Shown here piece by piece: positions 1 through 64,000 of a stretch of 64,000 bases of DNA. The position numbers and the translations under genes were made by a program. The DNA comes from Oceanobacillus senegalensis. Lineage in GTDB: Bacteria; Bacillota; Bacilli; Bacillales; Amphibacillaceae. The stretch spans positions 2,410,718 through 2,474,717 of the forward strand of contig NZ_LT839648.1 of the NCBI RefSeq assembly GCF_900176885.1, in the 5' to 3' direction. Position 1 is the first letter of the stretch. Each line of letters opens with the position of its first letter. The notes under the pieces are model-generated. The model saw only the letters and a list, made by a program, of their open reading frames with translations. It had not been told where the DNA came from and made no database searches.

Positions 1-680
1 TTTATTCTTTCCATTTCCTGAAGTGTAATGTGAAGTAAGGATGGATATAGATGTGGATTAAATTGATAGTCTCTAGAGGATGCTTCCTGTTCAAAATAAG
101 GAATAATGTTACGCGTAATTCTATTCGCCGATTCACTCGGCACTTGAATGAGACCGTTTAATGCCGTATATGTATGATTCCCTATCGGTAGCATCATCCC
201 TGTAATTAAATCTCCATGTTTTAAGACTTGGCGATTTTTATGAAATAGGCAAACACATTTAGGATTCCCTTCAAAGATATCCCGAACAATCAAAACTTGG
301 CCACGTAAGCTATCACTCTTTATAACAAGGTAGAATCCGGGATTTAAACACCGCCATTTGGCTAGAACAAGTTGAATCTCACTATTTTTCCGGCGAAGCT
401 TTAACTTATTTCTAAGTAAATAATGCTGGTAAATGGTTATATTTTCTATTCCAAATGGACAGCAAAAAATGACCCAATATACGAGTTGTGAAAATGTTTG
501 ATTTTCTTGCTCTCTGTCACCTAAATCCATTTTCAAAATCATTTTTTCAACTTGTTGGACCATTTTTTTACGATAATAATGCGTTCCAAATTCAAAAATC
601 TCATCTAAAATAACAAATAATTCTTTCTGTGTTTGACTAGGGATGTAAAGGATATCATCCATTTTTCTTCCTATCATCAT
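1..680 (-). CDS. Conserved hypothetical protein, C-terminus cut by window edge
   Basis: An open frame of at least 226 codons runs from an ATG at 680 to the left edge with no stop, so the C-terminus is missing. The start is set by a strong AGGAGG-type site immediately upstream (681-690); a second ATG follows directly. The product begins MMIGRKMDDILY, is soluble-looking and mixed alpha/beta, with no signal peptide or membrane segment. It contains a region with a Cys pair (near residues 78-79) and later Cys residues, but no metal motif I can name. I do not recognise the family. Codon use is like the neighbouring genes. Confidence 0.75.
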   Translation of the reverse strand, partial: MMIGRKMDDILYIPSQTQKELFVILDEIFEFGTHYYRKKMVQQVEKMILKMDLGDREQENQTFSQLVYWVIFCCPFGIENITIYQHYLLRNKLKLRRKNSEIQLVLAKWRCLNPGFYLVIKSDSLRGQVLIVRDIFEGNPKCVCLFHKNRQVLKHGDLITGMMLPIGNHTYTALNGLIQVPSESANRITRNIIPYFEQEASSRDYQFNPHLYPSLLHITLQEMERI

Positions 681-893
681 TTTACCTCCTTCAATCGTTT
701 TTATTATTCTAGCAAATTATTCCAAAACGTACCAGAATCCAAAAATTTTTTTTAGAGGTTCTCATATACCTAATAATTGAATTTTTCTTAATGATTTCTA
801 GATTTTTGATGTGAGACACAAACTATATTTTATTTTCGATAAATATTATGTTAATTTTTTGATTGACCTCCATTGTCAAGATGGCCAAATTAA

Positions 894-930
894 ATAAAAA
901 AATCACTTATAATGATTTCATAAGTGATTT
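894..930 (-). terminator. Intrinsic terminator after the CDF transporter gene
   Basis: A 10-bp perfect stem (AAATCACTTA at 900-909 pairing with 921-930) is followed on the minus strand by a T run (rc of 894-900). It lies just downstream of the CDF gene stop. Confidence 0.8.
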
Positions 931-943
931 TTTAAGCTATAAG

Positions 944-1897
944 CTATTTCTCTTGCTTATCCAATACACCTTCATCTTCAATCGTAGCTAGGATGACATC
1001 TGCCACTTCGGGTTGTCTTAATAATAGTTCTTTCATTTTATATTTGATGTCATCCGCTTCCGTTAAAGTAATCCCCTTCTTCAATTCAATGGAACCCTCC
1101 ACATGATAAAGTCTACCTTCCTGTATCATTCGAATATGCTCAATATCCACCACTTCTTCCCGTTCAAGTAATAACTTTGTAATTTTATCTTTAACTTCCG
1201 CTGGAGCAGATACACCAATCAACCCAATCATGTTGTCATATCCTACACGAAAGGCAACAAATAGCATTAAAAGTCCAATAATAATAGATGCAACTCCATC
1301 TGCCCTTAAAACACCAAAAAACTGTGCTAATAGAATTCCAATAATGGCTAACACTGCACTGGATGTGGCAACTAAATCCTCATAAAAAACGAGACGTGTT
1401 GCTGGGGCTGCATTCTTCACATTGGTGAAAGCACTCTTAATAACCCCCTCAGATTTATCCGCACTAGTTTCTTTAGCGATTTCCTTCATGGCTTTTAATA
1501 AAATCGCACCATCAACTACAAATGCTGCAATTAAAACTATCATGTTCACCCAAAATCCTTCCGATTCTTTTGGTTCCACGAGCAAATGCCATCCTTCTTT
1601 TATCGTTTCATAGGCCATGATAGTAACAACGATTACAGCAACCATGCAGAAAATATTAATAACACGACCAAATCCGGTCGGGAATTTTTCAGAAGCTGGT
1701 CTTTCAGCTAGTACACTTCCAAAATAAACAAAACCCTGATTAACTGCATCTGCTAACGAGTGCATAGATGATGCAAACATCGTACCACTTCCACTAAACA
1801 CAGCTGCAAGCCCTTTTCCCCCTGCTAGCGCGGTGTTTCCCAGTGCAGCCACACCTGAAGAGGTATTCCCTTTTTTTAATGCTTCGATAAAGCCCAT
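944..1897 (-). CDS. Cation diffusion facilitator (CDF) family divalent metal transporter
   Basis: Predicted inner-membrane metal/proton antiporter exporting Zn2+, Mn2+, Fe2+ or similar. The protein (317 aa from the chosen start) has the CDF signature around MHSLADAVNQ, with H46 and D50 as likely metal ligands in TM2, several further membrane helices, and a soluble C-terminal domain (about residues 225-310) typical of CDF proteins. An upstream in-frame ATG at 1918 exists, but the GGAGG at about 1907-1911 sits 9 nt before the ATG at 1897, so the shorter start is preferred. It resembles the YdbO/ZnT9-like branch. Monocistronic, with terminators on both sides. The metal cannot be read from the sequence. 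Confidence 0.9.
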   Translation of the reverse strand: MGFIEALKKGNTSSGVAALGNTALAGGKGLAAVFSGSGTMFASSMHSLADAVNQGFVYFGSVLAERPASEKFPTGFGRVINIFCMVAVIVVTIMAYETIKEGWHLLVEPKESEGFWVNMIVLIAAFVVDGAILLKAMKEIAKETSADKSEGVIKSAFTNVKNAAPATRLVFYEDLVATSSAVLAIIGILLAQFFGVLRADGVASIIIGLLMLFVAFRVGYDNMIGLIGVSAPAEVKDKITKLLLEREEVVDIEHIRMIQEGRLYHVEGSIELKKGITLTEADDIKYKMKELLLRQPEVADVILATIEDEGVLDKQEK

Positions 1898-1955
1898 ACA
1901 ATCATCCCTCCAAATCATTTTAATTATTCCCTAAAATGATTTGTTCTATTTATCT

Positions 1956-1981
1956 AAAAAAAACTCCAGCTACAGCTGGAG
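1956..1981 (-). terminator. Intrinsic terminator after the YczE-like gene
   Basis: An 8-bp GC-rich stem (CTCCAGCT at 1964-1971, AGCTGGAG at 1974-1981) is followed on the minus strand by eight T residues (rc of 1956-1963). Confidence 0.85.
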
Positions 1982-2011
1982 CAAACGAAAGCATAAGCGG
2001 CCGATTAAAAC

Positions 2012-2647
2012 TTATGATACGGCGCGTTTCTCTAAATAATTTTTATCAATTTTTGAAATCATATTTCCGAATTTCAAATAAGACCATTGAAAGATTGGAC
2101 TTTGAATAAACGTAAAAATAAATGTAACGACAAAGACTGGGCCACCAAGCAATAGTCCAATTACTAGAACAAGGCTTTCAGTGATAATACGTATTCGACC
2201 AATTGACTGACCAGTCTTATCGGAAATGGATAGCATAAAGCCATCCCTTGGTCCCGACCCAACTCCAGCCGCATTGTAAATACCACCGCCAACGCCCATA
2301 ACGATAATACCAATTAGAATTACGACTACATCTGTCCAAGTATTAGTCGCTTTTGGCAGAAAATCTAGCCACATATAAACATCAACGAATACCCCAATTA
2401 AGACAGCATTAAAAAATGTGCCAATTTTAATATAACGTTTATCCAATATCCATGAAATAACAATTAAAAGACCAGAAATAATAATAGCCCATGACCCAAT
2501 GGATAGACCAACCTTGTCATATAATGCAACATTCAAAACATCCCAAGGGTGTATTCCCAAATGCTGTACATTAATAGTCATTGTAATTCCCAGACTAAAA
2601 ATCATAAGCCCAACAAAAAACACAATCCAATGTAGGACATACTTCAA
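2012..2647 (-). CDS. YczE/YyaS/YitT family integral membrane protein
   Basis: A 211-aa polytopic membrane protein with about five hydrophobic segments, matching the length and sequence style of B. subtilis YczE. Typical family features are the GIHPWDVLN segment after TM1, the Gly-rich MGVGGGIYNAAGVGSGPRDG stretch (residues about 117-136), and a short charged C-terminus. YczE-type proteins have no settled biochemical role; in B. subtilis yczE is linked genetically to surfactin/antibiotic production. Monocistronic; good ribosome site upstream of the ATG at 2647. Confidence 0.85.
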   Translation of the reverse strand: MKYVLHWIVFFVGLMIFSLGITMTINVQHLGIHPWDVLNVALYDKVGLSIGSWAIIISGLLIVISWILDKRYIKIGTFFNAVLIGVFVDVYMWLDFLPKATNTWTDVVVILIGIIVMGVGGGIYNAAGVGSGPRDGFMLSISDKTGQSIGRIRIITESLVLVIGLLLGGPVFVVTFIFTFIQSPIFQWSYLKFGNMISKIDKNYLEKRAVS

Positions 2648-2837
2648 TGATTATCCCACCTTCCCTATTACATCCTAATTAACATCATAGCAGATTTTTA
2701 TATAAATTGAAGATATTTTTAATTAGGACAAATATAGGAATCAATTAAAGGATATACCCATTGTAAAATGGCTTATATCAACCATACCATCAGGAAAAGT
2801 AAATGAGGATTACGAATAAAATACCACCTAATATCTT

Positions 2838-3138
2838 AAAAAGAGACTGGGATATAACTAAAATACTTAACTCAAAAGACGAACAACGCACTACTTAGCG
2901 GAGGAAATATACGTAGACTCCTCGAAAATAGAGTGCAATTTTCTTCGTGCGATGCTTTGCTGCAGTAGCGTTCCTTGTCCTGCGGGATGAGAGGCCTAGG
3001 TGAGACACCGTAGTGCGTTAGCACGTAGGGGGCTCATCAGCCGCCCTAAGGTGCGCGAAGTATATTCCGCAGCGGTTTTTATCCACCAATAACGTTCGGC
3101 TTTTGCTTAGAGAAAATACTTTTTTCCCAGCCTCTTTT
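2838..3138. repeat. ~300-bp intergenic repeat with AAAAGAGxCTGGGA ends
   Basis: The block is bounded by an inverted repeat (AAAAAGAGACTGGGA at 2838-2851; TCCCAGCCTCTTTT at 3125-3138). Its core (about 2985-3080: GCCTAGGTGAGAC, GCGTTAGCACG, GGCTCATCAGCCGCCC, TTCCGCAGCGGT) is noncoding and is the reverse complement of a similar core at 60905-61020. Elements with GAGGCTGGGA ends and this core are, as I recall, common between genes in Bacillaceae genomes. It separates the YczE-like gene from the NCS2 permease; the outer inverted repeat may also terminate transcription. Confidence 0.75.
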
Positions 3139-3143
3139 CCACT

Positions 3144-4442
3144 TTAAACACCATGCAATATGAAATTTAGTAAGAATAAACCTGCGATCACATATAATGG
3201 TAATGAAACATGATTTGCTTTTCCAACTACTATTTTTACAATTGGATAAGCAATGAAACCAAATGCAATTCCATCTGCAATACTGTATGAGAATGGAATC
3301 ATAATGATTATTAAAAATGCAGGAATTCCTTCTGATAAATCTTGGAGATTAATATTCCGTACATTTTGTAGCATTAATCCCCCAATGATAATTAAAATGG
3401 GTGCAATCGCACTTCCTGGTATAATTGTGACAAAAGGGATAAAGAAAATCGATACTAAAAATAGTAATCCACTTGTCAATGATGTTATACCAGTTCGACC
3501 GCCAGCTGTAATTCCTGCAGCCGTTTCTACAGTTGAAACCGTTGGACTGGATCCAAAAATACTACTGAAGATAGCCGAAATAGAGCTAACTCGGAAGGCT
3601 TTGCTATATTTTTCAGACTGATTTAATTCTGATAATTGACCACTAATTAAGCCAATATTTTCAAAAACTAACACCATTGTAAGAGAAAAAACAGCTGTCC
3701 AGAAAGTAAAGGAGGATATACTTTCAAAGGATAACCCCGCGAATAACGAATTGTAGGCCGCAGATGATTCAGTACCCGCACTTAATTGACTGAAGTCAAC
3801 GAGCCCAAACATCCAAGCAATCCCTGTACCAGCAAAAATCGTAATTAAGAAATTCCCTGGTACATTTCGTACAAATAAAATAATTGCGAGTACGAATGTT
3901 AGTAAAAAGGCAAGAACTTCAAGACTACTTATATCACCTAGACTAATTAAGGAATGTTCCCCTTTGACAATCAGTTGGCTTTTTTCTAAACCAATTAAGG
4001 CTAAAAACAAACCTAAACCAACACTAATCGCATCCTTTAACGATCCTGGAATAGCAGTTGATAAAACCTTTGATAACCGAGTAAAAGCTATGATTGCAAA
4101 AAGGAGCCCAGAGATAAAAACGACAGCAAGTGCTTCCTGCCAACTTAGTCCCATTGAGTGAACGAATGTATACGTAAACATCGCATTTACACCCATGCCA
4201 GGAACAAGAATAAGGGGCAAGTTCCCCCAAAGCCCCATTAGCAACCCACCGGCAACTGAGGTTAAGATGGTTGCCCAAACTGCTGCTTCAATTGGCATTC
4301 CTGCATCTGCTAGGATGGTTGAATTAACAGCAATAATATAAACAATTGTAAAAAAGGATACACAACCTGCAAGAATTTCTTGCTTAATGGTTGAGCCTTT
4401 ATCATAAACTCCTGTTAGTTGATTTATTTTTTCTTTAAACAC
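3144..4442 (-). CDS. NCS2/AzgA-family purine base permease (PbuG/PbuO type)
   Basis: Proton symporter for hypoxanthine/guanine or a related base. The 432-aa length equals that of B. subtilis PbuO, and the sequence shows the AzgA-type features: N-terminal GCVSFFTIVYIIAVN, LVPGMGVNAMFTYTF (about residues 78-92) and a serine-rich segment GSSPTVSTVETAAGITAGGR (about 296-315) in the substrate region. Roughly 12 hydrophobic segments are visible. It is last in the deoB-punA-cdd-deoC row, which fits uptake of the bases released by phosphorolysis. No purine riboswitch lies in the 98 bp upstream. PbuG versus PbuO cannot be decided by eye. Confidence 0.88.
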   Translation of the reverse strand: MFKEKINQLTGVYDKGSTIKQEILAGCVSFFTIVYIIAVNSTILADAGMPIEAAVWATILTSVAGGLLMGLWGNLPLILVPGMGVNAMFTYTFVHSMGLSWQEALAVVFISGLLFAIIAFTRLSKVLSTAIPGSLKDAISVGLGLFLALIGLEKSQLIVKGEHSLISLGDISSLEVLAFLLTFVLAIILFVRNVPGNFLITIFAGTGIAWMFGLVDFSQLSAGTESSAAYNSLFAGLSFESISSFTFWTAVFSLTMVLVFENIGLISGQLSELNQSEKYSKAFRVSSISAIFSSIFGSSPTVSTVETAAGITAGGRTGITSLTSGLLFLVSIFFIPFVTIIPGSAIAPILIIIGGLMLQNVRNINLQDLSEGIPAFLIIIMIPFSYSIADGIAFGFIAYPIVKIVVGKANHVSLPLYVIAGLFLLNFILHGV

Positions 4443-4540
4443 GACATTTCCTTCTTCATTTAGTATCCCTCACCCACCCAGTCGTTCATAGACCAAAAAC
4501 ATATTATATAGTAATCCTATTCAAATAGCTATGGCAAGTT

Positions 4541-5215
4541 CTAGTAAGCACTATCCCCTGTTCCACCTGAAACGATGGCAACACCAGAACTAGCTCCAAT
4601 GCGAGTTGCTCCTGCTTCAACCATAGCTAGCACTGTTTCACGATCTCTTACACCACCTGAGGCTTTCACACCGATATCCGGACCAACTGTTTTTCGCATA
4701 AGCTGTATATCTTGAACAGTTGCGCCGCCAGTGGAGAATCCTGTTGATGTTTTTACATAATCAGCTCCTACTTTAACGGATAGCTTACAGGCTGTTTCTT
4801 TTTCCTCATCCGTAAGTAAGCATGTTTCAATAATAACTTTGACAAGTGCTTTCCCTTTTGCAGCATCGACAACTGCCTGAATATCCTTTTCTACATAATC
4901 AAGGTCACCATCTTTTAGTTTACCGATATTGATGACCATATCCACTTCAGTAGCACCATTTTCAATGGCATCCGTTGTTTCTAAAGCTTTAACTTTCGAT
5001 GTTGTAGCACCTAGCGGAAATCCAATTACAGTACACACTTCTACATCGGACCCCTGTAGCTGAATAGTTGCTTCACTGACCCAACCAGGATTAATACAAA
5101 CAGAATAAAATCCGTGCTCCTTCGCTTCTTGGCAAAGTTTTGTAATTTGTTCTTTCGTTGTATCTGGTTTTAATGCAGTATGATCAATCATTTTTGCGAT
5201 ATTTTTATTTTCCAT
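4541..5215 (-). CDS. deoC: Deoxyribose-phosphate aldolase
   Basis: Cleaves 2-deoxyribose-5-phosphate to glyceraldehyde-3-phosphate and acetaldehyde, the last step of deoxynucleoside catabolism. The 224-aa TIM-barrel protein has the Schiff-base lysine K155 (DYVKTSTGF), the second essential lysine K184 (IGVKASGG) and D92 in VDMVINIG. Start at ATG 5215 with an AAGG site. It follows cdd by about 60 bp, and the substrate is the product of the DeoB homologue two genes upstream. Confidence 0.97.
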
Positions 5216-5278
5216 CTAAATCACCTTTCCTTCTTCCATTTCATCATTCATTTCAACTTTGTTCAAAGAATCATCTGA

Positions 5279-5701
<423 letters not shown>

Positions 5702-5708
5702 TTACTCT

Positions 5709-6530
5709 TTAGTTTTTCAACCTTCCAACAATTTCTTTTACTAAACTTAAAAAATCTTCTCTTGCTTTTTCCGTTGTTTCAATAACCTCTTCATGTGAGA
5801 GCGGTTGATCCAAGATACCAGCAGCCATATTGGTAATACACGATATACCAATAACATCCATCTCAGCATGCCTTGCAACAATAACCTCAGGGACCGTTGA
5901 CATTCCCACCGCATCCCCACCTAACTTTTCTAACATGCGAATTTCAGCCGGTGTTTCGTAGCTAGGACCACTATTCCAAACGTAGACTCCCTCTTTTAAA
6001 TCCATATTTAAATCTTTAGCAACCTCTCGCACAAGCTGCTGTAAAGAAGCAGTATAGGCTGTGGACATATCTGGAAATCTGACACCTATACGTTCATCAT
6101 TGGGACCGATTAATGGGTTATCCCCAGCATTATTTATATGATCTGTAATTAACATTAAATCACCTGGTGTAAAGGTTTGATTCACTCCACCTGCAGCATT
6201 TGTTACAACAACGGTCTCAATCCCTAATTCTTTCATCACCCTAACAGGGAACGTTACTTTTTCTAGAGAATAGCCTTCATAGTAATGAAAGCGACCCTGT
6301 AATGCTAGTACTGTAATCCCTTTTAATTCACCAATTACAAGCTGTCCAGCATGGCCTTCTACCGTTGAAACCGGAAAACCGGGAATAGTTTCATATTTAA
6401 TTTTTACAGGATCCTCGATTTCTTCCGCTAACACCCCTAACCCTGATCCTAAAATCAGACCAACCTGTGGCTTGACATTGAGTTTTTCGGAAATATATAT
6501 AGCAGCCTCTTTGATTTGATTCACATTCAT
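5709..6530 (-). CDS. punA: Purine-nucleoside phosphorylase (trimeric PNP, PunA/PupG type)
   Basis: Phosphorolysis of guanosine/inosine and deoxy analogues to base plus (deoxy)ribose-1-phosphate. The 273-aa protein has the phosphate-binding loop GSGLG (28-32), GRFHYYEGY (about 80-88), the VVTNAAGGVN segment and a YETPAEIRML stretch typical of the low-molecular-mass trimeric family. Start at ATG 6530. It lies 46 bp downstream of deoB, which isomerises its sugar phosphate product. Confidence 0.95.
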   Translation of the reverse strand: MNVNQIKEAAIYISEKLNVKPQVGLILGSGLGVLAEEIEDPVKIKYETIPGFPVSTVEGHAGQLVIGELKGITVLALQGRFHYYEGYSLEKVTFPVRVMKELGIETVVVTNAAGGVNQTFTPGDLMLITDHINNAGDNPLIGPNDERIGVRFPDMSTAYTASLQQLVREVAKDLNMDLKEGVYVWNSGPSYETPAEIRMLEKLGGDAVGMSTVPEVIVARHAEMDVIGISCITNMAAGILDQPLSHEEVIETTEKAREDFLSLVKEIVGRLKN

Positions 6531-6576
6531 TTATCTTACTCCTTTATCACATAATTCACTCGCTGTAATTGAAAAT

Positions 6577-7758
6577 TCACTTTATCTCGTTTAAAAAACT
6601 TTTTCCATTTTGTGGACTTTTCACATTAAAATTATCTGCTACTGTTTCACCAATATCACTAAATGTTGAACGTACAGATAATTCCACACCTTCCCTTATT
6701 CCTTTATGGTGAATGAGTAATGGAACATATTCTCTTGTATGGTCAGTGCCATGATGAACTGGGTCATTTCCATGATCTGCTGTAATAATAAGCAAGTCAT
6801 CCTCTTTTAGTTTGGCAAAAACCTCTGGTAATCTTGCATCATATTCCTGTAAAGCTTCACCATACCCTTGTGGATCACGGCGATGACCATACTTCGCATC
6901 AAAGTCAACTAAATTTAAGAAACTTAATCCTGTAAAGTCCATATCCATTGTCTGTAGTAACTTATCCATTCCATCCATATTAGATACAGTTCTTAAAGAT
7001 TTCGTTACTCCTTCTCCATCATAAATATCAGAAATTTTTCCAATAGCAAGGACATCGTAATCAGCATCCTTTAATTCGTTCATGACAGTACGTCCAAATG
7101 GTTTCAGTGCGTAATCATGACGGTTCGCTGTACGCTCAAATGCTCCTGGTTTCCCTATAAATGGTCGAGCAATAACACGTCCAACCATATATTTAGGGTC
7201 ATTTAACAATTCTCGAGCATACTCACAAATACCGTAAAGTTCTTCTAATGGAACCACATCTTCATGCGCTGCAATTTGCAACACAGAATCTGCTGAAGTG
7301 TATACAATCAAACTTCCTGACTTCAGATGCTCATCGCCTAATTCATCGAGGATAACTGTTCCAGATGCTGGTTTGTTACCAATCACTTTTCGACCAGTCT
7401 TTTCTTCCAACTTATGAATGATTTTATCTGGAAATCCATCAGGAAAAGTTCGGAATGGTGTATCAATATGCAGCCCCATAATTTCCCAATGTCCTGTCAT
7501 CGTATCCTTACCAGCTGAAGCTTCTCGCATTTTCGTATAGTGAGCAAGCGCCTTTTCTGCTGGCTTAATTCCTTTTATTTCTCGAATATTACTTAATCCA
7601 AGTGATCCCATATTTGGCATGTGTAAACCATTCATATGCTCTGCAATATGACCTAAAGTATCTGCACCTTTATCGCCAAATTTTTCTGCATCAGGGGATT
7701 CACCAATTCCAACAGAATCCATAACAATTAAAAATATTCGTTTAAACTTTTCGTTCAT
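6577..7758 (-). CDS. deoB: Phosphopentomutase
   Basis: Interconverts (deoxy)ribose-1-phosphate and -5-phosphate (also called Drm). The 393-aa alkaline-phosphatase-fold enzyme has the first metal motif VMDSVGIGE (D14), [10 protein letters not shown], the [15 protein letters not shown] catalytic threonine segment ([12 protein letters not shown]) and the C-terminal metal site [19 protein letters not shown]. An AGGAGG site precedes ATG 7758. It is the first gene of the deoB-punA-cdd-deoC-NCS2 row and has its own promoter/operator at 7793-7821. Confidence 0.96.
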
Positions 7759-7792
7759 ATTGTCGTTCCTCCTTGTAAAACTCTCTACCTAT

Positions 7793-7821
7793 ATTGTAAG
7801 ACGTCCAACCTCTTAAGTCTA
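7793..7821 (-). promoter_or_regulatory. deoB promoter with GntR-type operator
   Basis: On the minus strand a -35-like TAGACT (rc of 7816-7821), a 17-bp spacer and a -10-like TACAAT (rc of 7793-7798) lie about 35 bp before deoB. The 14-mer GTAAGACGTCCAAC (7796-7809) overlaps the -10 and shares the GACGTCC core with two sites before nupC. I infer repression by the GntR/UTRA regulator at 10914-11636. Confidence 0.65.
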
Positions 7822-7868
7822 GAAAAACCTTTTTGTTTAAGGTATTTTTATTTCGTGTTTTATATAGA

Positions 7869-7939
7869 ATGCGCAGTAACTTAATACGAAAAAGGTGCGG
7901 AAATACACTGCGCTTTCCGTGGGTGGCTGCTGAGCCCTT
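7869..7939. repeat. Truncated copy of the 382-bp terminal-inverted-repeat element
   Basis: It begins with the 14-mer ATGCGCAGTAACTT, identical to the terminal repeat of the element at 60869-61250, then holds GTGCGGAAATACACTGCGC, TTTCCGTGGG and GCTGCTGAGCC, as in that element, and stops. The rest is absent, so it is a one-ended fragment between deoB and pdp. Confidence 0.7.
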
Positions 7940-7956
7940 ACTTTATTTATAGATAC

Positions 7957-7981
7957 AAAAAAGGGTCTAAAAACTAGACCC
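7957..7981 (-). terminator. Intrinsic terminator after pdp
   Basis: A 7-bp stem (GGGTCTA 7963-7969, TAGACCC 7975-7981) with T tail on the minus strand (rc of 7957-7962) directly follows the pdp stop. It separates nupC-pdp from the deoB row. Confidence 0.85.
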
Positions 7982-7982
7982 C

Positions 7983-9284
7983 TCAATAGATAACATCATA
8001 TACTAATGGATTTTGATCCACTTTCTCTGAAGAAATAGTATATGAATGATAAATTTTATCCACTACCTCTTGGACATCTTCTCGATTACTATGAATCGTA
8101 ACAAGCGACTCGCCCTTTTGTACGGCTTCACCGACTTTTTTATTTAAAACTAATCCCACTGCAAGGTCAATTTCGGATTCTTTCGTAACACGTCCTGCTC
8201 CTAAAATACTTGCAGCAATCCCTATTTCATTTGCTGTGATTTCGGAAATATATCCACTTTGCTTTGCTTCTATTTCGAAGGTATAAGCAGCTTTTGGCAG
8301 TTTGTTTGGATCGTCAACCACAGAAACATCTCCACCCTGAGCATCAAGAAAGGTTTTAAATGTATCAATTGCTTTACCAGAATTCATCACATCGATTAAT
8401 TTCTCTCTCGCTTCTTCAATAGATTCCGCTTGTTCTCCCAAATAAACCATTCGACTACCAAGTGTTAAACATAATTCTTGAAGATCTTTTGGACCTTTTC
8501 CTTGTAATGTGTCAATTGCTTCTTTCACCTCTAGTGCATTTCCAATAGCATATCCTAATGGCTGATTCATATCAGATATGACTGCAATTGTTTTCCTACC
8601 TGCACCATTTCCAATTTGTACCATTGCTTGTGCTAATTCTTTTGCTCCCTCAATATCTTTCATAAAGGCACCAGAACCTGTTTTTACATCTAATACAATG
8701 GCATCTGCACCAGAAGCAATTTTTTTACTCATAATAGAACTAGCAATAAGCGGTATAGAATCCACCGTTGCTGTTACATCACGAAGACCATATAATTTTT
8801 TATCTGCCGGGGTTAGGTTTCCACTTTGACCAACAACAGCGACTTTATTTTTATTTACTAATTCATTAAATGTTTTACTATCTAATTCTACTCGGAATCC
8901 TTTTATGGATTCTAATTTATCAACTGTACCACCAGTATGCCCTAGACCACGTCCCGACATTTTTGCTACCGGTACTCCAACTGATGCAACAAGTGGCGCT
9001 AAAATAAGGGTCGTCGTATCACCAACACCACCTGTACTATGCTTATCGACTTTTACTCCAGCTATACCCGATAAATCAATTTGATCTCCCGACTCAACCA
9101 TAGCCAGAGTTAGATTAACACGTTCTTCCTGTGTCATATCTTGAAAATAAATTGCCATAGCAAAAGCGGACATCTGATAATCTGGAATCTCCCCATTTGT
9201 ATAGCCTTGAATCACGAAATCAATTTCTTCTTTCGTTAATTCAAACCCATCACGCTTTTTCTCAATAATATCAATCATTCTCAT
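7983..9284 (-). CDS. pdp: Pyrimidine-nucleoside phosphorylase
   Basis: Phosphorolysis of uridine, thymidine and deoxyuridine. The 433-aa protein shows the phosphate-binding [12 protein letters not shown] motif (about residue 80), the [18 protein letters not shown] hinge, the catalytic-domain segment [17 protein letters not shown], and the C-terminal lipoyl-like domain characteristic of this family. The second of two tandem ATGs (9284, MRMIDII) is chosen because family members start MRM; the first is at 9287. It follows nupC by about 100 bp and probably forms a nupC-pdp transcript ending at 7957-7981. Confidence 0.95.
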
Positions 9285-9383
9285 CATACATCATCCTTTC
9301 TATTGCCTCGGAAATGCCTTTACCTATACCTAATAGTATATTAGTCTTAAATTATTTACTCTATTCTATCCACCAAAGCTCAA

Positions 9384-10580
9384 TTAAAAGAACATTCCTG
9401 CAACGGAAGCACTTAGTAATGAAGCTAGCATCCCTGCTGCAACAGCCTTTAACCCAAGCCTAGCAATATCACTTCGGCGACTTGGAGCTAGTCCACCTAA
9501 ACCACCAAGAAGAATTGCCATAGAGCTTAAGTTCGCAAATCCACATAATGCAAAACTTACCACCAGTACCGTTTTCTCTGATAAAACTTCAATTTCAGGC
9601 GCAAATGATGCATAGGCAACAAACTCATTTAATACAAGCTTTTGTCCTATATAACTTCCTGCTTGAATAGCTTCCTCCCATGGAACACCAACAGCAAATG
9701 CTATAGGTGCAAATACGTAACCTAGTATTTGTTCTAACGTAATACCTCCAAAAATTCCAAGAACACCATTAATCAAAGCAATTAAAGCAATAAATGCTAG
9801 TAGCATCGCACCAACATTTAGCGCTAATTTCAACCCGTCTGATGCTCCTTTTGCAGCTGCATCAATAACATTAACTGTTTCTTCGTCCTTTTCAAGCTTA
9901 ATTTCATCGGAAACTTTACTTTCCTCGGTTTCTGGCATCATTACCTTGGCCATAATCAATCCAGCTGGTGCCGCCATAAAGCTTGCTGCTAATAAATATT
10001 CAAGCGGAACCCCTAATAAGGAATAACCAATTAAGACAGAACCTGCAACAGATGCTAGTCCACCAGTCATTACAGCAAATAATTCTGACTGCGTCATTTT
10101 ATCTAAAAATGGTCGAACAACAAGTGGGGCCTCGGTTTGTCCAACAAAAATGTTAGCAGCTGCGGACATGGATTCGGTTTTACTCGTGCCTAGTAATTTA
10201 GCTAGCCCACCACCGATAATCTTGATAAACCATTGCATAATACCTAGATAATATAATACCGAAATCAAAGAGGAGAAGAAGATAATAACTGGTAGAACAT
10301 GAAAAGCAAAAATAGAACCAAATTGATCACTATCTGCTAGAGAACCGAATAAAAAGCTAATCCCTTCATTCGCATAATTTATGATGTCCTGAACCCTTAA
10401 TGTAAACCATTGTAAAGCTTCCTTTCCTGTCTCCCATTTCAACACAATGAATGCAAAAATGATTTGAATAGCTAATCCCCCGTAAACGGTTCTTAACTTA
10501 ATCGCCTTCTTTTGACTCGAAAAAAGAAATGCAATCCCCAAAACTACGAAAATTCCAAATATCCCCCATAAGATATTCAT
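9384..10580 (-). CDS. nupC: Concentrative nucleoside transporter NupC
   Basis: Proton-coupled nucleoside uptake (CNT family). The 398-aa membrane protein has about nine or more hydrophobic segments and the CNT signature [16 protein letters not shown] (about 143-158) plus the [18 protein letters not shown] segment near the C-terminus. A charged cytoplasmic linker lies around residues 218-235. Start at ATG 10580. Upstream are a sigma-A-like promoter and two copies of the GACGTCC operator, so it is probably controlled by the adjacent GntR regulator, together with pdp. Confidence 0.93.
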
Positions 10581-10696
10581 GTCTATTCACTCTCACCTTT
10601 CGTGATTTATTCTGTATAAGTCCGAAAATACGAATGTGTGAAGGGAATTTATACGCCCAACCAGCATCTCCATTTTCGAAAAACTCACTCAAATTG

Positions 10697-10710
10697 ATAG
10701 GACGTCCAAC
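10697..10710. promoter_or_regulatory. Downstream GACGTCC operator in the nupC leader
   Basis: The 14-mer ATAGGACGTCCAAC matches the deoB-promoter site at 11 of 14 positions. It lies about 117 bp before the nupC start and 64 bp (about six helical turns) from the operator inside the promoter at 10761-10774, a spacing that would suit a looped or cooperative repressor. Confidence 0.6.
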
Positions 10711-10752
10711 AACTATAACATGTTGTAACCCTTTTCAATTATTTACAACCTT

Positions 10753-10781
10753 ATTCTAAGGTTAGACGTCCTACAAGTCAA
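10753..10781 (-). promoter_or_regulatory. nupC promoter with operator in the -35/-10 spacer
   Basis: On the minus strand TTGACT (rc of 10776-10781) and TAGAAT (rc of 10753-10758) are separated by exactly 17 bp. The 14-bp operator GTTAGACGTCCTAC (10761-10774) lies entirely within that spacer. This is a classic repressor arrangement and is the best-supported promoter in the window. Confidence 0.75.
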
Positions 10782-10866
10782 TACTTTTCTACAGAAATTG
10801 TGAACATCCTGAAATTTATGGGAGATCATATTGAATATTCTCAACTAACCATATATAGACAAATCT

Positions 10867-10901
10867 CTTCCGGCTTAAAGGGTTAGCTTTTATGCCGGAA
10901 G
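10867..10901 (-). terminator. Hairpin after the GntR gene
   Basis: CTTCCGGC (10867-10874) pairs with GCCGGAAG (10894-10901), and the stem extends inward through TAAA/TTTA. It lies just past the GntR stop. There is no T tract, so it may be a weak terminator or an RNA stabiliser. Confidence 0.45.
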
Positions 10902-10913
10902 CCACACAGAAAT

Positions 10914-11636
10914 TTATATTATTCTTTTTCGCATCACATGAAAAGATATTTGATCGGACTTAAAGAAGTTAATAGAATACAGTACGGGACGATTATTTAA
11001 ATCATAGTGAATCTGGCGTAAAACAAGAAGAGGCGTATCTTTATCACAGTTCATGATTTCTGATATTTCCTCATGATAGCCAACTGTTTTAATTTCTGCT
11101 TCTGCATGACTAATCGTAATTCCGGCTTCCTCTAATGAAGACAATATCGATTCTTGATTAAGTTTGTACCCTTTTTCTAAAAGATTTGCAGGGATTTTAT
11201 CAATACAATAGACTAACGGTTTCCCATCCGCAGTTCGAACCCGCTTCACTAGAAAAACTTGTTCCGCTTCATCCATATTCAATTCTTTAACATCGTCTCC
11301 ATGTGGATCAACATAACCTGTAAATAACACTTCTGTTCCTGGCTTTTTCCCTTCTCTTTCAATCATATCTGTAATACTGAATAACTCCTCAATTCCACCT
11401 GTAAAAACAGGCTTCTGATTAACAAAGGTCCCTACCCCATGCTTTCTAATAATAATATTTTCCTCTTCTAATATCCGCAATGCTTCACGAAGTGTATTCC
11501 GAGAAACACCTAGTTCCTTTGCAAAGACAGTTTCAGAAGGTAAACGTTCTCCCGGTTCCAATTCACCATCTTTTATCTTCCCTTTAATCTGCTCTATCAC
11601 AACTAAATAGCGTGGTGTCTGAAAATTATAATTCAC
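10914..11636 (-). CDS. GntR-family (HutC/UTRA) transcriptional regulator of nucleoside genes
   Basis: A 240-aa regulator with an N-terminal GntR winged helix-turn-helix (about residues 8-75; LPSETVFAKELGVSRNTLREAL is the recognition region) and a C-terminal UTRA ligand-binding domain (about 95-235). The start is GTG at 11636, with GGAGG 8 nt upstream. It is immediately upstream of nupC-pdp on the same strand. Three copies of a GACGTCC-centred 14-mer overlap the nupC and deoB promoters. By position I infer that it represses both operons and is relieved by a nucleoside or sugar phosphate. B. subtilis uses the unrelated DeoR for this job. Confidence 0.85.
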   Translation of the reverse strand: MNYNFQTPRYLVVIEQIKGKIKDGELEPGERLPSETVFAKELGVSRNTLREALRILEEENIIIRKHGVGTFVNQKPVFTGGIEELFSITDMIEREGKKPGTEVLFTGYVDPHGDDVKELNMDEAEQVFLVKRVRTADGKPLVYCIDKIPANLLEKGYKLNQESILSSLEEAGITISHAEAEIKTVGYHEEISEIMNCDKDTPLLVLRQIHYDLNNRPVLYSINFFKSDQISFHVMRKRII

Positions 11637-11782
11637 TTACCGTCCCTCCTCTTATTCATCTTATTTTACATTTTCTCTTAATCGCTTTCAAGGACTACTA
11701 GGGACGGTGCTCATGCAACAAGATAATTTTTTTAAGAGAAGTGGGAAATATAATCATACTTACGAATTGGAGGGAATTTTAC

Positions 11783-11923
11783 ATGAATAAAAATGAAAGA
11801 GTAAATGAGGAAGCTACCCTAAATAATAATCTAGGGTCTTCAACATTACAAACTAATCGTGATATTGCGAAAAGACACGAAAAACCAAAAGTTGCTAAAC
11901 CAGATAGGCAAGATAAAAAATAA
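11783..11923 (+). CDS. Small hydrophilic protein, 46 aa
   Basis: ATG at 11783 is preceded by a good GGAGG (8-nt spacing); the longer in-frame ATG at 11741 lacks a site. The product, rich in Asn, Lys, Arg and Glu and without hydrophobic core, ends KPKVAKPDRQDKK and looks intrinsically disordered. A 17-bp-stem terminator follows. I do not recognise it; minor spore proteins often have this composition, but that is only a possibility. Confidence 0.6.
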   Translation: MNKNERVNEEATLNNNLGSSTLQTNRDIAKRHEKPKVAKPDRQDKK

Positions 11924-12252
11924 AGGTATGCTATAAATGTAAGAATCAAACATTCTGTATCTAAAAACACCTATTTATTGGTGTTTTTAGATACAGGAAA
12001 TTTTATTCCATAACAGGAGTTGCACCGATCCAAATGTAGTTTTGAAGCAACCTATAGTCACGTTTCAAGAGAACTATCCTTGGTATATATATCATCTGTA
12101 CTTTCTCATTAATAAAAGAAGTTCTCATGGTACACTTTACTAGTGCTAGACATTGCTTCCCCATGTTTTTCCACTGTTAGCTTGTTGTTTATTCCATATA
12201 ATACGATTGTTATACGATTGTTCTATATTATGGATAGGGGACGGTGTTTATC
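11924..12252. other. Gene-free gap with terminator and short repeat
   Basis: Apart from the terminator at 11955-11996 and a half GGGACGGT motif at 12237-12244 next to the following start codon, I see only AT-rich sequence. No ORF with a ribosome site was found on either strand. Confidence 0.5.
11955..11996 (+). terminator. Long-stem intrinsic terminator
   Basis: A perfect 17-bp stem (11955-11971 with 11980-11996) with an 8-nt loop ends in GGTGTTTTTAGATACAG. The U stretch is inside the stem. It closes the small gene at 11783-11923. Confidence 0.75.
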
Positions 12253-12663
12253 ATGAATTGGCAAAAACAACTATTAACACTAATCAACAAATCAGAAAAT
12301 GAAAAAATTGCTCTTGCAATAGATATATCAACCGATGAATACCCAATCGAAACCATACGTAATATTATTTCTTTGTTTGAGGAAATAAGAGAAAAAACCC
12401 CTTTGGTTCTAGCCGACTATAAAATCAGAGAAATTACAAATACAAAGTCGGCTAAAAACATAACGTTTCATACCCACGGAAGAGCTTCCTATACAGAGGC
12501 ACTAGAATGGGGGCAAGAAAATGGCATTAAAAATCTTTTCTATATCACGGATGTTACGGGGCACTTTTGGGAAGAATTAAAAATCGACTATAAAGTCACT
12601 TGGCTTATACCGGATGACTTTAAACCTCATGTCCCATTTGGGAGAACTTTAAATTTGGTTTAA
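12253..12663 (+). CDS. Stand-alone VWA-like (DUF2201 C-terminal type) domain protein
   Basis: The 136-aa product looks like only the C-terminal VWA-like domain of the larger DUF2201 predicted metallopeptidase family: beta strand IALAIDIST at the MIDAS position, a short helix pair, a strand with LADYKIREI, the HGRASYTEAL segment where the family has a Gly-rich GGGTDF loop, then LFYITDVTGHFWE and VTWLIPDD. The MIDAS residues are degenerate (DISTDE for DxSxS), so metal binding may be lost. The start is uncertain: ATG 12253 or GTG 12244, both close to a GGGG site. No partner ATPase is nearby. Confidence 0.65.
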   Translation: MNWQKQLLTLINKSENEKIALAIDISTDEYPIETIRNIISLFEEIREKTPLVLADYKIREITNTKSAKNITFHTHGRASYTEALEWGQENGIKNLFYITDVTGHFWEELKIDYKVTWLIPDDFKPHVPFGRTLNLV

Positions 12664-12664
12664 C

Positions 12665-12700
12665 GGGGACGGTTCGTGATCTCAAGGAACCATTCTCCCC
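12665..12700. repeat. GGGACGGTTC-type hairpin repeat
   Basis: GGGG plus GGTTC pairs with GAACC plus CCCC around a small internal loop. It belongs to the short dispersed family also seen at 32050-32086, 32598-32645 and 37433-37469. Confidence 0.6.
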
Positions 12701-12703
12701 CAC

Positions 12704-12743
12704 AAAATGCCAGTCTCCCATATTACCTAGAGACTGGCATTTT
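12704..12743. terminator. Bidirectional terminator
   Basis: A 14-bp stem (AAAATGCCAGTCTC 12704-12717, complement 12730-12743) is flanked by A and T runs. It lies between convergent genes (12253-12663 plus strand, 12767-13486 minus strand) and can serve both. Confidence 0.9.
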
Positions 12744-12766
12744 TTCTTTTGATTCACTTTCAACTG

Positions 12767-13486
12767 CTAAAATGGATTCGTCGCCCAAATTGCTGATGTT
12801 TTAATAAAGGATCGCTGTTCAAGTTTTAGAAGGCTTGTCATATACTCCGCTAAATCCTCTGCTTGGGTAAATCTTTCCGGATCACGTTCAGTAGAGCCTA
12901 TTCCTCTAGTAAATTCTGTTTCAACAAGACTTGGTGTCAGCACACTAACGCGAATATTATTCCGGCGCACCTCCTGCATCAAAGATTCACTCAAACCTAT
13001 AACTGCAAATTTGGATGCACTATATGCACTAGATCCTTCTGTTCCCTTTAAACCGGACATAGAGGAAATGTTTATAATATCCCCACGATTTCTTTCAATC
13101 ATCCCTGGTAATATAGCTTTGGTTACATAAACGATGCCCATCACATTGACATCAAGAACCTCTTTCCATTTTTCATTGGGAATTTCTAGAAAAGGACCAC
13201 GCACCCCTATTGCTGCATTATTAATAAGAATATCAATCGGTCCAAGCTGACTCTCTATATCTTGAACCGCTGCTTTCACCTGTATTTCATTCGACACATC
13301 CGCAGCGGCTGTTACAAAGGTTGCTCCTAATGTCGTTAATTCCTTCCGAATTGGATCGAAGCTTTTTTCGGACGTAGCTATTAAACCTAGTTCCACCCCT
13401 TCTTTAGCAAGCTCTAACACCGTAGCGCGTCCAATCCCCCTACTAGCACCAGTGATAAGTGCCTTTTTTCCTTTTAATGATTGCAT
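12767..13486 (-). CDS. yoxD: Short-chain dehydrogenase/reductase, YoxD-type 3-oxoacyl-ACP reductase homologue
   Basis: NAD(P)-dependent oxidoreductase of the classical SDR fold, 239 aa. Visible motifs are TGASRGIG (about 13-20) for cofactor binding, NNAAIG (about 89-94), the catalytic Ser in INISSMSG and YSASK (about 155-159). The start MQSLKGKKALITG and the end IKTSAIWATNP closely follow B. subtilis YoxD, a FabG-like enzyme of unknown substrate. Monocistronic, with a shared terminator downstream. Confidence 0.85.
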   Translation of the reverse strand: MQSLKGKKALITGASRGIGRATVLELAKEGVELGLIATSEKSFDPIRKELTTLGATFVTAAADVSNEIQVKAAVQDIESQLGPIDILINNAAIGVRGPFLEIPNEKWKEVLDVNVMGIVYVTKAILPGMIERNRGDIINISSMSGLKGTEGSSAYSASKFAVIGLSESLMQEVRRNNIRVSVLTPSLVETEFTRGIGSTERDPERFTQAEDLAEYMTSLLKLEQRSFIKTSAIWATNPF

Positions 13487-13555
13487 ACTCGATCACCCTT
13501 CCACTATAAGTATATTACAAACAGCATAGCATATCTGGGTGCTCTTGATGTATAT

Positions 13556-13601
13556 AAAAACAGGTCCTTTATCTATTTTCATAGACAAAAAACCTGTTTT
13601 T
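13556..13601 (-). terminator. Intrinsic terminator after the tryptophanase-family gene
   Basis: AAAAACAGGT (13556-13565) pairs with ACCTGTTTTT (13592-13601), with an inner TCTAT/ATAGA stem. The T run follows on the minus strand, just past the stop at 13613. Confidence 0.85.
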
Positions 13602-13612
13602 GAATTCTTACC

Positions 13613-15085
13613 TTAATTCAACACCAATTCTTCTTCCTTATTAAGTGTTTCTAAGTCTTCTTTAAATTTCTTCACTAATTTTTCTGGCCAGTCCGATGTT
13701 GCTTCTAATTTTCCAATAAAGAAACGCATTACTTTCGGTTCATCAACAAAGCGTAATCCACCAATTAACTCTCGATTTTCATATAACCATGTGATTCGGT
13801 CTACCGCATATTCAACATGTGAAAGGGAGTAAACACGTCGTGGCATTGCAAGGCGCAATAGCTCCATATTAGATAATGTTTCATTTCCATCTTCGTCACG
13901 GTTCTCTGACAATGTTCCACGCTCCATACCTCTTACCCCACTAATAATGTAATATGCTGCTGCAAGAGCCCCTGAAGGATATTCAGTTTGAGGAATGTGG
14001 TCTACAAATTCCATAGCATTCACATGACATCCTAAACCGCCTGCTGGTGTAACTACTGGAACACCCCGTTTTTCTAGTTCACTCACCATATATTCAATAA
14101 ACTTTGGTCCTTGGTTAATCATATCCTCATCCATCGTTTCATCCAGACCAACAACCATTGCTTCCATCTCTCTAACAGACATACCACCATAAGTAAGGAA
14201 ACCTTCATATAGCGGAACTAGCTCACGCATTTTCGCATAAAGTTCTGCATTATTCGTACATATCCCGCCACCTCGTGCACAGCCAAGTTTACGTGCTGAG
14301 AAATAGAAAATATCTGTCAAATCAGCTACTGTTTTACTTATTTCCCTAATACTCATATCCTGGCATTTTTCTTCGCGTGTTTTGATAAAATGGAGATTGT
14401 CAGCTAATAAACTAGCATCATAAACAAGCATAAGGCCATACTCATCACAAACTTTACGGACTTCTTGCAAATTTTCAAGAGAGTGAGGTTGTCCGCCAAT
14501 TAAATTGGTTCCTGCCTCTAAACGAACAAACGAAATGTTTTCTACCCCTTTTTCTTCAATAAAAGTACGGAGCTTATCAATATCTAAATTCCCCTTAAAT
14601 GGATGACTGCTTTTTATCTCCATTGCCTCATCTAGATAAAGCTCCTCCACTTTTCCTCCATTAATTTCGATATGTGTTTTTGTCGTCGTAAAATGATAAT
14701 TCATTGGTACGTATGTATTTTCCTGAACAAAGGCCTTTGAAATAATATTCTCACAAGCTCTTCCTTGGTGGGCAGGTAGAAAATAAGTGGAACCAAAAAT
14801 TTCTTGAACCTTATTTTCTAATTTTGTAAATGTAGCTGAACCAGCATAACTATCATCTGCCTGTAACATTGCAGCTTGCTGTTTATCACTCATTGCATTA
14901 ACACCACTGTCTGTTAACATATCTAAAAATACATCATCTGTTTTTAATAAAAAGGTATTAAAACCCGCTTCTTTAATCGCCTCTAAACGACGGTCAACAG
15001 GTTTGAGATTAATCTTCTGAACTATCCTTGCTTTATGCATTTCCAATGGTAACGATTCCCCGCTAAATAATTTCACATCTGACAT
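13613..15085 (-). CDS. Beta-eliminating lyase, tryptophanase / tyrosine phenol-lyase family
   Basis: PLP enzyme of fold type I, 490 aa, the usual length for TnaA/Tpl (about 460-475 aa, slightly longer here). Seen: the N-terminal IKEAGFNTFLLKTDDVFLDMLTDSG block, AHQGRACENI (about 105-114), the pyridine-N aspartate D223 in LVYDAS, and the PLP lysine K266 in SARKLGCARGGG. In E. coli TnaA this lysine sits in SAKKD and in Tpl in SGKKD, so the loop is different. Reaction class (indole/phenol or other C-beta elimination giving pyruvate and ammonia) follows from the family; the substrate is not certain. There is no TnaC-like leader or permease partner. Next upstream is gdhA. Confidence 0.82.
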   Translation of the reverse strand: MSDVKLFSGESLPLEMHKARIVQKINLKPVDRRLEAIKEAGFNTFLLKTDDVFLDMLTDSGVNAMSDKQQAAMLQADDSYAGSATFTKLENKVQEIFGSTYFLPAHQGRACENIISKAFVQENTYVPMNYHFTTTKTHIEINGGKVEELYLDEAMEIKSSHPFKGNLDIDKLRTFIEEKGVENISFVRLEAGTNLIGGQPHSLENLQEVRKVCDEYGLMLVYDASLLADNLHFIKTREEKCQDMSIREISKTVADLTDIFYFSARKLGCARGGGICTNNAELYAKMRELVPLYEGFLTYGGMSVREMEAMVVGLDETMDEDMINQGPKFIEYMVSELEKRGVPVVTPAGGLGCHVNAMEFVDHIPQTEYPSGALAAAYYIISGVRGMERGTLSENRDEDGNETLSNMELLRLAMPRRVYSLSHVEYAVDRITWLYENRELIGGLRFVDEPKVMRFFIGKLEATSDWPEKLVKKFKEDLETLNKEEELVLN

Positions 15086-15138
15086 TTTATCCCTTCCCTT
15101 TCCCCACTATTATTAGAACTTTCAAGTATCTTACTTAA

Positions 15139-15167
15139 ATTATACGCTACAATATATCAGAAAACAA
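15139..15167 (-). promoter_or_regulatory. Promoter of the tryptophanase-family gene
   Basis: TTGTTT (rc of 15162-15167), a 17-bp spacer and a perfect TATAAT (rc of 15139-15144) lie about 55 bp upstream of the start codon. Confidence 0.65.
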
Positions 15168-15272
15168 CAAAATTCTTTATTACATGAACGCTTTTATGTA
15201 TTAAAGCAAATCAGAGAGGGATAATACTAACGTATAGTAACCTTTTTCCAACATTAAAAAGAATGGAACATC

Positions 15273-15312
15273 AAAAAAATGCCAGTTCCCCACTCCTGAG
15301 GAAAACTGACAT
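15273..15312 (-). terminator. Intrinsic terminator after gdhA
   Basis: On the minus strand AATGTCAGTTTTCC pairs imperfectly with GGGGAACTGGCATT and is followed by seven T residues. It separates gdhA from the tryptophanase-family gene. Confidence 0.8.
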
Positions 15313-15337
15313 TACCTTAAAACACCTAGAACCTATA

Positions 15338-16744
<1,407 letters not shown>

Positions 16745-16832
16745 TTAAAAAATTATTAAAAATTTTTATAATTACTGTCTTTTGTCATGTTTTCATTTTA
16801 TACTTTTCTTAATGATAGTTACAATATAAATA

Positions 16833-16860
16833 ATCGATTAAATCAATGCTTTAAATGCAT
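16833..16860. promoter_or_regulatory. Two overlapping LysR-type T-N11-A boxes between gdhA and gltC
   Basis: ATGCTTTAAATGCAT (16846-16860) is a 4-7-4 dyad with T-N11-A. ATCGATTAAATCAAT (16833-16847) is a second, imperfect dyad that also fits T-N11-A. They lie in the divergent intergenic region where a LysR regulator would bind. Confidence 0.5.
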
Positions 16861-16883
16861 TAAACATAGGAGTGATACAAAAA

Positions 16884-17795
16884 ATGGAAATTAGACAGAT
16901 ACAATACTTTATGGAAGCTGCAGAAAGAGAACATGTGACAGAAGCTGCTGATGCCCTTCATGTAGCACAATCTTCAGTTAGTAGACAGATTGGCAATTTA
17001 GAGGATGAATTAGGGGTCGAATTATTTATAAGAGAAGGAAGAAGGGTAAAATTAACCCCTCTTGGAAAAATCTTTTATGAACGAGTAAAGCAAGCAATCA
17101 ATATCTTAGATGATGCAAAAAAAGAGGTTACAGAATATCTAGATCCAGAAAAGGGAACAATCCGAATTGCCTTTCCTAATAGTATGGCAGCACATACATT
17201 GCCTTCCATCATCTCTGCTTTCCGTGCAAGATATCCGGAGGCAAAATTTCAAATGACGAATGCCCTTCATCAAGACTTAATTAAAGGGGTTATTAATGGT
17301 GATTTCAACTTGGCCATGATATCACCAATGCCAAAAAAAGATAAGGAGAAGAAAATAAATGGAACGACTTTGTTCAGTGAAAATATTGTCGTACTACTAC
17401 CACTTCAGCACCCATTAGCAAATAAACCCTCCATTCATCTTCAAGAACTAAAAGATGATCCATTCGTAGTATTAACGGAAGGACATAAATTCCGTGACCA
17501 GGTCGTTCGTTCATGTAATAAGGCTGGTTTTTCTCCAAAAATATCTTTTGAAGGAGAAAATATTGACGCATTAAAAGGATTGGTATCTGCAGAATTAGGT
17601 GTTGCCCTCATGCCAGAAATGACTTTAGTAGATAACACGCCTAGATCCACCGTTATGGTCCCACTAGCAGATACAAGTCTTACCCGTACCGTTGGAATCA
17701 TCTATCCAGCCCACCGAGAACTACTACCAACCGAAAAAATATTTTACGACTTCTTAAAAGAGACATATGAAAGATTAAATGAATTTAGGATGTAG
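16884..17795 (+). CDS. gltC: LysR-family regulator, GltC-like
   Basis: 303-aa LysR regulator: N-terminal winged HTH (AADALHVAQSSVSRQIGNLEDELG, about 20-43) and a periplasmic-binding-like effector domain (about 90-295). It follows B. subtilis GltC closely along its length (MExRQxxYFMExAEREHVxEAAD, EYLDP.GT, GLVSA.LGVALMPE). ATG 16884 is used, with AGGAG upstream; an in-frame GTG at 16872 is nearer to that site and less likely. In B. subtilis GltC activates gltAB in response to 2-oxoglutarate/glutamate and contacts glutamate dehydrogenase; here the divergent partner is gdhA, so I infer control of gdhA. Confidence 0.85.
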   Translation: MEIRQIQYFMEAAEREHVTEAADALHVAQSSVSRQIGNLEDELGVELFIREGRRVKLTPLGKIFYERVKQAINILDDAKKEVTEYLDPEKGTIRIAFPNSMAAHTLPSIISAFRARYPEAKFQMTNALHQDLIKGVINGDFNLAMISPMPKKDKEKKINGTTLFSENIVVLLPLQHPLANKPSIHLQELKDDPFVVLTEGHKFRDQVVRSCNKAGFSPKISFEGENIDALKGLVSAELGVALMPEMTLVDNTPRSTVMVPLADTSLTRTVGIIYPAHRELLPTEKIFYDFLKETYERLNEFRM

Positions 17796-17950
17796 GCGGG
17801 AGTACTTCTGCCATTCTATCCACCCCATACAAAGGAAATTACTTTTACTCTAATTTCCTACATTATTATTTACTCAACATTGAACTAAATTATTTTTTAC
17901 ATTATATGTTTTTTAGTTTAAATAGAATTGGGTTGATATAGCAACCGACC

Positions 17951-18511
17951 TTAGGCATCATGTTCTTTTTCCATGGCTTCTGCTTTCGTATGATGAACAG
18001 TTCCAAATGGGTGTTCTGGAGGTGCATAGATGGTATACAATTTCAGTGGAGTGTTACCTGTGTTAGTTAGATTATGCCATTTTCCAGCTGGGACCATGAT
18101 AGCATAGTCTTCGTATACACTCTCTTCAAAATCCAACTTATTTTTATTGTCACCCATTTGAACTAGCCCTTCCCCCTCTTCAATGCGTAGGAATTGGTCC
18201 ACATCGGGATGTACTTCTAGTCCAATATCTTCTCCAACTCTTATACTCATGAGCGTTACTTGTAAATTATCCCCCGTCCATAAAGTGGTTCGGAATGTAT
18301 CATTTTGCTCTGCTGCATCCTCTATATTAATAACAAATGGATGTCCTCCAAAATCCGTCATATTCATACCTTCTTGCCGCGAAAAAAATTGGTTTTCTAT
18401 CCCCCATCCTTGTGGATGTGGCCAATACATTGGATAGTATCTCCCATAGTTGTACATAGATGGATTGCTCACGTAATAGGGATGTGGATACATATATGGT
18501 ATATAGTACAT
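17951..18511 (-). CDS. Cupin protein with Tyr/Pro-rich N-terminus
   Basis: 186 aa. Residues 1-33 are a low-complexity Tyr/Pro/Met segment with 11 tyrosines in the first 30 residues. A single cupin domain follows (about 78-168): motif 1 EVHPDVDQFLRIEEGEG (H101, with Asp where the second His is usual) and motif 2 PAGKWHNLTN (H146). The tyrosine-rich head is reminiscent of spore coat or crosslinked surface proteins, and B. subtilis YrkC has a similar build. I infer a spore or surface role; enzyme activity is unknown. Good GGGGG-type ribosome site. Confidence 0.75.
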   Translation of the reverse strand: MYYIPYMYPHPYYVSNPSMYNYGRYYPMYWPHPQGWGIENQFFSRQEGMNMTDFGGHPFVINIEDAAEQNDTFRTTLWTGDNLQVTLMSIRVGEDIGLEVHPDVDQFLRIEEGEGLVQMGDNKNKLDFEESVYEDYAIMVPAGKWHNLTNTGNTPLKLYTIYAPPEHPFGTVHHTKAEAMEKEHDA

Positions 18512-18585
18512 GTTGCCTATTTCCCCCTTTCATGGTTTTACAACTACATCCTATGCAACAATTCAGAGAATGGTTCTTGGTTAAA

Positions 18586-18631
18586 ACAATAGCGTAGTCG
18601 TGAGAGTATTCTCCAACAACTACGCTATTGT
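18586..18631 (-). terminator. 13-bp perfect inverted repeat, possible terminator
   Basis: ACAATAGCGTAGT (18586-18598) pairs with its exact complement at 18619-18631. On the minus strand the stem ends ATTGTTTTAACC, so it can end transcripts from the zinc-ribbon gene at 18903-19166. Confidence 0.55.
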
Positions 18632-18730
18632 GAGTACTGAACCTAAACACCATTTATCTATTCTGTTTTTTACTCTAATTTAAATAAATGCCCTACGTTA
18701 CTAATAATTGAAAAATATAAGGTGATTGAG

Positions 18731-18817
18731 TTGAATACGCTTTACTCTTTTTTAAGTATATCTGTAAAAGAATGCAAAAATCCGCCTGCCATTGATTACA
18801 TCATACAAACCTCTTAA
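18731..18817 (+). CDS. Doubtful 28-aa ORF with ribosome site
   Basis: TTG at 18731 is preceded by AAGGTGAT at a suitable distance; the frame is 28 codons and ends with TAA. The peptide starts MNTLYSFLSISVKEC. There is no other support, and the peptide matches nothing I know. Confidence 0.2.
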   Translation: MNTLYSFLSISVKECKNPPAIDYIIQTS

Positions 18818-18902
18818 AGTTTCATTACGGAAAGTTAAGTTAAGTACAAATTACAAATTTCCCACCTAACGTTCTTTCAGTTCACGTATGCGAACATAAG
18901 CA

Positions 18903-19166
18903 TTAATAATTAGTCACATCAGAACCGTCCCTAAATGCTCTTGTTTCTTCATGCTGGCAATTGGTGCAATAAAAATAGTGTAAGCATTGATGGTTTTCTA
19001 ATGACTTGGTATCACCATCAACCATTTTCACCATATCAATATCTAGATAGGCACTATAGTCATCGAAATAATCCATGACTTTTCCATGATCATCCATGTT
19101 TGACTGACAGTTTGGACATGAAATCATAACCATCTCTATACCATTACATAAAGGACATAAATCCAT
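18903..19166 (-). CDS. Small zinc-ribbon protein
   Basis: 87 aa with CPLC (C4, C7) and CPNC (C17, C20) at the N-terminus, and C61 plus CTNC (C67, C70) near the C-terminus, enough to bind one or two zinc ions. The middle is acidic and aromatic (DYFDDYSAYLDID). Similar small proteins occur across Bacillaceae without known function. Its 3' end (18923-18937) contains the AGGGACGGTTC repeat motif, so the last residues FRDGSDVTNY probably derive from a repeat. GGGGG ribosome site before ATG 19166. Confidence 0.7.
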   Translation of the reverse strand: MDLCPLCNGIEMVMISCPNCQSNMDDHGKVMDYFDDYSAYLDIDMVKMVDGDTKSLENHQCLHYFYCTNCQHEETRAFRDGSDVTNY

Positions 19167-19250
19167 GGTTTAGATCCCCCTTTTTCCCATATATATCTAG
19201 AATCTCTCAAAGATAAACGATTTATGTATGGAGGAGAATGGGTGATCTGA

Positions 19251-19453
19251 ATGAAAACAGCTAATGGTCTAACTACTTTAAGTAGAAATTACCATCCAGC
19301 GTACAGTACCTTGAATGAAGCCATGGAAAGTTGTGAAAAAATTGATAGAAACCTATCCAGCTGCACATAAAGCAAAAGGTACCTTAACAGCCGTAAAAAA
19401 AGGCTTTAGATACCGTTAATCCGACATTAACTGGCGGCGTTTTTTTAGGTTGA
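19251..19453 (+). pseudogene. Degraded small gene with two frameshifts
   Basis: From ATG 19251 the frame reads MKTANGLTTLSRNYHPAYS and stops at 19368-19370 after 39 codons. Shifting frame near 19340 gives IETYPAAHKAKGTLTAVKK, and shifting again at the A7 run near 19400 gives ALDTVNPTLTGGVFLG and a TGA at 19451. The three pieces join into one plausible ~66-residue protein, so I read this as a broken gene. A GTTAAT/ATTAAC hairpin and a T7 run lie over its end. Function unknown. A small regulatory ORF is a weaker alternative. Confidence 0.45.
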
Positions 19454-19546
19454 TGTCTTAAGCACCGTCACCATATTTATAAAAGTTTATAAAAGTATGT
19501 TATCCTATTAGGCAGTAATGAAGTCCACCAAAGGAGATTATAAAAA

Positions 19547-20218
19547 ATGGATGTACCTATTCTCTATGAGGACAATCATTTGCTATTTGTAGAAAAGCCA
19601 GTGAATGTACCTGTCCAAGAGGATCAAACGAAAGATTTAGATTTACTCTCTTACTTGAAAAAGGATATAAAAATTCGTTACCAAAAACCCGGAAATGTTT
19701 ATCTCGGGCTTGTTCACCGGTTGGATCGCCCGGTTGGTGGTGTTATGGTATTTGCCAAGACATCGAAAGCAGCCTCCCGTTTATCGGATGTTATACGGAG
19801 AAATAACATGGAGAAGAGATATCTAGCAGTAGTTCGGGGAAAACCAAAGAAAGAGCGCGATATTTTAGAAGACTATCTTATTAAGGATCGTAGCAAAAAC
19901 ACGGTGTACGTTGTAGAACCAACTCATGAAAAGGCAAAAAAAGCGCTATTGGAATATGAAGTTATTGGGGAAAAGAATGGATTAAGTTTATTATCCATCA
20001 AACTTCACACAGGTAGACCCCACCAAATTCGCGTCCAGTTATCTTCTCGCAACTGTCCGCTTTATGGGGATCAAAAATATGGACAAAACGTAAATAAGCC
20101 TGGACAACAAATTGCCTTATGGTCACAAACACTTGCATTCGAGCACCCAACCAAAAAAGAAGAAATTAGCGTGCAGTCGCAACCACCAAATGAATATCCT
20201 TGGAATCTATGGTATTAG
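19547..20218 (+). CDS. RluA-family pseudouridine synthase
   Basis: Isomerises uridine to pseudouridine in rRNA or tRNA. The 223-aa protein is the catalytic domain alone, without an N-terminal S4 domain. Signature HRLDRPVGG at 57-65 contains catalytic D60; a basic RYLAVVRG strand and LHTGRPHQIRVQ (about 161-172) follow. Start at ATG 19547 with AAAGGAG. The target site cannot be assigned from the sequence. Monocistronic, with a terminator overlapping its stop codon. Confidence 0.92.
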   Translation: MDVPILYEDNHLLFVEKPVNVPVQEDQTKDLDLLSYLKKDIKIRYQKPGNVYLGLVHRLDRPVGGVMVFAKTSKAASRLSDVIRRNNMEKRYLAVVRGKPKKERDILEDYLIKDRSKNTVYVVEPTHEKAKKALLEYEVIGEKNGLSLLSIKLHTGRPHQIRVQLSSRNCPLYGDQKYGQNVNKPGQQIALWSQTLAFEHPTKKEEISVQSQPPNEYPWNLWY

Positions 20219-20246
20219 GAGGATGGTTCTTAACCGACCATCCTCC
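20218..20246. terminator. Terminator overlapping the pseudouridine synthase stop
   Basis: A 10-bp stem (GGAGGATGGT 20218-20227, ACCATCCTCC 20237-20246) is followed by CTTCCTTTT. The stem starts with the last base of the TAG stop. Confidence 0.8.
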
Positions 20247-20257
20247 CTTCCTTTTCA

Positions 20258-20629
20258 TTAAGGTGCAAATGGAAAATAAGTAAAAGCGACAACGAATAAA
20301 CCAATCCATCCACCCCATAAATAAACGAGACTAAATAGAATATCTAAACTTATTAAAAGCCACCTTTTCCATGATACGTTTTTTAACGCTACTTGAATCC
20401 AGCGATAATTGATCATCACTAAAAGGTAAAATCCTAAGACAATATACCATGGGACAACCCATTCTCCTACCTGTTGGGCCGATTCCGTTGTTCGACCTTC
20501 AAAAAAACCGGATTGAATTTTTATGATTTGACCACCAACAATAAATATAAAAACTAATATTCCGCCTATTCCGCCTAACCATTTCCTCTCTTGTCGCGTT
20601 GTCCCTATTAACAAACAAGAACCAATCAC
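20258..20629 (-). CDS. Small membrane protein with unclear start codon
   Basis: A 123-aa hydrophobic protein with three to four predicted membrane helices and no recognised domain. The GTG at 20629 is the first standard start but has no ribosome site. The only good site (AAGGGGAG, rc of 20667-20674) is 7 nt before an in-frame ATC at 20659, and starting there would complete the first helix (IDFILFSLFVVIGSCLLIG). Either ATC is used, or an ATG has been lost. Next downstream on the plus strand is the convergent pseudouridine synthase. Confidence 0.6.
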   Translation of the reverse strand: MIGSCLLIGTTRQERKWLGGIGGILVFIFIVGGQIIKIQSGFFEGRTTESAQQVGEWVVPWYIVLGFYLLVMINYRWIQVALKNVSWKRWLLISLDILFSLVYLWGGWIGLFVVAFTYFPFAP

Positions 20630-20746
20630 AACGAATAAGGAAAATAATATAAAGTCGATAGTGATTCTCCCCTTCCTAAAACCATATAACTACTGAATCT
20701 ATTTTGAACGAACTAGACCGTGGCACAAGAACCATCTTATGAATCC

Positions 20747-21793
20747 CTATGAATCATGCCTTATTGGGACCGTTTCCACTTCACCATTGTTGATATCCAT
20801 TCTATACAGGTGATAGTCGCTATCCCGACTTCCAAATTGTTTGTCTACCATAAAATAAATTACTTTCCCATCTGGTCCTAGGGTTGGATTGGAGGTATGC
20901 TCCTTCAAATCTGTTATCTGTTTCTCTTCTTCTGTCTCTCGATTATAATGAAAAAGCTCATACTGATAAATCCCGTTATCTCCCGTTTCATTTACCGCTT
21001 GAAAGATAAATCCATCCTCATTCGGTGTTAGGGTAAAATCATAAATATCCTTATTCCCTTCTTTTAAACTTGCAACTTGATAGCTATGGGGATTATCTAA
21101 TGGAATTTCAAAAATACGCTGATGTGATGCAAAGATATCGTCTGCTGTTTCAGCATGTTCATCATCAAACATCGATACATATGCTTTATTTTCTGTGCTA
21201 GATACTTGTAAGGATTGCATCATATATTTTTTCAGGTTTGTATGTTTTGTTGTTTCGCCACTAGAAATCTGATAGCTGAACAAATCGAAATCATGCGGGC
21301 GTGCACTTGCGATTGGTGAATAATTTTCAAATGTTTGGGCCTTCAAATAATAAATGAAATCTTCATTTTTCGGATGGTATTCTATTTCTGTCACTAAAGC
21401 TTTCTCTGAAACCAACTCTTTCATTTTCGATGATTCTATATTTATAACTTTAATTACACTCTTTAAATCTATTTCCTTACTTTTATAAGCAACAACATAA
21501 GCAAGCTCTTTCTCATCTGCAGAAAAACTGATATCCAAGATTTCTTGCGTGTCTTCCAATTGTACGATAGGATTAGACTGGATTTTCGAATTATTTTCTA
21601 AATAAATGCCGGGCTTTCCCTTTTCATAAAACACATAGGCAATGCTTCCATCTGATGCTACATCATAAATAGAAGTAAACCCTTCTCTTTTTTCATATTC
21701 TTCCTGATCAAAAATGATTCCTAATCCAATTAACGTGATGGTTATTAATCCACTGATAGTTACAATGGAAACAATCCACTTTTTCTTCATCAT
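20747..21793 (-). CDS. Membrane-anchored beta-propeller (TolB-like) protein
   Basis: 348 aa from MMKKKW. An N-terminal signal anchor (about residues 5-25) is followed by an extracytoplasmic domain with repeated blades such as ISFSADEKELAYVV, FTLTPNEDGFIFQAV and PTLGPDGKVIYFMV, typical of TolB/WD40-like propellers. ATG 21793 sits just after a GGGGG and 8 nt past the stop of the upstream gene; the longer frame to 21835 overlaps that gene. It is the third gene of a padR-HAAS-propeller operon. Role unknown; probably an envelope sensor or a partner of the HAAS protein. Confidence 0.7.
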   Translation of the reverse strand: MMKKKWIVSIVTISGLITITLIGLGIIFDQEEYEKREGFTSIYDVASDGSIAYVFYEKGKPGIYLENNSKIQSNPIVQLEDTQEILDISFSADEKELAYVVAYKSKEIDLKSVIKVINIESSKMKELVSEKALVTEIEYHPKNEDFIYYLKAQTFENYSPIASARPHDFDLFSYQISSGETTKHTNLKKYMMQSLQVSSTENKAYVSMFDDEHAETADDIFASHQRIFEIPLDNPHSYQVASLKEGNKDIYDFTLTPNEDGFIFQAVNETGDNGIYQYELFHYNRETEEEKQITDLKEHTSNPTLGPDGKVIYFMVDKQFGSRDSDYHLYRMDINNGEVETVPIRHDS

Positions 21794-21801
21794 ATCCCCC
21801 T

Positions 21802-22680
21802 TTACAAACCAGTAAAAATGACTGAGAAATACCAAAGAATAATGAATATAATAGCAAGAGGAAAAATGGCTAGAATGAATGCTACTTTCTTTCTCCTTTT
21901 ACGAATTAAATTCATTTGCATGATATAAAGAATAATCCATACAAGCAATGGGATAAGTGGAATAATCATGGAAGGTGATAACATACCAGTCATTACCAAT
22001 ATCCCCCATAGAAAGAATAAGACAAAGCCAATGACACCTACCCCAGCTGTCATATTAAGAATATGTAGCCATTTAGCATGTGTAGGTAACGGGTGATCAC
22101 TTTCCATATAGTCATGAATGGTTGTTCTGTAAATCAAAATAATAGCCAGTAAAATAATGAAACTGGCAGTGATAAATAATGGTGTTGATAGGGCAGTGTC
22201 CATAATCCCAGTTGTCAACAGTAAACCGAACAAATAGATTGCGATATGTAAAACTAGTAGACTATTCATCCATAAACGCCGGTTCAAAAATGCAAATGAT
22301 TGAATGGAAAAAATAAATAGAAACGTACTTACGACCATAGAGAGGACTAACCATAAAATATAGGCATCTCCTTCATCGAACAACTGAACCAAATAGATTG
22401 CTATAGAAAAAATAATCGAGACAGTGGCTAGAACTCTCATCATTTCTTTTCTTAAAGGAAACATAGCCTGTTGAATTTGTTCCCCCACCTCTACTTCATT
22501 CCCAAAGTGCTCCATTGCCTTCGCTTCCGCTTCTTTCTCGGAAAGCCCTTGCTCCATCCATTCATTCTTAGACATTTCTAAATGAACCATTAGTTCTTCA
22601 TATAGGTCATCCTTTTCCTCTTGATTCCCTTCTATTTGTTGTACGGCTTTTTCCACAAATTTCTCGAACGCATTGGTCAT
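21802..22680 (-). CDS. HAAS-domain (permease prefix domain 1) membrane protein
   Basis: 292 aa: an N-terminal HAAS-type helical domain (about 1-75; DDLYEELMVHLEMSKNEWMEQGLSEKEAEAKAMEHFG) followed by about six to seven membrane helices. Such proteins are typically encoded next to PadR regulators and act in envelope stress or transport. Its start overlaps the padR stop by four bases (ATGA), indicating translational coupling. The transmembrane part has no recognised family. Confidence 0.8.
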   Translation of the reverse strand: MTNAFEKFVEKAVQQIEGNQEEKDDLYEELMVHLEMSKNEWMEQGLSEKEAEAKAMEHFGNEVEVGEQIQQAMFPLRKEMMRVLATVSIIFSIAIYLVQLFDEGDAYILWLVLSMVVSTFLFIFSIQSFAFLNRRLWMNSLLVLHIAIYLFGLLLTTGIMDTALSTPLFITASFIILLAIILIYRTTIHDYMESDHPLPTHAKWLHILNMTAGVGVIGFVLFFLWGILVMTGMLSPSMIIPLIPLLVWIILYIMQMNLIRKRRKKVAFILAIFPLAIIFIILWYFSVIFTGL

Positions 22681-23003
22681 ATTAGTCCCTCCGAACTTTT
22701 ATGCACCAGCGATTCAATCAGTTTCCAGTTCTCTTGCTTTCGTTTTAACTCTTTCCTACCTGATTCTGTTATATGGTAATATTTCCTTCTACCGTTTTCG
22801 GTGTTACTCCAATAGGACTCTATCCATTGTTTTCTTTCTAATCGCTTTAAAGCCGAGTATAATGTCCCCTCACTCATCTCATATGTTTCATTACTGAGCT
22901 TTTTTAAGATTTTCGTCATTTCATAGCCATATAAATCACGCTGAGAAATTAAAGACATCAGTAATAAATCAATACTTCCCTTCATCATTTCCTTATCCAC
23001 CAT
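22677..23003 (-). CDS. PadR-family transcriptional regulator
   Basis: 108 aa, the short PadR type: winged helix with LLLMSLISQRDLYGYEMTKIL, SEGTLYSALKRLERKQWIES and NGRRKYYHITESGRKEL. The start at ATG 23003 is set by GGAGGTG 7 nt upstream; the longer frame to 23018 contains that site. The first gene of its operon, it lies 33 bp downstream of a perfect 24-bp palindrome that is its likely operator, so autorepression of the whole operon is inferred. Confidence 0.9.
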   Translation of the reverse strand: MVDKEMMKGSIDLLLMSLISQRDLYGYEMTKILKKLSNETYEMSEGTLYSALKRLERKQWIESYWSNTENGRRKYYHITESGRKELKRKQENWKLIESLVHKSSEGLI

Positions 23004-23036
23004 CCAACTCACCTCCATTTATCTTCTATCAACAGT

Positions 23037-23060
23037 GTAATACGATGTACATCGTATTAC
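23037..23060. promoter_or_regulatory. Perfect 24-bp palindrome, PadR operator
   Basis: Each half is GTAATACGATGT and the centre is ATGTACAT, the core pattern typical of PadR operators. A -35-like TTGTAA and a weak -10-like TACACT can be placed so that the palindrome fills the promoter. It lies just upstream of padR. Confidence 0.75.
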
Positions 23061-23322
23061 AAGGGTGATGTAATTATTTTCATTGTATCCATTGTTATAA
23101 TGTTTACTATTTTCAATGAGTCATTTTTTAATTGGATAGTAATGTACCAGTAGTTTCAATTATTATTAGTCTAATGATGGGTAGTTTACATATGCCATAC
23201 TAATCAGAACGCCCCTCTAATCCGTTAGCACACCAAAACCGAACAAATTTCCTATGAAAATAGTATTATTTTAAAAAAAGATGGCAATAACTTTACTATA
23301 GTAAATGGAAAGGGTTAGATTC

Positions 23323-23520
23323 ATGGATAAATTTAATTTACAAAGCTCTATTCGCACTGGCGACGATTCCATTGAAATAGGATTTTCTCGAAATGGAGCA
23401 ATAAGTGGGGCCGCCATAGGTAGTTTTCTTGGAGGAAAAATCGCTGGTAACGTCGGTGCAGCTGCCGGTTATGTAGTAGGAGGAATGGTTGGAGCCTTTT
23501 TCGGCCCAGCGGATTCATAG
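23323..23520 (+). CDS. Glycine-zipper small membrane peptide, 65 aa
   Basis: ATG 23323 has GAAAGGG 8 nt upstream and is preferred to the in-frame ATG at 23305. A polar N-terminus (about 1-22) is followed by one long Gly/Ala segment with GxxxG spacing (residues about 23-60: GAISGAAIGSFLGGKIAG and on). This is typical of glycine-zipper membrane proteins, two-peptide bacteriocins or small pore formers. There is no double-glycine leader cleavage pattern or immunity gene nearby, so the bacteriocin reading is only one option. Confidence 0.6.
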   Translation: MDKFNLQSSIRTGDDSIEIGFSRNGAISGAAIGSFLGGKIAGNVGAAAGYVVGGMVGAFFGPADS

Positions 23521-23630
23521 AATAATAAAAGAATGATTCGTTAAGTAGAGTAGAAAATACAAAACGAGTCGTTCTTTTATTTCTACTAAAAGTCAAACAT
23601 ATATCTTCACTTGTTATGAGAAGATCACAT

Positions 23631-23861
23631 AAAGTGAATCTTCATTCAGTTTGGGTTTTCTTTCACCCAACTGGAACAAAGGCTAAAATCACAACCGTTG
23701 CAACGCCTTCCGAGCCCTACATCCTGTAGGCCCCAACGAATCGGGCATTTAGGGGAAATTTATACCACAAAGGTATGACACAAGGCCCTCCCCCATCTAA
23801 AATGATTCATGTTTCTTCCATTTTTGGGGTAGGGGGATTACTGCCCCTAACCTGCGATAAA
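23631..23861 (+). repeat. ~230-bp structured intergenic element, copy A
   Basis: It starts AAAGTGAATCTTCATTCAGT and ends CCTGCGATAAA. Internal hairpins include CCTACA/TGTAGG (about 23717-23731), the CCC..GGG stem after it, and a large CCCCCATCTAAAAT / ATTTTTGGGGTAGGGGG stem at 23781-23837. The order, length and hairpins are shared with copy B (31470-31707) and, with the middle deleted, copy C (37475-37570, opposite strand). It is noncoding. MITE-like element or structured RNA are both possible. Confidence 0.8.
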
Positions 23862-24041
23862 TTTTTACTACATTCCCTCTCAGCATTATCTAAAAACAAT
23901 GGATGGATACAATTAGTGTTTTTCCTTTATTTAAATGATACTAAGAATAAATCTAAAAACATACCAATGTATACAAATCAAGCATTAGTGCAATTTAAAA
24001 AATGAAATAGTATTCTATAAATCAGAAATGTGAGGAATAAA

Positions 24042-25508
24042 ATGAAACAGAATCATTCATCCCAAAAGCCTGTAATTTTACTTAATATTGATTCGTTAAT
24101 GCCTCTGGCGCTTGAGATTGCAACCCAAACAGGTCGTGCTCCGGCCCTCCAGTTTTTGATGGAAAACGGTACATACTTTTCTGATATGGTTACCTCTTTT
24201 CCAACCATGTCTGTAACGATTGACAGTACTTTACTAACTGGGACGTATCCGGATCAGCATCAGATTCCTGGCCTACATTGGTTTGACACAAGGACTAAAC
24301 AATTTATCAACTATGGGACAGGTTTAAGAGAGACGTTCCGAATCGGTTGGAAAAATTCTATTCATAATATGTTGTATCGTCTAAACCACGAACATATGAG
24401 TAAAGACGTCTCTACCATTTATGAAGACCTAGCAGAAAACGGAATTTCCTCCGCATCCATCAACTCATTTGTGTATCGCGGAAACAAGGTCCAGCGATTA
24501 AAGACACCTAAAATATTAAGTTCCCTCACTCATTTTGAGAATGGCGAGTGGTTAGCTAGCGTACCATCCACATTTTCACTAGGGGCATTTTCGAAATTGC
24601 GCGCTAGTGGTATGCCAACTCAAATCGCAGCAGGTAACTATAAGTATACTGCCAAGGAACTGCGTTATCTAATTCGCAAAAAAAAGCTACCAGGATTTAC
24701 TTTTTGTATATTCCAAGATATGGATGCAAGAATTCATTTTAAAGGGCCAACAGATATAAAACTAATTAAAAAAATTGATCAAGAAATACAAAAAATACTC
24801 AATATGTATTCAAGCTGGGAAGAGGCACTTCGTCATAATGTGTGGATGGTCATTGGTGATAATGGCCATGGAGCAACTGGTACAAGCTATCGAAAAAACT
24901 TAATTGATTTACGTAAAATCTTTAAAAAATATCGGATTTCCCGTATTCATAAAAAAGTTACGGAAAAAGACCAGCTTGCCCTATGTGTCAACCAACGTAT
25001 GGCTTATATTTACCTTCTTCATACAAAAACTCCGTTCAGTAAACTTGTTAAACAGCTTAGAAAAGATTCTAGAATAGATGTGATAGCGTGGAAGGAGGAG
25101 CAAAATATTCATGTTGCTTCAGGTGTGAAAGGAGGATTATTAACATTCCGACCTGATGGAGCTTATACAGATGTTTATAACCAATCTTGGACAGTGGAAG
25201 GTAATTTAGACATCTTAGATTTACAGTTAACAAAAAATCAATTTCTAACCTATGGTGATTATCCGGATGCTTTAGCTAGGATTTTTGGTTCTTTAAACTC
25301 CCATGAAGGTCGGTTTATTGTAGCTAATGCAAAACCAGGCTGTGAATTCAAAGCACAGTCTACACCTTTTCACTTAAGTGGAGCAGCCCACGGTTCCTTG
25401 CATCGACAGGAATCAAATGTACCATTAATCATTGCAGGCACAAATGAAAAACCAGAATTCTCCCGGCTGGTAGACTTAAAGAAATTTATTTTACCTCTCG
25501 TTAAGTAA
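24042..25508 (+). CDS. Alkaline phosphatase superfamily protein (type I phosphodiesterase / nucleotide pyrophosphatase fold)
   Basis: Predicted metal-dependent phosphodiesterase or phosphohydrolase, 488 aa. Visible: first metal aspartate D17 in VILLNIDSL, nucleophile region FPTMSVTIDSTLLTG (T55 likely nucleophile) followed by the TYPDQHQIPG family pattern, metal site DNGHGATGT, and the late HLSGAAHGSLHRQE histidine. No signal peptide or anchor, so cytoplasmic as far as can be seen. ATG 24042 with GAGG site; an in-frame GTG at 24030 overlaps that site. Monocistronic; substrate unknown. Confidence 0.85.
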   Translation: MKQNHSSQKPVILLNIDSLMPLALEIATQTGRAPALQFLMENGTYFSDMVTSFPTMSVTIDSTLLTGTYPDQHQIPGLHWFDTRTKQFINYGTGLRETFRIGWKNSIHNMLYRLNHEHMSKDVSTIYEDLAENGISSASINSFVYRGNKVQRLKTPKILSSLTHFENGEWLASVPSTFSLGAFSKLRASGMPTQIAAGNYKYTAKELRYLIRKKKLPGFTFCIFQDMDARIHFKGPTDIKLIKKIDQEIQKILNMYSSWEEALRHNVWMVIGDNGHGATGTSYRKNLIDLRKIFKKYRISRIHKKVTEKDQLALCVNQRMAYIYLLHTKTPFSKLVKQLRKDSRIDVIAWKEEQNIHVASGVKGGLLTFRPDGAYTDVYNQSWTVEGNLDILDLQLTKNQFLTYGDYPDALARIFGSLNSHEGRFIVANAKPGCEFKAQSTPFHLSGAAHGSLHRQESNVPLIIAGTNEKPEFSRLVDLKKFILPLVK

Positions 25509-26010
25509 CAATACAAGTAGGGGCTTAGGATGTTTTCCTTGTCCCTACTGAATACGCTAATCCAATAGAACCCGCAATGAATGCAATATATATTAGGAAC
25601 ATATAAATTAGTAACATCCAAGGTTATTAATAAAATCTCTCCACATAATACACCAATTGAAGCAAATTTGTACGTTAGAGCTTTCCCCTTCCCAATTTTA
25701 TATTAAGAATTCTTTCCTTTGTTAATTTTGTAGTCGCCATAACAAAATCAATGTCCCCATAATTTCTAGGCCTTTTTTCTCCCCTCTTCCTATTCCTCTT
25801 TCCTCTTTTTACCAATCCTTGCACTAAAACAACTGTGATGTCTTTAATTCTTTTGATTTTTGTTTACTATAGATAGTGGAGTCCTATTGTACAGTATAAA
25901 ATAATGTAGTATATTTAAAAGTATTTCTAACCATCCCCCATTTAAATTTGATTTTAGAAAAATAACCCAATAGAAAATAAATCAAAAGAACCGTCCTAGG
26001 AGGAAAATTA
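25509..26010. other. Gene-poor gap
   Basis: It contains only the doubtful hydrophobic ORF at 25525-25617, an AGAACCGTCC repeat half-site at 25988-25997 just before the next ribosome site, and pyrimidine-rich sequence. Nothing else is supported. Confidence 0.45.
25525..25617 (-). CDS. Doubtful 30-aa hydrophobic ORF
   Basis: ATG at 25617 opens a 30-codon frame encoding one membrane-like helix (starts MLLIYMFLIYIAFIAG, ends VGTRKTS). There is no convincing ribosome site. It could be a tiny membrane protein or the remnant of a larger gene. Confidence 0.25.
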   Translation of the reverse strand: MLLIYMFLIYIAFIAGSIGLAYSVGTRKTS

Positions 26011-26352
26011 ATGAAAGAAAGATTTTCAATAAGCGTTTTTAAAAATCTAATTGAAAAGAAAATGAAGAAAAAAATCCTAGTGAAAGTTATGTGGAATGAC
26101 AACGAAAAAATAACCCTATTTATAACCCCAAATATGAAAATTAATTCCTTTATCAATGACGATAAGGAAGGCTATTTTTTTTATGATAACGAAGGTAAGC
26201 TTGTAGAATATACGATTCCATGTATTCTTGCAGAAGAGAATTTAGTAAATGGTCAAGTCGTACTTGAAGGTGTAAACGGTAGAAAAATGAAAGTGAACAA
26301 TCAATTATTATCGAAGGAAGATATCCAATTTTTAAAGCAACAATCAAACTAA
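26011..26352 (+). CDS. Hypothetical protein, 113 aa
   Basis: ATG 26011 has AGGAGG 8 nt upstream, so it is very likely expressed. The product has a basic N-terminal helix (KNLIEKKMKKKILVK), then beta-rich sequence with TLFITPNMKI, GYFFYDNEGKLVEY and QVVLEGVNGRKMKVNNQ. No signal, membrane segment or known motif. Not recognised. The ribosome site is directly preceded by a half GAACCGTCC repeat. Confidence 0.6.
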   Translation: MKERFSISVFKNLIEKKMKKKILVKVMWNDNEKITLFITPNMKINSFINDDKEGYFFYDNEGKLVEYTIPCILAEENLVNGQVVLEGVNGRKMKVNNQLLSKEDIQFLKQQSN

Positions 26353-26422
26353 AACTCTTCACAAAGTCATATACATTTTTCACGAATTTTAGCTCACACT
26401 AGACTTAAAAGGAGGTTTTACG

Positions 26423-26518
26423 TTGAGTACGAATAAAGGCAAAAAGAAAAAGAACAAGAATAAACAAGAATTAAACGAAATGAAAGGTAAGGAAAGACAT
26501 CGTCGCAATAGATCATAA
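26423..26518 (+). CDS. 31-aa lysine-rich peptide
   Basis: TTG at 26423 with AAGGAGG at 7-nt spacing, followed by a very strong terminator at its TAA stop. The product is almost entirely Lys, Asn, Arg, Glu and Gln (MSTNKGKKKKNKNKQ and on). The tight ribosome site plus terminator argue that it is real. Composition resembles the small basic proteins at 38677-39015. Function unknown; possibly spore-associated. Confidence 0.6.
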   Translation: MSTNKGKKKKNKNKQELNEMKGKERHRRNRS

Positions 26519-26559
26519 AAGAGGATAGGGGTTGCTGAATGTCTACCCCTATCCTCTTT
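26518..26559. terminator. Strong bidirectional terminator
   Basis: A 15-bp perfect stem (26518-26532 with 26545-26559; AAAGAGGATAGGGGT) with A and T flanks lies between convergent small genes. Confidence 0.9.
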
Positions 26560-26571
26560 AAAATTTACGAA

Positions 26572-26853
26572 TTAAGAAAATTTAAAATCAAAACTCTTAT
26601 CTGACCTTTGAATTATCTGCACACTTAAGCCTATTTCTTCATTTAAATGTTTATATAAATAATTACGTTTCAAGGTTGGTATTAAGGCTAACATTTCTAC
26701 TGGTTCTTCCGTTCGTTCATTAAGCATAAAAGCTAAGAAATTCTTATTACCATCTCCAATAAAAGCAGCAAAAACCTCCTGCGTCTCACCTCTTACTGGC
26801 TTATAATTATCTTCTAACCCTGGTAACTTTAATATCGTTTCAGCCACAATCAT
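26572..26853 (-). CDS. Hypothetical protein, 93 aa
   Basis: ATG 26853 with an AAAGGGAAGGGA site. Small soluble alpha/beta protein: VRGETQEVFAAFIGDGNKNFLAFMLNE in the N-terminal half and RNYLYKHLNEEIGLSVQIIQRSD in the C-terminal half. No motif I can name. Flanked by a terminator. Confidence 0.55.
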   Translation of the reverse strand: MIVAETILKLPGLEDNYKPVRGETQEVFAAFIGDGNKNFLAFMLNERTEEPVEMLALIPTLKRNYLYKHLNEEIGLSVQIIQRSDKSFDFKFS

Positions 26854-27056
26854 ATCCCTTCCCTTTCACAGATAATTTTTAATTATTTTATCCAGAAGCT
26901 GGGAAGTTAAACAGGAATAGGGAACATTATATTGTTACTAAATCTACAAAATTATACCAGATTATTTTTCCGTTGATTCCCATTTTCAAACATAATATTT
27001 ACTCCAGTAATCAAGACATTAAATTAAAGCGATATGATGCTTATTTAACCTACGTT

Positions 27057-28073
27057 TTAGCCGAGAATTAATAGGTAGGCAAAAAATATAACCATAACTA
27101 CCAAACCAAATGGTGCCCCAATTTTCGCCCATTCTTTACTAGAAATTCCAAGCTTGTTTGCTGATATGATATTTGGAATATTTCCTGGGATGAGCATTCC
27201 ACCACTGATGATAAGACCTAATAATAAAAATCGAAGGGTATCTGTATCCATTGCCGGACTAATTTCTGCAGCAGCTAATGTCGCATTATCTAATATAGCA
27301 GAAATCATATTAATCCAGTACAATATCCCTGGCTGTAAATCAAGTAAATATTCATTAACAAGTGGCTCATAACCCGCTCCTAGCAATGTTAACCCCATTA
27401 CAAATAGATAGATTTTAAAGGAGCGAATAACGATTTCTGAGTAGCTCTCCGCCTCATTGTTATTCCCTAGGCTACGGTCACCTTGTTTTGGTTTTAATGT
27501 AAAGTAAGCTAATACGCCAATAACAATAACGGAAACAATGACCTCAAGTCCAATTAATTCAAATAGATAAGAAAATTCTTCATTCAATTTATTCGTTGTA
27601 ATCGTTGCTAAAGGCTCACCAATCGGGGTAAGAACGGCACCTAAACCAATTGCAAAACATGCTAAAATAACGGTTTGAATTTCTGTTTTTCTATCTAAAT
27701 TCAAGATACTTACGACAGATACTAGGATAATTGCTGCAATAATAGCAGTTATTATACTAGAAAGTAATCCTAAGATAATAATGATTATTGCAAGAAATAA
27801 ACGAGTATCCACACGATTGCTAATTTTTAATACTCCACGTTCGATCGGATTTTTCAACCTCTTAAATAATAACCCTGTAATAAGTACAGCCAACGTGATA
27901 AATATAGGAGCCTCTAATGCATGAAAATATAATTGTTTATTAAGTACGCCACTTACAACCGCCGTAATTAAACCCATTAAAAATAAAAAGGTTTCTAGAT
28001 TTCGTTCGATAGATTGAACAACAAATGGTAAAAGTAAAACCATTAGTAAAATAAAAATAAGAACAACATCCAT
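27057..28073 (-). CDS. DUF1646 family predicted cation transporter
   Basis: 338-aa polytopic membrane protein with about ten helices. It resembles the DUF1646 (COG4756) family, placed in the ion-transporter superfamily with NhaD/ArsB-type antiporters. Notable segments are GLGAVLTPIGEPLATI (about 147-162) in the first half and ISGGMLIPGNIPNIISANKLGISSKEWAKIG near the C-terminus, the pseudo-symmetric half-helix breaks of this superfamily. ATG 28073 lies 8 nt after GGAGG; the longer frame to 28088 is rejected. Na+ or H+ coupling is inference. Confidence 0.8.
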   Translation of the reverse strand: MDVVLIFILLMVLLLPFVVQSIERNLETFLFLMGLITAVVSGVLNKQLYFHALEAPIFITLAVLITGLLFKRLKNPIERGVLKISNRVDTRLFLAIIIIILGLLSSIITAIIAAIILVSVVSILNLDRKTEIQTVILACFAIGLGAVLTPIGEPLATITTNKLNEEFSYLFELIGLEVIVSVIVIGVLAYFTLKPKQGDRSLGNNNEAESYSEIVIRSFKIYLFVMGLTLLGAGYEPLVNEYLLDLQPGILYWINMISAILDNATLAAAEISPAMDTDTLRFLLLGLIISGGMLIPGNIPNIISANKLGISSKEWAKIGAPFGLVVMVIFFAYLLILG

Positions 28074-28693
28074 ATAATAGGCCTCCACAACTTAATAATT
28101 TTTAATAAGCTTACCATCACCTTTAATGGGTAAAAGGAAATAAGTGATACTCTTAGTGATTAGCATGTACCATTGATTAACTGTATTCTTAAATTTATTA
28201 AATATGATATTCAATTGAAAGAAATCGTCCTATTGCCATACTATTAATCTCCTTCCACCACTTCCACTATATTGTCGGTACGTGTACAATGAAAATAATT
28301 AAACCTTTCAAATTAGGATGTTCATTACCTCGTTTCCCTTTAAATACAGACACATCCATGTACAAATATCTCCTTCCATAGTTGGAAAAAAATAACATGA
28401 ATGAATTATCCAAATCATATTAGGACCGTCTTCAACAATAATTTTATTAACTATTCTGGACATTATCGTTAAAGTAAATAAAGTATTATCACTTAGATAT
28501 ACGCAGTATTCTGGTGATATAGTGGAATTATTACAGTTTAATGACAACTCTTGACCTTATACACTACTTGATTAATCGACATTTAATTGCTATAGTTATA
28601 AACAGTCACGCTTTAAAAGCTAATATTCGCTTAGCGGTCGTAAATTAATCGACCCACCATGTGAAATCTTACACAGAAGGAGTTGTTCTACGT
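28074..28693. other. 620-bp gene-free regulatory gap between divergent transporters
   Basis: No ORF with a ribosome site was found. ATTAATCGAC occurs twice (28571-28580 and 28645-28654), and GGTCG/CGACC forms a 5-bp dyad with a 9-bp gap at 28637-28655, directly upstream of the NCS1 gene; both could be regulator contacts. Confidence 0.35.
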
Positions 28694-30106
28694 ATGGAGG
28701 CTATTGAACGCAAAGAAAATACGACCTCAAATTCTTCCTCTGAGGATACAGGGGATGATTATTCATTAGGCAGAGTACCACGTGACAAGAGAAACATGGG
28801 TTGGCTGAGTATTACTAATATTACCTTTGGTATTGCTACAGCTATTTTTTATTTTCAAATGGGAAGTGTTATGGCACTTCAATTCGGAGCCATGAATGCT
28901 ATCATTTCTGCCGTATATGCTATTATTGTTGCCGGAATATTAGGTACATTCATTGCATACCTTTCCGCCAAATCAGGAATGAACGTTAACCTATTATCTA
29001 GGGGGGGCGGATTTGGTTATATTGGTGCATCGTTAACATCATTTATTTATGCTACTAATTTTATTATGTATTGTGCACTGGAAGGTATGATATTAGTTTC
29101 CGCTGTTCATGAATTTTTACCTAACATTCCGGAATGGATCTGGATTCTTATCTTTGGTACGCTTGTTATTCCACTAAACTGGTTCGGAATTAAACAGTTA
29201 GATAAGTTACAAAAATGGTCCCTTCCATTATTTTTTGTATTTCTAATTGCTGCTATTATTATGGCTGCAACGACACCTTCCCTTTATGAAGGAAGCTTTT
29301 GGTCATTTATGCCAGAAGAAGCTCAAGTTGGAGGAACAGCATTATTGCTTTGTATTGGTATGCAGCACGGAATTATGGGATTAACCCCATTACTAGCATC
29401 CGATTATGCTCGTTTCTTGAAACCAAAAGATATGAAAATTGGTATTTTTGCAATCGGATTTATTCCACAGATTTTCTGTTTTGGTATTATGGGTGGTTTA
29501 GGAATCTGGTTTGGTGTCCGCTTAGGTGAACCGAATCCAGGAGTATATATCGTGTTACTTCTTGGTGTTTGGGGAGCTTTATTCACACTGTTAACCCAGA
29601 TCAGAATTAACGTAACGAACATTTATAGTGGTTCCTTATCCTTATCATCCTTTTTTGAAAATGTCTTTAAGTTTACGCCAGGTCGACGTTTTTGGGTAGT
29701 GGTAACTGGCGTGGCAGCAATAGCACTTATGCTTGGTGGAATTGTCAACCACCTCGAATTGGCTATGACTTTCCAAGGGGTCTTTCTGATGACATGGGCA
29801 ACTATTTTAGTAGTAGATGCTATTATTGTTAAGAAAATATTAAAAATTGGACCAGGATATTATGAAGCAAGACAAGAAAATCTTTACAAATGGAATCCAG
29901 TTGGTGTAGTTTCGCTAATCACTGCAAGTGTGTTAGGAACCATTGCTGCATTAGGATTTATGGGAGAATTTCTGCAAAGCACCGCAGCATTCTTCGCATC
30001 ATTATTAGCTGCAATCCTAACCATCGTATTAGCAATTTCTACAAAAGGAAAATTCTATGTAACAAAAGAAGTAAACGATATAGAGAAAGAAGATTATATT
30101 GCATAA
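28694..30106 (+). CDS. NCS1 family (cytosine/purine, allantoin-type) permease
   Basis: 470-aa secondary transporter with about 12 helices after a hydrophilic N-terminus. NCS1 hallmarks: GRVPRDKRNMGWLSITNITFG before TM1, the broken TM1 FQMGSVMALQFG, SRGGGFGYIGASLTSFIYATNFIMYCALEG (about 103-132), and GMQHGIMGLTPLLASDYARF in the substrate region. Closest in style to CodB/cytosine permease-like proteins; the substrate is unproven. ATG 28694 is 11 nt after AAGGAG, somewhat far; an upstream in-frame GTG at 28661 lacks a site. Confidence 0.85.
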   Translation: MEAIERKENTTSNSSSEDTGDDYSLGRVPRDKRNMGWLSITNITFGIATAIFYFQMGSVMALQFGAMNAIISAVYAIIVAGILGTFIAYLSAKSGMNVNLLSRGGGFGYIGASLTSFIYATNFIMYCALEGMILVSAVHEFLPNIPEWIWILIFGTLVIPLNWFGIKQLDKLQKWSLPLFFVFLIAAIIMAATTPSLYEGSFWSFMPEEAQVGGTALLLCIGMQHGIMGLTPLLASDYARFLKPKDMKIGIFAIGFIPQIFCFGIMGGLGIWFGVRLGEPNPGVYIVLLLGVWGALFTLLTQIRINVTNIYSGSLSLSSFFENVFKFTPGRRFWVVVTGVAAIALMLGGIVNHLELAMTFQGVFLMTWATILVVDAIIVKKILKIGPGYYEARQENLYKWNPVGVVSLITASVLGTIAALGFMGEFLQSTAAFFASLLAAILTIVLAISTKGKFYVTKEVNDIEKEDYIA

Positions 30107-30113
30107 CTATTTT

Positions 30114-30147
30114 AGCTCTCTGTCATAAAATGATAGAGAGCTTTTTT
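30114..30147 (+). terminator. Terminator after the NCS1 permease gene
   Basis: AGCTCTCT-TCAT pairs with ATGA-AGAGAGCT (30114-30142, one bulge) and is followed by six T. Confidence 0.85.
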
Positions 30148-30416
30148 GATTTATCATTTCCTAAGTGTTCCATATTTCTTTTACGCATCTTATGTTAAAA
30201 CGTTCCATATCTATAAAGAGACAAAAGTCTTCAAGTAATACCGGTATCTTTACTTCTAATAAAACGATGGGGTCCTCTTTTTTAAACTACTGGCATTTTT
30301 AAATTCTAAAGTCTATCGAATATCATCTATCTCATTTTCTTATATTTATGAAGCGGAATCTTTTCATGCTGTATCTAAATGAACATCTCTCTCCCCACTT
30401 TTTATACACTTTTTCC

Positions 30417-30440
30417 AATATGTTGTATAAACAACATATT
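30417..30440. promoter_or_regulatory. 10-4-10 perfect palindrome upstream of the YjbH-like gene
   Basis: AATATGTTGT (30417-30426), spacer ATAA, ACAACATATT (30431-30440). It lies about 104 bp before the start of the thioredoxin-fold gene and is a typical size for a TetR/PadR-like dimer site. No regulator gene is adjacent. Confidence 0.5.
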
Positions 30441-30543
30441 CAATGAGCTATTGGTACCGATAATCTTCTTTATGTACTACTATACATTTATAGGGAACAT
30501 GTAGATCCTTCCAAATAGATTACTAGGAAAGGGAGAATGTAAA

Positions 30544-31470
30544 ATGACGAGTAATAAAAACATGAGTTGTGATTTAGAAACAGGTGTATGTGGTATAACT
30601 GAAGAGAATGAAATGGAGATGATTGATTTCAATCAACCAAAAAAAGCCATTGATTTATACTATGTAACAGACCCTATCTGCTCGCATTGCTGGGCACTTG
30701 AACCTACTCTTCTCCGTTTGAAGGAGCAGTACGGCCATTATTTCAACTTCCATGCCGTGATGGGTGGTTTATTAGAAAAGTGGCATGATGGTCCAATTGA
30801 TCCGGCAAACGGAATTTATAAACCCGCGGATGTTGCTGGTCACTGGAGGGAAGTCGGAGAACATTCACGTATGCCGATTGATGGTTCACTGATGATAGAC
30901 AATCCCATTCAGTCTTCTTTCCCGCCATCTCGTGTCTATAAGGTGATTCAAAAAAATCACGGGGATGAAAAAGCATTTGAATATTTACGCCGTGCAAGAG
31001 AAGCTCTTTTTGCATTTAATGAAAATATTGGCGAGAAATCCATTTTAGTAGATATCCTAAATAAACTCGGACTTGATGGAGAAGCCATTGTAAAAGAATC
31101 CGAAAAACAAATAGGACATCAATTATTAAATAAGGATTTTGCCCTTGCAGCAAAATTAGGAGCTAGAGGGTTCCCTACCATTGTTATGATCAATGAAGAA
31201 AATAAAGGAGTGAAAATGGTTGGAAGTCGACCATTGGAATACTATGTTACTGGATTATCTCAAATTCTCAATGGAGAAGAACCGAAAGCAAAAGAACAAC
31301 CTTCTTTATCAAACTTACTAGGGAAAGAAAAACTTCTGTTCGCGAAAGAAATCGAAGTAATGTATGATGTAGAGGAAAGCGACCTTCCAGCCTTTATAGA
31401 AGAACAACTAGCGAACGAAACATATGAAGAAAAAGAGCTACTCGGTGAAAAATATTTTATAAGAAAGTAA
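30544..31470 (+). CDS. DsbA-family thioredoxin-fold protein, YjbH/SpxH-like
   Basis: 308 aa. An N-terminal CDLETGVCG (C9, C16) is followed by a thioredoxin-fold with CSHC (C46-C49) in TDPICSHCWALEP, a pattern shared with YjbH (TDPLCxxCWALEP), a helical insertion (about 90-200) and the cis-Pro segment RGFPTIVM (about 211-218). YjbH is a cytoplasmic ClpXP adaptor that delivers Spx for degradation; no signal peptide is present here either. The sequence could be the genome's YjbH or a paralogue (FrnE-like disulfide isomerase). AAAGGGAGAATGTAAA precedes the start. Its stop codon is fused to repeat copy B. Confidence 0.75.
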   Translation: MTSNKNMSCDLETGVCGITEENEMEMIDFNQPKKAIDLYYVTDPICSHCWALEPTLLRLKEQYGHYFNFHAVMGGLLEKWHDGPIDPANGIYKPADVAGHWREVGEHSRMPIDGSLMIDNPIQSSFPPSRVYKVIQKNHGDEKAFEYLRRAREALFAFNENIGEKSILVDILNKLGLDGEAIVKESEKQIGHQLLNKDFALAAKLGARGFPTIVMINEENKGVKMVGSRPLEYYVTGLSQILNGEEPKAKEQPSLSNLLGKEKLLFAKEIEVMYDVEESDLPAFIEEQLANETYEEKELLGEKYFIRK

Positions 31471-31707
31471 AGTGAATCTTCAATCAGTTGTTTTTTCTCT
31501 CATCCCCCACTGAGGAACAAAGGCTAAAGCCACAACATCCGTTGCAACGCCTCCTGTGACCTACGTCCTGTAGGCCCGAATAAATCGGGCTTTTAGAGGC
31601 AGTTTATACCACAAGAGTATGACACTAGGCCCTCCCCCTCCTAAAATGATTCGTTTTTCATTCATTTTTGAGGTGGGAGGTATTACTGCCCATTAATTTG
31701 CGATAAA
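31470..31707 (+). repeat. ~230-bp structured intergenic element, copy B
   Basis: It shares the order of copy A: AGTGAATCTTCAATCAGT, GGAACAAAGGCTAAAGCCAC, GTTGCAACGCCT, hairpin CCTACG/TGTAGG, hairpin GCCCGA/TCGGGC, TTATACCACA, AGGCCCTCCCCCTC, ACTGCCC, GCGATAAA. It starts at the last base of the TAA of the preceding gene and ends 24 bp before ydhR. Confidence 0.8.
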
Positions 31708-31730
31708 ATTAAATTTCTAGGAGGTAAAAT

Positions 31731-32036
31731 ATGATCTATTTATTACAGGTTGATTTTAAAATGGATGGACCTTTTGGCGAAGAAATGGCCAATGCATTTA
31801 TGGAACTAGCCAAAAGCATCAATGAAGAACCAGGATTTATTCGAAAAATTTGGACAGAAAATGCAGAAGATAACGAAGCTGGAGGAATCTACTTATTTGA
31901 AACCAAAGAAGATGCTAAAAATTACTTAACGATGCACTCGGAACGCTTAAAAAGCTTTGGTATCCAAGACATCCGCGCCAAGATTTTTGAAATAAACGAA
32001 ACATTGACTTCTATCACTAAGGGGCTAACTAAATAA
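31731..32036 (+). CDS. ydhR: YdhR-type monooxygenase
   Basis: 101 aa, exactly the length of E. coli YdhR, with the same landmarks: LLQVDFKMDGPFG, ESINEEPGFIRKIWTENAED, EAGGIYLFETKEDAKNYL and IRAKIFEINETL. A dimeric ferredoxin-like (ABM-type) fold is expected; YdhR is a putative mono-oxygenase acting on aromatic compounds, without a fixed substrate. GGAGG precedes ATG 31731. It sits just after repeat copy B and before a repeat-derived terminator. Confidence 0.9.
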   Translation: MIYLLQVDFKMDGPFGEEMANAFMELAKSINEEPGFIRKIWTENAEDNEAGGIYLFETKEDAKNYLTMHSERLKSFGIQDIRAKIFEINETLTSITKGLTK

Positions 32037-32049
32037 TTGGTAACCAAGA

Positions 32050-32091
32050 GGACGGTTTTTATGATTCGGTATCAAAAGAACCGTCCCTTTT
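32050..32091. terminator. GGACGGTT repeat acting as bidirectional terminator
   Basis: GGACGGTTTTTATGAT (32050-32065) pairs at 14 of 16 positions with 32071-32086 and is followed by CCTTTTAA. It is a member of the dispersed GGGACGGTTC hairpin family, positioned exactly between convergent genes. Confidence 0.7.
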
Positions 32092-32096
32092 AATTA

Positions 32097-32519
32097 CTAC
32101 TGGTATAAAATCGTCTGGGCAACCCCAATAAAATACTCTGACTCCACAATAATGTGGTTTAAAACTACTTTGGCTGTTGGATTGGAGCTGATTGGATTGC
32201 TATCTTCCATAATTCTGCGGCAAAACGTAATAAACGCTTCACTCTGTTCTAAGCAAAAAGTAACAAGCTGCAAAATATCTTGGTAGAGTGTTTGAGAAAC
32301 ATGTCCATTTGAACGTTTTACTGTCTGTATATACCGTAATACTCGTTGATGCGCATTAGCAAATTCCTCTTCCCAATCCTTTAAAGCTTTCACATATTCC
32401 TGCTCTAGATTTCCTACAAGTTCTCGAATAACAACCGTATGCTCCTCTTCTTGGTGTTTCCAAAACTCCGCCTCATCTAAAACACGTAAAGGCATCTGAT
32501 TCCCATAATAATATTGCAT
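32097..32519 (-). CDS. DUF2935 protein, single-repeat length
   Basis: 140 aa, all-helical, resembling one half of the usual ~260-aa two-repeat DUF2935 proteins (ferritin-like four-helix units). EAEFWKHQEEEHTVVIREL (about 16-34) carries the Glu/His metal-type pattern, and HIIVESEYFIG near the C-terminus is the matching last helix. Either a genuine single-domain form or a shortened gene; the ends look clean, with GGAGG before ATG 32519. Function unknown. Confidence 0.65.
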   Translation of the reverse strand: MQYYYGNQMPLRVLDEAEFWKHQEEEHTVVIRELVGNLEQEYVKALKDWEEEFANAHQRVLRYIQTVKRSNGHVSQTLYQDILQLVTFCLEQSEAFITFCRRIMEDSNPISSNPTAKVVLNHIIVESEYFIGVAQTILYQ

Positions 32520-32597
32520 AAGTAACCTCCAATATATTTTACCTTAATAAAAATATATTCAGTGTTAATGGAATCAGAACTTAAGGAAAAATTAAAG

Positions 32598-32645
32598 GGA
32601 CAGTTCTTCCTGCACTATGTTCTGTGCAAAATAGAATCGTCCCTC
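32598..32645. repeat. GGGACGGTTC-type hairpin repeat
   Basis: AGGGAC-GTTC pairs with GAAT-GTCCCT and an inner GCAC/GTGC stem is present. On the minus strand it ends GTCCCTTTAATTTTT, so it may terminate the thiYXZ unit. Confidence 0.6.
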
Positions 32646-32675
32646 GAACACCAATAAAGCCTACTGGTGTATTCG

Positions 32676-33692
32676 TTATTCCAAATGTTCTATCATATCA
32701 CCTATCTCGGGCGAAGTATCAATTAACCCCGCATCTAAGAGCCAGTCTCTGACTTCTTCCCATGTTTCTTCATCTTGTGAACCAAATGCTTGGCCCTCAT
32801 CTTCCATTTTTGGCAATAATACGTCGAGACTTTGTTTTTCTACTTCCTCATCTAATGGAAAGTTAGCTTCATCCTGATTATTTAATAATATTTCCAATGC
32901 TTCTTCCGGATTTTCTTTCATAAAGTGAAAGCCCTTTTCAGCGGCCTTCCAAAAAGATTCGATTGCTTCCTGTTCTTTTTTCCATGTTTCATCACTTGTA
33001 ATAAGAACAATTTCATTATATTCAGGTACCCCATAATCAACTGGATTAAAATAATCTACATCATACCCTTTTTGTTCTAATACTGGTACCTCATGGTTGA
33101 TAAAAGCCCCAATCACTGCATCGGTATTTTCCGCAATAATCGCTGAATTAAGTTCAAATCCGACATCTATCATTTCTACTTTGCTAAAGTCACCGCCATC
33201 ATGTTCTACGATAGTTTGAAGTAATGCCTCATTCAATTGAATTCCTGGATAACCCACTGTTTTTCCTTCTAAATCTTTTGGTGTTTCTAGTCCCTTTTCT
33301 TTCATGAAAACCGTATAATTTAACGGAGCGCGAACGATGGATGCTAAAGACTTAACTGGTACATCCTCATTGGCACGAGCCATAATGACATCCGGTTGGT
33401 AATATAAACCTAATGTCACCTTGTTAGCTGCAACCAAATTCAATGGATCCGTGGAATTTGTCGGAAACTGAATATCAACTTTAATTCCTTCTTCCTCAAA
33501 ATACCCCTTTTCCTGCGCTACATATAAATAACTATGTACAGCATTCGGAAACCAATCCAACATAATACTTACCTCTTTTAGTTCCCCGCTTTTCACTTCC
33601 TCATTGCCATCCGTACTACCTCCATCATTACTACAAGCAACTAAAAACATTAAAAAGACCAAACCAATTATCATACTAATACGTTTATTCAT
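32676..33692 (-). CDS. thiY: Thiamin pyrimidine precursor-binding lipoprotein (NMT1/THI5-like)
   Basis: Solute-binding lipoprotein for formylaminopyrimidine (FAMP) or a related HMP precursor, 338 aa. A signal peptide ends in the lipobox LVAC (C20), then the NMT1/THI5 fold: SIMLDWFPNAVHSYLYVAQEKGYF, LYYQPDVIMARA, SIVRAPLNYTVF. The WFPNxxH pattern is typical of the ThiY group. ATG 33692 has GGAGG 8 nt upstream and overlaps the thiX stop by four bases. Substrate identity is supported by neighbours thiX, thiZ, tenA, ylmB and the TPP riboswitch. Confidence 0.9.
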   Translation of the reverse strand: MNKRISMIIGLVFLMFLVACSNDGGSTDGNEEVKSGELKEVSIMLDWFPNAVHSYLYVAQEKGYFEEEGIKVDIQFPTNSTDPLNLVAANKVTLGLYYQPDVIMARANEDVPVKSLASIVRAPLNYTVFMKEKGLETPKDLEGKTVGYPGIQLNEALLQTIVEHDGGDFSKVEMIDVGFELNSAIIAENTDAVIGAFINHEVPVLEQKGYDVDYFNPVDYGVPEYNEIVLITSDETWKKEQEAIESFWKAAEKGFHFMKENPEEALEILLNNQDEANFPLDEEVEKQSLDVLLPKMEDEGQAFGSQDEETWEEVRDWLLDAGLIDTSPEIGDMIEHLE

Positions 33693-34432
33693 GCTCTGTT
33701 CCTCCATTTTAAAAAGTACCGTTCTAAGCTAGTTACCAATAAAAATAATAAAATTCCTACCATCGATAATAGAACAATTGGTGCAAAGACTGCTGCACCA
33801 TCAAACTGGGTCATCATTCGTCGGCTAAAGTAACCAAGTCCTGCCTGTGCTCCAAGCCACTCTCCAATCGCAGCACCAATGACGGAAAATGTAACAGCAA
33901 CCTTTAAACCGGATAAAAAGGATGGTAAGGCAGTTGGAATATCCAATTTAAAGAATATATCCCTTTTCGATGCACCCATCGTCAAAAGCAATTCTCTTAC
34001 GTTCTTATCCGAAGAACGTAATCCATCAAACGTGCTAACCGTAATCGGAAAGAATGTAATTAATACTGTCACAAGTACCTTACTCCAAATCGTATAACCA
34101 AACCATAAAACAAAAATAGGTGCTAATGCGATAATTGGAATCGTCTGTGACGCAATAATAATCGGATAAAATGTTTTCTCAGCAAGTGGACTCCTATTCA
34201 TCCAAATGGCTAAACCAACCCCAACGAAAAGAGAGATTGCAAGACCAATCACCATAATCATGAATGTTGCTGGGAGATGCTCAAACACTAAAATCCCCTT
34301 TAATTCCCATAATTTAAAGAGAATATCTGTTGGCGCCGGTAATATGAAAGCTTTGTTATAGATTTGTGCGCTAATCTCCCAAACGATAAGCAAGAGCAAA
34401 ACAAAGGAAATCGAAAATAAATAATTCCTCAT
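33689..34432 (-). CDS. thiX: ABC permease for thiamin pyrimidine precursor
   Basis: 247-aa inner-membrane permease with about six helices and the EAA-type loop LLLTMGASKRDIFFKLDIPTALPSFLSGLK (about 146-175) that contacts the ATPase. Belongs to the SsuC/TauC/ThiX permease group. Its start overlaps the thiZ stop and its stop overlaps the thiY start by four bases each, so all three are coupled. Works with ThiY and ThiZ. Confidence 0.9.
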   Translation of the reverse strand: MRNYLFSISFVLLLLIVWEISAQIYNKAFILPAPTDILFKLWELKGILVFEHLPATFMIMVIGLAISLFVGVGLAIWMNRSPLAEKTFYPIIIASQTIPIIALAPIFVLWFGYTIWSKVLVTVLITFFPITVSTFDGLRSSDKNVRELLLTMGASKRDIFFKLDIPTALPSFLSGLKVAVTFSVIGAAIGEWLGAQAGLGYFSRRMMTQFDGAAVFAPIVLLSMVGILLFLLVTSLERYFLKWRNRA

Positions 34433-35205
34433 GTTCTCACCTTCAAACGCAACATATCAATTAAATCGCTTTTCATTTTTACCACTTCCGGGCTTGATAA
34501 ATCATGAACATTTCGGGGCCGGTCTAATGGAACGTTAACCTCTCTAATAGAAGCATTTGGTGTTGGTTCCAGGATGAAAATCCGATCGGACAGAAAGAGG
34601 GCTTCTTCTACATCATGGGTAATAAATAGAATGGTTTTCTTCCACTTCTCCCATTGACCAAGTAACCATTCTTGCATGTTTAAGCGGGTAATTGCATCCA
34701 ATGCACTGAAAGGTTCGTCCAATAATAAAATGTTCGAGCCGCTTAACACACTGCGCAAAAAGGAAACCCTCTGTTTCATGCCACCGGATAAATGACCTGG
34801 AAAGGTATCCTCGACACCTTCTAAGCCAAATTCCCCTAACAACTTTCTTACTTTTTCTATCGCCTCTTCCTTATTGATTCCTTTAATTTCTAAAGGTAAT
34901 AACGCATTCTCCATTACTGTCCTCCAGGGCATCAACAAATCCTGCTGGGGCATATAGCCAACCTGTCCTAATCGATTAGACATCTTTTTTCCATTCACAT
35001 AAATTTCCCCATTCGTTTGTTGCTCAAGACCCGTAATCAAGCGAAATATCGTACTTTTACCGGATCCACTTGGACCAATAATACTCACGAATTCTCCATC
35101 AGCTACCTGAAAGTGGATATCCTCGAGAACTGGATGTCCTTTTAAAGAACCCCCACTCGGGTAGTGAAACGTGACATTTTGAAAGGATAGTACTGGTCTA
35201 TTCAT
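34429..35205 (-). CDS. thiZ: ABC ATPase for thiamin pyrimidine precursor
   Basis: 258 aa from MNRPVLSFQNV. Walker A GPSGSGKST (44-52), Q-loop MPQQDLLMPWR, signature LSGGMKQR, Walker B LLLDEPFSALD and the H-loop FITHDVEEA are all intact. ATG 35205 is embedded in the last codons of tenA (8-bp overlap) and has no good ribosome site, so it depends on coupling; the longer frame to 35256 would start inside tenA. Energises ThiXY import. Confidence 0.9.
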   Translation of the reverse strand: MNRPVLSFQNVTFHYPSGGSLKGHPVLEDIHFQVADGEFVSIIGPSGSGKSTIFRLITGLEQQTNGEIYVNGKKMSNRLGQVGYMPQQDLLMPWRTVMENALLPLEIKGINKEEAIEKVRKLLGEFGLEGVEDTFPGHLSGGMKQRVSFLRSVLSGSNILLLDEPFSALDAITRLNMQEWLLGQWEKWKKTILFITHDVEEALFLSDRIFILEPTPNASIREVNVPLDRPRNVHDLSSPEVVKMKSDLIDMLRLKVRT

Positions 35206-35872
35206 CTGTCGGCCACATCGCTTGGTTATATGCCATGTCCCAAAACATATATTCATATCGGGTTGTATTAAGAAAAATCTCCTCCAACCTTTGCTGTTCC
35301 TTTTCCGATTTATCAGCTGCCAATTTATCTAGTAGGTCAATACACCACTGGGCATGCTTGCCGAAATCATCCGAACTGTACATCGTAATCCATTCTCCAT
35401 AAAACGCATGATCAGCAGCACCAGGGATTTTCTTTAATTCCTTTCCTATTTCCCAATAACTCCACGCACATGGAAGCAAAGCTGCAACTAAATCTGCTAG
35501 TGTCCCATTTTGTGCGGCATGCAGCATATAGTGTGTATATGCTAGTGTAATAGGTGACGGTTCTGCCTGTTCTAGCTCTTCCTCGGTAATCCCAAATCGA
35601 GCAGCATATTGTCGATGAAGCTCCATCTCCCCATTTATTGTAGAATCTAGTAAAGCAGAAAATTTCCCCATATCCTCCATGTTGTCCGCTTTTACTGCCC
35701 CCAAAGCAAATAACTTGGAATAATCTATTAAATATAAATAATCCTGAATCATATAGTAACGAAACTTTTCTTTATCTAAGGTCCCTTCCCCCATTTCCTT
35801 AACAAAAGGGTGAGCATGATTTTTACGCCATATCGGTTGTAATTTTTCATATAACTGTTCTGAAAATTTCAT
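35198..35872 (-). CDS. tenA: Aminopyrimidine aminohydrolase / thiaminase II
   Basis: Converts aminomethyl-HMP to HMP, salvaging degraded thiamin. 224 aa from MKFSEQL. The catalytic cysteine is C135 in LLPCAWSYWEIG, exactly the B. subtilis TenA position; HPFV near residue 21, YYMIQDYLYL and the C-terminal YEYMFWDMAY block with its Glu are present. ATG 35872 is 7 nt after GGAGG, while the ATG at 35878 abuts that site. Unlike B. subtilis, tenA is not next to tenI but between the ThiXYZ importer and ylmB. Confidence 0.95.
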   Translation of the reverse strand: MKFSEQLYEKLQPIWRKNHAHPFVKEMGEGTLDKEKFRYYMIQDYLYLIDYSKLFALGAVKADNMEDMGKFSALLDSTINGEMELHRQYAARFGITEEELEQAEPSPITLAYTHYMLHAAQNGTLADLVAALLPCAWSYWEIGKELKKIPGAADHAFYGEWITMYSSDDFGKHAQWCIDLLDKLAADKSEKEQQRLEEIFLNTTRYEYMFWDMAYNQAMWPTDE

Positions 35873-35887
35873 TTCCATTCCTCCATT

Positions 35888-37171
35888 CTAATTTGATTCT
35901 TTTTTCGAATGACACCACGTGTAAATAAATCTTAGTAGAACCTTCGTGTATATGACCAATTCGTTAATAGATAATTGTTCATTAACGGCATGGGCATGCT
36001 GAAGCTTACCAGGACCATAAATAGCAGCTGGAATCCCCGCATTCCCAAACCAGCCACCATCTGTTACAGTAGGGGAAACATCCATAACCGCCTCTTTTTG
36101 TAACAGCTTTTCATGCGAAGTCGCTAATATACGTACTGCTCTGTTATCCGGGTCTACTTCTAAAGAAGGGAAAATTTCACCTCGGTCTTCAATCATAGAT
36201 GTACCTCCCCACTCAAAAATCGGTGGGTTCTCTTTTAACCACGGATCTGCTTTCGCTATATTTAGAACATGTTCTTCAACCTCCTTAACCACTTGAGCGT
36301 GTGATTCATTGGGATAAAAATGAACAGTAATCCATAATCGGCATTCATCCGCAATAAACGCAGCATGTCTCCCCCCTTCAATAACAGCTGGATTAATTGT
36401 ATTGGACCCCGGTGGAGAACCGGGATATCCTTTCATAACGGCCCAGTGGTTTTCAAGCTCTTGTAATCCTTGTATAATTTTCATCATCTTTTCTATCGCA
36501 CTTGCCCCAAATTGCTTTCCACCAGCATGAATCATATTCCTTCGCGTTCCATCATGAAATGTTTTATTACTTTTTACGGTAATCCAGCCAGTAATAACAC
36601 CTCCCTGGCCTTGTATATGTAAATTACTTGTATCCACTACCAGTGCAAAGTCCGCATAATAATTTCGTTTACAGCATTCGAGTGTTCCCGCTTCACCGAC
36701 TTCCTCGCCAATGACTGACTGAAATGTCAAATCACCTGGTAAACGAATTCCATTTTCATGTAATAATTGGATAGCAAATAGTGCACCTGCTAATCCACCT
36801 TTCATATCCGCTGCTCCTCTTCCAATGATAGTTCCATCCTTTACAATGGGTATAAAAGGATTGGTTATCCATTCCTCCTCTTCATCTACCTCTGCAACAT
36901 CTATATGACCATTTATGATTAAACTACTATATTGATCAGAATGAGATCCTTTAAGAACACCAACAACATTGGGATCACCTGGGTAAACATCCCATTTATC
37001 GATTTTGAAATCTTTTTCTTTTAAAAATGACGCAATAAATTCTTGTGCTTCTTCTGTATTTCTAGCGGGCGGTGCGGGTGTTTTGAATAAGATCAATTTT
37101 TCTAGTAAATGAACTAATTCTTCTTTTCTCTCTTCCACTTCCATCATCAACGGATGTAATATATCTTCCAT
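35888..37171 (-). CDS. ylmB: Formylaminopyrimidine deformylase (YlmB, M20/ArgE-DapE family)
   Basis: Removes the formyl group from N-formyl-4-amino-5-aminomethyl-2-methylpyrimidine; TenA then completes HMP formation. 427 aa, as in B. subtilis YlmB (426). M20 metal motifs: INGHIDVAEVD, GRGAADMKGG and SVIGEEVGEAGT; a late YGPGKLQHAHAVNE gives the last metal histidine. AGGAGGGG precedes ATG 37171. It is the first gene of the unit behind the TPP riboswitch and is followed by tenA, thiZ, thiX and thiY with tiny gaps or overlaps. Confidence 0.92.
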   Translation of the reverse strand: MEDILHPLMMEVEERKEELVHLLEKLILFKTPAPPARNTEEAQEFIASFLKEKDFKIDKWDVYPGDPNVVGVLKGSHSDQYSSLIINGHIDVAEVDEEEEWITNPFIPIVKDGTIIGRGAADMKGGLAGALFAIQLLHENGIRLPGDLTFQSVIGEEVGEAGTLECCKRNYYADFALVVDTSNLHIQGQGGVITGWITVKSNKTFHDGTRRNMIHAGGKQFGASAIEKMMKIIQGLQELENHWAVMKGYPGSPPGSNTINPAVIEGGRHAAFIADECRLWITVHFYPNESHAQVVKEVEEHVLNIAKADPWLKENPPIFEWGGTSMIEDRGEIFPSLEVDPDNRAVRILATSHEKLLQKEAVMDVSPTVTDGGWFGNAGIPAAIYGPGKLQHAHAVNEQLSINELVIYTKVLLRFIYTWCHSKKESN

Positions 37172-37184
37172 TTTCCCCTCCTAA

Positions 37185-37217
37185 ATAAAAAACCACTTCT
37201 TTAAATCAGAAGTGGTT
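37185..37217 (-). terminator. TPP-riboswitch-controlled terminator before ylmB
   Basis: A 10-bp stem (AACCACTTCT 37191-37200; complement 37208-37217) with T tail on the minus strand, located between the aptamer and ylmB. Its 5' arm CACTTC can pair with GAAGTG at the 3' edge of the aptamer, giving an antiterminator. Confidence 0.85.
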
Positions 37218-37281
37218 ACATATTTTATATATACGCCATAGAATATGGCAAATCCATATTTACAAGAATCATAGATTTATG

Positions 37282-37368
37282 TAACACTTCCCTTCGCTAG
37301 TATTATCTAGTGCAGGTTCTAGGGTTAAGACAACCGTCTCTCTCAGCTTAATAGCACCCCTAGTGTTA
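37282..37368 (-). promoter_or_regulatory. TPP riboswitch (THI element) of the ylmB-tenA-thiZXY unit
   Basis: On the minus strand the conserved blocks appear in order: CACTAGGGGTGCT, GCTGAGAG, ACCCTAGAACCTG, CTAGATAATACTAGCG, AAGGGA. P1 is AACACT/AGTGTT (37362-37367 and 37283-37288). TPP binding would stabilise P1 and free the terminator at 37185-37217. Confidence 0.95.
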
Positions 37369-37432
37369 TTTTATTAAGTTTTTACCTATCCTCATAGTCG
37401 CATAATTATACAATTAAATCAATACTTTAATC

Positions 37433-37469
37433 GGGACGGTTCCAGCAGCAACATCAAAACCGCCCTTTT
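37433..37469. repeat. GGGACGGTTC-type hairpin repeat
   Basis: GGGACGGTT pairs with AAACCGCCC (7 of 9) around a 19-nt loop and ends CTTTTG. It directly abuts repeat copy C. Confidence 0.55.
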
Positions 37470-37474
37470 GCTTC

Positions 37475-37570
37475 TTTATCGCAGGTTAAGGAGCAGTAAT
37501 ACCTCCCTAAAAAACGAGTCATTTTAGGCGGAGGATGAAAGAGCCCAACTGATTGAATTGTATTTGCTTT
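37475..37570 (-). repeat. Internally deleted copy C of the ~230-bp element
   Basis: Read on the minus strand it starts with the left end (CAATCAGTTGGGCTCTTTCATCC, shortened) and ends with ACTGCTCCTTAACCTGCGATAAA as in copies A and B, but lacks about 130 bp of the middle, including the CCTACA and GCCCGA hairpins. Confidence 0.7.
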
Positions 37571-37579
37571 ATACCACCA

Positions 37580-38326
37580 CTATCTCTGTAAGTCCGGATA
37601 TAATTTAATCATTGCTTCTGATATCATGTCGGCCATCTCTCTTGCTTGTTTTTCAATTTCATCATAGATAGCTATATCCTTTTGATAATCCTTGTTTATC
37701 ATTGTTATAGCTTCTTGTTTGGTTAAATTTAAATGAGTATAGAACATATCCCTCACTTTTTCTTCTTGCAAATATGGATTTATATTGCTAAGAAATTCCG
37801 CAATCTTATCCGCATTATGGTACCACAATTCTTCAGCTTCTGTTGCAGCTTGGCTGTCTCCTGCGATAGCGGCCTTTACTAGATCCGCTGCCACAAGAAG
37901 ATGTTCCTTGATTAAGTCTGCATAAGTGCTTGCCGCAGCATCCCCATATATCGGACGAAACATGTCTCCCATATGGGTAGCATTTTGCAATAAGCGAGCA
38001 ATTACAAAATCAACATCTGGTAAATTAAACGTTAAGCTAATTATAGCCATTCGTGTCCACGCAACATGTTCTTCCCATAAACTCCGTTCATCTCTCATTA
38101 GCTCTACTTCTCTTGGAGTTATACATTCCTTTTGTCGATGGAAGTTTTGACTAAATCTGGAAGACGGAATGAATAATGGCTGACCCACATTCAAAAAATA
38201 AGGATTGACTCCTGGATTCACAGCATAAAGATTTTCTGGAGTTACCGAGAAGCGATTTGCCAACATCGAATACGTATCTCCAGGCTGAACCGTGTAAGTA
38301 AATCCTTCATTAAAGTAATAATTCAA
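37580..38326 (-). CDS. LysM protein with C-terminal helical domain
   Basis: 248 aa from TTG 38326, chosen because GGAGGGAAGG lies 7 nt upstream and the longer frame has no site. An N-terminal LysM domain (about 9-54: YTVQPGDTYSMLANRFSVTPENLYAVNPG ... GQPLFIP) should bind peptidoglycan or related glycans. Residues about 75-245 form an all-helical domain (LWEEHVAWTRMAIIS, YADLIKEHLLVAADLV, LYPDL) seen as a stand-alone protein in other Bacillaceae, often loosely misannotated. No signal peptide, as in spore LysM proteins (SafA type); a spore coat/cortex role is inference. Confidence 0.75.
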   Translation of the reverse strand: MNYYFNEGFTYTVQPGDTYSMLANRFSVTPENLYAVNPGVNPYFLNVGQPLFIPSSRFSQNFHRQKECITPREVELMRDERSLWEEHVAWTRMAIISLTFNLPDVDFVIARLLQNATHMGDMFRPIYGDAAASTYADLIKEHLLVAADLVKAAIAGDSQAATEAEELWYHNADKIAEFLSNINPYLQEEKVRDMFYTHLNLTKQEAITMINKDYQKDIAIYDEIEKQAREMADMISEAMIKLYPDLQR

Positions 38327-38676
38327 GACCTTCCCTCCCCCTATACAAACATTGTAGTAACAGTGTATTCTGTTTTGCAAATTTAGGTGATTATATAAGG
38401 GCAAAAGCCTGTCACTGTGCGCCAGTTATAAATCCGTTAATTCAACTCCTTCTTCCGTTGAAAAAATCCAAATTTTATCCTATGCAAAGACAATCTAGCA
38501 AATCATATCTTCGCCTTATACAAAAGGATGCTTGTTTCCAAAACAATCTAATACTTTAGTTATATGTATTTGAATAATGGTTACTTTTGAAAAAGAACGT
38601 TTCCAACTAGCTCCGGTCCAGTGAAAAAGGTGTCTCTCCTAAGTGGAGGCGACACCTTTTTTTAAGGTAACAAACT
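38327..38676. other. Gap before the small basic genes
   Basis: Only the terminator at 38624-38664 is evident. The rest has no ORF with a ribosome site. Confidence 0.5.
38624..38664. terminator. Strong bidirectional terminator
   Basis: AAAAAGGTGTC (38624-38634) pairs with 38651-38661, with an inner CTCC/GGAG stem, and T runs on both strands. It ends the gene at 38677-38802. Confidence 0.88.
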
Positions 38677-38802
38677 TTATTTACTTCTCCCTTTCCCAGC
38701 TTCATTTGCTAGTTGTTCAAATGATTTTACTTTACCATGTGGATTTTTTGCATTCTTACGTGCCCGCCATTGACGCTCTTTTTGACTTTTTGAACTGGTC
38801 AT
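38677..38802 (-). CDS. 41-aa basic protein
   Basis: ATG 38802 follows AGGAGAG by about nine bases; the product starts MTSSKSQKERQWRARKNAK and ends EAGKGRSK. Lys/Arg-rich with one short helix. It has its own terminator. Members of this type are scattered in spore formers, and the neighbouring genes at 38848 and 39231 are similar in character. Spore-core or coat protein is a guess. Confidence 0.6.
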   Translation of the reverse strand: MTSSKSQKERQWRARKNAKNPHGKVKSFEQLANEAGKGRSK

Positions 38803-38847
38803 CGCATTTCTCTCCTTTATAACTAAATTAGACAGAAGTTTGCCGTG

Positions 38848-39015
38848 CTATATTTCCCAATGATCCGCTCTCGCTTGTTTTGCTTTTTCTTTATGTGCCT
38901 TATTCGCCTTGGCACTTCCACTAATTTCCTTAGAAAACTCTGTATCCTGCTTACTAGAGTCAAACCCTTGCTTGTTTTTTTGCTGTGGATCATTCTTCTT
39001 TGTACGTTTAGCCAT
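38848..39015 (-). CDS. 55-aa lysine-rich hydrophilic protein
   Basis: ATG 39015 has AAAGGAGGG upstream at good spacing. The product starts MAKRTKKNDPQQKNKQ and ends KQARADHWEI; highly charged, probably disordered or helical. I do not recognise a named family. It lies upstream of, and in line with, the 41-aa gene. Confidence 0.62.
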   Translation of the reverse strand: MAKRTKKNDPQQKNKQGFDSSKQDTEFSKEISGSAKANKAHKEKAKQARADHWEI

Positions 39016-39230
39016 GTGTAATCCCTCCTTTCCTTTTATTATGAGAAGAGAGAATGGAAATATGCGTTAACTGATTGAAGAGGAATAGTTTCCTCTCAAC
39101 ACACACATAAGGCAAAAAACTCACCACCATGTTAGGTAATGAGCCAATTTAAGAGAGATTTTCAATTAGAGATTTATATCAGCGGTAAAAAAGGTAAAGA
39201 AGTACCCTTCCCCACTCGACTTTTCCCTCC

Positions 39231-39386
39231 TCAAACATCTCGCCCTTCTGCTCCTGGATTACTATTGGAAACCTTCTTATTATTTGTTTTGGGATCTAAA
39301 TCCTTTCCATGATTGTTATCTCCAGGATAGTTTCTTCTTTCCTTTTTTTGATACTTACTAAGTTTATCGAAGTCCTCGTTAACCAT
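39231..39386 (-). CDS. 51-aa hydrophilic protein
   Basis: ATG 39386 is chosen (GGGAGG about 10 nt upstream); the frame extends to 39434 but without a site. The product, MVNEDFDKLSKYQKKERR and on, is rich in Asn, Lys, Asp and Gly and ends NPGAEGRDV. Likely disordered. Third in the cluster of small genes; family unknown. Confidence 0.55.
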   Translation of the reverse strand: MVNEDFDKLSKYQKKERRNYPGDNNHGKDLDPKTNNKKVSNSNPGAEGRDV

Positions 39387-39470
39387 AATAAAATCGCCTC
39401 CCATGTTTAAAATGCCCAGAAGAATGTTTCTCATGAATCAAAATTAGGAGTCTATTTCTGTATCCTAAAC

Positions 39471-39508
39471 AAAAAAACCTGCAAAACCTTACACACAAGG
39501 TTTTACAG
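39471..39508 (-). terminator. Terminator after the ATP-sulfurylase homologue
   Basis: CTG-AAAACCTT pairs with AAGGTTTT-CAG (39479-39508, one mismatch), with T7 on the minus strand (rc of 39471-39477). Confidence 0.85.
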
Positions 39509-39533
39509 ATTTTTCAAGCAAAACTAGATATCC

Positions 39534-41243
39534 CTAGCTTCGATAACGGTCATATGGCATTGGATTCCATGTCCGATAGTCGAGATCTTTTTCACGTAAT
39601 GGCGACGGAATATCATCGAAAATTTTATTCGCGACCTCTAATTCACGCTCGGCTTCCCCTCTATCTTGATACATATACTCATCCGAGGCTTTCTCTGGCG
39701 CCTGTTTCACTTTTTCCTCCAAATACTCAACAACCATTTCCTGCTGTTTATGCATAGACTCTCGAGCATCGGCTACCCAATCTGGCTGTGCGGAACGAAG
39801 GGTATCCGTTACATAACTAAATTCATTGAAGATTTCCTTATAAATTCGATCAGCATTCGACCGAGCATCCATAACCGCTGTCTCTAAATCCTCAATCGTT
39901 AGTTCCTCTACCTGAAGAGCTTCATTTCGTTCAGGTCCCCCTAAACGAGAACGATGTAAGTAGTATGGGAAAATACTTTTTATCGTTTTTCCAACCGGTC
40001 TAACTGCTTGATTATACTCATCTACCCCTTTTGGTTGTACACCTTGCATCGCAATTCGTGCTGATTCTGGTCGAACAATTTCCTTCGGTGGTAGAACACC
40101 ATAACGCAAAAGCTCCCGAATTCCTGTACCAGAAATATTAATTCGATACCGATCATCATGTGGGCAGGTTTGATCTGTTGCCGGGCTATCACACCGCGTA
40201 CAATAAAATACCTCATGGAAAAGCCGTATATCAATGCCTAACTCATCCGCTGTAAATTCATCAAAAATAGAATGTGCTGCATATTTATCATAAAAATCGC
40301 CAATTCCTGCGTGATCTCGGCCAATCAGGGCATGGGTACAGCCATAGTTTTTCATAATTAGGGCATGTAGAACCGCCTCACGAGGCCCTGCAAAAATATA
40401 TGTCACCCGTAATGGCGCGAGCATGGTTCTATCTTTCGGGTAATAGGTATCTAACACACTACGGTAGGATAGCATACGGAACTCATGTCTTGTGTATTCC
40501 CGTTTTGCCATTTCCACAAGAGGCTGAACAAACAAACCATCCATTTCTTCTAAGGCATTTCGGTGAATATACTCATGTCCCCTGTGTAAAGGGTTTGCAC
40601 CTGTAATAAATCCGCCAACCGAATGGAATTTCTTCTCCTCATAAAATAACTTCCACGTATCTTTCGGTTCCATTCTTATATTTTCAAACGGACCCCAATG
40701 TACTCGGCGAAGCAATTGAATCGGACCACCTAATGCCGTATCCCCCATCCTCCGGTAAATTGAATCGACACCAGGGTGGCTGCGGTCTGTCGTGCCGAAA
40801 AGATTAGAAGCACGAAAATCCCGATCATAATGAAAAATATCATCTAATTTAAGGATGGCAACAGGCTCTTTTGTCTCATCTGCAAGGGCTACTTCATCAC
40901 CGACAGATAAGGTTTTAATAATCTCCTTGTTGCGGTCACCAATTGGCGCAAAGCTCAGTGGAACAGGCCAAACGACTCCATTTTTTAAACGACCTTCCGT
41001 AAGAACGGACTTATAATCCTCCTCCACCATAAAACCTTCATTCGGAGACAACACACCAGTAGCGATCATCTCCAGCGTAATGACAGCCTCCAAATCCACC
41101 ATGATCATTGGCAGCTTCTTCGCTCTTTCCATCGCCTCTTCGCATTCTTCCCCTGTAAGAACACGATTCACTAATTTCCCACCATGTGGCTGTTGTGGAT
41201 AGCTTACGAAATTTTCTTCATTTAGTACAAATTCTTTAGTCAT
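39534..41243 (-). CDS. ATP sulfurylase (Sat) homologue with altered active site and long C-terminal extension
   Basis: 569 aa, versus about 380-400 for ordinary bacterial Sat. Residues 1-400 follow the Sat fold: LSPNEGF, the HxGH-type loop NPLHRGHE (217-224), IGRDHAGIGDFY (307-318), a zinc site C348/C351/C360/H362 as in thermophilic Sat, and GTGIRELLRYGVLPPKEIVRPE (373-393). However, the canonical QTRN before the histidine loop, which binds sulfate and ATP, reads ITGAN here with one extra residue. Residues 400-569 form a charged helical extension with no match that I know. No cysC/cysH genes are nearby. Sulfate may not be the substrate; it is clearly an adenylyl/nucleotidyl-transferase fold. 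Confidence 0.75.
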   Translation of the reverse strand: MTKEFVLNEENFVSYPQQPHGGKLVNRVLTGEECEEAMERAKKLPMIMVDLEAVITLEMIATGVLSPNEGFMVEEDYKSVLTEGRLKNGVVWPVPLSFAPIGDRNKEIIKTLSVGDEVALADETKEPVAILKLDDIFHYDRDFRASNLFGTTDRSHPGVDSIYRRMGDTALGGPIQLLRRVHWGPFENIRMEPKDTWKLFYEEKKFHSVGGFITGANPLHRGHEYIHRNALEEMDGLFVQPLVEMAKREYTRHEFRMLSYRSVLDTYYPKDRTMLAPLRVTYIFAGPREAVLHALIMKNYGCTHALIGRDHAGIGDFYDKYAAHSIFDEFTADELGIDIRLFHEVFYCTRCDSPATDQTCPHDDRYRINISGTGIRELLRYGVLPPKEIVRPESARIAMQGVQPKGVDEYNQAVRPVGKTIKSIFPYYLHRSRLGGPERNEALQVEELTIEDLETAVMDARSNADRIYKEIFNEFSYVTDTLRSAQPDWVADARESMHKQQEMVVEYLEEKVKQAPEKASDEYMYQDRGEAERELEVANKIFDDIPSPLREKDLDYRTWNPMPYDRYRS

Positions 41244-41615
41244 TTATTCTCCTCCCCCAGTTTTAAAAATCTATTCCTTACATAATCTATGAAAAAATCT
41301 GGATGTTCATTAAACGAAATTTTCAGAAACCATTTCTAACATATATATATGTAAAAATAGGTACTACTATAACTGGGATTGTTATTTAATAGTGTCTTTT
41401 ATGGTCGAACTTAGCCTATGCCACAGTAACCATTTCTTTATATCTTTATTAACCACTAGTTTTCCAGTATGAAAGTCTTCCGTGATTCTTGGAATATTCA
41501 AATGAAAGATACCCGTACACGAAATAGTTCAGATTCGAAGTCATCACTTCTTATAAAGCGGCTCCTTCTGACATTCGAATAAGAAGAAACTTGAATAATG
41601 TGTGTACATAATCAA
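41244..41615. other. Gene-free gap
   Basis: AT-rich sequence between the Sat homologue and the frameshifted zinc-knuckle gene. I see no riboswitch (no S-box) and no supported ORF. Confidence 0.45.
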
Positions 41616-41806
41616 TCAGTTTTTAATAGACTTTGACAGGTAATTCAACTTTCTATCATAATTTTTTATCGATGGCTTTTCCGCTTTTCTACCCTTCCTT
41701 TTGCAATCTTTACAAAGATGCTGACGATGACCTTTCCACTAAACTTTTCATTTGGACGAAATCTCCCACATGCTTTACAGTAATGACCTCGCTTCTTTTT
41801 TCCCAT
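41616..41806 (-). pseudogene. Frameshifted small zinc-knuckle protein
   Basis: ATG 41806 (AAGGAG 8 nt upstream) starts MGKKKRGHYCKACGRFRPNEKFSGK, the conserved head of a small Firmicute zinc protein (CxxC, C10/C13). After SGK the frame loses its second cysteine pair and stops at 41666. Reading one frame over from the GGAAAGG at about 41731-41737 restores GHRQHLCKDCKRKGRKA, the expected second CxxC, and runs to a TGA at 41616. One missing G explains it. A sequencing error or programmed frameshift are alternatives. Confidence 0.65.
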
Positions 41807-41892
41807 TAATACATCTCCTTGATTTGACATTGCAAAAATCCGATCCCTAGACACCCACTACATTAAATGTTAAACTAATAGCTTAAAATAAC

Positions 41893-41909
41893 AGTTACCT
41901 AGAGTAACT
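41893..41909. promoter_or_regulatory. MarR-type operator upstream of marR-MFS
   Basis: AGTTAC-CTAGA-GTAACT is a 6-5-6 dyad centred about 29 bp before the marR start, the usual position for MarR autoregulation. Confidence 0.6.
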
Positions 41910-41929
41910 ATTTTAAGGAGAGAATTCCT

Positions 41930-42349
41930 ATGCTGACCGCTCAAAAGTTCTTTCACCAGCTTATATTGCTATATCGTCCTTTTGAAAATCAACTAAATGC
42001 ACAGTTAAAAAAGCATCAATTACACCGAGCTCAATGGACGATTTTATATTCCCTATATAACCATGGACCTGCAACACCTGTAGAAATTTCTCATTATCAG
42101 GGGGTAGAAAAACCCACTATAACAAGGACGGTTCACCGCCTTGAAGAATTAGAGTATGTAGAGCGTGTTTCTGGTAAGGATAAGCGAGAAAAACGAATTC
42201 AGCTGACGCAAAAGGGCAAGAAAATCTATGAAAGTGTACGTGTCTCCATTAATCAATTAGAAAGAGAGATTTTAAAAGGAATCTCTAAAGAAGAACAGCT
42301 AGAGACCATTTGTATTATGGAAAAAATAAGAAATAATATTTTAGAGTAA
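41930..42349 (+). CDS. MarR-family transcriptional regulator
   Basis: 139 aa. Winged helix: AQWTILYSLYNHGPATPVEISHYQGVEKPTITRTVHRLEELEYVERV, wing DKREKRIQLTQKG. AAGGAGAG precedes ATG 41930. It lies 12 bp upstream of an MFS transporter gene on the same strand and just after a dyad. I infer that it represses this two-gene unit and responds to a compound exported by the transporter. Confidence 0.9.
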   Translation: MLTAQKFFHQLILLYRPFENQLNAQLKKHQLHRAQWTILYSLYNHGPATPVEISHYQGVEKPTITRTVHRLEELEYVERVSGKDKREKRIQLTQKGKKIYESVRVSINQLEREILKGISKEEQLETICIMEKIRNNILE

Positions 42350-42361
42350 GGTGATGTATAC

Positions 42362-43564
42362 GTGAATCAATCAAAACCGAAATTGTGGACGAAGGATTTT
42401 ATTATCATATCGTCTGCCAATTTTTTCTTATACTTAGTCTTTTATTTATTACTCGTAACGATGGCTGTCTATGCAGTAGAGCAATTTAATGCTTCTGAGA
42501 GCCAAGGCGGACTTATTACCGGTATTTTTATTATCGGAACATTAATCGGACGACTATTTTTAGGACGATTGATTACCACTATCGGTAACAAAAAAATGCT
42601 CTATTTTGGACTCATTTTTTTCATTCTAACTACTGCTTTCTATTTTATCGATACTGGAATCACTGTTCTACTTATTACCCGTTTCTTACACGGTATCGCA
42701 TTAGGTATGGCAAGTACGGCAACAGGAACAATTGTAGCCGGGGTAATACCTGAGAGTCGCAAAGGGGAAGGTATCGGGTTCTTTAGTATGAGCGTGACCC
42801 TTGCAACAGCCATTGGTCCATTTGTCGGAATTTATTTAAGTCAGCATACCAGCTATCAAAGCATTTTTGGATTTTGTCTTGCATTAGGAATCATTAGCTT
42901 GATCATTTCATTTTTTATTCATGTACCCGTTGTGAAAAAGCCTGAAAAAAGCCCGGAATCAAAAAAACTTAAACTATCTCATTTTATCGAACCAAGGGCA
43001 CTGCCAGTTGGAATCGTAGTCGTGATTGTATCTATCTGCTATTCTAGTGTTCTATCATTTATTAATTTTTATGCCATTGAGATTAATTTGGTCGATGCAG
43101 CAAGTTTCTTTTTTGCAGTCTACGCCGTAGCCATATTGGTGTCACGACCTTTTACAGGACGATTAATGGATGTAAAAGGCGCAAACTGGGTCATGTATCC
43201 AGCCTTTCTTCTATTTGGGGCAGGGCTACTACTTTTAAGTATGACAGAAACCAGCACCCTTCTATTATTAGCCGGTGCCTTAATGGGATTCGGTTTCGGT
43301 AATATGCAATCAACCACACAGGCAATTTCGGTTAAGGTAACACCACCACATCGTGTGGGATTAGCAACGTCAACATACTTTATCGCCCTTGATGCTGGAC
43401 TTGGCTTTGGACCATATCTCCTTGGATTCATCATTCCATTAACTGGATATCGAAATCTTTATATAATCATGGGGGTACTGGTACTCGTTACAATGATCCT
43501 TTATTACCTGTTATATGGTAGGAAGGAGTATGCTAGTTTGAGAGAAGCTGATGTAGCTTCGTGA
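42362..43564 (+). CDS. MFS transporter
   Basis: 400-aa, 12-helix major facilitator with the motif A loop GRLFLGRLITTIGNKKMLYFG (about 62-82) and the motif C-like segment GFFSMSVTLATAIGPFVGIY (about 138-157), which suggests a drug/metabolite efflux pump (DHA1-like). The start is GTG 42362 with an AAGGTGAT site overlapping the end of marR. A terminator follows. Substrate unknown. Confidence 0.9.
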   Translation: MNQSKPKLWTKDFIIISSANFFLYLVFYLLLVTMAVYAVEQFNASESQGGLITGIFIIGTLIGRLFLGRLITTIGNKKMLYFGLIFFILTTAFYFIDTGITVLLITRFLHGIALGMASTATGTIVAGVIPESRKGEGIGFFSMSVTLATAIGPFVGIYLSQHTSYQSIFGFCLALGIISLIISFFIHVPVVKKPEKSPESKKLKLSHFIEPRALPVGIVVVIVSICYSSVLSFINFYAIEINLVDAASFFFAVYAVAILVSRPFTGRLMDVKGANWVMYPAFLLFGAGLLLLSMTETSTLLLLAGALMGFGFGNMQSTTQAISVKVTPPHRVGLATSTYFIALDAGLGFGPYLLGFIIPLTGYRNLYIIMGVLVLVTMILYYLLYGRKEYASLREADVAS

Positions 43565-43582
43565 TGAATATATAGGGTAAAC

Positions 43583-43626
43583 AAGAAATAGCCACCGCCT
43601 TTTTTATTGAGGGAGGGCTATTTCTT
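43583..43626. terminator. Bidirectional terminator between MFS and tetR genes
   Basis: AAGAAATAGCC (43583-43593) pairs with GGCTATTTCTT (43616-43626), enclosing a weaker CCxCC/GGGAGG stem. Confidence 0.8.
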
Positions 43627-43635
43627 ATAAACAAC

Positions 43636-44238
43636 CTATTCTTTCACATAAAAAACCTCCGTAGCCGTTACCATAAGCTCAACAATTTGCTTGGACATAT
43701 ATTCAGGAGATGTTGAAAAGTCTTCTTCAATCCAACGTATAATTAACCCTGCAACACCGTGGGCACGGTAAATGTATAGCCATTTCGGATTAAGCTGTGT
43801 CCCCTCCTCTAATTCATATCGATACTCCGTGATGAACAAATCTTCAATCGCCCTTGCCATTTGATGGCGAAAGTCTACACGAATGTGGTTACTTAATAAC
43901 AGTTTGAAAAGATTCCCATTTTCCTTGAAGTATCCAAACAAGGTAATATCTTCTATATCCATTTCTTTTAAATTCACTTTATTAATCGCTTTATAAGGAT
44001 TGCGTATTTGCTCAATCATTTCAGTTAATACATCCTGAATTACTTCATTTAGCAAATTTTCCTTCGATTTAAAATTGGCATAAAATGTTCCTCGATTATA
44101 ATTTGCTTCTCTTACAATTTCGGATATTGTTATGTCTTCGAAGTATTTTTGATAAAGCAATGTTAAAAAAGCCTGTTTAATGTCTGACTGAGAACGTTGA
44201 ACTCGCTTATCGAGAAACTGTTTCAATTCCTTACTCAC
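43636..44238 (-). CDS. TetR-family transcriptional regulator
   Basis: 200 aa from GTG 44238, with GAGGATGAG just upstream; the open frame continues to 44415 but would run into the divergent promoter and has no site. N-terminal HTH: IKQAFLTLLYQKYFEDITISEIVREANYNRGTFYANFKSKENLL (about 17-60). The C-terminal ligand domain is of the TetR_C group with FKENGNLFKLLLS. It is divergent from an SDR gene and close to a dyad at 44284-44306, which suggests control of that gene. Confidence 0.88.
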   Translation of the reverse strand: MSKELKQFLDKRVQRSQSDIKQAFLTLLYQKYFEDITISEIVREANYNRGTFYANFKSKENLLNEVIQDVLTEMIEQIRNPYKAINKVNLKEMDIEDITLFGYFKENGNLFKLLLSNHIRVDFRHQMARAIEDLFITEYRYELEEGTQLNPKWLYIYRAHGVAGLIIRWIEEDFSTSPEYMSKQIVELMVTATEVFYVKE

Positions 44239-44283
44239 CTCATCCTCAGTATCATTGATTCGACAAAATCCTTCAACTTTAAC

Positions 44284-44306
44284 GTACAAAATGTATTTAT
44301 TTGTAC
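44284..44306. promoter_or_regulatory. TetR-type dyad in the tetR/SDR divergent region
   Basis: GTACAAA-N9-TTTGTAC is a 7-9-7 inverted repeat about 46 bp before tetR and 97 bp before the SDR gene. A related ACAAA/TTTGT pair follows at about 44315-44330. Confidence 0.6.
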
Positions 44307-44402
44307 AAAAACGAACAAAATAACATTTGTTGATTATTGAGTTTGGAAAACGGATAGGTATATAGTGAAGATGAAGAAACATTAATTTAGGGGGTAAACG
44401 AA

Positions 44403-45173
44403 ATGACATTTCCAATTTTAGAGGATAAAGTTGCCATTGTTACAGGTGCTGCAATGGGTATGGGGAAAGAAACAGCGAAACTATTTGCTGAAGCAAAAGC
44501 AAAAGTTGTAATAGCTGATTTTAATGAAGAAAAAGGGAATGAAACCGTAAATGAAATTAAAGAAGCTGGTGGAGAAGCAGCTTTTGTTAAAGTAGATGTT
44601 TCTAAATCCGAACAAGTACAAGCTATGGTGAAATTCGCAGCAGATACGTATGGAAAATTAGACGTAGCTGTCAATAACGCCGCACTGACTCCAGATGACA
44701 AACCGGCTGCCGAATTTGATGAAGATTATTGGGATCGTTTAATCTCTGTTGATTTAACAGGTACAGCTCTCTGTCTAAAATATGAATTACAGCAGATGGA
44801 AAAACAAGGTAATGGTGGATCCATTATTAATATTTCTTCTGTAAGTGGCTTCCGTCCACAACCAAAAAACATTGCTTATGTTGCTGCCAAACATGGTGTC
44901 GTTGGAATGACAAAAGTCGCTGCATTAGAATATGGCTCACAAAATATTCGCGTGAACTCTGTGGCTCCAGGCGCTATTGATACACCTATGTTACGTGGTG
45001 CATTAGAACAGTTTAATTTAACAGAAGAAGAATATGCTCCACAACTAAGCTTACTAAACCGTTTCGGTCAACCAAGAGAAATTGCACAAGCAAGTCTTTG
45101 GCTAGCATCCGATGCATCTTCCTACGTGACAGGTACAACCATTCATGCAGATGCTGGTTATACTTCTCGTTAA
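44403..45173 (+). CDS. Short-chain dehydrogenase/reductase
   Basis: 256-aa classical SDR. TGAAMGMGKE (14-23) with ADF after strand 2 suggests NAD(H) preference; NNAAL, INISSVSG, catalytic YVAAK and the C-terminal LASDASSYVTGTTIHADAGY of the cyclohexanol/gluconate-dehydrogenase-like SDRs are present. Substrate unknown. Divergent from a TetR regulator, so it is probably inducible. GGGGG site before ATG 44403; the gene ends directly at a GGGACGGTTC motif and terminator. Confidence 0.88.
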   Translation: MTFPILEDKVAIVTGAAMGMGKETAKLFAEAKAKVVIADFNEEKGNETVNEIKEAGGEAAFVKVDVSKSEQVQAMVKFAADTYGKLDVAVNNAALTPDDKPAAEFDEDYWDRLISVDLTGTALCLKYELQQMEKQGNGGSIINISSVSGFRPQPKNIAYVAAKHGVVGMTKVAALEYGSQNIRVNSVAPGAIDTPMLRGALEQFNLTEEEYAPQLSLLNRFGQPREIAQASLWLASDASSYVTGTTIHADAGYTSR

Positions 45174-45242
45174 GGGACGGTTCTATAGGGTTTATTATAC
45201 AAAAGTGCGTAGTAATTTCTCTTTACTCCGCACTTTTTGTAT
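45174..45242 (+). terminator. GGGACGGTTC half-repeat followed by terminator
   Basis: GGGACGGTTC starts at the base after the SDR stop. It is followed by a long stem (ATACAAAAGTGCG-AGTAA 45197-45215 with 45223-45242). Confidence 0.8.
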
Positions 45243-45283
45243 ATTATTTATCAATCTTTTACCTTTCAATCAGCAAAAAACAA

Positions 45284-45607
45284 TCATTTATTTAGAAGTT
45301 GGCTAGATTGATAATTCGATAACAGCCACTCCACAACATCTAATTTATTTTCTTCACCTATTTCATGTTCCGTTTCATAGGTTTTATATAGGACGTAGGC
45401 ACCCTCTTCTTTAAAAAACTCGTAATTTTGCTGGCCAACCTTTGGTGGAAAAATAGGATCAAGCTCACCATCTGTTAAGAAAACAGACAAATATGTGACC
45501 GGCTTCACTTGATATCTCTCTTTCATAAACGATGGAACATAGCCATTCATGGAAACAATTCCCCGGAGCATGGGATATTCCTTAACTTCCGTTCGATTTT
45601 CAGGCAT
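45284..45607 (-). pseudogene. C-terminal remnant of an alpha/beta-hydrolase (carboxylesterase/phospholipase type)
   Basis: The 107-codon frame covers only the back half of a serine hydrolase: RGIVSMNGYVPSF, the acid region VFLTDGELDPIFPP and the catalytic histidine in YETEHEIGEE. The N-terminal half with the GxSxG nucleophile is absent, and no trace of it is readable in 45608-45990. No ribosome site precedes ATG 45607. I read it as a decayed gene; its truncation lies at the left border of the Nudix-helicase module. Confidence 0.6.
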
Positions 45608-45989
45608 TTTTACTTCATAGTAAAATGTTTTATGGACAAGCTCTCACCCTTCACTCTTACTTTAAATCTTTAAGTTAAACTTATTTTTACTGATAGAACC
45701 ATTGTAAACTTCCCTATTACAATATCTAGTCTTCACTAGACATAGAATATACCTAACGGGGTTAGAGTAATCAATAATTTCATTTACCTTAAAAGATTAG
45801 AACCACTTTAATATTGAAGAAGGTTTTAAACCTTTTAGTATTTCTTGGAGATTTTTTGGTCTATTTTCATTATATATCTTCATAGAATTTAGCTTATCAT
45901 TTATGATATTATGGTATCCTTATTTTTAGAATTACATAAAATTATTAATAAGGGGAAAGGTAACCTTTCTAAGAGATCCGGAGGTTATT
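45608..45989. other. AT-rich gap left of the Nudix-helicase module
   Basis: No ORF. TCTAGT-CTTC-ACTAGA forms a small dyad at 45725-45740. The Nudix promoter should lie in the last 100 bp. The gap marks the boundary between decayed and intact genes. Confidence 0.45.
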
Positions 45990-46382
45990 ATGAAAAAAAA
46001 TATTCACGTAGTAGGGGCAATAATTATTGAAAGAGGTAAAATATTATGTGCACAACGAGGGCCTAATAAGACACTACCATATATGTGGGAATTCCCTGGA
46101 GGAAAAATAGAAAAGGGAGAAACTGCTGAGCAAGCATTAAAGCGAGAAATAAAGGAAGAAATAAAATGTAAAGTTGATGTTAGGGAAAAATTTGCATACA
46201 CCATACACGAATATGAGTTTGGGATTGTTCATCTAATCACATATATATGCAAACTAATAACGGGAGAACCCGAGTTAACCGAACATTTACAGACAAAGTG
46301 GTTAAAAAAAGAAGAACTTTCATCATTAGATTGGGCACCAGCGGACATTCCTACTATCGAAAAATTAATTAATAAGTATTAA
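45990..46382 (+). CDS. Nudix hydrolase (MutT-like) of the helicase module
   Basis: Predicted hydrolase of a nucleoside diphosphate derivative such as an oxidised or modified NTP, 130 aa. The Nudix box is complete: GGKIEKGETAEQALKREIKEE (from G37; Gx5Ex7REUxEE). The head HVVGAIIIERGKILCAQRG is typical of the MutT/CTP-pyrophosphohydrolase group. GGAGG precedes ATG 45990. The next gene starts 24 bp after its stop on the same strand, so the two are co-transcribed; the pairing suggests that it makes or removes a nucleotide signal or protects the pool during helicase action. Housekeeping MutT is the alternative. Confidence 0.9.
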   Translation: MKKNIHVVGAIIIERGKILCAQRGPNKTLPYMWEFPGGKIEKGETAEQALKREIKEEIKCKVDVREKFAYTIHEYEFGIVHLITYICKLITGEPELTEHLQTKWLKKEELSSLDWAPADIPTIEKLINKY

Positions 46383-46406
46383 GTGTTAGAAAGAGGTGCG
46401 ACTATC

Positions 46407-49400
46407 TTGAAAGAGGGCATCTATGAGGAAATAATTAATATAAAGATGAAAGAAAAGTTGGATTTATTTGATATAAAAGATTTCCAGTTAGAAAAGGAAA
46501 CTTTAGATGTAGAAGAAGCTCGTAAGTTTTTGTCTTCTTATATCTCTAATGTAACAAGAAAAGCCCTTCAATACCTAAGAGACAAAGAAACTAACGACAA
46601 AGAGGCTTTATTAAAACAAATAAAAGCGTGTAATGAATTAATTATTACTTTAAGCCAACAATTAGATGAAGAAGAATTTGAACGGTTACAGATTGATGAT
46701 AAAGGAGAAGTTCTCCATTCCATTTATTCCAAAATAAATTCAGTTAAAGGGATAAAAAAAGAGAAACCGATTCGGCCTGTTACCCCTATATCAGAAAGCA
46801 CTCTTTTTACCGGTTCTAAAAGTGAGCCTGATATGCTTAGTGAGTTAAAAAAAGAAATATTATCATCTGATCAGCTTGATTTTCTAGTTTCATTTGTAAA
46901 GTGGAGTGGTATTCGCTGTATTATAGAAGAATTAAAAGCATTTACAGAAAACGGGGGAAAACTTAGGGTTATTACGACTTCCTATATGGAAGCAACGGAT
47001 TATAAGGCAATCATCGAACTAAGTAAATTGAAAAACACAGAGATAAAGATATCATATGATATAGATCGTACCCGCCTTCATGCAAAAGCATATATGTTTA
47101 AACGGGAAACAGGTTTTACGACAGCATACATAGGGTCATCCAATCTCTCAAATCCCGCCTTAACCTCTGGACTAGAATGGAATATGAAGGTCACAGAAAA
47201 GGATTCCCCGGATATCATTAGAAAATTTGAAGCGACTTTTGAAAGTTATTGGAATGATGGTGAATTTAAAGATTTTAAAGGTGACGAGGAAGCAAGTAAA
47301 AGAAAATTAAAACACGCATTAAGCAGGAAAAAACAACTAGTAGAAAACGACATCCACTTCAAATTAGACATACAGCCCTATCACTACCAAAAAGAAATGT
47401 TAGACAATTTACAAGCTGAAAGGGAAGTCTTTGGAAGAAATAGAAATTTACTAGTTGCAGCTACCGGTGTAGGAAAAACCGTTATCTCAGCCTTCGACTA
47501 TAAAAAGTTCATACAAAAAAACACAAATAATACGAAATTACTTTTCGTTGCACATCGAGAGGAAATATTAAAGCAAAGTAGAGATACATTTAGAGCTATT
47601 CTAAAAGACTTTAATTTTGGTGATTTATTGGTAGGAGGTAGCACTCCTAATTCACTTGATCACTTATTTGTTAGTATACAATCCTTTAATAGTATGAATT
47701 TACATGAGAAGGTAACAGATGATTTTTATGACTTTATTATAGTAGACGAATTCCATCATGCTGCAGCGAATTCATATCAAACTTTATTAAGCTATTTCAA
47801 ACCTAAAATACTGTTGGGTTTAACAGCAACTCCTGAAAGAATGGATGGACAAGATATTACAAAGTATTTCGACGGGAAGATTGCTTCTGAAATGAGGCTA
47901 ACGGAAGCTATTGACAGAAAGCTTTTAAGTCCATTTCAGTACTTTGGAGTTAGTGACACAGTTGATTTGTCTTCACTTAAATGGAGCAGAAAAGGCTATG
48001 ACTTGAAAGAATTAGAAAATGTATATACGAATAATAGAATTCGTAGTAATCAAATAATTAATAGTTTATATAAGTACGTCACAGATATAGATGATGTCAA
48101 AGGACTCGGATTCTGTGCTGGAATAGAACATGCTAAATACATGGCGCAAGTTTTTAATGAGAGAAATATCCCTGCCGTAGCGTTACATGGGGATTCAGAC
48201 AAAGAAGTAAGGAGAAGTTCACAACGTAAATTATCAGCAGGAAAGATAAGTTTTATCTTCGTCGCTGACCTCTATAATGAGGGTGTTGATATACCAGACG
48301 TCAACACTATTCTATTCTTACGTCCTACTAATAGTCTAACTGTCTTTCTTCAACAACTAGGGAGAGGATTAAGACTAGCTGAGGGAAAAGAATGTCTTAC
48401 TGTTTTAGACTTTATTGGACAAGCCCATAAGAAATATAATTTTGAAGAAAAGTTCCGCACACTAGTTGGGAAAACAAAACATTCCATAGAGTATTATGTT
48501 GATAATGGATTTTCAGATTTACCAAGAGGAAGTTTTATCTTACTGGAAAAACAGGCAAAGGAATATGTTCTTAGGAATATTAAGGCATCTAAAAATACAA
48601 AACAAAATTTAATTAACAAAATGAAAACTTTTGAACAAGACACTGGATTAGAACTTACTTTATTTAATTTTCTAAATCACAACAACTTATCTCTATATGA
48701 CTTTTATGGAAGAAACGGTAATCGTTCATTCCAACGCATGATGGTTGAAGCTGGTTTAAGTCAAGATTTTTTCTGTGAAAACGAAGATAAAATAGTTAAA
48801 AGGTTTCACAAATTATTTCCATTAAATTCAAAAAAAATTCTAGACTTCTTCATTAAATATGTTCAAACAGCTGGAGAATATCATATAAAAAATAAAGAAG
48901 AAAAATTAATGGAAAATATGTTATATTATTCTTTTTATAAAAAAGAGCCATCGAAAGAAGGTTTGGCTACAATTAATGACGGTTTAAAGAGAATTTTCGA
49001 AAATAAACATATTCAAATGGAAATCCTTCAGATACTAGAATTTAGTTACTATTCAATTAAAACAATAGAAATTGAAAATGAGTTTGATTTCATCACACCT
49101 TTAACTGTCCACTCTACTTATACCAAGGAACAAATAATGGCGGCGTTAGGATATTTTAATGAAGAAAAGTGCCCTGCATTTAGGGAAGGGGTTAAACATT
49201 TCAAAGATAAGAAATTAGACATATTTTTTACTACGCTAAACAAGTCAGAGAAAGATTTTTCACCATCAACATTATACGAAGATTACGCAATAAATGAGGA
49301 ATTATTTCATTGGCAAACACAGAGTACATTAACGGAGTCAAGTAGAACAGCACAAAGGTATATTAATCATAAGTCATTAGACCATAAAATAGCCTTATTT

Positions 49401-49565
49401 GTTAGGGAATATAAACAAGAAAATGGATACACAGCACCATTTACATTTTTAGGAACGTGCGACTATGTAAGCCATTCAGGAGAAAAACCTATTAGTTTTA
49501 TATGGAGACTAAAAAATCAATTACCACCAGAACTACTGCCTAAGGCCAATAAAAGTATTATCTAG
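46407..49565 (+). CDS. PLD-domain / SF2 helicase / DUF3427 protein
   Basis: 1052 aa from TTG 46407 (GAGGTG 8 nt upstream; an in-frame GTG at 46383 is the other option). Order (numbering from TTG): helical N-terminal region (1-125); phospholipase-D-like nuclease domain (about 145-285) with the HxK motif HAK at 225-227 and GSSN at 243-246; SF2 helicase core with Walker A AATGVGKT (351-358), DEFH box (447-450), TATPERMDG (473-481), and helicase-C motifs LHGD, NEGVDIP and QLGRGLR (650-656); C-terminal DUF3427 region ending with ELFHWQTQ, ALFVREYKQ, FTFLGTCDYVSHSG. This multidomain family resembles type III restriction-like enzymes and occurs sporadically. Nucleic-acid surveillance or anti-phage defence is inference. 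AT-richer than its neighbours. Confidence 0.88.
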   Translation: MKEGIYEEIINIKMKEKLDLFDIKDFQLEKETLDVEEARKFLSSYISNVTRKALQYLRDKETNDKEALLKQIKACNELIITLSQQLDEEEFERLQIDDKGEVLHSIYSKINSVKGIKKEKPIRPVTPISESTLFTGSKSEPDMLSELKKEILSSDQLDFLVSFVKWSGIRCIIEELKAFTENGGKLRVITTSYMEATDYKAIIELSKLKNTEIKISYDIDRTRLHAKAYMFKRETGFTTAYIGSSNLSNPALTSGLEWNMKVTEKDSPDIIRKFEATFESYWNDGEFKDFKGDEEASKRKLKHALSRKKQLVENDIHFKLDIQPYHYQKEMLDNLQAEREVFGRNRNLLVAATGVGKTVISAFDYKKFIQKNTNNTKLLFVAHREEILKQSRDTFRAILKDFNFGDLLVGGSTPNSLDHLFVSIQSFNSMNLHEKVTDDFYDFIIVDEFHHAAANSYQTLLSYFKPKILLGLTATPERMDGQDITKYFDGKIASEMRLTEAIDRKLLSPFQYFGVSDTVDLSSLKWSRKGYDLKELENVYTNNRIRSNQIINSLYKYVTDIDDVKGLGFCAGIEHAKYMAQVFNERNIPAVALHGDSDKEVRRSSQRKLSAGKISFIFVADLYNEGVDIPDVNTILFLRPTNSLTVFLQQLGRGLRLAEGKECLTVLDFIGQAHKKYNFEEKFRTLVGKTKHSIEYYVDNGFSDLPRGSFILLEKQAKEYVLRNIKASKNTKQNLINKMKTFEQDTGLELTLFNFLNHNNLSLYDFYGRNGNRSFQRMMVEAGLSQDFFCENEDKIVKRFHKLFPLNSKKILDFFIKYVQTAGEYHIKNKEEKLMENMLYYSFYKKEPSKEGLATINDGLKRIFENKHIQMEILQILEFSYYSIKTIEIENEFDFITPLTVHSTYTKEQIMAALGYFNEEKCPAFREGVKHFKDKKLDIFFTTLNKSEKDFSPSTLYEDYAINEELFHWQTQSTLTESSRTAQRYINHKSLDHKIALFVREYKQENGYTAPFTFLGTCDYVSHSGEKPISFIWRLKNQLPPELLPKANKSII

Positions 49566-49883
49566 ATGAAATGATAATGGTAGAAAACAGGTGTCTCCCC
49601 TACAACTTTATAGAATAGCTAGAATAGAGGATGTGGCACCAGTTTTCTTTTTCACTATAATTTATGATTTACATGGCTGCGAACATATTAATTTATAATA
49701 ATATTTTGTGGTATCTTTAATATTTCTTTAATTAATTGAATAGTTTGGCCTACTTCTTGCCTTATTAATCACATTATAAGTAGCCTCTACTTAATCATGG
49801 ATTATTAATAGGGATGGATAAACGCTCCATCCCTATATCAAGAGTTTACGAGTCTCTTTTTTATCTAACCTCAGCCATCCCCA
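49566..49883. other. Gap right of the helicase gene
   Basis: AT-rich, with no ORF. It contains the hairpin at 49808-49836. No attachment site or direct repeat matching the left border could be recognised by eye. Confidence 0.45.
49808..49836. terminator. Hairpin between the helicase and EamA genes
   Basis: ATAGGGATGGA (49808-49818) pairs perfectly with 49826-49836. The T tract is weak on both strands, so terminator function is likely but not certain. Confidence 0.55.
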
Positions 49884-50798
49884 TCACCCATGCTCTTTCA
49901 CCATCCTCCTATACCTTATTCGGTCTGCTATCCCCGACCCTAGGATAACCCCAGTTACAATGAAAACAAACCCTAAGAAATGGGCGATTGTTATTTTTTC
50001 ACCTAAAAATAAAAACGAGCCTATCAATGCGAAAAATGGTGTTAGATTCATAAAGATGGATGATTTTCCCGGACCAATATATTGAATCGCATGATTGTAA
50101 AGGAATTGGCCAACTGCTGTTGCAAGTATAGCGGAACCAAGAAATACACTCCAGCCAAGGGCAGTTCCATCCTTCAAGCTAGAAAGGCCATTTGGCTCCA
50201 TAATCATACTTAGTAAAAATAATAAAAAAGATCCTAACATTAACGTATATCCTGTTACAAGTCTTGCTCCCATGGTTTCTGTAGCCTTTTTTATATAAAT
50301 GAAGCTGATTGCTTGTGTAAGTACAGCTAGAAAAATATAAATATCTCCGAGGTTAAACGTGAAACTAGCACCATTTCCAACAAGAATAACTAATGAAACC
50401 CCGAAAAGACCAAAAAATATACCTACCATTCGCATTATCGAAAGACGTTCCTTTAACAGGATACTTGCCAGAATGGAGGTAAACAGTGGTACTAACCCTA
50501 AAATCAAACCCGAACTAGATGCCGTTGTTTGTGTCAATCCGACTGATAGGAAGAAATGATGTCCTAAAACCCCTGTTATCGAAATTAGGGAGATATATAG
50601 AAGTTCCTTTTTCTTCGGTAGACGAATCTGTTTTTTCAAGCCTAAAATTAAAACTACAACCGTTGCAGCTAAAAATATGCGGAAGGACGTAATGGTAACT
50701 GCAGCAAATTCTCCTACAATCACTTTAATGGCAATTACATTAAATCCCCACATAACCATGACCAACATAAGCTGCCCATAAATCAGAGACTTCCCCAA
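49884..50798 (-). CDS. EamA/DMT family transporter
   Basis: 304-aa drug/metabolite transporter with ten predicted helices in two EamA repeats (about 5-140 and 150-290), ending in a basic RIRYRRMVKEHG tail. Typical segments are MWGFNVIAIKVI in TM1 and SGLILGLVPLFTSILASILLKERL at the end of the first repeat. Start TTG 50798 with AGAAGGGA upstream. Substrate unknown (RhaT/YdcZ-like exporters handle amino acids or metabolites). Confidence 0.88.
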   Translation of the reverse strand: MGKSLIYGQLMLVMVMWGFNVIAIKVIVGEFAAVTITSFRIFLAATVVVLILGLKKQIRLPKKKELLYISLISITGVLGHHFFLSVGLTQTTASSSGLILGLVPLFTSILASILLKERLSIMRMVGIFFGLFGVSLVILVGNGASFTFNLGDIYIFLAVLTQAISFIYIKKATETMGARLVTGYTLMLGSFLLFLLSMIMEPNGLSSLKDGTALGWSVFLGSAILATAVGQFLYNHAIQYIGPGKSSIFMNLTPFFALIGSFLFLGEKITIAHFLGFVFIVTGVILGSGIADRIRYRRMVKEHG

Positions 50799-51049
50799 TG
50801 AATTCCCTTCTTTCCTGTAATATTCTTATTTTCTAAACCTACTCAAATGGTAACAGATAAAGAAAGAAATTGCCCTAGAATGGTCTTATCGAAACGAACT
50901 AATTAGAGATAATTTGCTTTTTGTAGATACCTTTAAAAGGTATGTCGTATTCTGATTTTCATTCCAGATATACTTGAACTTAAAGAAACTTTAAAAGAAC
51001 ATACGATTCACCGCACTTCCCGAATTTTGCCGAATCATTTTATCCCGCG

Positions 51050-51092
51050 AAAAAGCCTTAGCATAGTAGGAATATCTACTTATCCTAAGGCT
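51050..51092 (-). terminator. Terminator after hxlB
   Basis: AGCCTTAG (51054-51061) pairs with CTAAGGCT (51085-51092), with an inner AGTAG/CTACT stem, and is followed by T5 on the minus strand. Confidence 0.88.
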
Positions 51093-51097
51093 AGTTT

Positions 51098-51655
51098 CTA
51101 TTCTAAATTGGCATGTCTACCATACATCGTATCTGATGTTAACCCTTTTTCAGACATCAACTTTAAAATGACCGCATCATAAAATAATAGAAGAGATTGT
51201 TCAAATAATGACCCCATCGGTTGTATCGATTTTTGACTGTCACCATTATCTTTTGCTTGCGCATTAATTTTGACGCTGAAATCAGCTAAATGACCAATTG
51301 GCGATTCGGGGTTAATCGTTATTAAAGCAACTTTTGCCCCAATGCTTTTCGCTTTTTCAGCCATGACAGCAAGTGTTTTCGTGCCACCTGAACCACTACC
51401 AACGATAAGTAAATCGTCTTCTTCCAAATTAGGTGTCACGGTCTCTCCAACCACATAGGCTTCCAAACCAATATGCATCATGCGCATCGCAAATGCCTTT
51501 GCCATTAAACCAGAGCGACCTGCGCCAGCCACAAATACTTTCTTTGCTTGTAAGATTTCATCCGCTAATTCTTCCAATTCTTCATCATTTATGGTGAGAA
51601 GTGACTTTTCAAGCTCCTTTAATATCGTACCTGTATAAGAAGTTTCTACTTCCAT
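51098..51655 (-). CDS. hxlB: 6-phospho-3-hexuloisomerase
   Basis: Isomerises hexulose-6-phosphate to fructose-6-phosphate, the second step of the ribulose monophosphate pathway. 185-aa SIS-domain protein with VFVAGAGRSGLMAKAFAMRMMH (about 34-55) and VGSGSGGTKT; ends EKGLTSDTMYGRHANLE, the typical PHI tail. It follows hxlA with a 1-bp gap. Confidence 0.95.
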   Translation of the reverse strand: MEVETSYTGTILKELEKSLLTINDEELEELADEILQAKKVFVAGAGRSGLMAKAFAMRMMHIGLEAYVVGETVTPNLEEDDLLIVGSGSGGTKTLAVMAEKAKSIGAKVALITINPESPIGHLADFSVKINAQAKDNGDSQKSIQPMGSLFEQSLLLFYDAVILKLMSEKGLTSDTMYGRHANLE

Positions 51656-51656
51656 A

Positions 51657-52298
51657 TTAAACAGTAACCCCTTGTTCCATCTGTTCTTTCATGCTTTTAG
51701 CTACTTCATTTTTATTTTCCTGATTAGCAATTCCACCACCAACGATAATTAAATCCGGTTGTGCATTAATTGCCTCTTGTAGGGTTTCTTGTTTGATTCC
51801 ACCTGCTATTGCTGTTTTAGCATTTTTAACCACTTCTTTAATCTTACGAAGGTCCGCAAATGAGTCTTTCCCCTCCGCTTGCAAGTCATAACCTGTATGG
51901 ACACAAATATAATCAGCTCCAAGCTTGTCTAATTCTTCTGCACGAGACTGGATATCTTTTACCCCAATCATATCTACTAAAACTTCTATTCCCTGTTTTT
52001 TCGCTTCTTCTATGGCGCCTTTAATAGAAGTATCTTCCGCTTGAGCTAGGATTGTTACAATATCTGCCCCAGCTTCTGCCGCACCAGCAACTTCATAAGC
52101 TGCTGCATCCATGATTTTTTCATCTGCCAACACTTCAAGCTCAGGAAATGCTGCCTTCATTTCTTTTACTGCACGAAGACCTTCTCTATTAATAACAGGT
52201 GTACCAAGTTCGACTATATCAATATGATCTTTTACCTCTTTTACTAACTCAATTGCTTCCTCTGTATTAACAAGATCTAATGCTAATTGTAATTTCAT
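51657..52298 (-). CDS. hxlA: 3-hexulose-6-phosphate synthase
   Basis: Condenses formaldehyde with ribulose-5-phosphate. 213 aa, OMP-decarboxylase-like TIM barrel: MKLQLALDLVNTEEA, VELGTPVINREGL, ADEKIMDAA (metal/phosphate site) and the GGGIAN phosphate loop near the C-terminus. Together with HxlB it detoxifies formaldehyde. GGGGAAAGATGA upstream of ATG 52298. Confidence 0.95.
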   Translation of the reverse strand: MKLQLALDLVNTEEAIELVKEVKDHIDIVELGTPVINREGLRAVKEMKAAFPELEVLADEKIMDAAAYEVAGAAEAGADIVTILAQAEDTSIKGAIEEAKKQGIEVLVDMIGVKDIQSRAEELDKLGADYICVHTGYDLQAEGKDSFADLRKIKEVVKNAKTAIAGGIKQETLQEAINAQPDLIIVGGGIANQENKNEVAKSMKEQMEQGVTV

Positions 52299-52489
52299 TC
52301 ATCTTTCCCCTTCCTGGAATTTGATTATATATTCACTATAAACCTAACTCTTCCATTATGTAAGTACGCACTTTAAACTCATATAGTGATAAATAGTATA
52401 CTGTGTAAAAAAATAAAGCTGTTTCTGAAGGGGGTTAGTCTTTAAGCAATATATTTAGAATGAGAATAAGCAGTATCATACTATCTTGA

Positions 52490-52530
52490 TTTTTAGAGTT
52501 ACTGCACATTTTCCTTCAACAGCGAGCTAA
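52490..52530. repeat. Orphan end of the terminal-inverted-repeat element
   Basis: TGATTTTTAGAGTTACTGCACATTTTCCTTCA-like sequence matches the right end of the element at 61229-61268 over about 40 bp, including 12 of the 14 terminal bases. No left end is nearby. Confidence 0.55.
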
Positions 52531-52552
52531 AAAGCAACAATATATACGAAAA

Positions 52553-52591
52553 AAGCCAAAAAAATAAGTATAGTGCACCTTCGCACTATAC
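52553..52591 (-). terminator. Terminator after hxlR
   Basis: GTATAGTGC (52568-52576) pairs with GCACTATAC (52583-52591); a T-rich run follows on the minus strand. It separates hxlR from hxlAB. Confidence 0.88.
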
Positions 52592-52969
52592 CTATTTACT
52601 AGCACTTTCTTTTATCACAATGTCATGCGTTAACGATTCTTCTAAATAATCTTTATAAGACCTTCCCCAGTCATACATCTGTTCAAGGATAGGCATCAAC
52701 GTTTTCCCTTGAGGCGTTAAGGAATATTCCACTTTGGGTGGGACGACAGGATAGACTTCCCTATGAACGATCAAATCAGATTCCAGTTCACGGAGTTGTG
52801 TAACAAGCATCCTTTGGGTAATCCCTGGTATCATTCTTTTTAGTTGATTAAACCGTATAGTACCTTCCTTCCCCAAATGCCAAAGGATGATCATTTTCCA
52901 TTTACCGCCAATCACCTCTAATGTAAGTTCTTTTTCACAATTGTACTGCTTCTCACATACATGACCCAA
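52592..52969 (-). CDS. hxlR: HxlR-family transcriptional activator of hxlAB
   Basis: 125 aa, HxlR winged-helix family: [47 protein letters not shown], and the wing [17 protein letters not shown]10 in NCEKE is the conserved N-terminal cysteine region that senses formaldehyde in B. subtilis HxlR. In B. subtilis hxlR is divergent from hxlAB; here all three are on one strand, with a terminator between. Confidence 0.9.
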
Positions 52970-52987
52970 TCTATCTGCTCCCCCTCT

Positions 52988-53011
52988 TATAGTATACTTT
53001 TTGATACTATA
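52988..53011. promoter_or_regulatory. HxlR-type dyad before hxlR
   Basis: TATAGTAT-N8-ATACTATA (52988-52995 and 53004-53011) contains AGTATACT (52991-52998). The same 8-mer palindrome occurs before hxlA at 52395-52402, so one regulator may bind both. Confidence 0.5.
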
Positions 53012-53101
53012 TACTTAATAAACATCTACTAATAACTAGTATACCAAAACAAAGCCAATATCCCAAATAAACAACCGCCCTATGAGCCATCACCCTGCTT
53101 A

Positions 53102-54097
53102 TCACTTAACAGCCACTACATCAACCAATACTTCCTTCACTGCCTGAATAATATCTTCTACCTGTGGCACGGCAGCTTTCTCTAAATCCGGACTAAATGG
53201 AACAGGAACAGCTTCTCCACCTAGGCGTTTTATGGGCGCAGCCAGGTGATAAAATGCTTCACTTTCAGCAACCATGCTAGCAATTTCTCCACCAAATCCT
53301 CCTCGTTTTACTGCTTCATGAACCACGACAAGGTGACGGGTTTTCATCACTGATTGAATGATGGTTTCTTCGTCCAACGGTACAAGTGTTCTTGGATCAA
53401 TTACTTCGACATGAATACCTTCTTTTTCTAATTCAGCTGCAGCGTCTAATGCTCGATGTACCATTATTGCGGTAGCAACGATCGTTACATCCATACCTTT
53501 GTGTTTGATATCTGCTTTACCTAATGGAATACAATAGGGCTTTTCTGGCACTTCGCTCTTTGTTTTATACAATAGCTTATGCTCGTAAAAAATCACCGGA
53601 TTGTCATCATCTATCGCTGCCTTTAATAATCCTTTTGCATCATAGGCTGTAGAAGGCTGCACCACTTTTAATCCCGGAATATGAGCAACCCATGCTTCTA
53701 AACTTTGCGAATGCTGGGCAGCTGCTCCAGTTCCAGATCCACTAGGCGTTCTTAAGAGCAATGGAACCTTCCCTTTTCCACCATACATATACCGTATTTT
53801 AGCAGCTTGGTTCACCAGTTGATCCATGGCAATCGTGATAAAGTCAGAGAATTGCAGTTCTATAATGGGACGCATTCCGGTAAGAGCGGAACCCACCGCT
53901 ACTCCAGCAATTGCCACCTCACTAATTGGAGTATTACGCACACGTTCTGGACCGAACTCTTCTATCATTCCCTTTGTGACACCGAAGCCACCACCATATA
54001 CGCCAATATCTTCTCCCATTAAAAATACATCATCATTTTTTCGCATTTCTTGACTCATTGTTTCTCTCACTGCTTCAAGATAAGTTAGTTCTCTCAA
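53102..54097 (-). CDS. acoB: Acetoin/pyruvate dehydrogenase E1 component, beta subunit
   Basis: 331-aa transketolase-like beta subunit of a TPP-dependent 2-oxoacid/acetoin dehydrogenase: [63 protein letters not shown] and the C-terminal [14 protein letters not shown]. Closer in style to AcoB than to PdhB. It lies 12 bp after the alpha subunit gene. No E2 or E3 gene follows within the window. Confidence 0.85.
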
Positions 54098-54109
54098 AAG
54101 TGCTCCCCC

Positions 54110-55081
54110 CTATGCATAAACATCTGTTAGCAGCTCATCTTTGGGTGGCATCGGACTATTCTTCGCAAACTCTACGGCAGCATCAATCTCTTGATTTGCT
54201 TCTAGTACGAGTGCTTTTGCCTTTTTCTTTGTTAAAATTCCTTCCTCCACTAACACCTTTTCAAATCGGATGATAGGATCTTTTTTACGCCATTCCCTTT
54301 CTTCTTCATGCGTACGATATTTCAAGCCATCACTCTTTGAATGTCCCTTCCATCGATACGTTTTAGCCTCTATCAAAGTAGGCCCTCCTCCTTTACGCGC
54401 TCGTTCAGTTGCTTTATAAGTTTCATTCATTACCTCGATTAGGTCATTCCCATCTACTATGACACTTGGAATTCCGTAAGCAAGCGCCCGTTCTGCAATA
54501 TGTTCAATATTTACCATTTCAGATATTGAACTAGACATCCCATATTGATTATTCTCACAGAAAAACACAACGGGTAAATCCCATATCGACGCCAGATTAA
54601 CTGCCTCATGAAAACTCCCTTCATTCGTAGCACCATCACCAAAAAAACAGACCGTAACATAGTTAAGTTTCTTCATATGAGCAGTAAGGGCTGCTCCAAC
54701 GGCTAACGGTATTCCACCACCAACAATTCCATTCGCGCCTAAATTTCCACGATCTAAGTCAGCAATATGCATTGATCCTCCTTTCCCCTTACAGTAGCCT
54801 GTTATTTTTCCAAACATCTCAGCCATCATCTTATCCACGTAGGCCCCTTTAGCAATGGAATGACCATGACCTCGGTGGGTACTCGTTATTTTATCCGCAT
54901 CTTTTAATACAGCACATGCTCCCACAGCGGTAGCTTCCTGCCCAACCGATAAATGGGTAGTACCATGCATAAGGCCTTTAGCAAAAAATTGTTCTAACCT
55001 TTCATCAAAAAGCCGAATAAGCCACATTTGCTTGTAAAGATGTATGAGTTTTTCGCTTGATATATCCGGAATGAGTTTCAT
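54110..55081 (-). CDS. acoA: Acetoin/pyruvate dehydrogenase E1 component, alpha subunit
   Basis: 323 aa with the TPP motif [31 protein letters not shown] and the [13 protein letters not shown] / [28 protein letters not shown] segments of AcoA-type E1 alpha. ThDP-dependent decarboxylation or acetoin cleavage in complex with the beta subunit. A terminator-like hairpin separates it from the thi genes upstream. Substrate (acetoin versus a 2-oxoacid) is by similarity only. Confidence 0.85.
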
Positions 55082-55127
55082 CCGTTTAACCTCCTATTCG
55101 AATAGATTCTCTCTTTCACTCAAATAA

Positions 55128-55167
55128 CCCCAGCCCAACTGTTCAAACATACAGCATAGGACTGGGG
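55128..55167 (-). terminator. Hairpin after thiF
   Basis: CCCCAG-CC (55128-55135) pairs with GG-CTGGGG (55159-55167, one mismatch). It follows the thiF stop by about 40 bp; the T stretch is weak. Confidence 0.5.
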
Positions 55168-55204
55168 ATAGATAACCTAAGACAGTTATAAAGTGATTAT
55201 TCTT

Positions 55205-56224
55205 TTATTCGGCATAAAATTGCAAAAATCGATTATACGTCGATCGAGCTACCTTGGTATCATTCGTACCATGAACAATAGCACGCCCGTCTTTGAAGAA
55301 AACCATCCGATAATCCTCAAACTCACAAGATAGTAAAAATGGATTGATAACCGGTTTGGTAGCCGTACCTTTTAAGCCCTCTAAAAAGATAGAAAGTTCA
55401 AATGTCCGTGTTGTAGCAGGTCGAATCTGTACCGCGTCCCTCCCGCATAACACATCGGATTTTGTTTGATTCTCAAATTGCAGGTACGGATAGGTTCGCT
55501 CCTTTCCACAGGTTGGACAATCTTCATTTTTTAAACGCATCACATTGATTTCTGCTTTTTCATCCTTCCAAATATCCAGTGACTTAAGCAACGGTTTAAC
55601 AGGTTCTCCTGATAAGATTTTTAAAACTTGGGTTACTTGTGTTGCGGCAACCATTTGAACGATGGGGCTAATCACACCAACAGTTTCACAGGTCATCCCA
55701 TCGATTGGTAAATGGTTTAATAAACAATGGAGACAGGGTGTTTGTTCTGGAATAACTGGAAACATGGTACCATAACTCGCAACACAGGCCCCCATAATAA
55801 AGGGAATACCAAGTTTGACAGCTGCATCATTCACGATTAGTCTCGTTTCAAAATTATCTGTAGCATCAACAATAACATCATGCCCTTTTATCATTTGTTC
55901 GATATTTAAACCATGGACATCGCTAACAAGACTATGTATGGTTATTTCACTATTAATCTGTTGCAGCCTATTTTTGGCTGCAACTGCTTTAGGCAGCTTA
56001 TTTCTAGCATCTTCCTCACTGTAAAGCTGTTGCCTTTGTAAATTACTCCATTCCACATAGTCACGGTCCACAATGGTCAGTTCTCCAACACCAGCCCTTG
56101 CTAGCATTTCCGCACTACTGGAACCGAGGGCACCTGCCCCCATGATGAACGCGCTGCCATCCTGTACTCTTTTTTGTGATTCTTTTCCAATAAATAGTTC
56201 CTGTCGTGAGTAACGACTGTTCAC
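55205..56224 (-). CDS. thiF: ThiS adenylyltransferase (HesA/MoeB/ThiF family)
   Basis: Activates the ThiS C-terminus with ATP for sulfur transfer. 339 aa: Rossmann ATP site [11 protein letters not shown] (27-37), DRD at 53-55, zinc cysteines C164/C167 (PCLHC) and C236/C239 (CPTC), and C179 in GMTCETVGV as possible catalytic cysteine. Residues about 250-339 extend beyond the minimal domain, in a MoeB/ThiF-like long form. GTG 56224 overlaps the thiG stop by four bases. Confidence 0.92.
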
Positions 56225-56988
56225 GATCCTACCATCCCTGTTGTTGGACTGCTCGCAACTGCATAGTCTTTTTCTTCAATACGCCCTGCCTCATATCCTA
56301 ACCTACCAGCTTCTAACGCAAGTTTAACAGCTCTAGCCATTTTAACAGGATCATTAGCACCAGAAACCGCCGTATTAAGGAGAATACCATCTGCCCCCAG
56401 TTCCATCGCATAGGTAACATCCTTAGGAGAACCGATTCCCGCATCCACAATCACAGGAACCTTGGTTTGTTCGATAATAAATTGTAAATTTAATGGATTA
56501 ATAATCCCTTTTCCTGAACCAATCGGGCTTGCACCTGGCATAATCGCATGGGAACCAAGCTCTTCCAAACGTTTGGCCAGCACGACATCATCTGAAGTAT
56601 ATGGAAGTACAATAAACCCTTCTTCAAGTAACATTTCCGTCGCTTTTAATGTTTCAACCGGATCAGGTAAAAGGGTTCGGTTGTCTCCAATCACCTCTAC
56701 CTTAATCATGTCACATAAACCGGATGCCTTTGCCAGTTTTGCGATTCGAACAGCTTCCTCCGCTGTTTTTGCCCCTGCTGTATTTGGAAGCAGGGTATAG
56801 TTACTTAAGTCTAGTTGTTCTAGAAAATTGGGTTGACCTTCCTCAAAAATATCCATTCTTCTAACCGCAAACGTTAAAATTTCTGTTTCCGATACAGCAA
56901 CAGCCTCTTTTTGAATATCAAATGAGGGATATTTTCCTGTCCCTAATAAAAGGCGTGACTGAAAGGTTTGATTAGCAATCTTTAACAT
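56221..56988 (-). CDS. thiG: Thiazole synthase
   Basis: Builds thiazole phosphate from DXP, dehydroglycine and ThiS thiocarboxylate. 255-aa TIM barrel with LLGTGKYPS, the Schiff-base lysine K96 in [23 protein letters not shown] and [17 protein letters not shown] 56988 with a GAGGAG-type site overlapping the thiS end; 2 bp after thiS. Confidence 0.97.
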
Positions 56989-56990
56989 AT

Positions 56991-57203
56991 TTATCCTCCT
57001 CCTACAAAATGAACAATTTCAACGACATCACCATTCGAGAGTTTCTTAGATTCATAATCTTCTTTTATAACAATATCCTGATTTACCTCTACCACAGCAA
57101 TACGAGATTGTAAGTTATAATGGCCCAAAAGTTTTCCTACTGAATCAACTTCTTTTGGAAGTTCTACTTGTTTTCCGTTTAACTGAAGATTCAACCCTTT
57201 CAC
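56991..57203 (-). CDS. thiS: Sulfur carrier protein ThiS
   Basis: 70-aa ubiquitin-like sulfur carrier, start [16 protein letters not shown], ending VGGG; the C-terminal Gly-Gly is adenylated by ThiF and thiocarboxylated. It is 3 bp after thiO, with AGGAGG before ATG 57203. Confidence 0.95.
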
Positions 57204-57206
57204 CTC

Positions 57207-58319
57207 CTAAACCATCGTGCGCTGCCTGCGATTCAAACGAAATGCCTCCACCCAATCGGGATTAACTTCCTTCCCAACAATGAGATCACGAATCATTTCA
57301 CCAGTTGCCGGAGCAAGTAATATTCCATTGCGATAATGACCGCAAGCAACGAAAATTCGATCCTCTTCTGGATGCCTCCCAATTAAAGGATCTCCATCAA
57401 AAGTTCTTGGCCTTAACCCCGCCGTAACACCGGATATTTTCAACTCCGGCACGGTCGTGAGCAAGGCCTTTGCTTTGTCAATTAAAAAATTTACCCCCTG
57501 AAGGCTTACCGTATCACTCCAATCATTCTCCACCATCGTTGCACCAATAATCAGCTCTCCATTATTTCTAGGAACGATGTAACAACTATCATGAAACAGC
57601 GTATGTCTTAAAACTGGCTTTTCATAGCGGACAATGATACTTTCCCCTTTCACCGGTGTAAGCTCTTCTGCTATTCCTAGGTTTTTAAATAATCCATTGC
57701 TAAAAACCCCAGTAGCAACAACTACATGCCTCGCTTCGACATCCCCCTGCGTTGTTTGAACAATATAGTTGCCATCTTTCTTCTCGATACCATAGACGTA
57801 ATGGTTTTCAAATAGGGATGCACCAAGGATCTGTGCACTTTTGGCAAAACTCTCACATGCATTTGTAGGGATAACGCTAACATCATCCTTCATGTAAGCT
57901 GCACCTAACACATTGGGGGATACAGTCGGTTCCATTTTCTTTACTTCTCTATTATCCAGCCAATCTACTGACGGCAGCTCTAGAAGGGAATGGAGACCAT
58001 GTTTATCCTCTTCTGAAAAAGTTAGCTTTAAAATCCCCCCCTTTCTATATCCTAAGTCAACACCACTATATTCATATAACTCATCCTTTAACTTGGTATA
58101 TTCCTTTTGACTAGACCTTGCGAATGGAAAAAAGCTAGGAGAATCGTCATTGCTTTCTGAATGTGCTCCAAGCATTCCGGCAGCAGCACTCGTTGTTTTC
58201 TCTCCTATTCTTTCCCCTTCCAATACGGCAACATCAACCTTTTCCTTCGCTAAATAGTAAGCAACCGAGCAGCCAATGATTCCTCCACCGATTACCACTA
58301 CTTCATATCTTTGCTTCAT
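57207..58319 (-). CDS. thiO: Glycine oxidase ThiO
   Basis: FAD-dependent oxidation of glycine to iminoacetate for thiazole synthesis. 370 aa from MKQRYEVVVIGGG. GxGxxG motif GGGIIGCSVAYYLA (about 10-23), EGERIGEKTTSAAAGMLGAH, and the C-terminal GHYRNGILLAPATGEMI block of the DAAO family. ATG 58319 is 9 nt after GAGG, overlapping tenI; an ATG at 58334 lies before that site. Confidence 0.95.
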   Translation of the reverse strand: MKQRYEVVVIGGGIIGCSVAYYLAKEKVDVAVLEGERIGEKTTSAAAGMLGAHSESNDDSPSFFPFARSSQKEYTKLKDELYEYSGVDLGYRKGGILKLTFSEEDKHGLHSLLELPSVDWLDNREVKKMEPTVSPNVLGAAYMKDDVSVIPTNACESFAKSAQILGASLFENHYVYGIEKKDGNYIVQTTQGDVEARHVVVATGVFSNGLFKNLGIAEELTPVKGESIIVRYEKPVLRHTLFHDSCYIVPRNNGELIIGATMVENDWSDTVSLQGVNFLIDKAKALLTTVPELKISGVTAGLRPRTFDGDPLIGRHPEEDRIFVACGHYRNGILLAPATGEMIRDLIVGKEVNPDWVEAFRLNRRQRTMV

Positions 58320-58911
58320 TATGAATCGCCTCACTGAATTTTTTACTTACCAAATTGGGAGTGTCTGATTGAAAAATACTAGACATTACTGCAATCCCAT
58401 CTGTTTTCACCTGCTTCATTAACGGAATTTTGTCTAACGTTATACCACCAATTGCATAGACAGGAATCTTCAGTTCCTTTTTCATTTGTAAAATCGGTTC
58501 GATTCCATTAGGCGGTATTCCCTTTTTGCTATTGGTTTCAAAACAGTGCCCGTATAACACATAATCCGCCCCATCCCTTTCTGCAGCCTTTGCCTTCTCA
58601 AACGAATGAACACTGGAACCTACCCGTATTTGTGTGTAACGTTGTTTTACTATTTTCACCGGTAGACCATGCTCCGGTAAATGGAGATTCGGTATGTCCT
58701 TAAGAAGTGCCACATCTAATCGATCATTGATGATGATTTTCTCTTTCTTCACACCACCGGTATGTAAAAAATCCAGTAAAGTCACAATTTCTCGAATAGA
58801 TTTCGACTTTTCACGAATTTGTACAAAGTCTACCTTATCTTTTATAGCAATAATCGTTTCAGCAAGCCTCTCTATAGAATGTTTATCATCGGTAACAGCG
58901 ATTAGTTTCAT
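58303..58911 (-). CDS. tenI: Thiazole tautomerase TenI
   Basis: Aromatises the thiazole tautomer made by ThiG. 202 aa from MKLIAVTDD, with the ThiE-like TIM barrel: FVQIREKS, IINDRLDVALL, IRVGSSVHSFEKAKAAERDGADYVLYGHCFET, and YAIGGI. It lacks the standard ThiE GAPIF-type arrangement of TMP synthase, and its place next to thiO supports TenI; ThiE cannot be fully excluded. First gene behind the second TPP riboswitch. ATG 58911 after GGGGGG. Confidence 0.88.
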   Translation of the reverse strand: MKLIAVTDDKHSIERLAETIIAIKDKVDFVQIREKSKSIREIVTLLDFLHTGGVKKEKIIINDRLDVALLKDIPNLHLPEHGLPVKIVKQRYTQIRVGSSVHSFEKAKAAERDGADYVLYGHCFETNSKKGIPPNGIEPILQMKKELKIPVYAIGGITLDKIPLMKQVKTDGIAVMSSIFQSDTPNLVSKKFSEAIHNEAKI

Positions 58912-59085
58912 GTAATCCCCCCTAATGGACTTCACGTGTCACGTAGGTTTGCTTTCCTTCACTCTTATCAGCTTTCCACTTTAGCCAGAATAAGTGATTG
59001 AATATTGGTAATTTTCCAATTACAACTCAACAAGAAATAATGGGTCACCGTTTAAATAAAAGCCAACTATAACCATTTTTTCGCA

Positions 59086-59119
59086 TAAAAAAACCACTCT
59101 CCCATAGGAAAGTGGTTTT
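59086..59119 (-). terminator. TPP-riboswitch-controlled terminator before tenI
   Basis: AAACCACTCTCC (59091-59102) pairs with GGAAAGTGGTTT (59107-59118, one mismatch), with T7 on the minus strand. The 5' arm ACCACTT can instead pair with AAGTGGT at the aptamer 3' edge (7 bp). Confidence 0.88.
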
Positions 59120-59157
59120 GTATTTATATAACATCTCAAAAATACATTGTCGTGCTT

Positions 59158-59253
59158 ACCACTTCCCTACGCAGGTACAATCCTGTTCAGGTTAGAAGGG
59201 TTTCAAAGTAAACTACTTTTTTCTCAGCCCTTATCAAGGGTTCCCCTAGTGAA
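59158..59253 (-). promoter_or_regulatory. TPP riboswitch (THI element) of the tenI-thiOSGF operon
   Basis: Minus-strand blocks in order: CACTAGGGGAACCC, GGGCTGAGAA, AAACCCTTCTAACCTGA, ACAGGATTGTACCTGCG, TAGGGAAGTGG. An extra stem (AGTAGTTTACTTT) sits in the P3 region. It lies about 250 bp upstream of tenI with a terminator between. Confidence 0.95.
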
Positions 59254-59402
59254 ACGATAATCATATTTAATTTTCATAATAAACATAACATAAAAGTTAA
59301 CACTTTGGAAGGGTAAATTTGGAAGAATATTCTGCTACACTACTTAATATAGGCATCTTACAACCTCAACAAGGAGGACAGCCAGTTTAACACATGCTAA
59401 AT

Positions 59403-60800
59403 TCATTTCCTCGCCCAAATCATCCCTCTTACAACCTCTGGGTTAGGTCCACCAGTAATATTTCTTCGTTCTACAAAACAGGTCGGGTCTACAATCTTAG
59501 TCCAATCTTCATAAGATAATTTTACATCACCTAGCCATTCATTAACCTGGTTAACCGGAATATCATATAATTGTTTTCCCTCAGCATCTGCATTTTTCGC
59601 TATCACACTAGCCTTGGAGTGAGCCTTACGGAAAGAGACACCATAATCACGAGCTAGAACGTCTGCCAGTTCGGTGATAGTAATCATATTCTCTCTTGCT
59701 TGCTGATAAGCTCGGTCCTTATTAAATTCCATCGTAAGTATTACCGCCCGCATCAAGCGTAATACACGCGTTGCTTTTTGATAGCCTGCATAAAGATGTG
59801 GTTGCATGTCATCTTCGGTATCATTGATATCGCCATAAGGTGTATTATGTACCATATGGATAACAGCAAGCCCCTCCGCTGCAGCACTACTACTAATAGC
59901 ACGAGAATGTTCCAATGAAACAGGGTTCCTTTTTTGTGGCATGATGCTGCTAATTTGTACATAAGCATCTGATACTTTAATTAACCCAACTTCTTTGGAT
60001 GCCATTCGTAAAAATTCCTGAATCCATCTTCCCATATTGATCATCAAACTAACCAATACTTGTGCCGCTTCCACTAAATAATCTCCTGTGGCAATGGCAT
60101 CATAAGAATTTTCAACAAGACCATCAAATCCTAAGAGCTCTGCAACTCGTTCTCGGTTAATGGGAAAACCTGTCGTTGTAATCGCTGCTGCTCCCATTGG
60201 AGATTGATTAACAATTCGATAAGCTTCTTTTAACCGATGAATATCTCGTTGTACATTATCAAATATAGCAACAAGATAATGGCCGAAAGTTGTTGGCTGT
60301 GCGGGTTGAGTATGCGTATGCGCTGGCATAATAGTGTCTACATGCTGTTCAGCCTGATAAAGAATGGCTTCCCCTAGTTTTTCAGCATTTGCTATCGTCT
60401 GTTTCAGATAATCTCGGATAACAATTCGATACATTGACTCACCCATATCATTTCTGCTTTTGGCAATATGCATTTTGCCTGCCAACTCTTCCCCAATAAT
60501 TTCCCCAATCTTAGACTCTACTAAGAAAAATAGGTCCTCATACTGAGATGAATATTCCAATTCCTCTCGATCCATCGATTCTACTTGTTTCACACCAGCT
60601 AAAATTTTCTCCGCTTCTTCTTTGGTTAAAATCCCCTGCTCCTGAAGCATTGTCGTATGGGCTTTATGAATCAGAAACATCGAATCAAAGAGATGTTCTT
60701 TTTGGTCATAAAATACAGGTCTCAATAATTCTTCCGCATAAGTTTTCCCAGGGAAGATCTTCCCCTCTACCGATTCAAATTCTTCTTTAGTTGTCACCAT
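59403..60800 (-). CDS. Argininosuccinate lyase-like enzyme
   Basis: Fumarase/aspartase-superfamily lyase, 465 aa. Conserved: SKIGEIIGEELAGKMHIAKSRNDM (ArgH has ARSRND), HTHTQPAQPTTFGHYL, and the catalytic loop SSIMPQKRNPVSLEHSR. Overall ArgH-like, but there is no argG or other arginine gene here; it is downstream of an ABC importer on the same strand. It may cleave an N-substituted aspartate (as argininosuccinate or EDDS-type lyases do) taken up by that importer. True ArgH is the other possibility. Confidence 0.8.
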   Translation of the reverse strand: MVTTKEEFESVEGKIFPGKTYAEELLRPVFYDQKEHLFDSMFLIHKAHTTMLQEQGILTKEEAEKILAGVKQVESMDREELEYSSQYEDLFFLVESKIGEIIGEELAGKMHIAKSRNDMGESMYRIVIRDYLKQTIANAEKLGEAILYQAEQHVDTIMPAHTHTQPAQPTTFGHYLVAIFDNVQRDIHRLKEAYRIVNQSPMGAAAITTTGFPINRERVAELLGFDGLVENSYDAIATGDYLVEAAQVLVSLMINMGRWIQEFLRMASKEVGLIKVSDAYVQISSIMPQKRNPVSLEHSRAISSSAAAEGLAVIHMVHNTPYGDINDTEDDMQPHLYAGYQKATRVLRLMRAVILTMEFNKDRAYQQARENMITITELADVLARDYGVSFRKAHSKASVIAKNADAEGKQLYDIPVNQVNEWLGDVKLSYEDWTKIVDPTCFVERRNITGGPNPEVVRGMIWARK

Positions 60801-60868
60801 AACTTAGCACCTCCATTTTAATATAGACTGTTTTATAAAGGGTTGTTGATTTGTCGCAAAATCTATAG

Positions 60869-61250
60869 ATGCGCAGTAACTTCACCTGAAATCTGGAGCT
60901 TAAATACCGCTGCGGAAATACACTACGCTTTCCGTGGGAGCTGCTGAGCCTCCTCCGAGCTAACGCTCTCCGTAGTCTCACCTAGGCTTTTCATCCCACT
61001 GGAGTCTTCGTGTATTTCCTTCGCTGGTTGGTGCTAAACATCACACACCTTCTATTTATGTCAAAAATTTATTCACATATTGAATAGTGAATTGGAATGG
61101 AGTGCAGTTGCCTCCTTGAAAATACTATCCGCTTTTCTAACGAAGATGTCATGCTCACGAAGCCTTCCTTGTCCTGTGAATAGCACGTCTATAATGTATT
61201 TACGTATCGGTATTATTTATACTATATTGATTTTTAAAGTTACTGCGCAT
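60869..61250. repeat. 382-bp element with 14-bp perfect terminal inverted repeats
   Basis: Ends ATGCGCAGTAACTT (60869-60882) and AAGTTACTGCGCAT (61237-61250) are exact complements. The left part holds GCTGCGGAAATACACTACGC, TTTCCGTGGG, GAGCTGCTGAGCCTCCTCC, GAGCTAACGCTCTCCG and GTCTCACCTAGGC, the same core as in 2838-3138 but in reverse. It carries no ORF, so it is nonautonomous and MITE-like. It lies between the ABC permease and the lyase gene. Orphan ends are at 7869-7939 and 52490-52530. Confidence 0.75.
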
Positions 61251-61300
61251 TTTCTTTCAATTACGAGATAATATACAACAAAGCTCAATCCAAATATTAT

Positions 61301-62986
61301 TTACAATGCATTATCTGCTTTTACTTTAAAGAACTTACTCGAAATAATCATGACAATTGCTATTAATCCAACCTGAATCATTCCATAGGCAGCTGCTTGC
61401 CCCATATTAAACATCCGTAATTGGTTCATGATTTCAATGGATATCGGTCGGTTTCCTAATGTATAGAGTAGTACGGATGTTGGGAACTCACCGACCGCTT
61501 GCACGAAAGCTAGTAATGTACCACTTAACACACCAGGTAAAATGATAGGAATAACAACTCTTCTAAATGTATAGAACCATTTGGCACCCAAGTTCTGTGC
61601 GGCTTCCTCAATCGAATCATCCATTTGCTCTAATACTGCAGTTGTCGAACGAACAACTAATGGAATAAACCTAATAAAGTATGCCAGTGGCAGAATCCAA
61701 AAGGTACCTACTAATACTTGACCAAATGAAAATACAGATGGTTCATTAAATGCCAACACCATATTCATCCCGACTACCGTTGCAGGTAATACCCACGGGA
61801 TCATCACAAGAATATCCAATAGGTTTTTCCCGACAAACTTACGCTTAACCAATGCATAGGAGGTAATAATTCCAAATACAAATACACCAATACAAGCAAT
61901 GAAGGACATAATTAAACTATTTCTAACAGGATCCCAGATGTTTGGATCTTCAAACAGTAAACGATAGTTTTCTAGATTGAACACCTGCGGATACGTTTGC
62001 CATGTCCATCCACCTTCTGGAACAAGGGATAAAATAAGTAAGGTTGCGTGTGGCAATAACAGTACAATCATAGCTAAGATTCCAATTGTCACCATCACCC
62101 ATTTTAATAATGGGTTACTAACTTCACTACGATGGGCACCTATTCCCTTACTTGCCATACGATAATCTTTTCGATTTTGATACCAACGCATAAATAGTAA
62201 GAAGGAAATAGAAACCATCGTTAGGACGACAGATTGGGTTGCTGCCATTTCTAAGTCACCATTAATTTTAGAAAAATAGATTTGCAAACTTAAAACACGA
62301 AATCCCCCGGCTAATAAAAATGGTGCACTAAATGATGCCATCGATACCATGAAAACAAGTAAAGATGCAGCAACGATACCGGGAGTTAACAATGGAAAAG
62401 TAACCTTCCTAAACACCCTAAATCGGTTTGCACCGAGATTATATGCAGACTCCTCCAAGGAAGGATCGATATTATTTAATGCCGAAGATGTCGTCATATA
62501 AAAATAAGGGTACATCGTATAGGCATGAACAATGAGAATGCCAGAAATTCCGCCAATGCTAAAGGGTACCTCAGATAAGTTAAATAAGTCCTTCATGATA
62601 TTCGGAACTAAACCAGCTTCTCCATATAAATACATAAAAGCCATGACACCTACTAGGGATGGCAAAACAATAGGCATAATCGCAATCTGTGAGAAAAATA
62701 TCCTCCCAGGAAAATCATACCGGTTAAAAATGTAGGCTAGTGGAATACCGATTAACGCACTAAAAAATACGGATAATAGAGATATCCAAACCGAATTCCA
62801 TAATGCTTCTAAATTGGCTTCTGCTTTTTCTCCAAAAAAGTCTTGATAATTCTGTAAGCTAAAGGTTCCCTCTTTTTTAAAACTTTCAATCATGGTTTCA
62901 ATAGACGGATATAAGACATATCCGACTAGAACAAGAATAATAGGGATTAATAGTAGAATGGTTTTTCTTTTTTCAGCATTTAACAT
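61301..62986 (-). CDS. ABC importer permease, fused two-domain type (FbpB/PhnU-like)
   Basis: 561 aa with two tandem permease domains, each about six helices. EAA loops are ESAYNLGANRFRVFRKVTFPLLTPGI (first half) and EEAAQNLGAKWFYTFRRVVIPIILPGV (second half). This architecture occurs in Fe3+ (FbpB/SfuB), thiamin (ThiP) and putative 2-aminoethylphosphonate importers. It starts 4 bp after the ATPase stop. With ThiY-type import already present and no THI element here, thiamin is less likely. Confidence 0.87.
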   Translation of the reverse strand: MLNAEKRKTILLLIPIILVLVGYVLYPSIETMIESFKKEGTFSLQNYQDFFGEKAEANLEALWNSVWISLLSVFFSALIGIPLAYIFNRYDFPGRIFFSQIAIMPIVLPSLVGVMAFMYLYGEAGLVPNIMKDLFNLSEVPFSIGGISGILIVHAYTMYPYFYMTTSSALNNIDPSLEESAYNLGANRFRVFRKVTFPLLTPGIVAASLLVFMVSMASFSAPFLLAGGFRVLSLQIYFSKINGDLEMAATQSVVLTMVSISFLLFMRWYQNRKDYRMASKGIGAHRSEVSNPLLKWVMVTIGILAMIVLLLPHATLLILSLVPEGGWTWQTYPQVFNLENYRLLFEDPNIWDPVRNSLIMSFIACIGVFVFGIITSYALVKRKFVGKNLLDILVMIPWVLPATVVGMNMVLAFNEPSVFSFGQVLVGTFWILPLAYFIRFIPLVVRSTTAVLEQMDDSIEEAAQNLGAKWFYTFRRVVIPIILPGVLSGTLLAFVQAVGEFPTSVLLYTLGNRPISIEIMNQLRMFNMGQAAAYGMIQVGLIAIVMIISSKFFKVKADNAL

Positions 62987-62990
62987 GTGA

Positions 62991-64000
62991 TCACGTCCTT
63001 GCCTTTGGAATCACGCGTATTTGATCAGCTGGAAGCCGTACAGTAACCTTCTTACCTTCACTTAAATATGTACTTGGACCTTCATTTAAATCCGTTGTTC
63101 TTATCATCAAACCATCTTGAAGTGTTACATAAGTATGAACAGATGCACCTGTAAATTGAACAAGAGAAACCTCTCCCTGGAGTATATTTTCCATTTCCTC
63201 CTTTTCCTCAACGATTTGAACTGCTTCTGGTCGTATAGACATAACGAGTTCATCTGAATCATCATAAGAAGCAATATTCAATTTGTTATCGTTTACAAAA
63301 ATAGAAGTATCTAAATCTTCATTCCGGTAAATCTTCTGGGTCTCTGTCTGATTTTCAAATGTGATAGGAAGTAGATTTGTCTCCCCGATAAATTCAGCTA
63401 CAAAATCATTGACGGGCTCATTATAGATTTCAGTCGGTGTGCCGACTTGTTGGCATACCCCCATATTAAAAACCGCTATTCGATCACTCATTGTCAAGGC
63501 TTCTACCTGGTCATGGGTAACATAGATGGTGGTAATGCCATAATCCCTTTGCAAGCGCAAAATTTCATTACGCATTTCATCTCGTAGTCTAGCATCCAAG
63601 TTACTAAGTGGTTCATCTAATAAGAGAATATCCGGCTCAATAACTAATGCACGTGCTAATGCAACACGCTGTTGCTGTCCACCACTTAATTGACTCACTT
63701 GTCTGTCGATATATTGCTCCAAACGTACTTTTTTCAGAACATCTTCTACTCTTTTTTTCGTTTCACTTTTATTCATCTTTCTTACCTTTAAACCAAAAGC
63801 CACATTTTCAAAGACAGTCATATGTGGGAATAATGCATAATTTTGGAAAACCATGCCCGTATTTCTTTTCTCCGGTGGTACCGTAGTCATATCTTTATCA
63901 TTAAACAAAACCTTCCCCTTCGTAGGATAGTAGAATCCAGCAATCATGCGAAGAGTTGTTGTTTTACCACATCCACTCGGACCGAGAAAAGTAAAAAATT
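62991..64000 (-). CDS. ABC importer ATPase (Fbp/Pot-type), N-terminus beyond window
   Basis: The frame stays open to the right edge, so the N-terminus is missing; the part present (about 336 codons) begins [22 protein letters not shown] with Walker A. Q-loop [11 protein letters not shown], signature [16 protein letters not shown], Walker [19 protein letters not shown] and H-loop [10 protein letters not shown] are intact. A C-terminal TOBE-type domain (about 240-330 of this part) is typical of FbpC/PotA/PhnT ATPases. It pairs with the fused permease; the binding protein should lie upstream, outside the window. Confidence 0.92.

Follow-up and report, generated by a model that had tools for sequence, protein, structure and literature searches.

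To our knowledge, type IV restriction enzymes are regarded as lone genes which need no antidote, since the host is free of the mark. SauUSI, which belongs to this type (5mC/5hmC-dependent), has been called a major obstacle to gene transfer (PMC7913695). PDC-S07 is a phage defence candidate of PADLOC. In S. suis, each of its 23 occurrences was co-localised with type IV RM at a distance of no more than 20 genes (PMC12813430), and this linkage is already in print for that species. PDC-S07 is filed there as a candidate, and the available part of the report gives neither a mechanism nor any connection with 5-methyl-dCTP, SRA-HNH or Vsr; no printed mechanism for the linkage was found within the literature searched.

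Two characterised Nudix hydrolases are relevant here. E. coli NudG (Orf135) is reported to hydrolyse 5-methyl-dCTP (PMC3744803, PMC5158307), and hydrolysis of 5-Me-dCTP and 5-hydroxymethyl-dCTP has been measured by others for 3GWY (Q5LBB1_BACFN). The ribonucleotide 5-Me-CTP was hydrolysed by 3GWY at least as well, with a reported value of 6.7e6, and the activity of this enzyme is therefore not confined to precursors of DNA. Its two deoxynucleotide substrates carry the same two marks that SauUSI cuts in DNA.

Organization of the locus

The window, which is the whole stretch of 64,000 nucleotides analysed, contains a complete Nudix gene followed after 24 bp by a gene for a 1052-aa PLD-helicase-DUF3427 protein. 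The initial annotation was right in both coordinates and anatomy. The features are listed below.

45284..45607, minus strand: esterase fragment, 107-aa ORF, adjoining the module and not a part of it
45990..46382, plus strand: Nudix hydrolase gene, 130 aa, PDC-S07 family, resembling NudG and 5-methyl-dCTP hydrolases, with a predicted role as pool guard
46101..46169, plus strand: Nudix box, G38-X5-E44-X7-R52-E53-I-K-E56-E57-I-K-C, with K for the usual last G
46344..46346, plus strand: Asp119 codon of the Nudix gene, residue opposite Asp in NudG and 3GWY and opposite Asn in MutT
46380-46382: stop codon TAA of the Nudix gene
46383..46406, plus strand: intergenic gap, 24 bp, with a Shine-Dalgarno-like sequence aaagaggtg at 46390-46398
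46407..49565, plus strand: SauUSI-family type IV restriction enzyme gene, 1052 aa, TTG start at 46407
46407..46808, plus strand: N-terminal segment, 134 aa, upstream of the first SauUSI-aligned residue, predicted helical
46914..47252, plus strand: PLD nuclease domain, with the HAK of its HxK motif (47079-47087) aligned with the SauUSI HAK (His119)
47370..48377, plus strand: SF2 ATPase, with ATGVGKT, DEFH, TATPER and QQLGRGLR aligned with SauUSI
48849..49538, plus strand: DUF3427, comprising the coupler end and the target recognition domain of predicted SRA fold (SRA part about 49080-49541)

An alternative start at the in-frame GTG at 46383 would extend the large protein to 1060 aa. The decayed esterase remnant described beside the module is indeed present, and the match of its ORF to the Pfam profile Abhydrolase_2 (217 positions) is limited to positions 129-205. 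The GC content of the module (45990-49565) is 32.3%, below the 37.5% of positions 38000-45989 and the 39.7% of positions 49566-58000, so the low GC noticed earlier is real but moderate.

The large protein is a member of the SauUSI family

By homology, the large protein is a type IV restriction enzyme (5mC/5hmC-dependent) of the SauUSI family. All four Pfam domains named for it by the initial annotation scored above cut-off, namely PLDc_2 (178-290), ResIII (330-486), Helicase_C (562-665) and DUF3427 (823-1052, all in the 1060-aa numbering), and the PADLOC model mREase_IV matched it with an E-value of 1.1e-228. SauUSI (PDB 7clg) was its top Foldseek match, with 24% identity in the structural alignment, and residues 143-1033 align with residues 33-921 of SauUSI (6.1e-88), which amounts to full-length homology. 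Both proteins contain, in identical order, a PLD nuclease with HxK, an SF2 ATPase, a coupler and an SRA target domain, and the PLD nuclease / SF2 helicase / DUF3427 architecture is not new. The window protein differs by an N-terminal extension of about 100 aa, with 134 residues upstream of the first SauUSI-aligned residue against 32 in SauUSI.

The His and Lys of the HxK motif are invariant in the 14 aligned proteins, with the window HAK opposite that of SauUSI. By reading of the alignment, Asp858 and Trp868 of the SauUSI 5mC pocket have counterparts in the window protein, and these are the same in 14 of 14 proteins. Met829 and Tyr831 of SauUSI have been proposed to fill the cavity of the flipped base and to contact the methyl group; their positions are occupied by Glu and Val, respectively, in a gapped and uncertain stretch of the alignment. 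The full-length AlphaFold model of the large protein is of modest confidence (pLDDT 72, pTM 0.50), so claims about the C-terminus rest on a separate model, which predicts for the DUF3427 end an SRA domain, the fold that reads 5-methylcytosine. SauUSI cleaves S5mCNGS DNA in an ATP-dependent manner; the window enzyme is predicted to destroy invading DNA bearing methylated cytosine.

Mokosh systems likewise join helicase and PLD functions, and the initial annotation had drawn this comparison while proposing a candidate defence or nucleic-acid surveillance system. A module of defence type is supported, and its Nudix-helicase linkage is real and patchy, but an unclassified or Mokosh-like helicase fusion is not supported. 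A Mokosh-like or wholly new fusion was rejected in view of the full-length homology to SauUSI; the window helicase core is of ResIII type with an SRA reader, in the order PLD-helicase-SRA. None of the 21 PADLOC families matched carries the name Mokosh, although the PADLOC release itself may hold no such model.

The Nudix protein and its putative substrate

The Nudix protein is a member of PDC-S07 (model PDLC04899, 1.1e-57 over residues 1-128). Its Nudix box is complete except for the usual last Gly, which is Lys, and residues E44, R52, E53, E56 and E57 are kept in all 44 aligned proteins linked to a restriction endonuclease or Vsr. The protein shares 39% identity with 3GWY, 38% with NudG and 36% with MutT. 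The NudG model NF007834 was its best NCBIfam match by E-value; the score of 100.4 bits lies below the cut-off of 156, and thus the protein is not filed as NudG itself. The cut-off of the MutT model TIGR00586 was not reached either (90.2 against 97.9 bits).

Trp115 and Asp119 are common to the window protein and 3GWY. Asp119, which is also found in NudG, takes the place of Asn119 of MutT, a position which we take to set base choice. The Asp is present in 96 of 101 unlinked proteins as well and therefore marks the family, not the linkage. In the phylogenetic tree, 3GWY groups with two SauUSI-adjacent Nudix proteins, and NudG is placed elsewhere on a long branch. The alignment and tree include some of the adjacent pairs of the sample, four adjacent loci having been dropped where the stretch ended before the Nudix gene. 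By its likeness to the characterised 3GWY, the window protein is probably a hydrolase of 5-substituted dCTP.

Linkage of Nudix and restriction genes across genomes

The pairing of Nudix and type IV enzyme genes recurs across many bacteria. The co-occurrence survey proposed earlier covered a sample of 398 genomes of the phylum and gave 50 DUF3427 hits, of which 21 had a Nudix gene of this family no more than 500 bp away, against about 0.06 adjacent pairs expected by a rough estimate. Three gene orders occur among these pairs. The same Nudix family was found fused to SRA-HNH proteins (six cases) or abutting them (eight cases) in the sample, and one member elsewhere is fused to Vsr. These SRA-HNH proteins, of the McrA / TagI / ScoMcrA class, are likewise restriction enzymes of 5mC type, but have another nuclease fold and no helicase, and are absent from the window. 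In S. aureus DNA, a Nudix gene of the same family lies directly upstream of SauUSI and ends 1 bp before it, on contigs filed as phage (L230, L231), and a record named as an S. aureus plasmid carries the same pair. The SauUSI paper has no mention of nudix or mutT.

The linkage is not obligatory, as 29 of the 50 DUF3427 hits in the sample have no Nudix gene within 500 bp, and a Nudix gene was absent within 4 kb in nine of nine further SauUSI-like loci from plasmid records. Twelve of the 48 genomes with a DUF3427 hit contain no member of the Nudix family at E<=1e-20. Conversely, of the 129 members of the family in the sample, 94 are unlinked to SRA-HNH and have no DUF3427 gene within 500 bp. That most members have no linked restriction gene would be expected from an ordinary MutT-type sanitiser of oxidised nucleotides, travelling with defence genes and sharing no function with them; sources also call many such proteins 8-oxo-dGTP diphosphatase, and no defence genes showed among the window flanking genes scanned. 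We nevertheless consider this quite unlikely, given that the genes pair in three different orders and that their partners, some of them fused, come from two unrelated classes of nuclease, given the Asp119 of NudG/3GWY kind, and given the weaker Nudix matches, none of which (0 of 73) is near a SauUSI-like gene. Plain MutT housekeeping was rejected, as the score does not reach the MutT cut-off and the choice of partners speaks against it, and is kept here as a rival.

The tight gene spacing and the fusions in the SRA-HNH class might also denote regulation, with the Nudix protein either binding the ATP-dependent nuclease directly or removing a nucleotide by which this enzyme is controlled. Such a role is very improbable. 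The substrates of 3GWY point elsewhere, and no ATPase domain was found by Pfam in the 10 SRA-HNH-type proteins scanned, which makes a shared regulatory nucleotide unlikely.

Possible role of the Nudix protein

Directly observed are the domain make-up, the aligned catalytic motifs, the modelled SRA fold, and a linkage which recurs in several gene orders and involves nucleases of two unrelated 5mC-type classes. On balance we infer that the Nudix protein, with the substrate of its relative, would act as a guard of the nucleotide pool which prevents self-restriction. A host without 5mC marks could afford a nuclease that shreds 5mC-DNA. Nucleotides bearing 5mC or 5hmC might be supplied by breakdown of methylated foreign DNA, by uptake of 5-methyldeoxycytidine, or by phage enzymes; their incorporation by a polymerase would then expose the cell's own chromosome to attack by the restriction enzyme. 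By converting the triphosphates to monophosphate, the Nudix protein would break this loop, and so would hold the protective part that belongs to the methyltransferase in ordinary restriction-modification. We propose more tentatively, at somewhat below an even chance, that a Nudix protein destroying 5-methyl- and 5-hydroxymethyl-dCTP, in place of a methyltransferase, is the self-protection of modification-dependent restriction, and was recruited repeatedly, as a neighbour or by fusion, with two or more unrelated classes of nucleases that cut 5mC as partners and, in one case, Vsr, a nuclease of 5mC repair.

The same substrate evidence would suit an attack on phage precursors, in which phages with 5mC- or 5hmC-DNA are starved of modified dCTP and are hit either in the pool or in the DNA. 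Phage kinases for 5-methyl-dCMP and 5-hydroxymethyl-dCMP are reported (PMC10742078), and genes with matches to Dnd and other defence models are found close to some relatives. However, depletion of modified dCTP would reduce the mark on which the partner nuclease depends and would put the two proteins at cross purposes, and the Vsr fusion better suits hygiene of the cell's own 5mC. We regard phage starvation as unlikely.

If the linked Nudix protein does guard the pool, self-attack through misincorporated 5mC or 5hmC would be a real cost of type IV immunity, and the marks hydrolysed by the Nudix protein would predict the marks read by the nuclease. SauUSI, which has been studied as a single-gene system, would then be half of a two-gene system, and gains here a candidate partner to examine. 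For PDC-S07, an unexplained defence candidate, the guard reading offers an enzyme-substrate hypothesis that can be tested directly.

Genomic neighbourhood

The PADLOC scan suggested by the initial annotation matched both genes of the module, but gave no match at 1e-10 for any of the 10 window flanking genes scanned singly; the window copy thus does not lie in a recognisable defence island. When relatives are included, there are one or two matches each to the DndB, DndC, DndD, DpdE and NERD-UvrD models in 114 flanking ORFs of the window and 11 relatives. None of the flanking genes of the window was found beside the pair in five of five same-genus loci tested, which speaks against a conserved position. 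In four genomes with an EamA relative (72-77% identity), the stretches of about 3.9 kb around it lack all 12 further window genes tested, so no clean strain-level empty site was found.

Modification-dependent nucleases beside unlinked Nudix genes were sought by scanning 148 of 163 neighbouring ORFs (within 400 bp, at least 90 aa) with PADLOC and Pfam, in a list which leaves out seven loci having no Nudix match by BLAST at the threshold used. Among the best 25 of 58 PADLOC and the best 25 of 127 Pfam families, mREase_IV models of the SauUSI kind matched for at least two unlinked Nudix members. Some arrangements fall outside the adjacency counts: a SauUSI-like gene lies 1.7 kb (L122), 2.4 kb (L123) or 14 kb (L124) from the Nudix gene, and a SauUSI-like fragment is found beside it in L173.

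Organization of the gene pair

The initial annotation had proposed a Nudix hydrolase gene followed by a gene joining PLD, helicase and DUF3427 parts, and this arrangement was confirmed by the open reading frames and by Pfam, which recovered all the expected domains of the large protein (PLDc_2, ResIII, Helicase_C and DUF3427).

45990-46382, + strand, Nudix gene, 130 aa, NUDIX domain (Pfam)
46407-49565, + strand, large gene, 1052 aa, TTG start preferred

The TTG start at 46407 lies eight bases past a Shine-Dalgarno-like aaagaggtg (46390-46398), and an alternative in-frame GTG immediately 3' of the Nudix stop would give a large protein of 1060 aa. The lower GC content suspected for the pair was also borne out, with 32.3% over the pair and 37.5% and 39.7% for the sequence on either side. 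A fragment of an esterase gene is found upstream by Pfam, and none of the ten scanned flanking genes of the window matched a PADLOC model at 1e-10. The nearest relative of the helicase among genome contigs comes from Oceanobacillus halophilus (84% identity over almost the full length). The N-terminal part of the window helicase (46407-46808) exceeds that of SauUSI by about 100 aa, is predicted to be helical and is common to the aligned relatives. Two TPP riboswitches and two Bacillaceae-1 RNAs were also matched by Rfam in the window, at 37272-37371, 59147-59257, 23667-23730 and 31508-31574.

Linkage of Nudix and SauUSI-like genes

The helicase is of a known kind; its partnership with the Nudix forms a genuine and recurrent variant that hints at a mechanism. 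The window Nudix matches the PADLOC phage defence candidate family PDC-S07 at 1.1e-57. In an even draw of 398 Bacillota genomes, 50 DUF3427 matches were found in 48 genomes and 129 PDC-S07 matches in 122 (E<=1e-20). The co-occurrence with DUF3427 genes, a question raised by the initial annotation, was evident for 21 of the 50 DUF3427 matches, which have a Nudix within 500 bp, where about 0.06 adjacent pairs would be expected by chance on a rough estimate. The Nudix gene lies downstream on the same strand in eight pairs, upstream on the same strand in seven, and downstream on the opposite strand in six. No Nudix was found within 500 bp of the other 29 matches, a few of which may reflect contig borders. 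The PDC-S07-family Nudix is present in 36 of the 48 DUF3427 genomes versus 86 of the remaining 350, and in 15 of 27 versus 86 of 350 when genomes with adjacent pairs are excluded (p 0.001, with no correction for kinship).

Among 58 relatives including the own genome, 27 Nudix matches reach at least 90 bits, and 16 of these have a SauUSI-like match at a distance of up to 1.1 kb; none of the 73 weaker Nudix rows entered lies within 5 kb of such a match. A Nudix was seen in the examined stretch for seven of fifteen near full-length helicase relatives on genome contigs. Nine further SauUSI-like loci on plasmids had no Nudix within 4 kb, but a plasmid from Hymenobacter canadensis and one from Lactiplantibacillus plantarum do have one within this distance.

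SauUSI of Staphylococcus aureus, like the window enzyme, is adjoined by a PDC-S07-family Nudix. L231 is S. aureus DNA that is catalogued as a phage record; its Nudix ORF (3508-3909; 58% identity to the window Nudix) stops 1 bp upstream of a 953-aa ORF (3911-6772) that matches the SauUSI chain 7clg with an E-value of 0. The same stretch is found in NZ_CP077890, a record named as an S. aureus plasmid, at 98.5% DNA identity, and the solved structure 5X1X is 97% identical to the L231 Nudix. The terms nudix and mutT have zero occurrences in the SauUSI paper. For S. suis, PMC12813430 reports PDC-S07 and type IV restriction no more than 20 genes apart in 23 of 23 occurrences; PDC-S07 is listed for S. 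thermophilus (PMC11514479), and the matching passages of PMC7159879 do not connect Nudix and type IV restriction. No printed mechanism joining a Nudix to SauUSI or to type IV or modification-dependent restriction, or type IV restriction to 5-methyl-dCTP, was found in a search of a literature library that covers a minority of subscription-journal papers and no bioRxiv preprints.

Two arrangements were observed besides. Two distinct SauUSI-like proteins are encoded near each other in L109 (6784-8403 and 9204-12350), L011 (5287-6870 and 8001-11150) and L014 (8001-11150 and 14288-15895), with no Nudix seen in the examined stretches of L109 and L014. On an L. plantarum plasmid (L229, 5001-8636), the Nudix and SauUSI-like helicase genes are followed by a gene for a 106-aa protein with the annotation nucleotide pyrophosphohydrolase, so that one operon may encode two pool-cleaning enzymes.

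Pairing with SRA-HNH nucleases and Vsr

The PDC-S07 Nudix family also pairs with another class of 5mC-type nucleases, one unrelated to the SauUSI kind. Stretches were taken around all 108 Nudix matches not within 500 bp of DUF3427. In six of these, the Nudix forms the C-terminal domain of proteins of 412-488 aa. Four of these fusions were scanned, and the part N-terminal to the Nudix was matched by PADLOC mREase_IV models (4/4) and by Pfam HNH (3/4). Eight further Nudix genes adjoin, with gaps of at most 129 bp, ORFs matched by a profile of this N-terminal part; HNH was found in six of these ORFs and SAD_SRA, below the curated cut-off, in four. By strict count, 35 of the 129 sampled family members either have DUF3427 at a distance of up to 500 bp or are SRA-HNH-linked. 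A profile of 11 SRA-HNH-type proteins matches the HNH part of 6ghc, 5-methylcytosine-specific restriction enzyme A (5e-29), and covers both SRA and HNH in ScoMcrA 5zmm (7e-19). Since the PDB title of ScoMcrA describes it as phosphorothioation-dependent, the 5mC-type label of these relatives is tentative as to the exact mark.

A ninth adjoining case, L103, comes from outside the 398 genomes; at 5784-8813 a Nudix, an SRA-HNH-type protein and a PDC-S41-matching Schlafen-group helicase are encoded in succession, with overlaps of a few bases. Vsr is a nuclease that repairs mismatches arising from deaminated 5mC. In Collinsella aerofaciens (L133, 5998-6987), a PDC-S07-family Nudix and a Vsr mismatch endonuclease are fused in one protein of 329 aa.

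Family assignment and substrate of the Nudix

The top NCBIfam match of the window Nudix by E-value is the NudG model (100 bits, cut-off 156), and the MutT cut-off was missed as well (90.2 vs 97.9); being below both, it was filed as neither. Its nearest solved structures by sequence are 5X1X (149 bits) and 3GWY of Bacteroides fragilis (Q5LBB1; 88 bits). According to PMC5158307, kcat/Km values of 3GWY are 6.7e6 for 5-Me-CTP, 4.8e6 for 5-Me-dCTP and 4.4e6 for 5-hydroxymethyl-dCTP, 5-OH-dCTP is about 50-fold poorer and canonical NTPs are far poorer, with ribo and deoxy substrates not discriminated.

Asp119, shared with NudG and 3GWY and replaced by Asn in MutT, is present in all 44 aligned rows linked to a restriction enzyme or Vsr; it marks the family rather than the linkage, because 96 of 101 unlinked rows carry it. 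Trp115, also as in 3GWY, occurs in 25 of 28 SauUSI-adjacent rows versus 17 of 101 unlinked ones. A tree was built from 151 Nudix rows; the proteins are short and many of its forks are weak. In it, 3GWY clusters with the SauUSI-adjacent L138 and L056 (support 99/92; 54% and 53% identity, respectively). The SauUSI-adjacent label changes 16 times on this tree, at least 13 of them forced by well-supported branches, and the SRA-HNH-adjacent label nine times, at least seven of them forced, with gains not separable from losses.

Proposed joint role

The nuclease is predicted to depend on 5mC or 5hmC in DNA, and the Nudix to remove 5-methyl- and 5-hydroxymethyl-dCTP; both would target one modified cytosine, the former in DNA and the latter in the precursor pool. 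Self-protection is the simplest and most likely joint role. Modified nucleotides may come from digested methylated DNA, salvage or phage enzymes, and without the Nudix they would enter the chromosome and expose it to attack by the cell's own nuclease. Both E. coli (Orf135) and mammals have enzymes that cleanse 5-methyl-dCTP, and phage kinases producing such nucleotides are reported (PMC10742078). The main rival is that the Nudix starves phages of modified dCTP; the chemistry would be identical, and the Nudix would then be effective alone.

Other neighbours of the Nudix family

The Nudix genes of five same-genus genomes (L097-L099, L101 and L102), with no SauUSI-like or SRA-HNH gene in the stretch, form a separate close-knit clade with neighbouring ORFs of similar size, and this copy of the family may have a housekeeping role. 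On a Treponema saccharophilum plasmid (L134, 4595-6417), the Nudix gene overlaps an AbiLi-like ATPase gene, and two cytosine methyltransferases and an Eco47II-family endonuclease are encoded nearby. Fusions of the Nudix to a 2-thiouracil desulfurase domain and to a glyoxalase domain were found in L124 (16332-17135) and L120 (5017-5781), respectively.
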